From Scilla litardierei (taxonomy: Eukaryota > Streptophyta > Magnoliopsida > Asparagales > Asparagaceae): DNA of 64,000 nt. How positions within the stretch are numbered: the stretch's first letter is position 1; every line of letters begins with the position of its first letter. A program made the translations under genes and the position numbers. Location of the stretch: positions 106,897,262 through 106,961,261 of the forward strand of contig CM061135.1 of assembly GCA_030789695.1 (NCBI GenBank), read 5' to 3'. Shown here piece by piece: positions 1-64,000 of this stretch. Below the pieces are notes generated by a model. The model was not told the DNA's origin and did no database searches. It worked only from the letters and a program-made list of their open reading frames with translations.

Positions 1-1685
1 GAAGGGCGAGGACATCATACAGCCAGTTTGGAGATGTTGTTGTATTTGATGTCACTTATAAGACAAGTAGATTCATGTTGCCTTTTGCACCTTTTACAGG
101 TGTTAATCATCATAAACAGTCTATTTTATTTGGATGTGCTCTTCTTGCTGATGAGAAGGAAGAATACTTTGTTTGGTTATTCGGACAGTGGTTAACATGT
201 ATGTGGGATAAAGCACCAGGAGCTATCATCACCGATCAAGACCCGGTAATATGCAATGCAATCAAAAGAGTTTTTCCAAATACAAAACACAGGTATTGCA
301 TATGGCATATCAGTCTGCACGAAGATGATCATCTACGTTTATTGCGGTCTTCTTATAACCCTAAATTTGAAGAAGACTATGCAAACTGGTGTAAGAACAG
401 TCAAAATGTTGAAGAAGCTGAGAATTGTTGGCGCATCTTAATGGAGAAGTACCAAACGGAATTTCAGGATCCATTGACAGAAAAACAAAAAAAGGAAATG
501 AAAGCCTGGAAGTGGTTGCATACGATGCATGAGAAAGCACAGCATTGGATTAAGGCGTACCTACTGGATACTTTCTTTGCGGGTATGAATATTAATACGA
601 TAGAGATTGGTGTAAAAATATATGATCAAAATAAACTCAGCACATGATATTCATTTCTTGTTTTGTGTGTAGGCATGGCATCCAGCCAAAGGAGTGAAAG
701 CATGAACGCGTATTTTGATGGATACGTAAACTGTATGACTCCATTATACGAGTTCATTGATCAATATGATAAAGCTGTAAAATTTCAGCGAGACAAAGAG
801 GATAGAGAAGATACTTTTTCTATGCGGAACAAACCAGAATTTAGCGGCATGCATGAGTTAGAGGTTCATGCCGCAAAGGTATATACTAGAAACATATTTT
901 CCATTTTTCAAAATCGTTTCAAAAATACTTTATACTGTCGGCACGAAAGGGTGAGCACGGATGGGGATACGAGCACGTATAGAGTAACTATGCGGATTGA
1001 TGGAAAGAGCTACGTGCATAATGTTCAATGCAATATATCTAAGGGAATGTTCAGGTGTACGTGTGCAAGGGCTGTGACTGAAGGTTTGCTATGCACGCAA
1101 ATTTTATATATGATGAAGCAAAAGTATGATATGCAAGCCATACCTGAGAGATATATTTTACCCAGGTGGACTCTAAATGCAAGACATAGCATCATGAGTC
1201 TTGGGTCCTCGTCGACTAGCACAGTACACGAAGTGCGTCTAACTCAAATTACTCCACTTCAAGCATGGAGACTTCGTTCATCATTCGATAAAGTCGTGGA
1301 GGCGGTAACAAGAGATCCCCTTTCTGTTTGATGTCGTCTTTGGGTGGGCAAACAGGTTTTTGGACCAGTATAATATGACTAATAAAGCGCAAACTGCTTC
1401 TGAAGAGCCAAGATCACAGGTGGGGTCAGTGCACCTATCAAACAAGAAGTGGCAGTAAATGATGTCATTATGCATGATCCTGCAAAAGCTAGAACTAAAG
1501 GCCGACCACGAGTGGCGTCAAGGATTCTGTCTGGAATACAAGTCTTACAAGAACAAAGTCAAACAAGAACAAGGACATGCAGTGTTTGTGCAGAAAAGGG
1601 TCATGACATGAGAACTTGTCGTATGAGCACAGCTGGTAGAAATAAGGTATATATGAGCACAGCTGGTTACTATTTTATATACTAG
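1..1685 (+). CDS. FAR1/MULE transposase-like protein, 5' end cut by window edge
   Basis: The frame is open from base 3. It carries the MULE transposase core: the FDVTY motif with the first catalytic Asp (near 48-62), a second Asp in ITDQD (near 227-241) followed by a CxxH motif (HRYCIWH), and the acidic QRSES motif just after the intron. A phase-1 GT..AG intron at 583-672 (90 bp) is inferred because removing it restores the family's FFAGM-to-QRSESMNA continuity. A SWIM-like segment follows (CTC...CTQ, near 1052-1106); the expected final His is Gln, so zinc binding is doubtful. The frame stops at 1331. A CxxC...GH...C zinc knuckle at 1449-1685 probably belongs to a last exon behind a second intron whose donor I cannot fix (GGTAAC near 1303 is a candidate). 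FAR1/FHY3-related proteins are nuclear DNA-binding regulators derived from MULE transposases. This could be a host gene or an element copy; the N-terminal DNA-binding domain lies outside the window. Confidence 0.85.
583..672 (+). other. Inferred intron in FAR1/MULE-like gene
   Basis: The intron begins GTATGA and ends GTGTAG. Splicing is phase 1 and joins Gly-Met-Ala to the conserved QRSESMNA stretch. Without splicing the frame stops at 645-647. Confidence 0.75.
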
Positions 1686-1879
1686 TATAAATTATTGTAA
1701 CATCATTGCTCCATAATCTCTGTAGGAAAAATCTTCGCCCGATGACTTAACAAGGCTGTGATATGAAGGACGACATTTTTATATCCTAAAGGTAACAATT
1801 TTGTATCAGCTTCGAAGAAATATACTACATGCATCTGTCACGGACATATCAGTGTAAATGGGTTGTAAGTAAACTGGTT

Positions 1880-2140
1880 CTCTTTAAAAATGGTCATCTG
1901 AAAACGGCAGCCTCCTATATTTTTAGTCCAAAATGCAGCCATCGTGGAGTTGAATTAATAGGGCTGGGGGGTCCAAATTGAACATTAAAACACTAAGTCT
2001 TCGTTATAAGCCTATGAGGATGTTGCCTATCATTCGAGACCTATATCTGATGCTGCGGATCTCATATCTTATAATTTCTCTGTTGCTGCAGAACCTGACA
2101 AATGTCAAGAAAATTAATGGGATTAAGGAGTAAGAAGCAG
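1880..2140 (+). repeat. Diverged duplicate of the 4195-4450 segment
   Basis: This stretch aligns by eye with 4195-4450. Shared landmarks are the TCCAAAATGCAGC block, the CCTATCATTCGAGA block and the TCTCATATCTTATAATTT block. In the downstream copy it lies just after a DUF674 first exon, so it may be the intron or second exon of an old duplicated DUF674 gene. Neither copy has a long open frame. Confidence 0.6.
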
Positions 2141-2214
2141 AAGCAGAAGAGCTGAAGAGAATGAAGATTCAAGACAATGAGGCATGTAGCTGTCCGCGAT
2201 GAGTAATGGTGGGT

Positions 2215-2515
2215 AATTGTATACAGTTTAGATCCACGCGCACAACGTTTACAACCTTTACCAGTTGTGCGCGCTGAGCAAAACTTGGTAATTTTACAGG
2301 CTTCCTAATAAGCGCACACAACGTTCAATAATGTTACGGATGTGCGCGCTAAGTAATATGGGTAATTGTAAACAGTTAAGCCCCATGCGTACAACGGTTC
2401 ATAACTTTGACGGTTATGATCGTTGAGTAAATGTTGGTAATCGTAGACAGTTGTGCTCAGCTTGCACAACGTTCAATGCTGTTGTCGTTGGTGCGAGCTG
2501 AGTAATTGTGGGTAC
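2215..2515. repeat. CGCG hairpin-motif cluster, left end of cassette A
   Basis: About four facing pairs of the motif GCGCACAACG / GTTGTGCGCGCTGAG lie here, with spacers GTAATTGTA(T/A)ACAGTT. The same arrangement recurs at 7970-8110 and 12590-12900, each time at the 3' side of a minus-strand cassette. Confidence 0.7.
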
Positions 2516-2519
2516 TTCA

Positions 2520-3300
2520 AGTTAGCATCACGCAATTTTGTAATGTGATGCAATTGCACCAAATTTAATGACATTGTATTAAGATCTGTATTCCAACATG
2601 CTACAACATTTATGCATTCAAATGTACATAACACAACAAAGTAGAAACTACATCTAAACATTTTGCAACATGACAGTTTTTGCCTGACTAAGAAATTAAA
2701 GCACTAGACTATACTAGGGATACATGGATTCCCATCATGAAAAAAATTTAAAGTTTGTTGTCATTTATGAGCTGCTCCATCAGCTGCATCAGCGTCACTT
2801 ACTTCTTTGTATCTTGGCCATCCGTCCCCCTGTCTGCGTTGAAGAAGAATCAGTGATGAACACATAACAAAGCATAATTAAGTAAAAATATTGTACGGGT
2901 AGACTTAGAATAAGATAGAACATTTATTATCATCGAGCAGTGATGTCTGCAACGAAGTATCAAAGGGCATATACAAGCAGTGAAGAAACGGGTGTGCATG
3001 GAAGCTGATAGCTTCAATGGCGACAAACAGAACATATGAAGGAGCAAAGAACATCTTCGAATCAATATATATGTGATGTATTCAATTTCTGCATCACGTC
3101 ACTAGACGCTAGTATATTGTCCATCTTTGAGTGTTGAGGACGCAGCAGTGATGAAGGAAAAAATAGAATGTCGTAGAGAAAATATCATATAACTAGAATA
3201 AGACACAATAAGATAGAATAATATCATCAAGAAGTGTAGTGGTTGACGAGGGCTTGTGGGAAGGGAAGCCATTTATAGACGACTTTGGATGCCATTGGAT
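2520..3300 (-). pseudogene. Cassette A: decayed gene with shared promoter, leader exon and 3' region
   Basis: Read on the minus strand: TATA box at about 3270-3277; a first ATG at 3124 opening a short exon that starts M-D-N-I-L-A; intron-like DNA ending TTCAACGCAG near 2840; a short exon encoding ...GWPRYKEVSDADAADG... that ends in a stop near 2768; then a 3' region (2520-2700). Exon 1, the intron end and the 3' region match cassettes B-D, but the second exon is different. No intact long product is encoded. The function is unknown to me. Confidence 0.5.
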
Positions 3301-3312
3301 GAGGATGAGACT
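3262..3312 (-). promoter_or_regulatory. CCAAT/TATA promoter module, cassette A
   Basis: On the minus strand the sequence reads CCAA...GTCGTCTATAAATGGC. The TATA box is about 150 bp upstream of the first ATG at 3124. The same module recurs at 3655-3675, 3788-3807, 9331-9355, 10268-10290 and 13890-13912, and in modified form in the right-hand repeat. Confidence 0.65.
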
Positions 3313-3449
3313 ACAGTAGAGTTACTGGGAGGCAACACAAGAGACCCCGTGAGTCTACAGCAAATTGCTTGTGATTATACAGAAGAATGCCCGTGAATCT
3401 ACAGCAGATTGATAGCAGCCAGTGTTGTTCCCAATAATGTATGACCGTG

Positions 3450-3545
3450 GTGGTGCGCGTTGAGCAAACAAAATAGGTCAACGCGCACAACCGGCAAGAA
3501 TATGGCCATTGTGCGCGGAGAGCAAATAATTTTGGAAGATGTGTG
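3450..3545. repeat. CGCG hairpin pair, right end of cassette A
   Basis: A GTGCGCGTTGAGCAAAC half faces GTCAACGCGCACAACCGG, followed by another half (CATTGTGCGCGGAGAGC). A conserved block of about 90 bp (3380-3450; TGAATCTACAG...CCAGCCAG...TTCCCAA) lies between promoter and hairpin. It recurs before the hairpins at 9400-9460, 13985-14045 and in the right-hand repeats. Confidence 0.75.
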
Positions 3546-3589
3546 CGATGAATAAAATCTTATGTACATTCACGATCACTGCTTTGTAG

Positions 3590-3675
3590 ACTCACGGGGT
3601 CTCTTCTGTAGACTCACGGGGTCTCTTCTGTAGACTCATCCTCATCCAAGGGCAGTCTAATTCGTCTATAAAATG
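3590..3675 (+). promoter_or_regulatory. Plus-strand promoter module with short direct repeats
   Basis: The 23-bp unit TGTAGACTCACGGGGTCTCT-TCT is present twice, with the start of a third copy (3595-3650). It is followed by a TCATCCTCATCCAAGGGCAG block and CTATAAAATG (3666-3675). The promoter block is directly repeated about 130 bp downstream. Confidence 0.55.
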
Positions 3676-3759
3676 TCTTTCCTACGCACAAGCCCTCTTC
3701 AACCTCTACACTTCGAGTGATGGTTATCAGTCATGAGGAAGGAGTAATGTGACACTCGA

Positions 3760-3810
3760 CTGTAGGCTCATCCTCATCCAAGGGCAGTCCAATTCGTCTA
3801 TAAATGGCTT
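3760..3810 (+). promoter_or_regulatory. TATA promoter of the DUF674-like gene
   Basis: This second plus-strand copy of the module has GTCCAATTCGTCTATAAATG. The TATA box at 3798-3805 lies about 175 bp upstream of the DUF674 start codon at 3978. Confidence 0.6.
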
Positions 3811-3977
3811 CTATACCCACAAATTATAATCAACCACAACACTTCGAGTGCTGTGAAAGGCATGAGAAAGAAGTAACCTTGCTCAAATATTACTCTGACC
3901 ATATCAAGCAAACCCTTCCCAAACAACCAGAGACCACAGCTTAAACAAACCATCACCGGTTTGCTGCAGCAGTGAAG

Positions 3978-4142
3978 ATGGCCACCCAAATGAGGTTGAA
4001 GCTTTTCATAGACAAGGGGATGAAGAGAGTGTTGTTCGCGAAAGCGGGCAAAGATTTTGTCAATTTCCTCTTCAGCCTTTTGGCCATGCCTGTGGGCTCA
4101 GTCATCAAGCTCATCACCAAAGAAAAAGTGGCAGTGGTATGA
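3978..4142 (+). pseudogene. DUF674-like protein, first exon only
   Basis: The 54-codon frame starts MATQMRLKLFIDKG and contains KRVLFAKAGKDFVNFLFSLL and the PVGSVIKL stretch. This matches the N-terminus of plant DUF674 proteins, whose function is unknown. A splice donor (GTG|GTATGA) at 4137 would end the exon at 4136 in phase 0; read through, the frame stops at 4140-4142. Full DUF674 proteins are several hundred residues, and I see no clear continuation before 4500 apart from the 4195-4450 segment that is also present at 1880-2140. It is probably a truncated copy with an intact promoter and first exon. Confidence 0.7.
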
Positions 4143-4194
4143 AAAGCATTTATGTAATGAAGCCCATCATTAAATATGCTGAAAACTGAATCTC

Positions 4195-4460
4195 TTGAAA
4201 GCTGTATCTATGAAAAATGATTTATTTGGAATTTTAGTTCAAAATGCAGCTAGTGTGGCTTTGAATTCCTAGGTCTGCGGGTACAAACTAAAACTTAATA
4301 CCCAAAGTTTTAATTATGAGAGTATGAGGATGATGCCTATCATTCGAGAAATCTATATGCTGCTGTCGATCTCATATCTTATAATTTACCTGTTGCAGCA
4401 GGTCACGCCAATTGTCAAGAAATCATTCGAGAAATTGTTTCCATTCATAAAAAATATCTC
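4195..4460 (+). repeat. Second copy of the 1880-2140 segment
   Basis: It includes a 62-codon frame from 4324 (MRMMPIIREIY...) that is also recognisable, but broken, in the first copy. There is no domain that I recognise. Confidence 0.5.
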
Positions 4461-4506
4461 CAATTACAACGAACAAAAAGGAGAAACAAAAAAGGGTTCG
4501 ATCCAC

Positions 4507-5423
4507 CTATGATGCAGGAGCTCGCGAAGAGGCGTCCCCAAGCAATTCGTCTTCTCCCAAACTAGTAGGGTGACCAGGGACAACCGGAGGTCGGGGAAGC
4601 ATTCGTCGGACCCGCGCCTCGAACGCTGCGAAACCATCCCGAAAGGACCTCTCGATCTGAGCAACTAAAATGTCCGAGAACGCCTGGAATCCATCACGGA
4701 TAGACTCCGCGATCTTCGGAGCCAGGACATCCCCATAGTCCCTCTGGACCTCAGCTACGATCCGACCATGGGCCACTTCCCGCAGGTCGCCTATATCGGC
4801 CAAAAGAGCGCCTTTCGCCTTTCTATGCTCCTCCCGGGCGAGGGACAGTGCATCCTCAGCATACTTGGCCGAACTCTTAGCGACAGCCAGAGCCTCCGTC
4901 AAACATCCCACCTCCGAGGTGAGCTCTGCAACTCTCAGTTTGAACTGGTGGGCCTCCTTGGCTGATTGCTCAGCCGCCTCAGCCCTCAGGCGCTCCTGCG
5001 CCAAGGCCGCCTTAAGACCATCTACAGCAACCGGGTAAACCTGCAAGACCGCACTGATGAATGTCGCCATCAACAAAACAGTCGTTGAAGAAAAAAGGGT
5101 CCGACATGCTGGATATGCCATACCAGAGAGTCTGCCAGTTTCTCCCTGAAGGAGCGGTCACTCGGAAGGACAGCTGGACTACTCTCACTCCTCTTCTTCT
5201 TCCTCTCGGGACCTTCAGACCATAAGTGAGAGCGTCTCTTCTTCTCCTCATTCCCGGTTAACACACGGGAACCCTGCTCGACGGCCGCCACGTCCCCCTC
5301 TTTGAGGTCGAGACCGGAGGGCGAATCAATCTGATTCGCCACAAAGGGCGAAGGTTCGGCCGTACCCAAGGGCGGATGGTGAGGAACGTTAGGAACGTCT
5401 TCACTGAAATCCCGACCCACCAT
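4507..5423 (-). pseudogene. Gag-like coiled-coil protein, partial (minus-strand copy)
   Basis: Two exons can be joined in phase 0 across an inferred 83-bp intron (5123 to 5041; donor CTG|GTATGG, acceptor TTGCAG|GTT), giving about 277 residues. The first exon is acidic and basic patches (EEKKRRS, ERKKKRSE). The second is a long Ala/Glu-rich coiled coil starting VYPVAVDGLKAALAQ. The layout of a short exon-end stretch, a phase-0 intron, then the coiled coil is the same at 6693-7711 and 20608-21542. It resembles the C-terminal half of plant retrotransposon gag-like proteins annotated as putative gypsy-type transposase. The start at 5423 directly follows an acceptor-like TGCTCAG, so more upstream exons are likely. 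GC content is clearly above that of the surroundings. Confidence 0.55.
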
Positions 5424-6600
5424 CTGAGCAAAAAAATGAAAATCAGGGTAACGAGCAATGGGTAAAGCAGAATTTAAAAGGAGAAAGGCTTTATACTGAA
5501 GGTCCCTTCGAATCCAAGCCGTCAGTTTGGGACACGTGTCAAAGTCTCACAGAGGCGGCACTTCGAATACCACTCCCCATGGGCGGGAGAATTCGTTCGA
5601 CTGGCCTTCATTCAATGCGACCCGGTCCCCGGGATATCCGATAAGTACGAACCCTTATCATGTATTCCCGAAAAGACGAGTGTTTTTACGTAGAAAGAAA
5701 TAAAAGAAGAGAGCAGAAAGAACACTGCAGGTAGTTCACACTTGCAGGGAAGTACACGTAAAACTCCATCACAGATAAAAATACTGAGAAAATAACACAA
5801 TATTCCATTTTAATGATACATTGATACATCTTATACATACACCAACATCTTCTTATTCACAACTCACTCGAAAAAAGAAGGGCAAAATTACAAGTCTCTC
5901 ATCATACATCAAATCGTAACACTAACACCCTTAGATGAGGACTATATGCATAAGATGTATTATTTGACACTTTGAATTGATTGTTTTTGTATCTCAATGA
6001 TTGAATGCACCTCAGTCTTGCATTACACTCTGCATGTTGCATGTGTCGATCCATTGTTGTACACCTTGCCTGTTGCACGTGCACGCTTTCACATGTTCAT
6101 AAGTATAGTTGTTACTGCCTTTACTACAGTAGATGTATATGACATGACATACACTCTGACTGCAGCCTGACATGCACCATTTCCAAACTTTATGTAAGGA
6201 CTAGTTGTGACATGGAATTTCTTAACAATTATGCAACGGTGATACGAATAATAAATTTACCCTTTCACATGTAAACGTGGATGGGAAAAAAAATGGTTGT
6301 GTGCTGTGTGCAATTGTGAGTTTTGAGTGGGCGTGAGCGGATAGCAATTATAGGGTTTGAGTCATTTTGTGTGATGAGCAATAACCCCATGCCTTTTCGG
6401 TGCCATTCACGGGTTCAACATTGGCCCCCGTGATTCGTTCTCGATTATAAACACGGATCGAGGCCGACTGATAGGTAATTTCCTTTAATAGGGCACAGCA
6501 TTCGAAGCATCGAATTTGGATTAAGGCCGCCAAAACCTTTAGCCTATCTCAACCGTTGTTTTTGCCAAAATTCCGACACGTGTCGATCATATTGTCCATT
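5424..6600. other. Stretch without recognisable gene
   Basis: The part next to 5424 may be intron or upstream exon of the minus-strand gag-like locus (GC-rich up to about 5650). The rest is AT-rich, and I see no domain, tandem repeat or hairpin motif in it. Confidence 0.4.
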
Positions 6601-6692
6601 CGTTCGCGTAATAAAAGAAATTGGAGGTGAGGCCAATGGCTTTAGCGCTCCGAGGAAATCTCATCATCTTATTATTTCTTCCAGAAACAAAA

Positions 6693-7711
6693 ATGGCGGG
6701 AGGAGCATACAGAGAGGTTACTTCAGCGATGGAGCGGGCCAATGAAGAAGGCCGTAAGAGGAAGAGGGCAGAGGAGGAATGGGATGAATGGGAGGAATCG
6801 GAGGAATCAGGGAACCTCATGCTGGAGTTGGGGGAGGCTGGATGCTCCTCAAGTCAAGCTGCGCGGTCTTTGAAGGCGGCTCCTTATGATCCTCGAGTTG
6901 GGGGCGCATCGTCCTCCAGCACGCCACATGACGGGTGGCCATACGAGGACATTGATCCTCCGGTCCCTTCCGTCGGCCCCATACCTCAAGAGTTCGGCCA
7001 CCTTCTACAGTCGAACCACATTGGGTCTGGCCATCATGGGGAGATTCACGGGGAGACCTATCGGCCACCGTACATCGTGGGGACGGCCGAGTCGGCCCTC
7101 CTGGACTTTGGGACGGGGGCTCGTCTGGCGGAGAATATCACTCTGCCAAGGGATGTCGATTTCCTGAATGGGGTCGACCTTGAGACGATGGCCAACTGCT
7201 TCGTTCGCAGTGGCCTTCAGGTTCGTTGCCAATGTGCATTCCGGATTTTGCTTCCCCTTCTGGTTTTGCTGATTGTCACCATCTGCAGGTGACTATTTTC
7301 GGGGCAGGTCTGCGCCGCAGGGCCCGCGAACTGATCGAGGGGCAGCGCCGGGTGGCGGATGCCGAGAACGAGGCTTCTGAGCTCAGAGCTCAGGTGAAGA
7401 AGCTGGAGGAAGATTTGGGGAAGATAATGGCCGCCAAGGGCAAGTCAGATTGGGCGGCCTCAGAGGTGACATCCAGCCTCGCCGCCTTGTCAAGCGCCAA
7501 GAAGCAGTTGGAAGATCAGTGGGGTAGAGAGCGTTCTCAACTCTGAGCTGATCTTGAGGCATCGAGGAAGGAGGTTGCTGACCTTCAGGCCAAGCTTCTC
7601 GAGAAGGAGCAAGAGGTCGACGCTTTCAAAGCTCGGGCCACCGCCAAGATGGAAAGGGTGGCGAGAGTGATAAAGGACCTCTTTACAGCCGACGGTGCGT
7701 CGTCTTCCTAA
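6693..7711 (+). pseudogene. Gag-like coiled-coil protein with one nonsense codon
   Basis: Exon 1 starts at the second in-frame Met at 6693 (MAGGAYREVTSAMERANEEG), because a TTCCAG acceptor-like site lies just before it. It ends at 7220 and contains the conserved stretch ESALLDFGTGARLAENITLP. A phase-0 intron of 68 bp (7221-7288; CAG|GTTCGT...CTGCAG|GTG) leads to the coiled-coil exon, GAGLRRRARELIEGQRR onward. The frame meets TGA at 7544-7546 but then stays open to TAA at 7709-7711 with coiled-coil sequence, so a single point mutation explains the break. It is homologous to 20608-21542: the ESAL(L/V)D...G...RL.EN...LP and GA.LRRR motifs occur in both. Confidence 0.6.
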
Positions 7712-7804
7712 ATTTTGGGAATCGTTACTTTTGTAAGACTGCTGCTCGCGAGCGAGTCATATGTAATTTTTTCAGAATTTAATGAAGGGAATTTTTGCAA
7801 CAGA

Positions 7805-7925
7805 CGCCGAGTGAGAGCGTTTACTTCCTCCCCCTGATTCCAGGTAGACACCCAGGAACCCTGTTGGACGGCCGACACGGCCCCGTCACCGAGGACGAGA
7901 CTGGCGGGAGAATGACCTTCCGTAT
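7805..7925 (-). pseudogene. Fragment of the minus-strand gag-like exon
   Basis: It matches 5225-5335 by eye (AACCCTGnTnGACGGCCGnCACG and GAGGnCGAGAC blocks). It lies just behind the plus-strand gag-like locus in opposite orientation, so the two gag-like families are nested or were duplicated together. Confidence 0.55.
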
Positions 7926-7969
7926 ATGATCGGATGAGTAATTATGTGTACTGTGTAATTGTATACAGT

Positions 7970-8370
7970 TTAGCTCTGAGCACACAACGGATTGTTAAAT
8001 AACACCGTTGTGCGTGACGAGCAAAACTCGGTAATTGTAGAAAGCGTTGCTTAGTGCGAACAACTTTCATTTCTGTTGCAAGTTGTGCACGCTGAGCAAT
8101 TATGTGGGATGATTAATTAGTGTCCAGGGGTAAATGGAAGCTGGTATAAACAAAAGTAGCACTTCTACTAAATAAAAGTCAACAGACGATTTCTCGTGAA
8201 TATACAGAATAATCTTGTACCTCGGGTATTTATTGTATGTATTACACAGATGCTGTTCCCAAATAAAGATCCACTGACGTGCTGAGCGATGTGAGCATAA
8301 TCGTTGGCCTCGATCAAAATTTCTAAACGCGCACAACGTTCACGCCGTTTGCCAGTTGTGCGCGCTGTGT
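7970..8370. repeat. CGCG hairpin-motif cluster, left end of cassette B
   Basis: Motif halves lie near 7980 (GCACACAACGGATT), 8010 (CCGTTGTGCGTGACGAGC), 8075 (AGTTGTGCACGCTGAGC) and 8325-8366 (GCGCACAACGTTC...GTTGTGCGCGCTG). The spacers resemble those at 2215-2515. Confidence 0.65.
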
Positions 8371-8379
8371 AAATCTTAG

Positions 8380-9360
8380 TATATTACTTTCACTAATTTT
8401 TCCCATTAAATTTCATTGTTGGAATTTGATTTAAGCAAGCATCAATGTATATATCACCAATCACAAGTTTGTAATGGGCTGCAAATGTATCACATTAAAT
8501 GACATTGTATTAAGGTCTGTGTATTAGGCTGCAAATGTATCACATTAAATGACATTATATTGAGGTCTGAATTCCAACATACTACAACATTTATGCATTC
8601 CAATGAACATAACACTCCATCTCCGCCGTTCTCTTGTTCGCTGCATCTTCTGCTTTATACTTCTTTGACTCAAGGAACATCCTTTCAATCTCCTCCTGGG
8701 TCTACGTGGCACTTATCGTTAGTGATAGTGATCTTATTTTTCTGCACACATACTTTCCTCTGCAGAGGCATTCAAGATACCGTCGGCATCTATCTCAAGG
8801 CAAACAATGACACTTCGAACACCCTTGGGAGCAGGAGGGATACCAGCAAGTACAAACTCCCCTAGGAAAAGATAGAATAAAAAAGTAAATATAATTAGAC
8901 TTAGATAGATATAAGATAGAACAGTTGTTATCATCAAGCAGTTATGTATGCAATGAATCTGAACGGAACTTACGAAGGGTCAAAGAATTTTTGCAAGTTG
9001 GCATGGACGAGAATGAAGCTGTAATGATTGCAAAAACATCTTTGCCTTCATTTGAGGTTTGCAATGAAGATGAACAGATCATGCGAAGAGGAGCAAAAGA
9101 ACATCTTCGCCGCCATATAAAGGTGATGTATTCAATTTCTGCATCACGGCACTTGCCGCTAGTATATTGGCCATCTTTGTGTGCTGTAGACGACGCACTC
9201 ATGAACAACAACAAAATTACAAATTTGAAGAGGTCTGTGTATTGGGCTGTGTATTGGGCTGCAAATGTATCAGATAAAGGAACTATAATCACCTGGGGTA
9301 GTGGTTGATGAGGTCTGGTGGGTATGGAAACCATATACAGACGAGTTGGACTGACCAAGT
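8380..9360 (-). pseudogene. Cassette B: shared promoter and leader around a captured HSP70 exon
   Basis: On the minus strand: a degenerate TATA (9331-9340), first ATG at 9174 opening MANILAASAVMQKLNTSPLY (stop a few codons later), intron-like DNA ending TTTTCCTAG at 8863, an HSP70-derived exon (8608-8863), then the 3' region shared with cassettes A and D (8400-8600; CATTAAATGACATTGTATT, ACTACAACATTTATGCATT). The ATG-to-TATA spacing (about 160 bp) is as in the other cassettes. The unit is broken but its modular order is clear. Confidence 0.55.
8608..8863 (-). pseudogene. HSP70 substrate-binding-domain fragment
   Basis: Minus-strand translation gives [15 protein letters not shown], then [12 protein letters not shown], then in another frame NKITITNDK, then in a third frame TQEEIERMFLESKKYKAEDA. 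These four blocks occur in this order in the HSP70 substrate-binding domain and the start of its helical lid. Two frame changes (near 8745 and 8705) break it. The parent gene would be a cytosolic-type HSP70 chaperone. The piece begins at an acceptor-like CCTAG, which suggests that it was taken up as an exon or partial exon. It cannot make a working chaperone. Confidence 0.8.
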
Positions 9361-9362
9361 AC
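9331..9362 (-). promoter_or_regulatory. Degenerate promoter module, cassette B
   Basis: The minus strand reads CAGTCCAACTCGTCTGTATATG, a mutated form of the CCAAT/TATA module. Confidence 0.45.
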
Positions 9363-9454
9363 GAGGATGGAAACACCGTAGAGTAACAGTTCGTGCTCGT
9401 GAATATATGGCAGATGGATACCAGCCAGACGTTGTTCCAAATAGTATTCGACTG

Positions 9455-9520
9455 CGGTGGTGCGCGAAGAGAAAAATTGCTTGACGGTATAATTTTTATA
9501 CTCAACGCGCACAATGGCAA
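9455..9520. repeat. CGCG hairpin pair, right end of cassette B
   Basis: GTGCGCGAAGAG...TTGC faces CTCAACGCGCACAATGG. The 90-bp block with CCAGCCAGACGTTGTTCC precedes it. Confidence 0.6.
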
Positions 9521-9779
9521 AAAAAAACATCTGGTTTCGATTAGCAAAAGAGAAAAATCTAAATACACCGATACTCTTGCGGTGCATGTCCAAGTTTTTC
9601 CAAAAAAAACATACAGCATCATATCAGAAGACAGTAACTGTGACAAATCACAGTATAGTTAATATTTTTGCTTAGTGGACACAAAGGTCACTACTTTTGG
9701 ACGCATGGCGGCCTGATTAACTTTGAGCAATGGAATACAGTTTTGCTCATACGACAAGTTCTCATGCCGTGATCGTGTC

Positions 9780-10300
9780 TCCTGTGGATATTGCAGTTAT
9801 GAGCAGCTCCAATAGAGATTCTTCACATTTTTGCACTGGTATGAAATGCAATAATGGCACTCGTAAGAAATTCTTCTGAGCATGGATACAAATGAGGATG
9901 CACAGTTTCAGAGAAGATTGCGCAGTTTGAGAGCCGATACCTTGGTGGCACCTTTAGGCTGATGGCAATGTGAAGCATTCGAAAACATCGTGTGCTTCTT
10001 CTGAAGGAGCCAACACCATCGGTGATGATATCTGAAGTAGCAGACTCCATCTTTGATGCCCATATAAATGTGACGAATTCAATTTCAGCATCACGGCAAT
10101 TGCCGCAAGTTTATTGGCTGGCCATCTTTGTGTGTCGTAGACGAAGCATTCATTAGTAAGAACAAAAATTTAGCATGTAAAAGAAAATATATTGTATAGG
10201 TATAACCATATAGAACACTATCATCGAGAGGAGTAGTGGTTGACGATGTCTAGAGGGAAGTGAATCACTTTATATAGACGAATTGGACTGGGTATGGTCC
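9780..10300 (-). pseudogene. Cassette C: truncated copy
   Basis: The minus strand has a TATA (TCTATATAAAG, 10268-10277), a first ATG at 10125 in a frameshifted form of the shared leader exon, then a 75-codon open stretch (10050-9823) without recognised domain. The 3' region of cassettes A, B and D is missing. TATA-to-ATG spacing is about 150 bp. Confidence 0.45.
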
Positions 10301-10320
10301 GCATGGATGAGGCTGAGACT
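10268..10320 (-). promoter_or_regulatory. Promoter module, cassette C
   Basis: The minus strand reads CCAGTCCAATTCGTCTATAT, with CCAAT and TATA about 10 bp apart. Confidence 0.55.
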
Positions 10321-10379
10321 ACAGTTGGGTTACTGTGGGCTACAGAAATTGACGCTAACAAAATTGATTGCCTCTAAGA

Positions 10380-10445
10380 AAATTGCTCAAAGCGCAAAAC
10401 GGGTAAAAATATGGCAGTTGTTCGAGTTGAGCAAATTATTTATGT
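10380..10445. repeat. CGCG hairpin pair, right end of cassette C
   Basis: TTGCTCAAAGCGCAAAACGGG faces CAGTTGTTCGAGTTGAGCAA, 11 bp apart. The arms have mutated at two CpG sites. Confidence 0.6.
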
Positions 10446-10499
10446 TTATACAATATTACTCATAAATCCATTTATAGCGATGTGAACACCTCAAATCAA

Positions 10500-12560
10500 A
10501 CAGCGTGACCCATGAGTATCAACACTTAAATGTCTGTACACCTTATTCTGTACACCCATCCATTTATATCTTATTCTGTAAACAGTAAGATATGTGTTTC
10601 TTATCACTTAAATGTCTGTACACCCAATAGTCTGAATATTATTTAATTCTCCCCCAATTTTGTGTTTTCTTTATTATTGAGATTTTTTATTGAACGTTGT
10701 GCGCGCTGAGGTAATTAATTATGAGAATTTTGTATCGAACGTTGTGCGCGCAGAGTAATTATTCGTTACGACTGTTTTGCTCAACGCGCACAGCTGGGTG
10801 TATTTTGATCCGATGTGCGCGCTGTATTATATTTTATAAATGTATACCTTTTTATATACCCCGCACTAAGGATCAAATTTTAACAAATCAAAGAAATGTA
10901 GATATTTTTGTTGTCTTATTCTGTAAGCGGTCAGATATGTGTTGTCTTATCACTTAAATGTCTTTACACCATCAATCAACTGTTGCGCATCAATTTTGAT
11001 TTTTTTTTCTTGCATGTCAGTATGAACAGTCATTAATCTCCCAAAATTTTGTGTTTCTTCTTGATTATTGGGAATTTTTATTGAACGTTGTGCGCGCTGA
11101 AGTTATTAATTATGGGGATTTTGTAATGAATGTTGTGCGCGCAGAGTAATTATTCGTTACGACTGTTTTGCTCAACGCGCACAGCTGGGTGTATTTTGAT
11201 CCGTTGTGCGCGCTGTATTATATATCCAAAATGTATACCTTTTTAAATACCCCGCAAGTTGCGCACTAAGACTCAAATTTTAACAAATCAAAGAAATGTG
11301 AATATGTTTGCTGTCTTATTCTGTAAACTGTCGGATATGTGTTGTCATATCACTTAAATTTCCTTACACCAATCAATCTACTGCTGCCATTATATTTGCC
11401 TCAATTTTGATTTTTTTTCTTGCATATCAGTCTGAACAGTAATTAATCTCCCAAAATTTTGTGTTTCTTCTTTATTATTGGGATTTTTTATTGAACGTTG
11501 TGTGCGCTGATGTAATTAATTATGTGTATTTTGTATTGAACGTTGTGCTCGCAGAGAAATTATTTGTTACGACCGTTTTGCTCAACACGCACAGCTGGGT
11601 GTATTTTGATCCGTTGTGCGTGCTGTATTATATTTTCGAAATGTATACCTTTTTATATACCCAGCACTAAGGATCAACTTTAAACAAAACAAAGAAATGT
11701 ATATCTTGTTGCTGTCTTATTCTGCAAACAGTCGGATATGTGTTGTCTTATCACTTAAATGTATTGAACGTTGTGCGCGCTGATGTAATTAATTATAGGA
11801 ATTTTGTATTGAACGTTGTGCGCGTTGTATTATATTTTCTAAATGTATACCTTTTTATATTCCCCGCACTAAGGATAAAATTTTAACAAATCAAAGAAAT
11901 ATAGATATTTTTGCTGTCTTATTCTGTAAACAGTCTGATATGTGGTGTCTTATTACTTAAATGTCTTTACACCCATCAATCAACTGCTGCGCATTAGATT
12001 TGCTTCAATGGTAATTTTTTTAACTGGCATGTCAGTCTGAACATTAATTATTTCTCCCCCAATTTTGTTTTTCTTCTTTATTATTGGGATTTTTTATTGA
12101 ACGTTGTGCGCGCTGAAGTTATTAATTATGGGGATTTTGTATTGAACGTTGTGCGCGCAGAGTAATTCTTCGTTACATCCATTTTGCTCAACGCGCACAG
12201 CTGGGTGTATTTTGATCCGTTGTGCGCGCTGTATTATATATCCAAAATGTATATTTTTTTAACAAATCAAAGAATTGTAGATATTTTTGTTGTCCTATTA
12301 TGTAAACAGTAGGATATGTGTTGTCTTATCACTTAAATGTCTTTACAACCATCAATCAACTGCTGCACATCAAATTTGCTTCAATTTTGATTTTTTAAAT
12401 AATGTCAGACTGAACATTATTTAATTCTCCCCCGATTTTGTGTTTCTTCTATATTTTGGGATTTTTTATTGAACGTTTTGTGCGCTTAGTAATTATTCGT
12501 TACGACCGTTTTGCTCAACGCGCCCAGGTGGGTGCAATTTGATCAGTGCTCGCAACCTTA
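10500..12560. repeat. Degenerate tandem array, period about 270-410 bp
   Basis: Six imperfect copies begin with TGAACGTTGTGCGCGCTGA at 10691, 11082, 11492, 11765, 12098 and 12470 (last one mutated). Most contain three to four CGCG motif halves (including TTTTGCTCAACGCGCACAGC), a TGTATACCTTTTTATATACC block and a GTTGTCTTATCACTTAAATG block. Unequal spacing shows internal deletions. No coding potential is seen. Confidence 0.8.
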
Positions 12561-12589
12561 ACTTATGTTGCCCATATGACGGGATGATT

Positions 12590-12910
12590 AACTGTGGGTA
12601 ATGGAGCATGTAATACAGTTTTGCTCAGCACGCACAACGGTCATGGCATCTGACTATTGTGTGTGATGGTCTATTGTGTTTAATTGCATACAGCTTGGCT
12701 CTGCGAGCAAAAGGGTCACATCAACGTCCAGTTGTGTGATTTTAGTAATTGTGGATAACCAGATACGGTTTTGCTCAGCGCGCACAGCGGTCAAACAAAT
12801 CGATGTGAACGTTGTGCATGCTAGTAACTGTGTGCATACGTAAATAGTTTATCACAACATATAGCATGAGCCTGTTGTGCGCCCTAGGGAATTTATAGTT
12901 CGGTGAACAG
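12590..12910. repeat. CGCG motif cluster, left end of cassette D
   Basis: Repeated TACAGTTTTGCTCAGCACGC / CGCACAGCGG halves alternate with GTAATTGTGGATAA spacers. The arrangement is like that at 2215-2515. Confidence 0.6.
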
Positions 12911-12939
12911 TGTTTGATCAGTAATATCTATGTCGGACA

Positions 12940-13915
12940 TTGATTCAAGTAAGCATCAATGTATATATCACCTTATATCAATTTTGTATTATCCTGTAAT
13001 TGTATCAAATTAAATGACATAGTATTAAGGTCTGAATTCTAACAAACTACAGCATTATGCATTATAATGTACATAATGCATAAATGTAATTTATAGTTCG
13101 GTAAACAATTTTGCTCAGTAATATCAACGTCGGACATATATATCACCTATATCATTTTTGTATTGTCATGCAATTGTATCAAGTACAATGACATTGTATT
13201 AGGGTCTGAATTCCAAAATACTACAACATTTATGCATTATTCTGTACATTACACAACAAAGTTGAAACTACAGCTAAACATTTTGCAACTTCACAGTTTG
13301 GAACTTGTATGAAATTCAATCACGGGAATATCCTAATGGTACATTGAATCCCACTATGAAAAAATATTCACAGTGACAGAGTCATGCTGAACAGCTCAAG
13401 CAAGATGGCATTTATGATCAGCTCCAATAGCACACACCATCATCACTAGCATCCAGATCATCCATAACGGTATAAGTAGCCACTCCTTTAACGAAGTTGG
13501 CTGATCTGGATTCTTCAGCGCATGCCCCTGTATGCGTTGAAGAAGCATCAATTATGAACGATAAAAAGCATATTTAATTAAAAAATAGGGTATAAAGACA
13601 TGCAACTTTACGTTTAGGCACTGATATAAAAATATATCATGGTTGCTTCTTCTCAGAAGAATCCGCTGCTGTAGTAGAACATATGAAGGAGCAAATAACA
13701 TCTTCCAGTACACGTCAATTGCCGGTAGTATATTGTTCATCTTTGTGTGTTGAATACGAAGCAGTGAGGAACAACGGGATAAATTTATCATTGTGAAGAA
13801 AAAATAGTGTATGAAGTAGAAACAGATAGAATCAGTTAGAATACTATCATCAAGAAGTGCAGTGGTTGACAAGGTCTAGTGGGAAGAGAGACTATTTATA
13901 GACGGATTGGACTGG
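12940..13915 (-). pseudogene. Cassette D: shared promoter and leader around a DUF674-like exon
   Basis: On the minus strand: TATA (13892-13900), ATG at 13740 opening MNNILPAIDVYWK, intron-like DNA ending CAACGCATACAG at about 13527, an exon encoding AEESRSANFVKGVATYTVMD plus DL and a stop near 13430, and the common 3' region (12945-13280). The exon resembles the (F)VKG.A.Y.V.DDL segment found late in DUF674 proteins. Promoter-to-ATG spacing is 155-160 bp. Confidence 0.5.
13890..13915 (-). promoter_or_regulatory. Promoter module, cassette D
   Basis: The minus strand reads CCAATCCGTCTATAAATAG. Confidence 0.6.
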
Positions 13916-14044
13916 CCCATTGATGAGGACGATAGACTACAGTAGAGTCACTGTGCGTGATATTGTATTAGACATAAAGACGAGTGAATCTACAACATAT
14001 TGTTACCAGCCAGATGATGTTCCCAAGAAGGTTTGGCCTTTACG

Positions 14045-14145
14045 GTGCGCGTTGAGCAAACTTGATGGCTAATAATAAAATTGCTCAACGCGCACAACGG
14101 GAAAAATAATGGCTGTTGTGCAAGTTGAGCAAATTATTTATGTTT
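14045..14145. repeat. CGCG hairpin pairs, right end of cassette D
   Basis: GTGCGCGTTGAGCAAAC faces TTGCTCAACGCGCACAACGG. The latter faces CTGTTGTGCAAGTTGAGCAA 11 bp further on. This is one of the clearest facing pairs in the window. Confidence 0.75.
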
Positions 14146-14699
14146 GTACAATATTACTCAAAATGGGACGTTACAAAATGGGACACCATCAAATACAACA
14201 GCGTGACAGATGAGTATCATTCGCAAAGATATATGGTGTCTTATTCTGTAAACAGTACGATATGTGTTGTCTTTTCACTTATATGTATACTAGAAATTTC
14301 CGAGCAAATTGTGCACGGAGCAAAAATAATTCCCCATGAACACGATAGCGGTTAACACGCGAAACTGGGAAGGAGAGGAAAGTGTGGGTGTGCATGTCGT
14401 CAGCGTCGGGTGTGCGTGTCGTAAATACGGATGCCAAAAGGACAGGACATAAATACAAAAGGGGAAGGAGTATGTATCTACACCCATCTATTTGCTTCAA
14501 TGTGGATATATTAAGACTTAAGTGCTAATGCTACTAATTTCAAAAAAGAAAAGCTTTTGTATTCTCCCAACTAATTTCTCTACAATGCTTTTGTGTATTC
14601 CCAACATATTTTCTCAATCCAAGATATTTCCCCCCAAAACTTGACATGACACTGCCACATAGGACAAATTCAAAAGCTTTTCTCAATTGTAATATAGAA

Positions 14700-15170
14700 T
14701 AGTTTGGCTCCACGCGCAAAAAGGTCACAATTACGTGCAGTTGTGTGAACTGAGTAATTGTGGATAATTAGATACGGGTATGCTCACAGCCCGCACATCG
14801 GTCAAACACATTATGTGACCGTTGTGCGCGCTGAGTAATTGTGTGCAAACGTAAATGTTTTATCACAACGTATATAAGGACGGTCACAATTTATGCCCGT
14901 TGTGCTCGCTGGGGAAATCATATACCGGTAAAAAGTTTTTACATAGGTAATTTCAATTTTGGACATTGATTCAAGTAAGCATCGATGTATATATCAATTT
15001 CGTAATGTCATGCAATTGTATCAAATTAAATGACAGTGTATTAAGGTCTGAATTCTATCATACTACAACATTTATATGTTATACTATACATACCACAACA
15101 AATTTGAAACTACATTTCGTACATAATGACATAAAACACCAAAGAATATCTACCCATAAACACTCTTCTC
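14700..15170. repeat. Motif cluster plus isolated cassette 3' region
   Basis: 14700-14910 holds CGCG motif halves (GTTGTGCGCGCTGAGTAATT near 14820). 14960-15140 is another copy of the cassette 3' region (ATTGATTCAAGTAAGCATC, ATTAAATGACA). No leader exon or promoter follows, so this is a 5'-truncated cassette. Confidence 0.55.
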
Positions 15171-15179
15171 CGTCGATGA

Positions 15180-15890
15180 TCAAAAATACATTATAAGACA
15201 AGAGAGGCTTGTGCGCCAAAGGCCCGGCCACCTCAAAAACCTGGAGGCGGAGGCGGAGGAGGTGGTGGAGGTGGTGGGGGCAACAGTACGGATGTCTCTA
15301 GGAGAGGGCACCAGAGTCTCCATCTTCTCTTGTATGTTCGACATTATGAGCATCATAGTGTCGAAGTCACTACGCAGAAGTGAGATCGCCAGATTGGTGT
15401 TGGAGAGATGGGTTTCAATTTCTCCTAATCTACGAGTAAAGTTCACCGGCTGATGGGAGGATGATGAAGCAGCAGATGCGGGGCTTACATTGCCTATGAG
15501 TATATCCTTAAGCTGACGTTGTTCATCTGTAAGTACAGTGACATACGTAGTAAGCTCCTTGAGTTTGCTACGGAGGTTGTGCAGAACAGAGTCCTAACGG
15601 CGAGACATCCCAACCATAGAGAGGAGGCCGTTACTGTTGTCCTCGAGTGGGGCTTTTTCATCCGGAGATGGAACTGATGAACCTGCATGTAAAGGAGGAA
15701 ACCCAGGAGGAGGCAACATCACATTGTGTTCACCTTGAGTTGGACCAAGCGAAAGCGAATCACGCAGAATGGGTCTATTGGCCAGGAACGATGAGGGAAG
15801 GGGATCATCGTGTTCAGGTGACGGTGAATCATCATCACTAACTCCCCAAGAGTCAGAAGAAGTCGACTCACGAGATCGTTTTGGCGGCAT
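15180..15890 (-). pseudogene. Orphan gene with clear promoter and one nonsense codon
   Basis: The frame starts MPPKRSRESTSSDSWG at 15890 and runs in one frame to a stop near 15180, about 236 codons, broken only by TAG at 15594-15596. The N-terminal half is Ser/Pro/Asp-rich and probably disordered. The C-terminal half has a helical heptad-like stretch (LGEIETHLSNTNLAISLLRS...IQEKME) followed by a Thr/Ser run. A TATA box lies about 115 bp upstream. I do not recognise a family. The combination of a short basic start, disorder and a coiled coil is like non-autonomous gag-type proteins, but that is only a resemblance. Confidence 0.5.
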
Positions 15891-15995
15891 GAAGAAACCC
15901 GAGTACGAAATGCGAGAGTGATGAGATGAAGAAGAAAACGGAACGACAGACCAAAGGAAAGAGGAATGAAATTTTCCGTGAAACCCCTAGTCTAC

Positions 15996-16016
15996 TGACT
16001 CCATATATATATAACG
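15996..16016 (-). promoter_or_regulatory. TATA box of the orphan gene
   Basis: The minus strand reads CGTTATATATATATGGAGTC. A pyrimidine-rich leader (TTTCTTCTTC-type) separates it from the ATG at 15890. Confidence 0.6.
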
Positions 16017-16350
16017 ATTGGTTATTTTAATCTCAGCCGCTGGATTACATATGGAAGTGGAACTGACTAAAACGATCTCATCAGACGGCTGGGGTAAAGC
16101 ATCCGTTCGGATGGGCAAAAAAATCGTAATGAAGGGCTTACACGGAAACCGAGGTTCTACTTGACTCATTCTCTAGTTACCACACATGAACATTGTTGAG
16201 AAGAAAGCAGATTCATTTACTGTCATCATTACGTACCTCCGAAATGAGATTGTACGAGGTGGCGGTTGTACTTTCATCATTACGTGGCATACCGATTGCG
16301 TCTCGCAACCGATCTATAAATATCTATTGTTTAGTAGCCACTGCACGTTC

Positions 16351-18617
16351 AGGAGCGATGTGTATTCAAACGGAATGTAAATGCCCATGAGGTGCACGTA
16401 TATCGGTCCAGCCTTGAGCCGCCGATTGGCACCCGATCTATTACCTCGGCCTCCACCTTTACGGCAGTAGTCCTCTATATTGACAGGGATTCATGAGTAA
16501 CATGCGGGAACTGATATAATGGAGCCAGTGCAAAGGTAGGAGCGATGTGTATTCAAACGGAATGTAAATGCCCATGAGGTGCACGTATATCGGTCCAGGC
16601 TTGAGCCGCCGATTGGCACCCGATCTATTACCTCGGCCTACACCTTTACGGCAGTAGTCTTCTCTATTGACAGGGATTCATGAGTAACAGGCAGGAACTG
16701 ATATAATGGAGCCGGTGCAAAGGCAGGAGCGATGTGTATTCAAACAAAATGTAAATGCCCATGAGGTGCACGTATATCGGTCCAGCCTTGAGCCGCCGAT
16801 TGGCACCCGATCTATTACCTCGTCCTCCACCTTTACGGCAGTACTCCTCTCTATTGACAGGGATTCATGAGTAACAGGCGGGAACTGATATAATGGAGCC
16901 GGTGCAAAGGCAGGAGCGATGTGTATTCAAACAGAAAGTAAATGCCCATGAGGTGCACGTATATCGGTCCAGGCTTGAGCCACCGATTGGCACCCGATCT
17001 ATTACCTCGGCCTCCACCTTTACGGCAGTAGTCCTCTCTATTGAAAGGGATTCATGAGTAACAGGCAGGAACTGATATAATGGAGCCAGTGCAAAGGCAG
17101 GAGCGATGTGTATTCAAACGGAAAGTAAATGCCCATGAGGTGCACGTATATCGGTCCAGCCTTGAGCCGCCGATTGGCACCCGATCTATTACCTCGGCCT
17201 CCACCTTTACGGCAGTAGTCCTCTCTATTGACAGGGATTCATGAGTAACAGGCGGGAACTGATATAATGGAGCCGGTGTAAAGGCAGGAGGAATGTGTAT
17301 TCAATCGGAATGTAAATGCCCATGAGGTGCACGTATATCAGTCCAGCCTTGAGCCGTCGATTGGCACCCGATCTATTACCTCGGCCTCCACCTTTACGGC
17401 AGTAGTCCTCTCTATTGACAGGGATTCATGAGTAACAGGCGGGAACTGATATAATGGAGCCGGTGCAAATGCAGGAGCGATGTGTATTCAAACGGAACGT
17501 AAATGCCCATGAGGTGCACGTATATCGGTCCAGCCTTGAGCCACCGATTGTCACCCGATCTATTACCTCGGCCTCCACCTTTACGGCAGTAGTCCTCTCT
17601 ATTGACAGGGATTCATGAGTAACAGGCAGGAACTGATATAATGGAGCCGGTGCAAAGGCAGGAGCGATGTGTATTCAAACGGAAAGTAAATGCCCATGAG
17701 GTGCACGTATATCGGTCCAGCCTTGAGCCGCCGATTGGCACCCGATCTATTACCTCGGCCTCCACCTTTACGGCAGTAGTTCTCTCTATTGACAGGGATT
17801 CATGAGTAACAGGAGGGAACAGATATAGTGGAGCAGGTGCAAAGGCAGGAGTGATGTGTATTCAAACGGAACGTAAATGCCCATGAGGTGCACGTATATC
17901 GGTCCAGCCTTGAGCCGCCGATTGGCACCCGATCTATTACCTCGGCCTCCACCTTTACGGCAGTAGTCCTCTCTATTGACAGCGATTCATGAGTAACAGG
18001 CGGGAACTGATATAATGGAGCCGGTGCAAAGGCAGGAGCGATGTGTATTCAAACGGAATGTAAATGCCCATGAGGTGCACGTATATTGGTCCAGCCTTGA
18101 GCCGTCGATTGGCACCCGATCTATTACCTCGTCCTCCACCTTTACGACAGTAGTCCTCTCTATTGACAGGGATTCATGAATAACAGGCAGGAACTGATAT
18201 AATGGAGCCGGTGCAAAGGCAGGAGCGATGTGTATTCAAACGGAACGTAAATGCCCATGAGGTGCACGTATATCGGTCCAGCCTAGAGCCGCTGATTGGC
18301 ACCCGATCTATTACCTCGGCCTCCACCTTTACGGCAGTAGTCCTCTCTATTGACAAGGATTCATGAGTAACATGCGGGAACTGATATAATGGAGCCGGTG
18401 CAAAGGCAGGAGCGATGTGTATTCAAACAGAACGTAAATGCCCATGAGGTGCACGTATATCAGTCCAGCCTTGAGCCGCCGATTGGCACCCGATCTATTA
18501 CCTCGTCCTCCACCTTTACGGCAGTAGTCCTCTCTATTGACATGGATTCATGAGTAACAGGCGGGAACTGATATAATGGAGCCGGTGCAAAGGCAGGAGC
18601 GATGTGTATTCAAACGG
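16351..18617 (+). repeat. 187-bp satellite, 12 full monomers plus a partial
   Basis: Head-to-tail monomers start with AGGAGCGATGTGTATTCAAA at 16351, 16538, 16725, 16912, 17099, 17286, 17473, 17660, 17847, 18034, 18221 and 18408. A 13th starts at 18595 and breaks off after about 23 bp. Every interval is exactly 187 bp, so no indel has survived in any copy although scattered substitutions occur. Monomer length is in the nucleosomal range that is common for plant satellites. All short open frames inside it are by-products. Confidence 0.97.
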
Positions 18618-19315
18618 TAGTGATCGTCAAGGTAATAGGTGCAGTCAAGAGAAAGGGCTTTCTCCTCTCTTCCAAGAGAGTCTTCAACACACAACACACT
18701 TCTTCTTCAAGTTCTACTTCAAGGCATATTGGATTGTAAGTGTTGCTTTCATAATTTCATAACTTTCGTTATTTGGTTTTTGTGCTAGGTTTGCGAGAGC
18801 GGTTTGCTTACTCCCAAGTTGTAGGAGTGAAGGACATCGATTGTATTCGATTTCACTTGTAGGGTTGCTACAAGTGGGTTTAAAGGCAACCTCAAGTTAG
18901 GGTTCTAACTTGAGTATCCGGAGGTATCCGGGTGGAAGGGACGTAGGATAACCGGGAACAAGGCGGGAAGTTACTTGGGTAATCCGAACCCTTGAAACAT
19001 AATTGCGTTTGCATTTGTTTATTATTTGGGTTTAATTTTAATTCTGCACTATATTTGTTGATCATATATCATATATGTGTGAATTTTGTGATATGGTCTC
19101 CATGTACGCTATATTTATATGTGTTGTGATTTGAGACGTTAAGTTTCCTTCGTGTATCTCAATGTTGATATTGGACTTTCGTTCCTCTTATCACCTATGT
19201 TTATAATGTGGTTTTATGATTTTTTGGATTTTATATATATTTAGACTCTTATTTGGCACAATTGTTGTTATTTTACTCCCGCCTTTTGGATAATGCCATA
19301 GGGGGATCGAAATAA
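18618..19315 (+). mobile_element. LTR-like remnant next to the satellite
   Basis: No open frame is present. The order of a CAACACACAACACACTTCTT leader, a GTAAGTG splice-donor-like site near 18737, a Gly/Arg-rich GC block with GGTATCCGGGTGGAAGGG, then a long T-rich tail resembles the R-U5 region and leader of a plant Ty1/copia-type LTR. No flanking pair or target duplication was found, so this is a weak call. Confidence 0.35.
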
Positions 19316-19990
19316 ACAAACAGAATCATAATGAATGTTCTAGGTATGGTCTAATAAACAGACATACAAAAACTGGATGTAGGTTGCTACACTGTTTTTT
19401 TATACATCGGAGGTTGCTACATTGACTCTCCAAATTTGGATGGCCCTGTAGCAAACCGGCAAAATGATTCCAGTTTTGCAGGGTGGTTGATGGAGGGAAA
19501 ACGCCATATTTGGCGTGTTATTGCAGTGTGTTTTGGAGATGATATAACCGGCCAACTTCCGCTTAGACTTGTATGGAGTCGTCGAATATAGCTTAATTCA
19601 CGTAAACTAAATATGGGAAAAAATACCTAATTAAATGTCACATCATCTACCAACTAGAATCTAGGGTTGGATAGTGGGGTGTCGAGACTCGAGAATATAT
19701 TGTGGGGCCCGCTAAACAATATGTGTACCTTCGCGTTCGAATGTTGTTAACTGGGCAATTTGCAGTAGGTTTCGCGTCGTTCCGCTGTGCTGCGTTGAAA
19801 AATTCTATCTTTTTCCCTCTGTGGGCTCCACTTTCATGTGTTACTATTAATAACACGAAAAGCGATGGTACGTAGAGATGGATGAGGTGGATGAGGTGAG
19901 ATGTTGGTGGGACCACAAACAAGAATTCGACCGGTCATCTACTCATCCATCTGCCGAATTTGCAGGTACTTTGTTTGAGAAAAGTTTTGA
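19316..19990. other. Stretch without recognisable feature
   Basis: I see no gene, tandem repeat or CGCG motif here. The composition is ordinary AT-rich intergenic DNA. Confidence 0.4.
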
Positions 19991-19996
19991 GAAATT

Positions 19997-20150
19997 CTAA
20001 GTGCACCGCAAACATTGCAGTGCACCGTACAAATTTTTTGGTTTTTCGAAAAAATAACGAAAATCAAACTCTGTACGTACACTGATTTTTTTTGTTTTAT
20101 TTAAAAATATTAAAAACGTACCGTGCACCGCATTTTTGCGGTGCACTTAG
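19997..20150. mobile_element. Foldback MITE, about 154 bp
   Basis: The terminal inverted repeats are CTAAGTGCACCGCAAA... and its complement ...GCGGTGCACTTAG. The arms of about 36 bp also include a nested GTGCACCGTAC / GTACCGTGCAC pair. The AT-rich middle has no coding potential. Short size, arm length and absence of a gene fit a MITE. I could not settle the target duplication. Confidence 0.75.
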
Positions 20151-20229
20151 CAATTCCCAAAGTTTTTCACGTAAGCGCCATATCAGCGAATATTTGTATC
20201 CATTTTGACAAGTAAAACATTTTAGTCGT

Positions 20230-20425
20230 TTAATATATCTCCTCACACAACTGTATACAGTAATGCCATTTGTGCGCGATGAGGAAATTCGTATAATAAA
20301 TCCAAATATTCGACCGCGCACAACTATCCCTCATTTACGCATATACTGCGCGTGACTAAATTATGTTTGCTCACCGCGCACAACGGTTCAAATTTTGCCC
20401 CGTTTTGCGCACTCAGTAATTAATC
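20230..20425. repeat. CGCG motif cluster
   Basis: Halves lie near 20270 (TTTGTGCGCGATGAGGAAAT), 20312 (CGACCGCGCACAAC) and 20370 (TTGCTCACCGCGCACAACGG). It sits upstream of the gag-like locus at 20608. Confidence 0.6.
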
Positions 20426-20607
20426 CGCCGTTTATTTATACTTGTAATAACAAACGGAAGAGCGAGAGAGTCAAGAATCAAGATGGCCACCCATAATGCC
20501 GGACCCGGCAAAAAATTTGAGTTGCCGCCAAACTCTGAGTATTAATGTAGCAGACCACAAAAAACCCCCGCGAAGACCCCAGAAAACCCCGCCATGCATC
20601 CAGTCAA

Positions 20608-21542
20608 GTGGAGGATATTTATCCCGCCAAATTTGGGGATATATCACCATTCGCCATGATTTGTGCCTTCACTGCAGATATGGCTGAGAAATCGTGTCAG
20701 TGGGACGAAGAAACTTTGCAAGGCCAGTCTTCAGAGGGAAGAAGAGACTGTGACGTAGATGATAATCGTTCCCTTCATGACAGGGGGGATGTGCGGCTGC
20801 AGTTGCCTGAGACTCCCCTAAGGGATACGTGGCCATGGGGAGGTCTCGTTCCGATAGGCTATGTCCCCTCGGCGTACGAGGGGGCATTGCTGTTGAATCC
20901 GCCCATTGACGTTCCATCGGAAGGTACTAGGGGGAACCGTCACCGACCCTTCTTCCCCGTCTGGGACGGCGAGTCTGCATTGGTGGATAGGGGGGTGGCC
21001 AGTCGGCTGGTGGAGAACTCCATCCTTCCCATTGACCAAAGTGTCCTGGGTCAAATTGACATTGAAAGGCTCGCTAACTCAGTCGTTTATGGCAGTTACC
21101 AGGTTAAGTAAATGTCGTCTCGTTGTGCTGTTGCCTTACTCTTACAGTCTTACTTATCCATGATTCCCTGCAGACATCATTGGTCGGGGCGGAACTGCGT
21201 CGCCGAGTGGTGCAATTGTTGATTGCCGAGCGGAAAAAGGCGGTTTCCTTCGAATCTCAACTTATGGATTTGAAGGAGCAGCTGATGAAAGAGAGAGACC
21301 GCAGATCTCAGGCGGAGTGGGAGGTTGCGAAAGCTAAAGATCGGGCGGCCTCTATGTCAGCGGTTCGGAAGAGCTCCGAAGAGCGATGGTACGTAGAGAA
21401 GAGCAGTCTCCTGGCTCGTATAGCCAAGTTGGAGAGAAACTCGCTTCCTCCAAACTCGATTGTAGACGTGAGGCATGAGGCTGAGGCGAGGAAGCGTCAG
21501 CGATCTGTTCGGGAGTCCGGTGGAGGATCGGCCCAAACGTAG
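20608..21542 (+). CDS. Gag-like coiled-coil protein, partial
   Basis: Exon 1 (20608-21102) contains WDGESALVDRGVASRLVENS. A phase-0 intron of 71 bp (21103-21173; CAG|GTTAAG...CTGCAG|ACA) is followed by a coiled-coil exon starting TSLVGAELRRRVVQLLIAER and ending with a basic, low-complexity tail (RKRQRSVRESGGGSAQT). Spliced length is about 287 residues with no nonsense codon. It is the least damaged of three homologous gag-like loci in the window, and all three share the intron position. The start is uncertain (Met at 20608, 20659 or 20680). The family resembles retrotransposon gag-like proteins of plants; no polymerase gene follows, so it is non-autonomous or a fragment. Confidence 0.6.
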
Positions 21543-22255
21543 GACAATTTGGCTACCAACGCGCCCTCCAGCGAGGCGTCTGTATGAATCGTGGCCTTCT
21601 TAGTACACCAAATGGTTTTCATATTTTGAGAGGTGAACATGTGATGGTTTATGCGTTATCAATGAACCCCGAACATTCAATTGGCAATGAACACCTTCTG
21701 GTGCAGTCTTTTACCGCTTGTCAGTTTAAATATCTGTTTGCCAACCATTAGCGATCTTCGTACACCGATTGCTTAATTTCTTGTGGATATTAAAACTATA
21801 AGCATACATCCATCACAGAAATGGACAAGGATGGTATGAAATATCGAAGTTGCCCGGGAATATACTTAGTGCACGTAAACTGCGTTGGAATTGAGCTTAG
21901 CATCACAGTGTACCAGATATACAATTTTTTTCTCATTGCTCACACCGGTCCCACCTTTTACCTGATGTGTATCGATGAATCTGATTTGTCAGTGTGTTTC
22001 ATTGGAGTCATTTTCTGCAGCATTCACATAGCCTCTACGTGCATCGAGATTGTTACGTATAGAGTTTTCCTTTAAACGAACTTGGGATATTGGACTTATG
22101 CCATAAATTCAAGTAGACCATCGTCAAGGAGAGAAAGATTCAAGAATACGCAGAGGTGGAAATCACTTCATGCTACATAAATAACACATTTAATGCAGTA
22201 TACGGTCTTCAACATCAATAACATACCAAAGCACACAATTATGAGTCCAACTCTT
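21543..22255. other. Stretch without recognisable gene
   Basis: An 84-codon open stretch at 21821-22075 has hydrophobic content but no domain that I recognise. I see nothing else. Confidence 0.35.
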
Positions 22256-22261
22256 AGCATT

Positions 22262-22330
22262 CTCCTTTATGTCCGTTGTGCGCGGTGAGCAAATTTTTAA
22301 TGCTGTAACATAAATTGCTCAAAGCGCACA
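22262..22330. repeat. CGCG hairpin, left half, split by the gypsy insertion
   Basis: GTCCGTTGTGCGCGGTGAGC faces TTGCTCAAAGCGCACA, where the 5' LTR begins. The rest of the arm (GCACAACGGGCAAA) resumes after the 3' LTR at 32148. Confidence 0.85.
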
Positions 22331-23060
22331 TGTAACGAATGCTTTTCATGTATCTGGATTTAATATAATATAATATATGTTTTGGTGGATTTTCTCCTCT
22401 TGTGTGGTTTTCGTCTCCGTAGATTTCATTTTCGATCGATTCGTTGTATTTTCTCGGTTCTTCCTTAGGATCGTCGATTTCGAAGTGTGTCACTCGTGAC
22501 GGACTTCATAACGGTCGTATCTAACTATTATATCAAGCCTAGGAGTCTTAGGAATCGATCCCGGGGCCCCGCGCTCCGTATCGGAACTTTTGGTGTTCAT
22601 TAGCTGGTGTAAGAAGGGCCACCGACCGACTAGATGACGATCCAGTCGGTCGGCAATCCTTCTTGGACCGACTAGTTTGCTTTCTAAATTTCTCAGGAGT
22701 TACTGTTTATCGTTAGTCGGTCTAAGAACGTTGGTTGACCGACTAGGTTGCAAACTAGTCGGTCGGCAATGCTTCTTTAACCGACTAACTCATCATCTTA
22801 TTTTTGTATCAGCTACTGTTTACTCTTAGTCGGTCTAAGAACGTTCATCGACCGACTAGATGCTAAACTAGTCGGTCAGTATTTGTTCATGGACTGACTA
22901 ACTCTAGAATCCTATTTTCGTTCAGGAGTTACTGTTTGCACTTAGTCGGTCTGCGTTGGTCGACCGACCGACTAGTTGCCAAACTAGTCGGTCAGTGGTT
23001 GCTCTTTGACCGACTAACTAGTGTTGAAACCCTAATTTCTGGGCAGCCGCCAGCTCAACC

Positions 23061-23068
23061 TATTTAAA
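23061..23068 (+). promoter_or_regulatory. Probable LTR TATA box
   Basis: TATTTAAA lies downstream of the U3 repeat array and just upstream of a C/T/A-rich leader. The same site is in the 3' LTR at about 30379. Confidence 0.55.
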
Positions 23069-24361
23069 CCCAACCCAATCGATTTCATCTTCTCCAACAC
23101 GACCTAAAACCCTAAAATCTTCCCCCTTCAGCCCCCATCTTCCTCCAAGCTTCATTTCTTCATTCCAAGCCTCAAATCCATCATCCAAACCATCCATTCA
23201 CTCCATCCACCTCTCATCTTCCCCAAAATCTCACCAAAACCCATCAAAATCCCCAAATCCCCCAAAACCCTAGTTTTCCCAAACTTCTCCAATCTTCTCC
23301 AGATCTGAACCTAGGGTTCCCCGGAGAGTTCCTTCCGTCTTCTCTCGGTAAGAAATCGATCTACCGTTGTTTTCATATCCTATTGTAATTTTTATGAAAC
23401 CCTAATAAAATACTTGTATTTTGATGAGTGTTCCCTATAACAGCGATTCCCCGTAGGCTAGCATCCGCGGAAACGAACTTTCGTAACCGTCATCTCCGGT
23501 GATAGGCAAGTGAAACTTGCATCTCTTGATTTGGGCCATTTACCTTGCTTTAGCGTAAAAGAGACTAGACAGTGAAAGGATAGCCGTTTAGACGCCATTG
23601 ACCTAGCTTGACAACGAAGCTTGGTCCGTCACCCTCATCATGCTTGTATGTCACGTTTACTTTAAATTAACGGTACGCGAATATGTTCATGCCATTGCAT
23701 ATTGCATGTCATGTTTAAATTCGATTAACTGTACGCTAATGTCTGTTCCTGGCATCGCATAGTGATTAATTATTGTGATTGCGTAGCACACGCTACAACG
23801 CTATTATTTTCATGGCTCGTGTTCCAGAAGCGAGCCCTGTAGTTGGAAACCCCAACGCTCGACACATATGGGTGGGGTAAGAGATAAGCGGACTGAGCCC
23901 CGAGTTGGCCTGATCCGCCACTCCGGCCAGCAGGTGGACTCTCTAGTGCACAAGTGTTTATTAGTGATAGAGATAAGCGGCCTGAGCCACGAGCTGGCCA
24001 GCAGGTGGACTCTTTATCCACTAAGTGATGATCGTGATAAGTGTTTATTAGTGATACGCGATAAGCGGCCTGAGCCACGAGCTGGCCAGCAGGTGGACTC
24101 TCTATGCACTAAGTGATAAGTGACAAGTGATAAGTGATAAGTGATAAGTGATAAGTGATAAGTGAATAGTGATTAGTGAATTGGTAGCTTTCGCTACATC
24201 GTGCGTGCTTGTCTCTCTTTTAAACTGCTGCATCATGCTTAACTGCCATGTCATTGCTTATCACTATAACTGCTAGGTTGCTAGTTCCCCTTACTTTCAG
24301 TTTCCTTGCCCAAGTCTTTTAGACTTGCTGACATGTGCCCCTTTACTCTTTTGGGTGACAC

Positions 24362-24469
24362 ATGTTAGATCCTGAGCCCGAGTACCTTGTTGAGGACGAG
24401 GTGTTTGCTGACGCCGAGCCCGAGCTTGTGTTTGACGGGGAGTACGTGGACACTGGGGACCAGTCCTAG
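24362..24469 (+). CDS. 35-codon acidic reading frame inside the LTR
   Basis: The frame begins MLDPEPEYLVEDEV and is strongly acidic. The 3' LTR copy (31692-31799) is also intact, with one Glu-to-Lys change and a different stop codon (TAA for TAG). It lies in the transcribed part of the LTR, upstream of gag. It could be a leader peptide or chance. Confidence 0.3.
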   Translation: MLDPEPEYLVEDEVFADAEPELVFDGEYVDTGDQS

Positions 24470-24960
24470 TGTCTTCGTTGTGTTTTGCTTTTGTTAGACA
24501 GTTGTTTTGTTGTCGGTGCGTAGCACCTATACTTTGTTGTTATGACGTTTCTTTTGTTGGCCTTGTTCTGGGCCTTTAGACTCTTTTCTTTTAGCCTGGT
24601 GGCTTTTCTGGATGTTGAACTTATTTTTCTTGTTGGACAATGTATGAGATGTGAGATTTTATTTCAGTCTCTCCTTGTGTTATTATTGTTATTCTGTTGT
24701 GGTTACAGGGACCTGCTTATGTATTATTGACGCTTATCGGGTTTGGGTCTTCACAGCTCCACTCCCGTGCGGACCTTTTCACGTCTCGCCTCCATCTCAG
24801 GGAAGCGGGTCGTGACAGGTTTTGTTGGTGGCCCATGCAGGTCCTTCTGTAACTGCGATGTTTGGAATGGCAATAATAATATTTGAATGTCCAACAAATT
24901 AAGTTCGACGTCCGAGTCATAAGCTATGAGTCTAATTGGATTCGTTCTCTGTGTCATTAG

Positions 24961-26092
24961 ATGGCAGGAAGACGTTTCACCCGTGGTGGGGGTAGTGGCA
25001 CGGTCCCTCATGATGTGGAGCCTGAGCGGGAACCCACCAGCGGTGAGATGATGCGGATGATGATGCAGATGATGCAAGTGCAGCAGGGCGTGCTTCTGCA
25101 AGTCCAGAATGCTCCACTTGCTCGAGCTGCCCGGGCTCTTCCGGATGCCCCTCGCTCTGAGCCAGGAGCGAAGCAATTTCGGGAGCTGGGTCCCGCGTAT
25201 TTTGATGGGTCTGAGGGTCCTCTGGCTGCCGATGAGTGGATTTGGAACATCGAGGACAATCTGAAGATGGCCAAGATCACCCCGGCTGGATGGGTTGATT
25301 TGGCGAAGAGGCAACTCAAGGATAATGCTCGGAATTGGTGGGACGCGGAAGAGAAGTTGTTGGTGGAGCCGATAGCTTGGGCTACCTTCAAGGCTAGATT
25401 TGATGGTGAGTTCTTCCCGAAGGCTGCCAGGGAGGAGATGCTGCAGCGTTTTATCGATTTGAAGCAAGGGAACTCGTCGGTGGACATGTATCACCAAGAG
25501 TTCATGAGGCTTAGTCGGTTTGCACCAAAGATGGTGCAGGACGCTGAGGAGAAGGCTCAGAGGTTCCTGCAGGGGCTTGCTTCGGAGCTCCAGAGTTTTA
25601 TGACCTCCTCTGACCGGGAGTCTTATCAGAAGGTTCTGGTCGCTGCCAAGAGGCAGGAGCTGCTCGTGAACCAGAGGAGGGGATCTGTTGTTGGTGCTGG
25701 GAAGAGGCTTGTGGAGCAGGCGAGAGTTGTGGTTAGACCTGGATTCAGGCCTAACCAGTCTGCTCAGTTCAAGAGGCCAGGAGGGCCCGTTCGGAGGACT
25801 TGCCATTTCTGTGGCAAGGAGGGCCATGTCAAGGAATCGTGTAGGAGGTTCTTGGGGTAATGTATTGCCTGTGGAGATCCCGCCCATGTTCTCAGGGAGT
25901 GCCCGAGGTTGAAGCAGCCTTGGAAGGCACCTGTTACAGCACATCCGTTGCAGCAGCGAGCGTCTGTTCCTGCTGGTCGTGGGGCGGCTCTTGTTCCGCA
26001 GGGGCAGGCTTTTCGGCAGGCTGTTCCGCCGAGGAGGCAGGCTTTTCTGATGACCGCTGCGGAGAGCGAGGCTGTGGATGAGGTTATCGCAG
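24961..26092 (+). pseudogene. gag of the gypsy element, one nonsense codon
   Basis: The frame starts MAGRRFTRGG at 24961, 143 bp after the LTR. The capsid region (WIWNIEDNLKMAKI...WWDAEE...FPKAAREEMLQRF...EFMRLSRFAPK) is of the retrotransposon gag type. The first zinc knuckle is CHFCGKEGHVKESC. TAA at 25858-25860 breaks the frame between this knuckle and a second (CIACGDPAHVLREC) in the same frame. It then runs to an inferred splice donor at 26093 that links it to protease. Gag packages the RNA and forms the particle in the cytoplasm. Confidence 0.9.
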
Positions 26093-26204
26093 GTAATCCT
26101 CAATCTAGCTGTTACTTTCCTAGCTGGTTTGATTGTTAGATTGTGTTGTTTGCTTGAACATGTTTGTTTGCTAGACTAGGGTTTGATTGTTAATTGATTG
26201 TTAG
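26093..26204 (+). other. Inferred intron between gag and protease
   Basis: The donor is CAG|GTAATC and the acceptor is GATTGTTAG|GTGTG, 112 bp, phase 1. Splicing keeps one frame through gag and pol (…EVIAG-VILVC…). Without it the gag frame stops at 26137-26139. Confidence 0.6.
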
Positions 26205-29200
26205 GTGTGATTTTGGTTTGCACATTTCCTGCACGAGTCCTCTTTGACTCTGGCGCATCGATGTGCATTATTTCTCGGAGCTTCGTGGAGAGGCATTCCT
26301 TGTCGACGTCCCCTCTTCCGAAGAGTTGGAATATCGTTACAGGGAATGGCGTGGTCTCGGTGCATCGTGGTTGCAATTCTTGCTCGTTGGTGGTCTGTGG
26401 ACATGAGCTTTTCGCTGATTTCATTGTCCACGACATCATCAACTATGATGCAGTTCTTGGGATGGACTGGCTTGCGAGCTTCTATGCTACGATCGACTGT
26501 CGGAGGAAGAAGGTGGTGTTCGAGATTCCCGGACACCCAGTGTTTGAGTTCAGTCGTGGTAGCAGTTCGCTTGGTCCTGTCAGATTTCGGGCCAGGCCGG
26601 TGTAGGCTGTGGCTATGCAGATGGAGCTGGAGTGGCCAGCTGTGGTGCGAGATTTTGGCGACGTCTTCCCCGAGGAGATGTCTGGTTTGCCACCTGATCG
26701 GGCTTTGGAATTTTCTATCGATCTTGTTCCAGGTGCGCAGCCGATTTCGAAGGCGCCGTATCGTATGGCACCTGTAGAGTTGGAAGAGTTGCGGAAGCAG
26801 TTGGATGAGCTTTTACAGAAGGGTTATATTAATCCTAGCGTGTCTCCGTGGGGAGCACCGGTGTTGCTGGTTAAGAAGAAGGATGCTTCGCGTCGCATGT
26901 GCGTGGATTATCAGGAGTTGAATGCGGTGACCATTAAGAATAAATACATGTTGCCTCGCATCGATGATATTTTTGATCAGCTTGGAGGTTCGAGGGTGTT
27001 TTCTAAATTGGATTTGAGGAGTGGTTACCATCAGTTGAAGGTGAAGAAGGGAGATGTTCTGAAGACAGCGTTCAGGACGAAGTATGTACACTATGAGTTC
27101 GTGGTTATGCCTTTTGGCGTAACTAACGCGCCCGTAGTTTTCATGAATCTGATGAACCTGATTTTCTACGACTTTTTGGATAAGTTTGTCGTTATCTTTA
27201 TTGACGACATTCTAATCTATTCGAAGTCGGAGGAAGAGCATGCCTCGCACTTAAGGACGGTGTTGGAGAATTTGAGGAAGCATCGGTTGTATGCTAAGTT
27301 TTCAAAGTGCGAGTTTTGGCTGGATCAAGTTGCTTTTCTCGGGCATGTGGTGACTGGAGATGGTATTTCAGTGGATCCTGAGAAGATTCGGGCCATTAGG
27401 GAGTGGCCTATTCCGTCGTCTGCGTCTGAGATTCGGAGTTTTCTTAGACTCGCTGGTTATTATCAGCGATTCATTAAGGACTTTTCTCGTATTGCTGAGC
27501 CGATGACCAGGTTGACGCGGAAGGATGGTGCTTTTGTTTGGTCGGGTGATTGTGAGAGTGCTTTTGGTATTCTGAAGGAGAGGTTGACGACTACCCCTAT
27601 TCTTGTTGTGCCTGATCGCAGCGGTGGATTTGAGATCTTTTGCGATGCTTCTGGCAAGGGTCTCGGTTGTGTGTTGCATCAGCACAGGCACGTTGTGGCG
27701 TATGCGTCTCGTCAGCTTAAGGTTCATGAGAAGAATTACCCGACGCATGATTTGGAGTTGGCTGCCGTTGTGTTTGCTCTTAAGATTTGGAGGCACTTCC
27801 TGCTGAGTGAGAAGGTGAAGATTTTCACCGATCACAAAAGCTTGAAGTATATTTTCACTCAGAAGGAGCTCAACATGCGACAGCGTCGATGGTTGGAGCT
27901 TATGGCGGATTATGAGATTGATTTGCAGTATCACCCTGGCAAGGTGAATGTGGTTCCGGATGCTTTGAGTAGGCTCCCAGCGGTGATGATTTTGACCTCG
28001 CAGTGGAGATTGCAGCAGGATTTTTGTGAGTCTGGCGTGGAGATTGTTCTTCCTGGGGAGGCTTCGTCGTTGATGTACATGCAGGTACAGTCGACGATCG
28101 TGGATCGGATTAAGGCTGGCCAGGCTGAGGATCCGAAGCTGGTAAGGATTCGGGAGCAGGTGGAAGCCGGTCTGCGGACGGACTTTTTGATTCATAAGGA
28201 TGGCTCGATGAGGTTTGGAGCCAGGTTGTGTGTGCCAGCTGGGGATATCAGGGAGGAGTTGATGGTGGAGGCACACAGTTCGCCGTATTCTGTGCATCCT
28301 GGTGGCACCAAGATGTACCAGGATCTTCGTCTGAATTATTGGTGGCATGGTATGAAGAGGAGCGTGGCTCGGAGTGTAGCCAAGTGCTTGGTTTGCCAGC
28401 AAGTGAAGGCGGAGCATCAGCGTACGGCCGGGTTGCTACAACCACTTCCGATTCCGGAGTGGAAATGGCAACACATCACTATGGATTTCGTGACTGGACT
28501 ACCTCGGAGTCCGAAGCAGAATGACGCGATTTGGGTGATCGTAGATCGATTGACCAAATCTGCGCACTTTATTCCGTTCCGAGTGGGACAGTCCACTGAG
28601 GCGCTAGCAAGGAGATATATGGAGGTAAAATTCTTTTTTTTACTCTCCGTTTTATTTCCTTTTCCTAGTTTGGATAGTGATGTAACGTGAATCGCGCAGG
28701 AGGTTGTGCGACTTCATGGAGTCCCCGTGAGTATCGTGTCTGACAGAGACACGAGGTTCACATCTCAGTTCTGGCAGAGTTTGCAGAAGAGCTTGGGTAC
28801 GCGTCTGAGTTTCAGCACGGCGTACCACCCGCAGACGGATGGCCAGTCTGAGAGGACGATTCAGATTTTGGAGGACATGCTGAGGGCGTGCATGTTGGAT
28901 TTCAAGGGTTCATGGGAGGACCATCTACATTTGGTGGAGTTCTCTTACAACAACAGCTTCCAGGCGAGTATTGGCATGGCGCCTTTCGCCGCTCTTTATG
29001 GGAGGAAATGTCGATCGCCATTGAGTTGGGATGACGTTGGTGATCGGGAGTTGTTGGGACCTGAGATGATCGTGGAGGCCGTGGATATCGTCAGGAATAT
29101 TCGGGAGAGGTTGAGGATTGCTCAGGACCGTTTTAAGCATTGGGCGGATGCTAAACGTCGTCCTTTGTAGTTTCAGCCGGGCGACCATGTGTTCTTGAAG

Positions 29201-29602
29201 ATTTCCCCGAATCGTGGTGTGATTCCTTTCGGGAAGCGTGGGAAGTTGAGCCCGCGATACATTGGACCGTTTGACGTTTTGGAGAGGGTTGGCGAGGTAG
29301 CTTATCGCTTGGCCTTGCGGCCATCTTTGGAAGGAGTTCACAATGTTTTCCATGTGTCGCAGCTTCGTCGATACATTAGCGATCCGTCTCATGCGGTGGA
29401 TTTTTCGGAGATTACCGTTCGCCCCGATATGACGTATGACCAGCATCCAGTGCAGATCCTGGACAGGCGTCAGAAATCGCTTCGGAACAAGATTGTCAAT
29501 CTTGTGAGGGTGATGTGGCGACACGGTTCACCTGGAGAGTCTACTTGGGAGAATGAGGATGAGATGCGAGAGCGTTTCCCACTTTTGTTTCCGGACTCGT
29601 GA
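26205..29602 (+). pseudogene. pol of the gypsy element: PR, RT, RNase H, IN, C-terminal domain
   Basis: Protease: LFDSGAS active site (about 26240). RT: YRMAP start, LDLRSGYHQ, and FIDDILIYS active site (about 27200). RNase [17 protein letters not shown] and FTDHKSL (27640-27850). Integrase: an H..H..C..C zinc region with [12 protein letters not shown] (28385-28420), catalytic [15 protein letters not shown] and the Glu-bearing GQSERTI. The C-terminus has VHNVFHVSQLR and a Tekay-type tail with W...STWE. TAG at 26603-26605 (between protease and RT) and TAG at 29168-29170 (integrase) are in-frame breaks. A 75-bp intron (28625-28699) is inferred inside integrase. These products would copy and insert the element; this copy is defective. 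Confidence 0.93.
28625..28699 (+). other. Inferred intron within integrase
   Basis: The donor is GAG|GTAAAA and the acceptor is CGCGCAG|GAG, phase 0. Removal restores [14 protein letters not shown], the expected continuity of integrase. The T-rich interior and in-frame stop fit an intron. Confidence 0.75.
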
Positions 29603-29640
29603 GTATTTGGAAATTCCGAGGACGGAATTTTTCTTAAGTT

Positions 29641-29648
29641 GGGGAGGA
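29641..29648 (+). promoter_or_regulatory. Polypurine tract
   Basis: GGGGAGGA lies immediately before the TG of the 3' LTR, the expected primer site for plus-strand synthesis. Confidence 0.8.
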
Positions 29649-32147
29649 TGTAACGACTGCTTTTCATGTATCTGGATTTAATATAATATAATATATGTTT
29701 TGGTGGATTTTCTCCTCTTGTGTGGTTTTCGTCTCCGTAGATTTCATTTTCGATCGATTCGTCGTATTTTCTCGTTTCTTCCTTAGGATCGTCGATTTCG
29801 AAGTGTGTCACTCGTGACGGACTTCATAACGGTCGTATCTAACTATTAGATCAAGCCTAGGAGTCTTAGGAATCGATCTCGGGGCCCCACGCTCCGTATC
29901 GGAACTTTTGGTGCTCATTAGCCGGTGTAAGAAGGGCCACCGACCGACTAGATGCCGATCCAGTCGGTCGGCAATCCTTCTTGGACCGACTAGTTTGCTT
30001 TCTAAATTTCTCAGGAGTTACTGTTTATCGTTAGTCGGTCTAAGAACGTTGGTTGACCGACTAGGTTGCAAACTAGTCGGTCGGCAATGCTTCTTTAACC
30101 GACTAACTCATCATCTTATTTTTGTATCAGCTACTGTTTACTCTTAGTCGGTCTAAGAACGTTCATCGACCGACTAGATGATAAACTAGTCGGTCAGTAT
30201 TTGTTCATGGACCGACTAACTCTAGAATCCTATTTTCGTTCAGGAGTTACTGTTTGCACTTAGTCGGTCTGCGTTGGTCGACCGACCGACTAGTTGCCAA
30301 ACTAGTCGGTCAGTGGTTGCTCTTTGACCGACTAACTAGTGTTGAAACCCTAATTTCTGGGCAGCCGCCAGCTCAACCTATTTAAACCCAACCCAATCGA
30401 TTTCATCTTCTCCAACACGACCTAAAACCCTAAAATCTTCCCCCTTCAGCCCCCATCTTCCTCCAAGCTTCATTTCTTCATTCCAAGCCTCAAATCCATC
30501 ATCCAAACCATCCATTCACTCCATCCACCTCTCATCTTCCCCAAAATCTCACCAAAACCCATCAAAATCCCCAAATCCCCCAAAACCCTAGTTTTCCCAA
30601 ACTTCTCCAATCTTCTCCAGATCTGAACCTAGGGTTCCCCGGAGAGTTCCTTCCGTCTCCTCTCGGTAAGAAATCGATCTACCGTTGTTTTCATATCCTA
30701 TTGTAATTTTTATGAAACCCTAATAAAATACTTGTGTTTTGATGAGTGTTCCCTATAACAGCGATTCCTCGTAGGCTAGCATCCGCGGAAACGAACTTTC
30801 GTAACCGTCATCTCCGGTGATAGGTAAGTGAAACTTGCATCTCTTGATTTGGGCCATGTCTTAGGCCATTTACCTTGCTTTAGCGTAAAAGAGACTAGAC
30901 GGTGAAAGGATAGCCGTTTAGACGCCATTGACCTAGCTTGACAACGAAGCTTGGTCCGTCACCCTCATCATGCTTGTATGTCACGTTTACTTTAAATTAA
31001 CGGTACGCGAATATGTTCATGCCATTGCATATTGCATGTCATGTTTAAATTCGATTAACTGTACGCTAATGTCTGTTCCTGGCATCGCATAGTGATTAAT
31101 TATTGTGATTGCGTAGCACACGCTACAACGCTATTATTTTCATGGCTCGTGTTCCAGAAGCGAGCCCTGTAGTTGGAAACCCCAACGCTCGACACATATG
31201 GGTGGGGTAAGAGATAAGCGGACTGAGCCTCGAGTTGGCCTGATCCGCCACTCCGGCCAGCAGGTGGACTCTCTAGTGCACAAGTGTTTATTAGTGATAG
31301 AGATAAGCGGCCTGAGCCACGAGCTGGCTAGCAGGTGGACTCTCTATCCACTAAGTGATGATCGTGATAAGTGTTTATTAGTGATACGAGATAAGCGGCC
31401 TGAGCCACGAGCTGGCCAGCAGGTGGACTCTCTATGCACTAAGTGATAAGTGACAAGTGATAAGTGATAAGTGATAAGTGATAAGTGATAAGTGAATAGT
31501 GATTAGTGAATTGGTAGCTTTCGCTACATCGTGCGTGCTTGTCTCTCTTTTAAACTGCTGCATCATGCTTAACTGCCATGTCATTGCTTATCACTATAAC
31601 TGCTAGGTTGCTAGTTCCCCTTACTTTCAGTTTCCTTGCCCAAGTCTTTTAGACTTGCTGACATGTGCCCCTTTACTCTTTTGGGTGACACATGTTAGAT
31701 CCTGAGCCCAAGTACCTTGTTGAGGACGAGGTGTTTGCTGACGCCGAGCCCGAGCTTGTGTTTGACGGGGAGTACGTGGACACTGGGGACCAGTCCTAAT
31801 GTCTTCGTTGTGTTTTGCTTTTGTTAGACAGTTGTTTTGTTGTCGGTGCGTAGCACCTATACTTTGTTGTTATGACGTTTCTTTTGTTGGCCTTGTTCTG
31901 GGCCTTTAGACTCTTTTCTTTTAGCCTGGTGGCTTTTCTGGATGTTGAACTTATTTTTCTTGTTGGACAATGTATGAGATGTGAGATTTTATTTCAGTCT
32001 CTCCTTGTGTTATTATTGTTATTCTGTTGTGGTTACATGGACATGCTTATGTATTATTGACGCTTATCGGGTTTGGGTCTTCACAGCTCCACTCCCGTGC
32101 GGACCTTTTCACGTCTCGCCTCCATCTCAGGGAAGCGGGTCGTGACA
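29649..32147 (+). repeat. 3' LTR
   Basis: The LTR is 2499 bp. Compared by eye with the 5' LTR it has about 24 substitutions and one 12-bp insertion near 30856-30868. That is about 1% divergence, which means a recent insertion. Confidence 0.95.
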
Positions 32148-32280
32148 GCACAACGGGCAAAATTATGCCAGTCGTGCGAATTTAGCTGCTGTATCCCATA
32201 ACATAAATGTTCAAAGCGCACAACATGCAAAGACATGATGGCGCGTTGAGTTCCCGTTGTGCAGAAATCCCATAAATTTT
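32148..32280. repeat. CGCG hairpin remainder beside the FAR1-OTU gene
   Basis: It continues the motif interrupted by the gypsy element (GCACAACGGGCAAAATTATG), then adds another pair (TTCAAAGCGCACAACATGC facing GCGCGTTGAG...CCCGTTGTGC). It lies directly at the 3' end of the OTU gene at 32356. Confidence 0.75.
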
Positions 32281-32355
32281 GTACAAAAATCCCAAAAAAT
32301 TCAGTATATTCTTTCATTATAAACTCAGACACTACATTTGCACAAACTTATAAAT

Positions 32356-35274
32356 TCAATGATCTGATGATACGGTAATTACAGTGGGAGATTTGCCTAC
32401 ATCTTTACAGAATAATGTCTCGAATTGTCGCATCCTCTCTTCAAGGCCTTCCACCCATCCTTTGGCCGCAGGCAGGCGGTTAGCCTTCCAATGCCTTATT
32501 ACCGGTGGGACCGGGCTTCTATCTTTAAGTTGAATCTTTACAAAGTGATTATTATTTACAAAACCTATGGTGAAGGGACCACGTTTCGTACCTTGGTGTG
32601 GTCCTGATCTTAACGGAAAAAATGAAAGACATTGTTGCATTGACAGCAGATGTATTACACAGTTATAATGACTTGAGATTATATGTCCAACTTCAGGGAA
32701 TGTCATCCAATATTGCATCGGGAGGTGGTCACCCATATAGTTAATTGACACTACCTGTTCTTGTGCACTTTCCTCACCCATCACCTTTGAGTACACATCA
32801 TAGTGGTCACGCAGCTCTTGAAGCAACTCTCTTCTGACCACCTTCCACTGGTCCTCTCCCATCCCTAGATGTGAAGATATAGCCCTGTAACCACAGTTCC
32901 CATCTGCCTTCACATCTGTGACGTTCGATATATATTTGGCGATTGCAGCGGGGAATTGATCAAGATAAGGTATGCCTCCTTGAACGGCTCTAGCGTCCTT
33001 TGCTTCATAATTTGCTGCTGCAAATGAAGCTGTAGCAGAAACCCCAGTCATACTGCCAGATGTCGCGGCTTTGATAGTTGGTTTCTTTCTAGCAAGTTGA
33101 GGAGGAATTGGTGGGGCAGACATATTTTTGATCCTTTGGGACCGTCTCGGTTGGACACGGCCGACGCTTTCTTGTTTCGATGAGACTTCAGGTGGAATTT
33201 GAGCAGAGCAACTAGCCGCATCGGCGAAGACATGATCAAAATGAGCAGGATGAATGGGGGTGGCTGTATCTTCATTTGTCAAATTATTATCCCTTTTTCT
33301 TCTTCCATTGAACACGACATTAACTTGCAGATCTGTAATCAGATTTGTCGCCGGGGTAGCAAGCTCCTTCAACTTAATTAACAACTCCTGCTTCATCGGC
33401 CCATCAAGTTGAGCATAGAGCTTGTGTATGCGCTCTAATTCAGCATGTATAAGCCCATCTTCTTCAGACATCAATTCCGTCTTAGCCTCCATGTCTAGCT
33501 GCTTCCAATGAGAATTTACGGCATCTAAGGGAATGTGGCGATTTTCCCTTGTGAATTCGTCAATCTCATTGGCACATGGTACACCATAAATCATTCTAGC
33601 TAGACAATCACCTGTGCATTGGTCCGTTCCCATAGGGTCAGATTTATCAGCTTCCACAGACATTATCTTCAACGCCGCAGCGGCTGTAAATCCTATCAGC
33701 TCCCTGAACAAGAACCCATGCACCTTATGTTGCAACATGATCTTAGATTTCTCTAATGATGCCTTGATCTCGATATGCTGCCCCTCTAATGATTCATGTA
33801 TGGTTGGCCAAGAAGCGGATAAACTGAAGGCAGATGAACCCAATGCCTTTTTAAGCTTAGAATGTTCAGTCTGGGCTCTTTTGGTCTGCGCTCTGTTGGT
33901 ACTGACATTTCCAAAGTGGAGATTGCCATCTGTCCATACAGAAATAAACTTCTCCTTGTACTTGTCCAACCAAGATGTCTTCACATAGCTCACGACCCTT
34001 GTGTAATCTTTGTACTCGGTCTCCACTGCCTTCAGTTTAGCAACATACTCCTCCTCCTTGCGTGCCCCCACCAATAAATTCCCGCTAGAGATGAAACCTA
34101 ACCATTTTTCTTGATCTTCAAAAGAGGGCTGGCAATTTTTGGCAATATTTTTTGATATGTGCATTCTACATATTTGGTGCACCGCAAGGGGAAATTCATG
34201 GCCAATGGCATTCATAAGTGCTGGCTCCAGTGCTGACAAAATTACACGTGACATCCTGTATCCATGCAGCAAAGAGCTCAACTTCCCCAAGGCCCACAAG
34301 TAGTTCTCCTCACATACGGCCTCCGTGTAACAAAATGCCGCTGTGAACTGAATATCTGTGGATGTCACCCCATACATCTCCATCAATGGTGGCCTGTTGC
34401 GGTTGGTCTTCAACGCGCAGTCCATAACCAGAATCTCTGGAAATTTTCGTAATAACTCAACCGACTGCGGATGTGCCCAAAATATAGTCCTCACTGCAGT
34501 TGTCACTTCGTCCACTTCATGATACACAATGTAATTACGTTGTGTCAGTAGATTAAGGAATAGCTGCATTTCTGCTCTCCAGGCCATTTCCCATGCCTTC
34601 ATCCTCTGTCTGGCTTTATAAATAGTGTTGATTGTGATAGATGTTGCATTATCCTTTTCCTTCAGGTATTTCAAGATTTCCCTTGGCCTAAGCAATCTAT
34701 TTGACAAGTCTCTCACCGTGGCCATCTCCCCACCTCCGAACCTCCTCTCATCTGGATGTCGCTCGATGTACATTGCGGGTTTATGGTTGTGATTGCCACG
34801 TACAACTGTCAAAATCCACTTATCTATTGCCACACCATTAGCCCTCAAGTAGAAGGGACATGAGCACTTCTTGCTTCGAGTTGATTTTTTGGCCGATATG
34901 TCCGGCCTGTGTGGCCGATATGTCCCACTTCTTTCACAACAAAAATAATAAGTTGGGACCCTATTGCCCTTTGTACTCATATTTGATGATTTTGTAACAA
35001 CCAAATTCCCGGTTTTCACACCGACCCCTTTTACCCATTTACCAAGCTCTTCTATGCTGGGGAAAATTTTATTTGTTGTGAACTGATTTGTATAATCTTC
35101 ATTAACCTCTGAGCCTTCAACAATACGCTGAATTAAGTACCAGATACCAATATAGTCACTAAATGTTAAGCTTTATTTTCTAGTAAATTAGTCATTTAAC
35201 AAAGCAAAATAATTTCAAACCTTTGCTTCTTTGTCCGCTTCATCCCAGATCCCCTCAATGTGTACCGAGCTCAT
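32356..35274 (-). CDS. FAR1 DNA-binding / MULE core / OTU protease fusion (OTU gene 1)
   Basis: The model joins exon 1 (35274-35221, 18 codons from MSSVHIEGIWDEADKEAK) to exon 2 (35127-32356) across an inferred intron, giving 941 residues with no stop. Order: FAR1-type zinc cluster (Cys81/82, Cys106, Cys108, His131, His133; RSKKCSCPF, RGNHNH), MULE transposase core (about 240-530), basic linker, OTU domain (about 745-885) with Asp760, Cys763 (ADGNCGYR) and His879 (NNNHF). The core keeps the first Asp (VMDCALKTN, 254) but the second is Ala (VILSALEP, 317) and the Glu position reads Gln (RAQTEH, 437). The SWIM region lacks CxC and its His (PCANE). So transposition chemistry is probably lost, while DNA-binding and deubiquitinase-like parts look intact. 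The FAR1-MULE-OTU architecture is, as I recall, also found in other plant MULE proteins. It lies head-to-head with OTU gene 2. Confidence 0.88.
35128..35220 (-). other. Inferred intron 1 of OTU gene 1
   Basis: On the minus strand the donor is AAG|GTTTGA and the acceptor is TAATTCAG|CGT, 93 bp, phase 0. The first exon is short and its choice rests only on frame and splice sites. Confidence 0.5.
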
Positions 35275-35726
35275 CTCAATCTTCGTAATTTCTACGCAAT
35301 CATGTTCCAAATGTACATTGCAGCAATCAATTTCTGAAATTATTAAAAAATACCAAATTAATTAGCATCAATTAATGGCTTACCAACTTTACGATGCAAT
35401 GCGTCCGCAGTCAACTATTTTAGGGCACCCCAACCCAATGACACAAATCTTTTGCTCTGCCTTAAGGACCTTCGTTTGATATAAGCAGGAAGTCTTATAG
35501 TCTATATACATCAGCGAATTAGAATAATTTCTGTTGATCAAACCCTATCTCGTTAGCTTTTCCCGCCTTAGGTCACAAAACTGATCGCATATGGAAGCTG
35601 TTATGATGCATTTGTATATACGGATGCGTAAAAATAGTGGTTCACAGTGTAAATTACTCATCGCGAACAGTGGGAGGGCAAAAATGTAAAAGATCTCCTT
35701 TGTGAACCGTCTAGCAGTATGCCCAC
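35275..35726. other. Upstream region of OTU gene 1
   Basis: This is the left part of the roughly 1.1 kb between the two divergent OTU genes. It is AT-rich with no further open frame and probably holds the leader and promoter of OTU gene 1. I see no unambiguous TATA box. Confidence 0.35.
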
Positions 35727-35910
35727 CGCACACAACCGCGCAAAACATGGAATTGCTCAGCGCACATAACCACGCAAAACTGGGAATTGCTCACCGCTCA
35801 CATCCAATCAAAACACGGAATTGCTCAGCGCAGACAACCACGCAAAACTCGGAATTGCTCAGCGCACACAACCACTCAAAACCCGTAATTGCTCACCACC
35901 CACAACCGTT
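35727..35910. repeat. 34-bp minisatellite built from the CGCG/GCTCA motif
   Basis: Units start at 35727, 35761, 35795, 35829, 35863 and a partial at 35897, all exactly 34 bp apart. Each has the form CGCACACAACCACGCAAAAC followed by TCGGAATTGCTCAG. It lies between the divergent OTU genes 1 and 2. Confidence 0.9.
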
Positions 35911-36365
35911 TTGGTCAAGTCCACGTGCACATGTGGACGGGTTATTTGCTAGTAATATTTCAAACTAGACTTGTTTACTCAACTAGCACAACGGGTAAAT
36001 TATTGTAGACCCGATATGACCCGGTAGGACCCGAAATTGTCCCGTGATACCTTCTGCTCGCAGCGAATTGACAGACAATTACACAGATTGCTCACGGCGG
36101 AATTTCAAAAGGCAAGTATTTTCAAAGATCGCTCCAGTCGCCCAGACCGAAATCCAAAAGCTTTGATTTTTATTTAATTGCTCGAAGGATACATCACTTA
36201 GTCAACTGGTGAGATCAAACAAAGAGCTGAATCGAGAGAAATCGATTTAGGGGGTTTTGACCTAAATTTATCAACATCGACACTTTGGTACGTCTATACT
36301 TTTAAGTACAGTTTATCTGACTTTCTTATTTTGATTTTACATGCATTCATCCACGGTTGAGGTTG

Positions 36366-38067
36366 ATGAAGTCGGTACAAAAATCCAAGGTAATATTGAT
36401 TTATCTTCTCGGCAATAATGCATTAAATCTTTGAGGATCAGGTTATGAATTGTTTGATACAGGATACTATGGATTTTACAACCGACTTTACCACCAATCA
36501 ACTGTTCAAGGATAGAAAAGAGCTGTTTCAGTGGATACAAAATGTCGGGTTAAGTCATGGGCATGTGATTGTTACACGTTCGGGGAGATTAAGTAAAACG
36601 GCCAAAGGGCATCATGCTGTGTACTTTGCGTGTGAAAGAAGCGGTGAGTATTGGGGACACCGAAAGCTAAAAAAGACCAACCAGCCTGTTAAAACCAAGA
36701 AGTGTTCATGTCCTTTCTCATTGCGTGGTTATATGGTGGGCGTGGGCGTTGAGGAGTGGAAGGTAACAGTCGTTTGTGGCAGGCACAACCATGAAGCAGC
36801 TAAATATGTCGATGGCCATTCCGATGACGGGACGTTGCAGGGAATGGAGATGGAAACAGTGCGTGACTTGGCAAATAGCAAGGTTCGGCCAGCTGAAATT
36901 TTGAAAGTACTGAAGGCAAATAAAAACTTCAGTGCAACCTCAATCAAAGCAATTTATAATGCACGAAACCGGTTACAACGGGGGAAGAAGGTTGGTATTG
37001 TAAAACAGTTGAAGGAGTTAGCATCAGCTGATAAAATTGTGGGTGCTGAGAATGTGAAGGCTGTGAATAATGAGGGGGAGGATCAGAAGGTGGGGGAGGC
37101 TTTTTGGGAGAATGCAGTGCCTGCTGAGTTGCAGGAGGAGGATCATACTGGGAAGATGGGTGGGGAGGATGATAAGGTGGATAGTAATGAGGCGGAGCAG
37201 ACTGCTGAGGAGGAGGATGATGATGATGAGAATGCAGTGGCTAAGGCCTTTGAGAAGGAGCATGAGGTTCTACGTCTTCAAATTTCTACTCTGGTAGCGG
37301 AGATTGCTAAGCAGCATGCTGAGATAACCGATACGTCTACATTGACGTGTAAACCGGGTAAGGGAAGAAGTAGACCGTTGTGGAAATGTACAATAAAGAA
37401 GCCGAAACAATCAATTTCACATGATGATAGTGACGAGGACTTGGCTGCCGACATAATAATACCATATTGGAACGCTTTTCCTGAGTGTCTACGACCCCTT
37501 ATAGTGCATGTCGTAGATGTGAAAGCAGACGGAAACTGTGGGTATAGGGCTGTGGCAGCTCAGTTGGGACTGGGTGAGGACGAATGGAGGCAGGTGAAAT
37601 ATGACTTACGAGAAGAGATGCAGAACCACGACGGCTTGTACCGGCAACTTATGGGTGCCGTGGAATTTAAAAAGAATGTAGTGGCACTGGGCCATTTGTT
37701 AGACCGTCCAAAAGCTAAATGGTGGATGCAGATGCCAGAAATGGCACATGTCATTGCCTCATGCTACGACTGTGTAGTACATATTCTTGCACCTCATCAG
37801 TGTGTGACATATTTTCCTTTAAGAACTCCTCCAGTACCCCTATCATCTAGACGCCACATAACGTTGGGTCATGTGAACAATAATCACTTCGTTATTGTTA
37901 AACTTGCCCCATATAGTCCTGTCCCTCCGAATTCAAGTATGTGGCTAAGATACCGTTCCGATGTGTCAGCCGGATGGCCAGCTGCTTATGAGGATAGGAT
38001 GCATCAATTCCAGTCAATAGTATTTGGTCACGATATTGCAACCGTTGACGTTATTGAAATATTGTAG
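36366..38067 (+). CDS. FAR1 DNA-binding / acidic coiled coil / OTU protease (OTU gene 2)
   Basis: The main exon is open from 36463 to 38067. A short first exon (36366-36389, MKSVQKSK) joined across a 73-bp intron (36390-36462) keeps frame; the alternative start is Met at 36469, giving 532 residues. Numbering from that Met: FAR1-type zinc cluster with Cys55, Cys79, Cys81, His106 and His108 (KKCSCPFSLRG, GRHNHEA); helix ending in YNARNRL (about 165); acidic region 205-255; Leu-rich coiled coil (VLRLQISTLVAEIAKQ, about 267-282); OTU domain with Asp354, Cys357 (ADGNCGYRAV) and His473 (VNNNHF). There is no transposase core: the sequence passes from YNARNRLQ directly to VGIVKQLKELAS, which in OTU gene 1 lies behind the core. 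All visible OTU catalytic residues are present. Probably a nuclear protein; function unknown. Confidence 0.87.
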
Positions 38068-38465
38068 GATAAAACGTTGTATCATTTTACTATGGATTGT
38101 TTATTTCATATTGACAGATTGGTAGCATGAAATTTTATCATGTCTGCCTAAATGTGCAAATGTTATCATCTATATGCCGTGCTGTGGTGTATCGTATCTA
38201 TAAGTTATGCTCAACGATAGACCTACTAATCAAGTTTGCCTCTTACTAACTTTTTGGTGAACGGGTACAAACTGATATATACTGGATTTTGAATGCTTAA
38301 TAACACACGCAATCTATCCAGATTTTCTTAAGGGTGTTAATTAATACAACTAATGATAGTTATCACGTTGGTATTATATTATTTTATACGTATCAATAAT
38401 GTTGTTAACATCGGCATAAGAATATGAGTAATCCAATAGAATAAATATTAAAAACAAAATTTAGA
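38068..38465. other. 3' region of OTU gene 2
   Basis: AT-rich, no open frame or repeat seen. Its start resembles the region after OTU gene 3 (GGATAAAACGTT... versus AGATAAAACGTT..., AAATTTTATCATG, AAATGTGCAAATGT), so the duplication includes the 3' ends. Confidence 0.5.
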
Positions 38466-38469
38466 ACTC

Positions 38470-38690
38470 CTCAGCGCGCACCACGGTCAAAATCGTTCTC
38501 ATCGTCGCGATTAATAACGATTACCGTTACTAATGTCAATCTTGATAATCCATGTAAGATTAATCATCGCGCAAAACGGTTCAAATCGTGTTAAAATATA
38601 ACCATTGTGCGTGCTGAGTAAAATAAGCAAACTAAACCACCGAATTTACTCGAAGCGCACAACGGGTTAAAATTTTTACCCGTTTTGACC
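38470..38690. repeat. CGCG motif cluster between OTU genes 2 and 3
   Basis: Halves lie near 38475 (CAGCGCGCACCACGG), 38568 (CATCGCGCAAAACGGTTC), 38602 (CATTGTGCGTGCTGAG) and 38650 (TACTCGAAGCGCACAACGGG). Confidence 0.65.
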
Positions 38691-39068
38691 CATTAGGACC
38701 CTCTTTCATCCCTTGATAAATTCTGCTCACCGCTCACAGACATAACCTTCCACAGATTGCTCAAGGCGGAATATCAAACGGCAAGTTTTTCGTAGATTGC
38801 TCAAGGCGCACAGACGGAAATTCCAAAGATTTGATTTTTATTACTGGGCTCGACATTTACATCACAGTGGCAACTGCTGTGTTCAAACAAATCGGTGAAG
38901 CGATAGCAATCGATTTAGGGGTTTTCAACCTAAATTTGTCGAAATCGCGATTTGGTAAGTATACAATGTTAAGTACATTTTATTTGATATTCTTATTACA
39001 ATTACAATGTGTAGAAAGAGGAGGAGAAATTTTTGGTTTTTACTTGCCTGCAGATACAGTTGAGATTG

Positions 39069-41407
39069 ATGGAGATGCTAAAATATTCCGAGGTAATATT
39101 GATTTTTCTTTACGTCAATAATGTAACTAATGTTTGGTTCCCGGTCCAATTAGTTGTATGAATTGTTTGATACAGGTGTATATGGATTATACAGCCGAAT
39201 TTACAACGAGTCAACGTTTTAAAAGTAGAGACGAGCTCTTTCAGTGGAAAAAGAGCGTCGGACGACAACATGGGCATGTGATTGTTACCAGTGCGTCGAG
39301 TATCAGTAAATCGTCCAATAGGACTCCCGCTGCCTACTATGCATTTGCAAGAAGCGTGAACTACAGGGGACACCGACCAGTACGAAAGAGCAACCGACCA
39401 GTTAGAACCAACAAGTGTGGATGCCCGTTCAAATTGCGTGGTAATGAGGTGGGCGATGGCGGTGAGTGGAGTTTAACGGTCGTTGATGGCAGGCACAATC
39501 ATCAAGCTGCTAATTATGTCACGGGCCATTCCGACGACGGGATGTTGCAGGGAAAAGAGGTGGAAGCATTGCGAGACTTGGCAAATAGAAAGGTGCCGCC
39601 GTCAGCAATTTTGAAAAGCCTGAAGGAAACTAAATCCTTCAATGAAACACCAATCAAATCAATTTATAATGCACGTTCCTGATTACTAAGGGGGCAGAGT
39701 GTGGGTATGGTAAACAAGTTGAAGGAGTTAGCATCACCGTGTAGAATTGTGGGTGATGAGCTTGTGGTGCATGTGGATAATGTTGAGGAGGAGCAGAATG
39801 GAGATGAGGAGAAGGTGGATGAGGCTGAGGAGGCGACTGCATTGGCTGCTTATTGGCAGGATGATGTGGTGGATCGTAATGCGATGGAGCAGGCTGCTGA
39901 GAAGTTGGCTCTTAGTGGGCAGGCGTAGAATGCTGCGGAGGAGGATGAGGTTAATGCAGCGGATGAGAATGTGGAGCCGAGGGTGCATGATGTTTATGGG
40001 GATGATGAGGCTGAGAATGCAGTGGCTGCTGAGTTGACTGTAGATGATTATGTTATTGGGGAGATGGTGGAGACGAAGGAGACGGTTGCCCTTAACGTGG
40101 AGGTGCAGAATGCTGAGGAGGTACTGGTGGAGGATAATGCAGCGGCTGAGACTGTGGAGCCGAAGGTGTATGAGGAGAAGGTGAACGAGGAGGAGGATGA
40201 TAAGGAAGTGGCTACTGATTTGATTGCTGAGGAGCATACTGGGAAGTTGGTGGATACGGCGGGGACGGTGGAACGTAATGTGGCTGACCAGACTGCTGAG
40301 ATGGATGAGGGGGAGAATGCAGCTGGGGAGAATGAGGAGCCGCAGGAGGATGAGGCAAATGTGGAGGATGTGGAGGATGAGAAGATAGAGGATGCTAGGT
40401 TGATGCAAGCTGAGCTTACGTTGGAGTTGGGGGTGACGGTGGAGACGGGGGATCATAATGTGGATGCTCAGACTGCTGGGAGGGAGGAGGAGACGGCTGT
40501 GGCCTCGTATTTTGATGAGCACGAGGAGATGGATGGCATGCTTAAACAACTTTCTCCCCTGGTTGATGAGATTTCTGATCATTTTTCGGATGTGACGGAG
40601 ATGCCTACAGTTATGAGGAAGCTTGTTAAGGCTCCACGGTTGCATTCAATTGCGGAGCATACGGCGGCGGCGAAGGAGAAGCCTAAATGGAAGAGGCGGC
40701 CTTCGAAGGAAAGTAGTAGGCGTCCGAAACTTCAAATAAAGAAGCCGAAACCTTCGTTTCCCCGTGATGATTATGTTGATGATTTGCCTGCCAACTTCCT
40801 CATACCATATTATTTGGATTTTGATCCCAAGCTACGTGACCTCATAGTGGGCGGCGTAGACGTGGATGCAGATGGCAACTGTGGGTACAGGGCTGTGGCA
40901 GTTCAGTTGGGCTTGAAAGATTCCGATTGGCGGACTGTCAGAGCTGATTTGCTCCGTGAGATGCGGACATACAACGTCTTGTACATGCGTGTTCTGAGCG
41001 AGGTTTCATATAATAATAATTTGAAGGAAGTGAACTATTTTATTACTGATAAAGGTGCAGGAGAGGAAAATTGGATGCAGATGCCAGACATGGGACATGT
41101 CATTGCCTCATGCTACAACTGTGTAGTACATTTGATTGCAGATGAAATGTGTGTGACATTTTTTCCATTGAGAAGTCCTCCAGTAAACCGAGCCTCCAGA
41201 CTCCACATAACGTTGGGTTATGTGAACAGAAATCACTTTTTTATCCTTCAACTTCAACCAACAGGTGACGTCCCTCCGACTTCAGTTGTGTGGACAAGAT
41301 CGCATGACCCTGTGGCCGATGGATGGCCGGCTGGTTACGAGCAGAGGATGCAGTCATTCGTTGATAGGGTAAAAGGTACGAATATTGCTACCGCTGATGC
41401 TTTTTAG
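39069..41407 (+). pseudogene. FAR1 DNA-binding / acidic repeats / OTU protease (OTU gene 3), two nonsense codons
   Basis: One reading frame runs from Met 39182 (or an upstream exon 39069-39092 joined over 39093-39175) to 41407, broken by TGA at 39680-39682 and TAG at 39926-39928. It is a tandem duplicate of OTU gene 2, with promoter and leader regions also matching (38640-39190 versus 35960-36480). The zinc cluster has lost its first Cys (YYAFARS where gene 2 has YFACERS), but KCGCPF and GRHNH remain. The acidic middle is much longer (about 250 residues of degenerate Glu/Asp/Val repeats), then the OTU domain with ADGNCGYRAV and NRNHFF is intact. A protein starting after the second stop (Met near 39971) would hold the acidic part plus a complete OTU domain. 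Confidence 0.82.
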
Positions 41408-41549
41408 TATCTGTAAGATAAAACGTTTATCAATGTAATAAGTTTTTTTTGGTATAAAAATGGACCACTTTAGCGGATGAAATTTTATCATGCTTCCGAA
41501 ATGTGCAAATGTCATCATCGGTATGGATTGATGTTGTGTATCATACCAA

Positions 41550-42575
41550 TTACACCGAGCACAACACTGCAGTAATATTGCCCGTTTTGCGCTTTGAGTA
41601 ATTATGTCTTTACCTACCAAATTGCTCAACGCGCAGAACTGGCAATATTAGTGCCGGTTTTGCGCTCTGGGTATTTTTAATAACATCAACCTTTGTTCCA
41701 AATTGTTATGCGATGAGAATGTGTCATTGTTAGTGTGTCCAATACTCCAAGTGAGAGCAGGGTTATTGTATCATATATGTTATTGTCTGACAAAATTGCT
41801 TACCACAAACTCACATTGATAAGTTTTGCCCGTTGAGCGCCTTTATTAGCCAATTTGTTAGTGGTTACTACAATTGCTCACCATTCACCACGATCAGAAC
41901 AAATAATTTTGACCGGTTGTGCGCGGTGAGCAATTTTGTTAGTGCGAAAAAAAAACTCCGACTCATCCACTCAATAAAATTTGCTGATATATCCACATTT
42001 ATTGCTGCTCGCACCGTGCAAATTTTTAATGGTTAACAGAAATGCTCACAGCGCACAACGGCGATATATTGGAACCTTTGGTCTTACTAATAGTCTAAGA
42101 GACCCCTCGAGTCTGCAAAGCAGTGTTGGTGAACATACAGAGCAGGGATCGTTAATATACAGCGGATTGCTACCAGCCGGATGTTCTGCTCTATAATGAT
42201 TAATGCATGCCTAAGTTTTGCGCGTTGGGATAAACTGTAGCCACTAAAAAAGTAGCCCAACGCGCACAACGGGCAAATTTATGCCCTCAGGCTCGGGCAA
42301 AATTACGAGCACAACGGGAAAACAACGCGCACAACGGGCAAAAATTACGCGCACAACGGGCAAAACAACGCGCACAACTGGAAAAAAGGAAAGCCGGTGG
42401 TTTGCTTTTTGAGCATATAAAAGGTAGTTTATCAACAATTGTTAAACGCGCACACACCTAGTAGCCTTATGCCCGGTGTGCGCGTTGAGCAAAGTTGCGA
42501 CGATATCGCATTTGCTCAACGCGCCCCGCACGGACTAATTTTGCCCGTTGTGCGCTTTGAGCATATTTGTTGGAT
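41550..42575. repeat. Dense CGCG motif and hairpin cluster after OTU gene 3
   Basis: Motif halves occur about every 40-80 bp: near 41625 (TTGCTCAACGCGCAGAACTG), 41920 (CGGTTGTGCGCGGTGAGC), 42050 (TGCTCACAGCGCACAACGG), 42250-42390 (five direct copies of GCGCACAAC(G/T)GG), and 42475-42565 (three facing halves). Between them lies a variant of the 90-bp subterminal block (42090-42190). This is the left start of the right-hand repeat region. Confidence 0.75.
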
Positions 42576-42981
42576 GCTGTACTTTTTGTTCCAACGGTCA
42601 ATCATTCACACTCCTATTTTCATCATACTAAAATTGTGATTCCGTAATATGCCAACAGTCAAACTTCACTTAGAAACTTTACCTAATTGTGATTAAGACC
42701 GATATTTATTCATTCTGAAGACATTTTATATACAATCTGATACCTAGTCAATCTGATTCAGAAACTGCATGCAAACCTTTAGATTAACGCTGATACATAT
42801 TCAAACGGTGACCATTCCAAAATGGCCAACCCATTCTAACATACTGAAGTACGTACAGATACAGATCCAAACAGATACATATCCCTTTACTATTACAAAC
42901 TGATACATTTGAGTGTCTTCACAGATGTTTGCAATGAAGTGGCGCGTGATCTGCGTGTTTCCCCCTTCAACTTCCGCGAGT

Positions 42982-43197
42982 TCATCGGGCGCCCATCTTC
43001 GTTGCGTTTATTAACGTCCTTGGATAGTTGGATATGAGTGTCGCGTCGTTGTAACCTGCAGTCAAGTATGTAGCCGTGTCAAACACAACGCCTGGAACCC
43101 TGATTCCCCTGTGGCGATGTACGACACGGGCAATGCGCTCCACATCTACGTTGCAGTTGCCGAATTTCTGCCCTGATCTGCTCAAGATGATTGTCAT
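42982..43197 (-). pseudogene. Unknown protein fragment with GVVFDTATYLTAGYNDA
   Basis: A 71-codon open stretch contains RIARVVHRHRGIRVPGVVFD and TATYLTAGYNDA. The TATY(L/P)TAGY(N/T)DA core recurs at about 46470, 49660, 53020, 56340, 59660 and 62980 in ever more similar copies. I do not recognise a family. Confidence 0.4.
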
Positions 43198-43584
43198 ACC
43201 AGATGTTTGTAATGACGTGGAACTTTGTCCTTTGTAGGAGACGCCGTGAATTGGAAAGTCGGCAGACCGTTTCGCTTATTACCGTCTTTGCTGTCGTCGT
43301 TGTAACATGAAGTCAGGACAAACGACACCGATTGGAACTCCGTTACCGGAGACGATGTAAAACAACACAGGGTTGCATAAGAAGTTGTGTTTGGGAGTGT
43401 AAGAGATCGGAAAGGATAGGATGGAGTGTCTGTGCGTCAAAGATGATGTATAGTGAAACGATGAAGGGGTTGATGGAGGAGATGGAGTGTATAAAGAGGA
43501 GATGGAGATGGATATGGAGTGTATAGCAAGACACGCAAACCAAATACATAGCCATAATTCATAATAGGAGGGAATAATAATCTA

Positions 43585-43990
43585 TCATGGTACAACACCC
43601 AGCAGCTTTCCTGAAACATGTGAGACAACATAGCCAATATCACCCCAAAAGAATATGGTATGATCATCGTACACATTTTTCATAGTGTTGTTTGGGACAA
43701 ATTTTCTCAACGCAGTTGCTACACCCCCCAGCATTGTCGGGGATGCTTGATTATAAATGGACGATAGCCCTTCGTTGCATAAGTTTCCAACATGAACCAT
43801 TTACCTTTACGTGAAAAGAGTACTGGATGAATGCTATCGTCCATATCTATATCAAGCATGCACAAACAGCTGAAGGACTTATTGTTTCCATACGGAGGTT
43901 GTGTGGGAAAATAAAGAAGATGATAGAAGAAAGTAGACGAAGTTTAGAGAAGATGAGTGCTCGTTGTCTGCCATTTATAGGGGAAATTGG
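43585..43990 (-). pseudogene. Unknown gene-like unit with promoter
   Basis: On the minus strand, CCAATTTCCCCTATAAATGG (43971-43990) is a CCAAT/TATA module like those of the left cassettes. It is followed by a stretch encoding DIDMDDSIHPVLFSRKGKW and ETYATKGYRPFI, then ALRKFVPNN and DDHTIFFWGDIGYVVSHVSG. The MDD.I.PV.FSRK.KW and KGYRPFI parts recur in the later 3.3-kb units (for example 59930-60136). Function unknown; frame breaks are present. Confidence 0.4.
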
Positions 43991-44084
43991 ACCAATCATA
44001 ATGAAGCGTATAAAAAGTCTGTGATCCTACAGTAATGCAATGGATCTCGGGAATCAACATTTAGAGCATCTCCAAAGGGGCTCC

Positions 44085-44480
44085 CTAAATTATTTTAGAA
44101 TGTGGAAAAAAATAGGTTATTTACTCTCCGCGCAAAACCATGAAACCCTACTGTTTTTCGCCTTGATCACATAATAGGAAAATTACACTCAACAATACTA
44201 CTCTCCACTAAGATTTTTTAATACATTATATTCGCCGCGCACACCGGGCTAAATAATACAGAGGCGAGTAACTATCATAATTGCTCACCGCACAGAACGT
44301 TTAGAAAACGAGAATTGCTCAATGCACAAAACGCAGAACGCATGACAGCGAATTGTATTGATGAGAAGAAGTAGAGTTAATGTGTGGCTACATCGAAGAC
44401 CCCGTCATGCTACAGAGGGGTTCTCGTGAATATACAAAAGACTGCTCATCTACAGCGGATTGATCTCAGACATATGAAGA
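44085..44480. repeat. Diverged copy of the unit region found at 48480-48960 and 51650-52110
   Basis: Shared landmarks are ACTCTCCGCGCAAAAC, ACAATACTACTCTCCACTAA, ATTGCTCA(A)TGC and GAAGACCCCGTCA(T/A)GCTACAG. It includes CGCG halves at about 44235 and 44280. Confidence 0.6.
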
Positions 44481-44639
44481 GACTTTAATTGCGATGGGAG
44501 AGAATTGATGTAGCTGGAGCGATTTGAAAACTCTCAGGGAGACCTTTGACCCAAAAAATGACACAAATGTCCTCAAAAGCAAGAGCAACTGTGACCCAGT
44601 GGAGAACTTTGTGGCAGTTCACCCTCACTGCGACAAAAT

Positions 44640-44890
44640 TGGTTGTGTGTGGTGAGCAATTCTGAGGTTTGAGTGGTTTTGTGCGCTGAGCAATTCTTAT
44701 TTTTGAGAGGTTGTGTGCGGTGAGCACTTCTGAGTTTGAGTGGTTCTGTGCGATGAGCAATTTTGAGTTTTGAGTGGATTTGTGCGCTGAGCAATTCTGA
44801 GTTTTGAGTGGGTTTTGTGCGGTGAGCTTATTCTGAGTTTGAGTGGTTGTGTGCGGTGAGTAATTCTGAGGTATGAGTGGTTTTGTAGCC
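44640..44890. repeat. 34-bp minisatellite, inverted relative to 35727-35910
   Basis: Seven units of TGTGCG(C/G)TGAGCAATTC plus TGAGTTTTGAGTGGT lie at 33-35 bp spacing (44652-44857). It is the complement of the unit at 35.7 kb. Confidence 0.85.
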
Positions 44891-44952
44891 GCTTACTTAA
44901 TTGCTCAACGCTGAGACATAATTGATCAAAGCAAAGAAATAAAAGCCTTACC

Positions 44953-45930
44953 ATGAAGTTTGAAAGGGGGCGAGATGCCCCCGTATTCGATCTCTCCTCA
45001 CAATCCCAGGGTGTTAGGGACGATTTGCCTCTAGACGCTCCTCCCCTCTCAAAAGAAACCTCCCGTTGGCCCGATCGTTGGATAGGCCCTCCTTTGATAC
45101 CGGACCTCTCCTTCCCGACGAATTCTTCCTCTTACAGGCGGATCGCCAACGAGTTATTACTCTTACACATGGAGCGGCCCGCCTTCCACTCCCCGACTTC
45201 CTATGTAGAACTTACACCAGGGGACTTAGGGCGGACCGCTCCTCCCCTCCAACGCCTACTCCGTGACGACCTCCACCTCCGGGGGAGGCGTCGCCGAAAC
45301 CTCCCGTTGGCCCGATCGTTGGATAGGCCCTCCGTTGATACCGGACCTCTCCTTCCCGACGAATTCTTCCTTTCTCAGGTAGATCACCGACGAGTTATTC
45401 GTCTTACACATGGAGCGGCCAGCCTTCCACTCCCTGACTTCCCTTGGAGAACTAACACTAGGGGACTTAGGGCTGACCGCTCCTCCCCTCCAGCGCCTAC
45501 GCCGTGACTACCTCCACCTCCGGTGGAGGCGTCGTCGCCCGCGGGGTGTCGGTCCAAATCACCGGTGAAGGCATCGCCATTCCAATCACCCCACTGGGCA
45601 CCACCGTTCCCAGACAACGGGTCCCTCCGCCATCCAACGGTCTGCCTTCCACTCATCGACCTCCCGTCGCACATCCTGAAGTGGAACGAAACCCCAGCCC
45701 ACCATCCAACGGCATGCCTTCCACTCCTTGACGCCCCGTCGCACATCCTGGTGCAGGTTATAGTAAATTGGAACGAAACCCCCGACCGCCATCCAAAGGC
45801 CTGCCTTCCACTCCTCGACCTCCCGTCGCACATCCTGATGCAGTTTACAGTAAAGTGGAACGGCCCCCCAGCCCGCCATCCAACGGCCTGCCTTCAACCA
45901 CTGGCGTCTTTATCGACCTATTGTAAAGAA
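44953..45930. repeat. GC-rich island with two tandem repeats
   Basis: A 241-bp unit is duplicated (units begin with GAAACCTCCCGTTGGCCCGA at 45055 and 45296). A second tandem of about 65-90 bp (CCATCCAACGG(T/C)CTGCCTTCC) has four copies between 45630 and 45905. Open frames of 103-184 codons exist on both strands because GC content is high, but none shows a domain or consistent codon pattern. It is unlike anything else in the window. Confidence 0.75.
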
Positions 45931-46429
45931 CGCGAAAATGTCCCTCCAAGCAAGTTGTTAAATTCCGTCTATGATAAAATTAACTTGTTTACATGCAAAC
46001 TTTTAGATTATCTCTGATACATAATCAATCTGAAGACATTTTAGATTAAATCGGCTACATATTCAATCGACTTCGTAAACTGATTGAAATTTTTTAGATT
46101 ATATCTCATACATATTCCAATTGATGACATTTTCAAAATGACCCAGCCATTCAACTATATGGATGTACATACTGATACAGAACAAAACATATTCATTACC
46201 CCATGCTCTTTACAAACTGATACATATGATTGTCTTCGTAAGATGTTTGCAATGAAGGGGCTTTTTACCGGATAAATTGTCGGCGTGATCTGCGTGCTTC
46301 ACCCTACAACGACGCCTGCAATGACGACACTCCTATCCTGCCTACGGTTGCCGAAAGTCAGCAACGACGTTAACTAACACAACGAAGCGACCATCTTCGT
46401 TGAGTTTATGGACGTGTTTGCCAACTATC

Positions 46430-47320
46430 TGCCACCGTAGCCCTTATAGGAGTGTCGTCATTGCAGGCGTCGTTGTACCCGGCTGTCAAGTATGACGACG
46501 GTTCAAAGACACCGAAAAGAACTCCGATTCCCAAGAGGCGGTGAACACCAACACATGGTTCGTTATAAATAGAATGAGATTTTCATTTTCGAGATCGGAA
46601 AGGACAGTAGGAGGAGGTGTTTGTGTGTCTTAGACGATCTATAGTACAAATATGAAGGGGATGGAGGAGAAGATAGTGTAAAAGAGGAGATGGCCGTTCC
46701 ATGTGAATGCGTGAAAAAAGTACTGGTTGAATTCTATCGTCCTTTTTTATCTCAAGCATCAGGCTCGAACAGTAGAAAACCATCTCATCTTTACACCCCA
46801 TATCCATCTCCATCTCGTCCATTTCTACCTCATGCATCATGCTCGAACATAAGAAGACCTTATTGTTTCCAGACGGAGGTTGTGTGGGCAAAAAGAAGAA
46901 GATTATATAAGAAATTAGAGGAAGTTGTGAGAAGATGAGGGCTCCTTGTCCGCCAATTTATAGGGGAATTGGACCAATCAAAATGAAACTAAACGGTTTT
47001 TCGCCTTGATCAACAATGATGCCAATTGGAAAATTACTCCCAACAATACTAATCTCCACTAATCCTTTTTAAAACATTTTATTCGATGCGCACACCGTGC
47101 TAAATAATACAGGAGCGAATTGTATTGGTTTATGAGGATGCGACTGAAGTAGAGTTAATGTGTGGCTCCATCGAAGACCCCGTCATGCTACAGGAGGGGT
47201 TCTCGTGAATATACAAAAGACTGCACGTCAATTTACAGCTGATTCATACCAGACATGTGCAGTTCTCAAGAATGTTTGACCGGCTGGTGGGATGTGAGCT
47301 GGAAAAATTAATAGCCGCTA
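46430..47320 (-). pseudogene. Second diverged copy of the right-hand unit with promoter
   Basis: It has a GTATACCCGGCTGTCAAGTA-type block (near 46475), the GGAGATGG segments (46650-46690), a TATA module on the minus strand (CCAATTCCCCTATAAATTGG, 46955-46972) and the GAAGACCCCGTCATGCTACAG block (47172). Coding capacity is lost. Confidence 0.5.
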
Positions 47321-47349
47321 ACATAATTGCACAAAGATAGGAACAAACA

Positions 47350-47525
47350 AATTTATGGTCGTTGTGCGCGATGAGCAAATTTTTAATGGTTTAAATAATT
47401 GCTCATAGCGAACAACAAGAAACGACAGGTGTAGACGCTTTGAGTCGTTGTGCGCTTTAACATGTGTTCGCTTTGAGCATCTAAGGTATTTTATAGACAA
47501 TGGTTTAACGCGCACAACCAATCTG
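47350..47525. repeat. CGCG hairpin cluster
   Basis: GGTCGTTGTGCGCGATGAGC faces TTGCTCATAGCGAACAAC, followed by GTTGTGCGCTTTAAC and AACGCGCACAACC halves. Confidence 0.65.
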
Positions 47526-47629
47526 AAGACATATTCAATAGAATTCAAATATATTGATGTACAGACATATACAGATCCAAACTGATTCATTAGCCTATGC
47601 TCTTACAAACGGATACATATGATTAAGCC

Positions 47630-47760
47630 TGGATGGCGGCCCTTGGTCACATAGGTTGGCGGTGCATGGCTACCGTACCTCCGAGGCACAAGCACTCCCT
47701 CCTGTTGTTTTCGATCTCTTGTCTCGCATCCAAATTGAAGAAGATAATGACGACGAATCT
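47630..47760 (+). repeat. Single foldback arm, diverged
   Basis: It matches the left foldback arm of the 3.3-kb units (GGTCACATAGGTTG(G/T)CGGTG, GAGGCACAAGCACTCCCTCC) without a partner nearby. Confidence 0.6.
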
Positions 47761-48020
47761 CGTCGGAATACGAAAAAAGGTGAAATTCATGTTAGCATCG
47801 ATCCAGAGATTCTAGAATGCTTCATTGGATGCGAGCCCTTGTGGTGTACATCGACCACGTTTACAGTTACCGTGCTCAGCGTATTTGTCATTCAATCCGA
47901 AGGCATATGCTGATCCCAGTATTCTAGCGCTGAAGCTTCCGGGTCTGGAAAATCAAACATTTCATCCTGGTAACAAAACAGAATGCTTAATGCCATCATA
48001 CATACATACGTAGTTTTGAA

Positions 48021-48224
48021 TTATTCAGAGGAAATAATTAGAAAATTTGTTCTTACTCCAATGACTAGATCCTCCAGGTTCGGGCAGCTATTCAGCAAGC
48101 ATGACAGGATTGAAAACGTGGTTGTTGTGCAGGGTATCCATCTGAGGGTGAGTTCTTTCATCTTTGGCAAGAGACACCACAGAGTAACGGGCATGATATA
48201 GATATCTGATATGGACGATAGCAT
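48021..48224 (-). pseudogene. Leucine-rich-repeat fragment of F-box/FBD type
   Basis: Minus-strand translation gives LLPKMKELTLRWI, then FSILSCLLNSCPNLEDLVI. This matches the pattern of plant F-box/LRR/FBD proteins (L..L..L......L..LL..CPNLE.L.I). Only this piece, of about 45 residues, is visible, with no F-box, so it is a captured or decayed fragment. Confidence 0.55.
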
Positions 48225-48408
48225 TCATTCAGCTGTTCATCCATTTATAATCAGGCATGCCCGAAAAAGGGTTTCCAGATGTGAGGATTTCACCTTCCAC
48301 GAACAGTTGAAGGACTTACTGTTTCAATAGGAAGGTTGTGGGGGGAAATAAAGAAGAAGATGATGGAAGAAAGTAGATGAAGTAGTGAGAAGATGAGTGC
48401 TCCTTGTC

Positions 48409-48432
48409 CGCCATTTTTATAGGGGAATTGGA
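48409..48432 (-). promoter_or_regulatory. CCAAT/TATA module, third right-hand copy
   Basis: The minus strand reads CCAATTCCCCTATAAAAATG. It is equivalent to 43971-43990 and 46955-46972; in the recent units (for example near 51582) it is degraded to CCAATTCCATATAGC. Confidence 0.55.
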
Positions 48433-50480
48433 GCAATCAAAATGAAGCGTATAATAAGTCCTTGATCCTACAGTAATGCAATGGATCTCGGGAATCAACA
48501 ATTATTTACTCAACGCGCAAACCACGGAATACCAACGCGAAAATCGCGTAATCCCAATTATTTTAGCATCTGGATCAAAATTGGTTAATTACTCTCCGCG
48601 CATAACAATGAAACTCAACGATTTTTCGCCTTGATCAACATTGATGCTAATAGGAAACTTACTCCCAACAATACTACTCTCCACTAAGATTTTTTAATAC
48701 ATTTTATTCGACACGCAACCCGGGCTAAATAATACAGAAGAGAGAAACTATTATAATTGATCACCGCGCAAAACGCATGGAAAACGGGAATTGCTCAATG
48801 CGCGCAACACAGATAGGTCAATGAGGATGTGATGCTGCAGTACAATATTTACTGTGTGGCTACATTGAAGACCCCGTCAAGCTACAGAAGGGTGCTCGTG
48901 AATAAGAAAATACTGCTCCTGAATCTACAACTGATTGATACCAGACATATGATTTTCCCAAGAATGTATGACCAGTGACAAGTGAGCTGGCAAAATTTAT
49001 ATTGTGGCCGTTGTGCGTGGTGAGCAAATTTTTAATGGTTTAAAAATTTTCTCAAAGCGCACAACAAGTATCGCCAGATGTTCACTTTGACCCGGTGTGC
49101 ACGTTCAGTAAATTTGTTATGGCTAACATAATTGTGCAAAGCGCACAACATGCAGAATTATGCCCGTTGTGCGCGTTAAGCTCTATAGTTACGTCGATGA
49201 AAAATTTGCTCAACGCCCCCACGGGAATAAATTTGACCGTTTTGCGCTTTGAGCATATTTGTGAATTGCAATAATTTTAATTCCACCACACACCAGCGCA
49301 TTGAATCAATCACATTCCAAATTTCATCATACTTAAACACGCACAACCAGCAGAATTATGCCCGTTGTGCGTGTTTAGCTAAAGTGTAGATTAAATCGCA
49401 TACATATTCTAGTTGATGTTATTTTGAAAATGACCCAGCCATTCAAATATATTGATGTACATACTGATACAGATCCAAACTGATTCATTAGCCTATGCTC
49501 TTACAAACTGAAACATGTGATTGTCAGTGTGATCTGTGTGCTTCCCCGTCAACTTCCGTGAGTTCATCGGGTGACCATCTTCGTTCCGTTTATTACCGTC
49601 GATGCCGATTTTCTGCCATCATCAGCTGGATATGAGTGTAGTCATAGCATGCGTCGGTGTAACCTGCAGTCATGTATGTAGCCGTTTCAAAGACACTGAG
49701 AGAAACTCCGATTCACATGAGGCGTCGAACAACACCAACAGATCAAAATACTAAACACCGCTGGTCTTTGAACAACTTACAAGCTCAGATGCAGAACTGC
49801 ATGCGGCGATGTGTTCCAGTAAGAGAATACTAAACACTGCATGCGGCCCCAACCTCGTCGCATCTCTTCGTTACAACCTCCTCAAGATCTGCTAAGGCGC
49901 ACGTAGGTGGAGGATCTTCGTTGTAGACAACGAAGGCGGATCCTACGGAGAACACACTGGCATTTGATGCGTCCATCACCAGGTCAACATTCTTCCGGAC
50001 GGTTCGACCGACAGCTAGATCCACCTTTTCGAGGAAGCACCTTTAAGGAGGCTCGAACTGATCGGTGAAGTAAAAGCTTAATCCAGAGAAGATCTTCACC
50101 GCCTGTAAGAGACCAATATAAGAGACCAATATGATATGTGCACTACTGGACATGGGCCTCCGCATACGCATACACAAGGAAAAGTGTTCATAAGATGGCT
50201 TCCTCCGATAATTATCCAAAGACTCAAATAGTTCAAAACATTTTCCAATTCAAATAGTTCAAAGGCGCGACATGCCGTCATTGGCGTGTCATTACAGTCA
50301 CTTCCCTGCTCGTTTTGTAATTTCTGTCGCTTTACTTGAGCATCATCAACATCATCTGTTCGGACGAGGAAATGGATGTGTGACTCTTCACATCGTTTGA
50401 TTTTCTGGAAATCTGAGACAACCATGCCTTTTGTGTTTCCGCACAGGTTACAGGCTTCCAGCTTCTGCATTATGAGACAA
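48410..50480. repeat. Third diverged unit of the right-hand repeat
   Basis: 48418-49710 aligns throughout with 51582-53080 of the recent array (same order: promoter, CTCAACGCGCAAACC, hairpins 48990-49385, GATCTGTGTGCTTCCCCGTC, GTAACCTGCAGTC). 49750-50480 is not found in the recent units. It holds minus-strand open stretches (49830-50024, 50096-50480) of unknown type. Confidence 0.7.
48990..49385. repeat. CGCG hairpin cluster of the third unit
   Basis: GGCCGTTGTGCGTGGTGAGC faces TCTCAAAGCGCACAAC, with further pairs at 49130-49180 and 49345-49375. Confidence 0.75.
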
Positions 50481-51289
50481 TTATGATGTGCTTCATCCAC
50501 AGTAAGATTTGGCCAATTTGCCTGTGAGCCAAGAGATCGAAAAGAAAGGAGGGAGTGCTTGTGCCTCAGAGAGACGGTACCCATGCACCGCCAACCTAAT
50601 TGACCCAGAGCAGCCAATCAGGGCGCAAAGGCCCGGGGGGCCATTCTTCTCTTCGCAGACCAGGGAGAGAAGCATATTAGGGAGGCGACTGCATCAGCCT
50701 ATAGTCCTCCGATTTCATACGTTTCTCTAGGGCATTCACGGCATTCACGATCCATTTATCCTACAGTAATGCTAGGGATCTCGGGAATGAACATCTTATT
50801 TACTCAACGCGTAATCCCACCGAGAAAAACGAGCAATCCTAAGTATTTTAGGCTCAGCTGAAAAAGAGGCAATTTACTCTCCCCACACGACAAGGAAACT
50901 GAACCGTTTTGCGCGTTGAATTACTCTCTGTCAAAGACTCAAAAAATTATTTATTTTCCAGCGCAACAAAAACAATCAAATTGTTTCTGTTGTGCGTGCG
51001 GGTTAATTGGTTCCACTATAAGCCCTTGTGTGTAATGTGGAGTCCTCAGATGTGAGACCGTGTGTGTACAGCGGATGGATATTGATTAACACTATGACTT
51101 TTAACCACCTCGCACGACGCGCACGACGGCTGATTGATATCAGCCCTTTGTTGCGTTTATTAACGTCATGGCTTGGTAACGGCTATTTATTACAAATGTA
51201 TTTTACAAATCACGTGACCAAATTTAAAAATTTTAGTACCGATAGAAATATCTCAATTATACCTACTACATGAGACCAATATTGGATAT

Positions 51290-51560
51290 TTTTCGAGCAA
51301 ATTTAAAATATTTAAAATATTACAAGAAATACTAAATACTTAAAAATTAAAAAAAATTAACATTGAAGAATAAAATTATTTATAGTTTTCTTTCATGCAG
51401 AAATAATGTATTAGATTAACCACATTTAATGATAAATATTTTTCATTAGTAAAGCTTAAACAAAGAGAAAATAGGATTTGAAGACGGTGGGTTGGAGTTG
51501 CACATCCTCAACAATAGCATCTTTTAGAGATATTCCATTTTGAAGGGGGGTTTTTAGAGA
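51290..51560. other. AT-rich block within each 3.3-kb unit
   Basis: It is dominated by AAATATTTAAAATATTACAA and AAAAATTAAAAAAAATTAAC types of sequence. It recurs at about 54610, 57930 and 61255. It could be a matrix-attachment or replication-related region, but no specific signal is seen. Confidence 0.4.
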
Positions 51561-52159
51561 TTTGTGGTGGAGTTGCTATATGGAATTGGAGCAATCAAAA
51601 TGAAGCGTATAATAAGTCCTTGATCCTACAGTAATGCAATGGATCTCGGGAATCAACAATTATTTACTCAACGCGCAAACCGCGGAATACCAACGCGAAA
51701 ATCGCGTAATCCCAATTATTTTAGCATCTGGACCAAAATAGGTTAATTACTCTCCGCGCATAACAATGAAACTCAACGATTTGTCGCCTTGATCTACATT
51801 GATGCTAATAGGAAAATTACTCCCAACAATACTACTCTCCACTAAGATTTTTTAATACATTTTATTCGACACGCACCCCGGGCTAAATAATACAGAAGAG
51901 AGAAACTATTATAATTGATACTCGCGCAAAACGCATGGAAAATGGGAATTGCTCAATGTGCACAACGCAGATGGGTCAATGAGGATGTGACTGCTGCAGT
52001 ACCATATTAACTGTGTGGCTACATCGAAGACCCCGTCAAGCTACAGAAGGGTGCTCGTGAATAAGAAAATACTGCTCCTGAATCTACAGCTGATTGATAC
52101 CAGACATATGATTTTCCCAAGAATGTATGACCAGTGGCAAGTGAGCTGGCAAAATTTAT

Positions 52160-52745
52160 ATTTTGGCCGTTGTGCGCGGTGAGCAAATTTTTAATGGTTT
52201 AAAAATTTGCTCAAAGCGCACAACAAGTATCGCCAGATGTTCACTTTGACCCAGTGTGCGCGTTCAGCAAATTTGTTATGGCTAACATAATTGCGCAAAG
52301 CGCACAACATGCAGATTTATGCCGGTTGTGCACGTTACGCAAAAGTTGCGTCGATGACAAATTTGCTCAACGCCCCCACGGGAATAAATTTGCCCGTTTT
52401 GCGCTTTGAGCATATTTGTGAGATGCTATAATTTTACTCCCACTGCGCGCCACCGCAGTTAATCAATCAAATTCCAAATTTCATCATATTTAAACTGTTA
52501 AACACTCACAACCAGCAGAATTATGCCCGTTGTGCGCATTTAGCTAAAGTCATGACAAATTTGCTCAACGCCCCCACGGGAATAAATTTGACCGTTTTGC
52601 GCTTTGAGCAAATTTGTGAGATGCTATAATTTTTATTCCACCTCGCACCAGCGTAATGAATCAATCACATTCCAAATTTCATCATACTTAAACGCGCACA
52701 ACCAGCAGAATTATGCCCGTTGTGCGCGTTTAGCTAAAGTTTAAA
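52160..52745. repeat. CGCG hairpin cluster of the recent unit
   Basis: The best hairpin is 52169-52224: the arm GTTGTGCGCGGTGAGCAAAT... faces ...ATTTGCTCAAAGCGCACAAC with a 4-base loop, about 24 of 26 pairs matching. Further halves lie at 52255, 52295, 52325, 52365, 52395, 52525, 52565 and 52690-52730. Copies in the next units start at about 55490, 58812 and 62134. Confidence 0.88.
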
Positions 52746-53496
52746 TTAAGTCTCATACATATTCTAGTTGATGTTATTTTGAAAATGACCCAGCCATTCA
52801 AATATATTGATGTACATACTGATACAGATCCAAACTGATTCATTAGCCTATGCTCTTACAAACTGAAACATGTGATTGTCGGTGTGATCTGCGTGCTTCC
52901 CCGTCAACTTCCGCGAGTTCATCGGGCGACCATCTTCGTTCCGTTTATTACCGTCGTTGCTAATTTTCTACCACCATCGGCTGGATATGAGTGTAGACAT
53001 AGCATGCGTCGGTGTAACCTGCAGTCGGGTATGTAGCCGTTTTAAAGACACCGAGGAACTCCGATTCACATGAGGCGTCGAACAACACCAAATGGTTGCA
53101 TAACAAATAGAATGAGCTTTTTATCTTCGCGATCGGAAAGGACAGGAGGGAGTGTTTGTGTGTCATAGACGAGGTATAGTGAAATGATGAAGGATTTAAT
53201 GGTTTGGATGGAGTTTATAAAGAGGAGATGGATATGGAGTGTATAGTCGAGGAGTGGAAGGCGAAATGCTCACATATGGAAGGCATTCATCGGGCATGCA
53301 TGTTTATAAATGGACGATAGCCCTTCGTTGCGTTTATTACCACCATTGCGTAAGTTTCCAACATCAACCATTTAGCTTTACGTGAAAAGATAACTGGTTG
53401 AATTCCATTGTCCATTTCTATCGTAAGCGTCAGGCATTAGGGATCGCTGTAGGATAACGGAGTATACTCATCAATTTGAATGGTAAATTTCATACT

Positions 53497-54035
53497 AAAT
53501 GGACCGTGAATGCCCTGGAGAAGCGTATGAAATCGGAGGACTACAAGCTGATGCTGTCGCCTCCCGAATATGCTCCTATCCCTGGTCTGCGAAGAGATGA
53601 ATGGCCCCCCTGGCCTTTGCGCCCTGGATGTCTACACTGGGTCACATAGGTTGTCCGTGCATGGCTACCGGCCCTCTGAGGCACAAGCACTCCCTCCTGT
53701 TCTTTTCAATCTCTTGTCTCGCAGCCAAAATTTGAAATCCCCAGGACGAAAGGGAAAATTATGATCTGCTTCATCCACAGTCAGATTTGCCCAATTTGGC
53801 TGCGAGCCAAGAGATCGAAAAGAATAGAAGGGAGTGCTTGTGCCTCAGAGAGACGGTAGCCATGCACCGCCAACCTAATTGACCCAGAGCAGCCATCCAG
53901 GGCGCAAAGGCCCGGGGGCCATTCTTCTCTTCGCAGACCAGGGAGAGAAGCATATTCGGGACGCGACTGCATCAGCCTGTAGTCCTCCGATTTCATACGC
54001 TTCTCCAGGGCATTCACGGCATTCACGGTCCATTT
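53497..54035. repeat. Foldback (long inverted repeat) of unit junction 1/2
   Basis: The arms are 53497-53734 and 53791-54035 with a spacer of about 56 bp. The arms read AAATGGACCGTGAATGCCCT...CTTGTCTCGCAGCC and its complement, with few mismatches. RNA from this region would form a long hairpin. Confidence 0.88.
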
Positions 54036-56817
54036 ATAGTGAAAAACGACCGATCAAATTGATGAGTATTAAGTCTGTTATCCTACAGTAATGCTAAGGA
54101 TCTCGGGAATGAACATCTTATTTACTCAACGCGTAATCCCACCGAGAAAAACGAGTAATCCTAAGTATTTTAGGCTCAGCTGAAAAGAGGCAATTTACTC
54201 TCTCCACACGACAAGGAAACTGAACCGTTTTGCGCCTTGAATTACTCTCCGTCAAAGACTCGAAAAATTATTTATTTTCCAGCGCAACAAAAACAATCAA
54301 ATTGTTTCTATTGTGCGTGCGGGTTAATTGGTTTCACTATAAGCCCTTGTGTGTAATGTGGAGTCCTCAGATGTGAGACCGTGTGTGTACAGCGGATGGA
54401 TATTGATTAACACTATGACTTTTAACCACCTCACACGACGCGCACGACGGCTGATTGATATCAGCCCTTTGTTGCGTTTATTAACGTCATGGCTTGGTAA
54501 CGGCTATTTATTACAAATGTATTTTACAAATCACGTGACCAAATTTAATAATTTTAGTACCGATGGAAATATCTCAATTATACCTACTACATGAGACCAA
54601 TATTGGATATTTTTCGAGCAAATTTAAAATATTTACAATATTACAAGAAATACTAAATACTTAAAAATTAAAAAAAATTAACATTATAGAATAATATTAT
54701 TTATAGTTTTCTTTCATGCAGAAATAATGTATTAGATTAACCCATTTTAATGATAAATATTTTTCATTAGTAAAGCTTAAACAAAGAGAAAATAGGATTT
54801 GAAGATGGTGGGTTGGAGTTGCACATCCTCAACAATAGCATCTTTTAGAGATATTCCATTTTGAAGGGGGGTTTTTAGAGATTTGTGGTGGAGTTGCTAT
54901 ATGGAATTGGAGCAATCAAAATGAAGCGTATAATAAGTCCTTGATCCTACAGTAATGCAATGGATCTCGGGAATCAACAATTATTTACTCAACGCGCAAA
55001 CCGCGGAATACCAACGCGAAAATCGCGTAATCCCAATTATTTTAGCATCTGGATCAAAATAGGTTAATTGCTCTCCGCGCATAATAATGAAACTCAACGA
55101 TTTTTCACCTTGATCTACATTGATGCTAATAGGAAAATTACTCCCAACAATACTACTCTCCACTATGATTTTTTAATACATTTTATTCGACACGCACCCC
55201 GGGCTAAATAATACAGAAGAGAGAAACTATTATAATTGATACTCGCGCAAAACGCATGGAAAATGGGAATTGCTCAATGCGCATAACGCAGATGGGTCAA
55301 TGAGGATGTGACTGCTGCAATACCATATTAACTGTGTGGCTACATCGAAGACCCCGTCAAGCTACAGAAGGGTGCTCGTGAATAAGAAAATACTGCTCCT
55401 GAATCTACAGCTGATTGATACCAGACATATGATTTTCCCAAGAATGTATGACCAGTGGCAAGTGAGCTGGCAAAATTTATATTTTGGCCGTTGTGCGCGG
55501 TGAGCAAATTTTTAATGGTTTAAAAATTTGCTCAAAGCGCACAACAAGTATCGCCAGATGTTCACTTTGACCCAGTGTGCGCGTTCAGCAAATTTGTTAT
55601 GGCTAACATAATTGCGCAAAGCGCACAACATGCAGAATTATGCCGGTTGTGCACGTTACGCAAAAGTTGCGTCGATGACAAATTTGCTCAACGCCCCCAC
55701 GGGAATAAATTTGCCCGTTTTGCGCTTTGAGCATATTTGTGAGATGCTATAATTTTACTCCCACTACGCGCCACAACAGTTAATCAATCAAATTCCAAAT
55801 TTCATCATATTTAAACTGTTAAACACGCACAACCAACAGAATTATGCCCGTTGTGCGCATTTAGCTAAAGTCATGACAAATTTGCTCAACGCCCCCACGG
55901 GAATAAATTTGACCGTTTTGCGCTTTGAGCATATTTGTGAGATGCTATAATTTTTATTCCACCTCGCACCAGCGTAATGAATCAATCACATTCCAAATTT
56001 CATCATACTTAAACGCGCACAACCAGCAGAATTATGCCCGTTGTGCGCGTTTAGCTAAAGTTTAAATTAAGTCTCATACATATTCTAGTTGATGTTATTT
56101 TGAAAATGACCCAGCCATTCAAATATATTGATGTACATACTGATACAGATCCAAACTGATTCATTAGCCTATGCTCTTACAAACTGAAACATGTGATTGT
56201 CGGTGTGATCTGCGTGCTTCCCCGTCAACTTCCGCGAGTTCATCGGGCGACCATCTTCGTTCCGTTTATTACCGTCGTTGCTAATTTTCTACCACCATCG
56301 GCTGGATATGAGTGTAGACATAGCATGCGTCGGTGTAACCTGCAGTCGGGTATGTAGCCGTTTTAAAGACACCGAGGAACTCCGATTCACATGAGGCGTC
56401 GAACAACACCAAATGGTTGCATAACAAATAGAATGAGCTTTTTATCTTCGCGATCGGAAAGGACAGGAGGGAGTGTTTGTGTGTCATAGACGAGGTATAG
56501 TGAAATGATGAAGGATTTAATGGTTTGGATGGAGTTTATAAAGAGGAGATGGATATGGAGTGTATAGTCGAGGAGTGGAAGGCGAAATGCTCACATATGG
56601 AAGGCATTCATCGGGCATGCATGTTTATAAATGGACGATAGCCCTTCGTTGCGTTTATTACCACCATTGCGTAAGTTTCCAACATCAACCATTTAGCTTT
56701 ACGTGAAAAGATAACTGGTTGAATTCCATTGTCCATTTCTATCGTAAGCGTCAGGCATTAGGGATCGCTGTAGGATAACGGAGTATACTCATCAATTTGA
56801 ATGGTAAATTTCATACT

Positions 56818-57357
56818 AAATGGACCGTGAATGCCCTGGAGAAGCGTATGAAATCGGAGGACTACAAGCTGATGCTGTCGCCTCCCGAATATGCTCCTAT
56901 CCCTGGTCTGCGAAGAGATGAATGGCCCCCCTGGCCTTTGCGCCCTGGATGTCTACACTGGGTCACATAGGTTGTCGGTGCATGGCTACCGGCCCTCTGA
57001 GGCACAAGCACTCCCTCCTGTTCTTTTCGATCTCTTGTCTCGCAGCCAAAATTTGAAATCCCCAGGACGAAAGGGAAAATTATGATCTGCTTCATCCACA
57101 GTCAGATTTGCCCAATTTGGCTGCGAGCCAAGAGATCGAAAAGAATAGAAGGGAGTGCTTGTGCCTTAGAGAGATGGTAGCCATGCACCGCCAACCTAAT
57201 TGACCCAGAGCAGCCATCCAGGGCGCAAAAGCCCGGGGGGCCATTCTTCTCTTCGCAGACCAGGGAGAGAAGCATATTCGGGACGCGACTGCATCAGCCT
57301 GTAGTCCTCCGATTTCATACGCTTCTCCAGGGCATTCACGGCATTCACGGTCCATTT
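56818..57357. repeat. Foldback of unit junction 2/3
   Basis: Same arms and spacer as 53497-54035, one period downstream. Confidence 0.88.
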
Positions 57358-60138
57358 ATAGTGAAAAACGACCGATCAAATTGATGAGTATTAAGTCTGT
57401 TATCCTACAGTAATGCTAAGGATCTCGGGAATGAACATCTTATTTACTCAACGCGTAATCCCACCGAGAAAAACGAGTAATCCTAAGTATTTTAGGCTCA
57501 GCTGAAAAGAGGCAATTTACTCTCTCCACACGACAAGGAAACTGAACCGTTTTGCGCCTTGAATTACTCTCCGTCAAAGACTCGAAAAATTATTTATTTT
57601 CCAGCGCAACAAAAACAATCAAATTGTTTCTATTGTGCGTGCGGGTTAATTGGTTTCACTATAAGCCCTTGTGTGTAATGTGGAGTCCTCAGATGTGAGA
57701 CCGTGTGTGTACAGCGGATGGATATTGATTAACACTATGACCTTTAACCACCTCACACGACGCGCACGACGGCTGATTGATATCAGCCCTTTGTTGCGTT
57801 TATTAACGTCATGGCTTGGTAACGGCTATTTATTACAAATGTATTTTACAAATCACGTGACCAAATTTAATAATTTTAGTACCGATGGAAATATCTCAAT
57901 TATACCTACTACATGAGACCAATATTGGATATTTTTCAAGCAAATTTAAAATATTTACAATATTACAAGAAATACTAAATACTTAAAAATTAAAAAAAAT
58001 TAACATTATAGAATAATATTATTTATAGTTTTCTTTCATGCAGAAATAATGTATTAGATTAACCCATTTTAATGATAAATATTTTTCATTAGTAAAGCTT
58101 AAACAAAGAGAAAATAGGATTTGAAGACGGTGGGTTGGAGTTGCACATCCTCAACAATAGCATCTTTTAGAGATATTCCATTTTGAAGGGGGGTTTTTAG
58201 AGATTTGTGGTGGAGTTGCTATATGGAATTGGAGCAATCAAAATGAAGCGTATAATAAGTCCTTGATCCTACAGTAATGCAATGGATCTCGGGAATCAAC
58301 AATTATTTACTCAACGCGCAAACCGCGGAATACCAACGCGAAAATCGCGTAATCCCAATTATTTTAGCATCTGGATCAAAATAGGTTAATTGCTCTCCGC
58401 GCATAATAATGAAACTCAACGATTTTTCACCTTGATCTACATTGATGCTAATAGGAAAATTACTCCCAACAATACTACTCTCCACTATGATTTTTTAATA
58501 CATTTTATTCGACACGCACCCCGGGCTAAATAATACAGAAGAGAGAAACTATTATAATTGATACTCGCGCAAAACGCATGGAAAATGGGAATTGCTCAAT
58601 GCGCATAACGCAGATGGGTCAATGAGGATGTGACTGCTGCAGTACCATATTAACTGTGTGGCTACATCGAAGACCCCGTCAAGCTACAGAAGGGTGCTCG
58701 TGAATAAGAAAATACTGCTCCTGAATCTACAGCTGATTGATACCAGACATATGATTTTCCCAAGAATGTATGACCAGTGGCAAGTGAGCTGGCAAAATTT
58801 ATATTTTGGCCGTTGTGCGCGGTGAGCAAATTTTTAATGGTTTAAAAATTTGCTCAAAGCGCACAACAAGTATCGCCAGATGTTCACTTTGACCCAGTGT
58901 GCGCGTTCAGCAAATTTGTTATGGCTAACATAATTGCGCAAAGCGCACAACATGCAGATTTATGCCGGTTGTGCACGTTACGCAAAAGTTGCGTCGATGA
59001 CAAATTTGCTCAACGCCCCCACGGGAATAAATTTGCCCGTTTTGCGCTTTGAGCATATTTGTGAGATGCTATAATTTTACTCCCACTGCGCGCCACCGCA
59101 GTTAATCAATCAAATTCCAAATTTCATCATATTTAAACTGTTAAACACTCACAACCAGCAGAATTATGCCCGTTGTGCGCATTTAGCTAAAGTCATGACA
59201 AATTTGCTCAACGCCCCCACGGGAATAAATTTGACCGTTTTGCGCTTTGAGCATATTTGTGAGATGCTATAATTTTTATTCCACCTCGCACCAGCGTAAT
59301 GAATCAATCACATTCCAAATTTCATCATACTTAAACGCGCACAACCAGCAGAATTATGCCCGTTGTGCGCGTTTAGCTAAAGTTTAAATTAAGTCTCATA
59401 CATATTTTAGTTGATGTTATTTTGAAAATGACCCAGCCATTCAAATATATTGATGTACATACTGATACAGATCCAAACTAATTCATTAGCCTATGCTCTT
59501 ACAAACTGAAACATGTGATTGTCGGTGTGATCTGCGTGCTTCCCCGTCAACTTCCGCGAGTTCATCGGGCGACCATCTTCGTTCCGTTTATTACCGTCGT
59601 TGCCGATTTTCTGCCATCATCGGCTGGATATGAGTGTAGACATAGCATGCGTCGGTGTAACCTGCAGTCGGGTATGTAGCCGTTTCAAAGACACCGAGGA
59701 ACTTCGATTCACATGAGGCGTCGAACAACACCAAATGGTTGCATAACAAATAGAATGAGCTTTTTATCTTCGCGATCGGAAAGGACAGGAGGGAGTGTTT
59801 GTGTGTCATAGACGAGGTATAGTGAAATGTTGAAGAATTTAATGGTTTGGATGGAGTTTATAAAGAGGAGATGGATATGGAGTGTATAGTCGAGGAGTGG
59901 AAGGCGAAATGCTCACATATGGAAGGCATTCATCGGGCATGCATGTTTATAAATGGACGATAGCCCTTCGTTGTGTTTATTACCACCATTGCGTAAGTTT
60001 CCAACATCAACCATTTAGCTTTACGTGAAAAGATAACTGGTTGAATTCCATCGTCCATTTCTATCGTAAGCGTCAGGCATTTGGGCTCGCTGTAGGATAA
60101 CGGAGTATACTCATCAATTTGAATGGTAAATTTCATAC

Positions 60139-60679
60139 TAAATGGACCGTGAATGCCCTGGAGAAGCGTATGAAATCGGAGGACAACAAGCTGATGCTGT
60201 CGCCTCCCGAATATGCTCCTATCCCTGGTCTGCGAAGAGATGAATGGCCCCCCTGGCCTTTGCGCCCTGGATGTCTACACTGGGTCACATAGGTTGTCGG
60301 TGCATGGCTACCGGCCCTCTGAGGCACAAGCACTCCCTCCTGTTCTTTTCGATCTCTTGTCTCGCAGCTAAAATTTGAAATCCCCAGGACGAAAGGGAAA
60401 ATTATGATCTGCTTCATCCACAGTCAGATTTGCCTAATTTGGCTGCGAGCCAAGAGATCGAAAAGAACAGAAGGGAGTTCTTGTGCCTCAGAGAGACCGT
60501 AGCCGTGCACCGCCAACCTAATTGACCCAGAGCAGCCATCCAGGGCGTAAAGGCCCGGGGGGGCATTCTTCTCTTCGCAGACCAGGGAGAGAAGCATATT
60601 CGGGACGCGACTGTATCAGCCTATAGTCCTCCTATTTCATACGCTTCTCCAGGGCATTCACGGCATTCACGGTCCATTT
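60139..60679. repeat. Foldback of unit junction 3/4
   Basis: Same structure with a few more differences, for example GTAAAGGCCC for GCAAAGGCCC in the right arm. Confidence 0.88.
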
Positions 60680-63462
60680 ATAGTGAAAAACGACCGATCA
60701 AATTGATGAGTATTAAGTCTGTTATCCTACAGTAATGCTAAGGATCTCGGGAATGAACATCTTATTTACTCAACGCGTAATCCCACCGAGAAAAACGAGT
60801 AATCCTAAGTATTTTAGGCTCAGCTGAAAAAGAGGCAATTTACTCTCCCCACACGACAAGGATACCGAACCGTTTTGCGCCTTGAATTACTCTCCGTCAA
60901 AGACTCGAAAAATTATTTATTTTCCAGCGCAACAAAAACAATCAAATTGTTTCTGTTGTGCGTGCGGGTTAATTGGTTCCACTATAAGCCCTTGTGTGTA
61001 ATGTGGAGTCCTCAGATGTGAGACCGTGTGTGTACAGCGGATGGATATTGATTAACACTATGACTTTTAACCACCTCACACGACGCGCACGACGGCTGAT
61101 TGATATCAGCCCTTTGTTGCGTTTATTAACGTCATGGCTTGGTAACGGCTATTTATTACAAATGTATTTTACAAATCACGTGACCAAATTTAATAATTTT
61201 AGTACCGATGGAAATATCTCAATTATACCTACTACATGAGACCAATATTGGATATTTTTCGAGCAAATTTAAAATATTTACAGTATTACAAGAAATACTA
61301 AATACTTAAAAATTAAAAAAAATTAACATTATAGAATAATATTATTTATAGTTTTCTTTCATGCAGAAATAATGTATTAGATTAACCCATTTTAATGATA
61401 AATATTTTTCATTAGTAAAGCTTAAACAAATAGAAAATAGGATTTGAAGATGGTGGGTTGGAGTTGCACATCCTCAACAATAGCATCTTTTAGAGATATT
61501 CCATTTTGAAGGGGGGTTTTTAGAGATTTGTGGTGGAGATGCTATATGGAATTGGAGCAATCAAAATGAAGCGTACAATAAGTCCTTGATCCTACAGTAA
61601 TGCAATGGATCTCGGGAATCAACAATTATTTACTCAACGCGCAAACCGCGGAATACCAACGCGAAAATCACGTAATCCCAATTATTTTAGCATCTGGATC
61701 AAAATAGGTTAATTGCTCTCCGCGCATAACAATGAAACTCAACGATTTTTCACCTTGATCTACATTGATGCTAATAGGAAAATTAATCCCAACAATACTA
61801 CTCTCCACTATGATTTTTTAATACATTTTATTCGACACGCACCCCGGGCTAAATAATACCGAAGAGAGAAACTATTATAATTGATACTCGCGCAAAACGC
61901 ATGGAAAATGGGAATTGCTCAATGCGCACAACGTAGATGGGTCAATGAGGATGTGACTGATGCAGTACCATATTAACTGTGTGGCTACATCGAAGACCCC
62001 GTCAAGCTACAGAAGGGTGCTCGTGAATAAGAAAATACTGCTCCTGAATCTACAGCTGATTGATACCAGACATATGATTTTCCCAAGAATGTATGACCAG
62101 TGGCAAGTGAGCTGGCAAAATTTGTATTTTGGCCGTTGTGCGCGGTGAGCAAATTTTTAATGGTTTAAAAATTTGCTCAAAGCGCACAACAAGTATCGCC
62201 AGATGTTCACTTTGACCCAGTGTGCGCGTTCAGCAAATTTGTTATGGCTAACATAATTGCGCAAAGCGCACAACATGCAGAATTATGCCGGTTGTGCACG
62301 TTACGCAAAAGTTGCGTAGATGACAAATTTGCTCAACGCCCCCACGGGAATAAATTTGCCCGTTTTGCGCTTTGAGCATATTTGTGAGATGCTATAATTT
62401 TACTCCCACTACGCGCCACAACAGTTAATCAATCAAATTCCAAATTTCATCATATTTAAACTGTTAAACACGCACAACCAGCAGAATTATGCCCGTTGTG
62501 CGCATTTAGCTAAAGTCATGACAAATTTGCTCAACGCCCCCACGGGAATAAATTTGACCGTTTTGCGCTTTGAGCATATTTGTGAGATGCTATAATTTTT
62601 ATTCCACCTCGCACCAGCGCAATGAATCAATCACATTCCAAATTTCATCATACTTAAACGCGCACAACCAGCAAAATTATGCCCGTTGTGCGCGTTTAGC
62701 TAAAGTTTAAAATAAGTCTCATACATATTCTAGTTGATGTTATTTTGAAAATGACCCAGCCATTCAAATATATTGATGTACATACTGATACAGATCCAAA
62801 CTGATTCATTAGCCTATGCTCTTACAAACTGAAACATGTGATTGTCGGTGTGATCTGCGTGCTTCCCCGTCAACTTCCGCGAGTTCATCGGGCGACCATC
62901 TTCGTTCCGTTTATTACCGTCGTTGCTGATTTTCTACCATCATCGGCTGGATATGAGTGTAGACATAGCATGCGTCGGTGTAACCTGCAGTCGGGTATGT
63001 AGCCGTTTCAAAGACACCGAGGAACTCCGATTCACATGAGGCATCGAACAACACCAAATGGTTGCATAACAAATTGAATGAGCTTTTTATCTTTGCGATC
63101 GGAAAGGACAGGAGGGAGTGTTTGTGTGTCATAGACGAGGTATAGTGAAATGATGAAGGATTTAATGGTTTGGATGGAGTTTATAAAGAGGAGATGGATA
63201 TGGAGTGTATAGTCGAGGAGTGGAAGGCGAAATGCTCACATATGGAAGGCATTCATCGGGCATGCATGTTTATAAATGGACGATAGCCCTTCGTTGCGTT
63301 TATTACCACCATTGCGTAAGTTTCCAACATCAACCATTTAGCTTTACGTGAACAGATAACTGGTTGAATTCCATCGTCCATTTCTATCGTAAGCGTCAGG
63401 CATTAGGGCTCGCTGTAGGATAACGGAGTATACTCATCAATTTGAATGGTCAATTTCACACT

Positions 63463-64000
63463 AAATGGACCGTGAATGCCCTGGAGAAGCGTATGAAATC
63501 GGAGGACTACAAGCTGATGCTGTCGCCTCCCGAATATGCTCCTATCCCTGGTCTGCGAAGAGATGAATGGCCCCCCTGGCCTTTGCACCCTGGATGTCTG
63601 CACTGGGTCACATAGGTTGGCGGTGCATGGCTACCGGCCCTCTGAGGCACAAGCACTCCCTCCTGTTCTTTTCGATCTCTTGTCTCGCAGCCAAAATTGG
63701 AAATCCCCAGGACGAAAGGGAAAATAATGATCTGCTTCATCCACATTCATATTTGCCCAATTTGGCTGCGAGCCGAGAGATCGAAAAGAACAGAAGGGAG
63801 TGCTTGTGCCTCAGAGAGACGGTAGCCATGCACCGCTAACCTAATTGACCCAGAGCAGCCATCCAGGGTGCAAAGGCCCGGGGGGCCATTCTTCTCTTCG
63901 CAGACCAGTGAGAGAAGCATATTCGGGACGTGACTGCATCAGCCTGTAGTCCTCCGATTTCATACGCTTCGCCAGGGCATTTACGGCATTCACGGTCCAT
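63463..64000. repeat. Foldback of unit junction 4/5, cut by window end
   Basis: Left arm complete; the right arm runs to the last base of the window (GGTCCAT). Confidence 0.85.

Follow-up and report, generated by a model that had tools for sequence, protein, structure and literature searches.

Plant transcription factors have repeatedly originated from MULE transposases. The FAR1/FRS/FHY3 proteins, which are of this origin, contain a FAR1 zinc cluster, a MULE core and a SWIM finger. The relevant parts of two studies document repeated loss of the core and SWIM from FAR1 genes through frameshift and nonsense mutations (PMC8599713, PMC13306707), and the FRF or FAR1-only genes have lost both and kept FAR1. 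One of these studies counts 570 integrated domains in FAR1 genes, and OTU may be among them in a supplement-level list (PMC8599713); a term search did not find the word OTU in the main texts of PMC8599713 and PMC13306707. A transposase with a C-terminal protease of the ubiquitin/SUMO type is described, in the section concerned, for Ginger1, which carries OTU or Ulp1, and for Ulp1-bearing Mutators (PMC2836005). In a review of Mutator diversity, a term search for protease, peptidase, ULP and OTU returned no match (PMC6446971). In Arabidopsis, the OTU deubiquitinase OTLD1 is brought to DNA with LSH10; according to the passages concerned, OTLD1 has no DNA binding of its own and acts together with a partner that has it, and it is not known by what means most of the known plant histone deubiquitinases reach their target genes (PMC9845307). 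We recognised no report of OTU joined with FAR1 or with plant MULEs among the top results of our searches, some of them broad, of the open-licence literature. Such fusions may be described in an earlier survey that dealt with WRKY-GCM1 zinc fingers and transposons.

We analyzed three neighbouring genes in a window of 64,000 nt (the whole stretch of DNA studied), whose frames lay at the positions given by the original prediction. Gene 1 follows the FAR1/FRS/FHY3 plan with a dead core, and differs from these proteins by an added C-terminal OTU domain; genes 2 and 3 lack the core and SWIM. Gene 2 resembles the FRF and FAR1-only genes in that FAR1 is kept while MULE and SWIM are gone, but it retains OTU in addition. 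The joining of a transposase to a C-terminal protease recalls Ginger1 and the Ulp1-bearing Mutators; however, the Ginger1 transposase is integrase-like, unlike MULE, and the Mutators are described, in the same section, with Ulp1 rather than OTU (PMC2836005). The likeness to OTLD1 and LSH10 lies in the recruitment of an OTU deubiquitinase to DNA, but DNA binding there resides in a separate partner (PMC9845307, the same passages), whereas here it would reside in the same chain.

Three protein searches yielded 43 distinct relatives. The first and the third (profile) search returned the same 33 proteins, and the second scored the 8000 candidates sharing most words. The closest relative of gene 1 among these 8000 was a Cannabis protein, which shared 38% identity with it across 96% of the gene 1 sequence. 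The eudicot FAR1-MULE-OTU proteins have the same domain order as the genes here, and judged by sequence, genes 1 to 3 are members of this eudicot FAR1-MULE-SWIM-OTU family. All three transposase acids (D, D, E) were kept in 21 of the 43 fetched relatives but in none of genes 1 to 3. In six relatives (P0018, P0021, P0029, P0030, P0032 and P0043), the three catalytic columns were empty; neither these six nor any other of the 43, found by searches that need shared 5-residue words, represented a core-less form with FAR1 and a complete OTU. Several soybean relatives looked damaged or partial.

The main exon of gene 1 (32356..35127, minus strand; open frame 32359-35172) encodes FAR1, a degenerate MULE core, a degenerate SWIM and OTU, as indicated by Pfam and the exon model, and the frame was uninterrupted through 938 codons. 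A first exon with ATG (35221..35274, minus strand) was predicted from an in-frame GT..AG model alone. Pfam matched the MULE core (34147..34434, residues 247-342, E = 3.3e-11), FAR1 (34780..35016, residues 53-131, 8.4e-07) and OTU (residues 755-853, 0.002, below the Pfam cut-off); the OTU domain was placed at 32395..32973 by its match to that of gene 2. Alignment with the relatives gave D, A, Q at the positions taken to be catalytic in the family: the first acid was retained, the second was Ala and the third Gln. This agreed with the prediction that two of the three acidic positions had changed, and gene 1 thus does not have the intact D, D, E of an autonomous MULE transposase. Further, two of the four SWIM ligands were lost (Cys to Gly, His to Asn), whereas all five aligned FAR1 Cys/His positions were kept. 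Gene 1 retained 69 of 100 family-conserved positions in the core and SWIM versus 46 of 49 in FAR1 and OTU (p = 0.0004), and none of 12 reference relatives, drawn from 22 aligned relatives, had a significant bias of this kind. The aligned positions thus showed that the putative catalytic core and SWIM of gene 1 have degenerated while FAR1 and OTU have been retained, as expected from the proposed stepwise loss of the transposase.

Gene 2 lies head to head with gene 1, with about 1.1 kb between them. It has a predicted first exon with ATG (36366..36389, plus strand), an in-frame intron GTAATATT..TGATACAG and a main exon with an open frame (36463..38067, plus strand) that encodes FAR1 (36553..36798, residues 43-124), a stalk, an acidic linker and OTU (37459..38040, assigned by sequence match and predicted fold). 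Each of the three genes has such a plausible short first exon in GT..AG models, with a phase 0 junction to the main exon. Pfam matches in gene 2 were AFT (3.5e-06), FAR1 (3.8e-04, below the cut-off) and a weak OTU match (0.087). All five aligned FAR1 Cys/His positions, presumably zinc ligands, were kept.

Gene 3, on the same strand, has a predicted first exon (39069..39092) with intron ends as in gene 2 and a broken main exon (39176..41407). Its frame (39131-41407) is interrupted by TGA at 39680-39682 and TAG at 39926-39928. In FAR1, four of the five Cys/His positions were kept and the first aligned ligand Cys was changed to Phe; the motif residues of the OTU domain (40802..41359) were retained. 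Because of the two in-frame stops and the lost zinc-ligand Cys, gene 3 is probably a pseudogene. Thus, the original claim that all three genes pair a FAR1 zinc cluster with OTU held for genes 1 and 2, and gene 3 could not be upheld as a working gene with both ends kept. A scan of donors 39560-39682 and acceptors 39929-40300 did not yield a convincing rescue by splicing. Among 70 GT..AG pairs that keep the frame and remove both stops, 5 passed a lenient score. All 5 used a single donor at 39593, which matches 6 of 9 consensus bases and would take away part of the FAR1 stalk, and their acceptors had only 6-7 pyrimidines per 12.

As predicted, genes 2 and 3 lacked the MULE core. DNA alignment placed the loss at the same junction in both (36961..37015 in gene 2; 39671..39725 in gene 3). 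The genes lie in tandem units on the plus strand (unit A, 35974..38196; unit B, 38645..41545) with approximately 70% identity in two pieces of 1324 and 824 columns. By this alignment, genes 2 and 3 are old tandem duplicates of a FAR1-OTU gene already without the core, and the common junction shows an order of events in which their presumed ancestor lost the entire core and SWIM and was then duplicated. The original prediction had overlooked this duplication with its common junction, the SWIM damage in gene 1 and the short first exons.

The neighbourhood of the genes is repeat-rich. Around the genes, we detected at most short matches resembling terminal inverted repeats or target duplications, none of them convincing, and separate insertion of genes 2 and 3 was rejected on these grounds. 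The short inverted matches fall within, or look like, a motif that occurs at scattered places in the window. An inverted 34-bp minisatellite (35720-35907 and 44640-44886) was likewise rejected as a terminal repeat, since its outer flanks share a 7-base word at best and copies of its motif are scattered across the window. Some MULEs lack long terminal repeats.

The OTU matches of the three genes were all below the Pfam cut-off (E = 0.065 in gene 3). The label OTU draws on the family profile, which matched solved OTU structures with E values from 4.8e-04 (best) to 0.03, and on the predicted fold, which was that of OTU. The model of gene 1, with a mean pLDDT of 61.9, was left out of the evidence. 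The Asp and Cys of the DGNC motif and a later His were present in all three genes and aligned with the family, as had been noted. Two positions after this His, in place of Asp/Asn, genes 1 and 2 have a hydrophobic residue and gene 3 has Ile, so that the third catalytic residue is uncertain. Highly conserved OTU positions were kept at 40, 35 and 36 of 46 in genes 1, 2 and 3, respectively; relatives with a full OTU domain keep 39/48 to 45/46.

Between genes 2 and 3, omega was 0.63 for FAR1 plus stalk and 0.97 to 1.28 for the whole OTU domain (0.97; 1.03-1.28). After core loss, family-conserved sites had omega values of 0.30 and 0.34, each with p < 0.01, uncorrected for the several cut-offs and reference sets. 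The rate tests used three DNA sequences; conservation cut-offs were 0.5 and 0.8 for position counts (12 reference proteins, chosen after dropping 9 of the 43 relatives) and 0.5 and 0.7 for the omega split (17 references). A dN/dS near 1, which had been named as refuting the proposal, was thus observed for the whole OTU domain (0.97) but not at conserved sites (0.30-0.34), and the split suggests protection of the conserved FAR1 and OTU family positions after the deduced core loss. Variable OTU sites had an omega of 1.75, which was not significant and indicates a rate about or above neutral; likelihood-ratio values (2dlnL) of 2.89 and 2.96 are suggestive, and we do not claim positive selection. 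The open frame of gene 2 is not expected under neutrality and is very unlikely at the divergence of genes 2 and 3. Gene 2 has lost the transposase and retained both ends, and by appearance it is still a functional gene.

We favor, with a probability of about 0.48, the explanation that the DNA-binding and OTU ends are what is left of a transposase, and that gene 2 is plausibly a sequence-directed deubiquitinase. The three genes would derive from a lineage of eudicot MULEs with an OTU protease domain in their transposase. In gene 1, the core and SWIM decayed; in the presumed ancestor of genes 2 and 3, they were lost before tandem duplication, with conserved FAR1 and OTU positions apparently protected, and gene 3 has broken down. 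The product of gene 2, and perhaps of gene 1, may be a chromatin protein that binds DNA via the FAR1 zinc cluster, the acidic linker serving as a flexible tether, and its OTU domain would remove ubiquitin near the bound site, with histones and transcription factors as examples of substrates. A transposon lineage in which DNA binding and OTU are already joined, with copies that shed the transposase alone, would offer site-directed ubiquitin editing in ready-made form. Further, comparison of core-dead with core-intact relatives would make it testable why transposases carry ubiquitin proteases. The whole-domain OTU omega of about 1, the value of 0.63 for FAR1 plus stalk, the lower OTU conservation of genes 2 and 3 and the breakdown of gene 3 count against this explanation, as does the failure of the protein searches to find a core-less form with a complete OTU in other species, which weakens the case for long-term conservation. 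A more specific version, in which gene 2 is a one-piece deubiquitinase of the host whose OTU surface has evolved since duplication as fast as neutral or faster around a fixed active site, as if tracking a moving target, seems unlikely.

The whole-domain OTU omega, the lower OTU conservation of genes 2 and 3 and the stops in gene 3, together with the lost Cys of gene 3, the damaged soybean relatives and the repeat-rich neighbourhood, would fit decaying transposon remnants without host function, whose conserved sites were under selection early on and of which gene 2 is the last frame to break. This is possible but somewhat doubtful, given the sparing of conserved sites after core loss, the open frame of gene 2 at such divergence and the concentration of decay in the core of gene 1. 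We consider it improbable that the role of FAR1 at DNA is to compete or to serve as a scaffold while OTU binds ubiquitin-like partners without the need for cleavage: the core-less FRF1-4 are proposed, in the part of the study concerned, to compete for promoter sites (PMC13306707), and the third catalytic residue is uncertain, but the Cys, His and DGNC Asp are retained in all three genes despite many other changes in OTU. It is also improbable that genes 2 and 3 are accessory genes in a non-autonomous MULE, to which an intact relative supplies mobility in trans, with selection acting on the transposon and not on the plant. VANDAL elements do carry accessory anti-silencing proteins, the 21 relatives with all three acids make an active partner possible in such a lineage, and genes 1 and 2 are arranged head to head; however, the terminal repeats and target duplications were unconvincing, with the short inverted matches lying in or resembling the dispersed motif, and unequal crossing-over would account for the direct tandem unit. 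Frequent names for members of the family to which these genes are assigned were 'PKS-NRPS hybrid synthetase' and 'FAR1-RELATED SEQUENCE 5/6'.

Three frames were found where the original prediction had placed three neighbouring FAR1-OTU genes. Gene 1 (32359-35172, minus strand) matched Pfam MULE, FAR1 and, weakly, OTU; gene 2 (36427-38064, plus strand) matched AFT/FAR1, with OTU below threshold; and gene 3 was split into three stretches, the first carrying AFT/FAR1 and the last OTU. The predicted exon plan of all three comprises a short first exon with the ATG, a phase 0 GT..AG intron and a main exon. The first eight and last eight bases of the intron were identical between genes 2 and 3.

Protein searches yielded 43 distinct relatives, all bearing eudicot names, which points to a flowering plant as the source of the window, and the domain order FAR1-MULE-SWIM-OTU was found in legumes, Cannabis, Citrus, Centaurea and others. 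Onto their alignment we mapped the residues that, from what is known of these families, we take to be catalytic or zinc-binding. The three acids of the MULE transposase core (D, D, E) were kept at the aligned catalytic columns in 21 of 43 relatives, and the OTU Cys and His columns were also filled in 13 of these 21 (the relative P0037 only via a fragment end). The family appears to be a lineage of OTU-bearing MULEs, with decayed copies alongside others that may still be mobile. The public-record name of the plant FAR1-MULE-OTU proteins P0001, P0004, P0007, P0009, P0010, P0012 and P0035, 'PKS-NRPS hybrid synthetase', is unsupported by their listed Pfam domains.

As predicted, two of the three transposase acids of gene 1 were changed, the second aligning as Ala and the third as Gln. 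Further, one Cys and the His of the SWIM zinc finger were gone. Measured against 12 references, gene 1 kept 46/49 columns of at least 90% conservation in FAR1 and OTU but 69/100 in core and SWIM (Fisher p = 0.0004); at the 80% threshold, the counts were 65/76 and 84/129 (p = 0.0019). When each reference was excluded from its own conservation standard, a significant core-decay bias like that of gene 1 was found in 0/12. The relative P0008 tended the same way (40/43 vs 87/108, p = 0.08), and another, P0039, showed the opposite bias (p = 0.04). The alignment indicates that the gene 1 core was lost selectively. A 15-base tandem duplication lies inside gene 1 (33869-33900) at the expected site of the third catalytic acid and reads RAQTKRAQTE, where the family has RVES.

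Plus-strand units containing gene 2 (35974-38196) and gene 3 (38645-41545) matched at about 70% over two pieces (1324 and 824 columns), the first of which ran unbroken across the site of the missing core and SWIM. Non-coding divergence in the 5' flank, intron region and 3' flank was 0.31-0.37 substitutions per site. These matches indicate that genes 2 and 3 are tandem duplicates of a gene already without the core, and therefore that their differences arose while neither encoded a transposase.

The original prediction had named a dN/dS near 1 as evidence against it. Between genes 2 and 3, such a value was found for the OTU as a whole (omega 0.97 with maximum likelihood and 1.03-1.28 with three counting methods), but not for columns at least 70% conserved, where omega was 0.34 in the OTU (2dlnL 7.29 against omega 1) and 0.30 in FAR1 and stalk (2dlnL 6.98). 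Variable columns gave 1.75 in the OTU, which was not significant (2dlnL 2.89), and 0.89 in FAR1 and stalk, whose overall maximum likelihood omega was 0.63. The changes were not randomly spread: differences fell at 13/51 conserved vs 41/58 variable OTU columns (p = 3e-6) and at 10/50 vs 36/65 FAR1 and stalk columns (p = 1e-4), whereas OTU third positions, taken as a control, did not differ significantly between the two column classes (p = 0.11). When gene 2 was mutated at random with 0.1 or 0.2 changes per site, a mean of 6.2 or 10.8 stops arose, and zero stops in 0.2% or 0 of 2000 runs. Weighing against constraint after core loss, genes 2 and 3 kept fewer of the highly conserved OTU positions (35/46 and 36/46) than gene 1 (40). 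Comparisons with gene 1 gave omega 0.23-0.42; they span transposon time and tell little about host function.

Gene 3 did not prove intact, with in-frame TGA (39680-39682) and TAG (39926-39928) codons and Phe in place of the first aligned FAR1 ligand Cys. Splicing around both stops was considered but was not convincing, as the sites that would serve, with acceptors up to 40300, are weak. Random mutation from its present sequence gave on average 9.0 stops at 0.1 changes per site and 14.3 at 0.2, and at most two stops in 0.25% and in none of the runs, respectively; thus, gene 3 probably broke late.

On the favoured reading, the gene 2 product would be a DNA-bound OTU enzyme, whose chain would run from the FAR1 zinc cluster through a helical stalk and an acidic linker (about 158 residues, 23% D+E) to the OTU. 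The predicted structure of the linker is mostly of low confidence except for one long helix. By analogy with the two families, this product might both bind DNA and cleave ubiquitin. In Arabidopsis, the histone deubiquitinase OTLD1 has no DNA binding of its own and reportedly acts with the transcription factor LSH10 (PMC9845307); there the functions are split over two proteins, whereas in gene 2 both would sit in one chain. FAR1 genes have commonly lost MULE and SWIM, with 5,559 of 18,744 in 80 species being FAR1-only (PMC8599713); these and FRF1-4, proposed promoter competitors (PMC13306707), resemble gene 2 in this loss. Ginger1 transposases are known to carry a C-terminal OTU or Ulp1, and Mutators Ulp1 (PMC2836005). 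Nothing listed by the open-licence literature searches or by the protein searches matched a FAR1-OTU gene that lacks the core and whose sites stayed constrained after losing it.

An LTR retrotransposon (22682-32148), which we read as Ty3-type from its frames rather than a profile, ends 208 bp short of the stop codon of gene 1; its LTRs (22682-24818 and 30000-32148) are 98.7% identical and its insertion therefore recent. A further MULE-type frame at 3-1331 (Pfam MULE 1.9e-30) is interrupted by a stop at 645-647 and had no OTU match. Twelve copies of a 187-bp tandem repeat (95% matches) occupy 16350-18617. Units of about 3.32 kb form a tandem array at 48298-64000, in which no gene was recognised; neighbours are 97.6-99.2% identical from 51584 on, the first about 93%, and older relatives of parts of the array lie at 42437-44477. 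A GCGCACAACGGG-like motif is scattered over 1-64000 on both strands (48 plus, 67 minus, at most 2 mismatches), its core GCGCACAAC being almost missing from 16-20 kb and 24-32 kb. Positions 41548-41676 form an imperfect palindrome.
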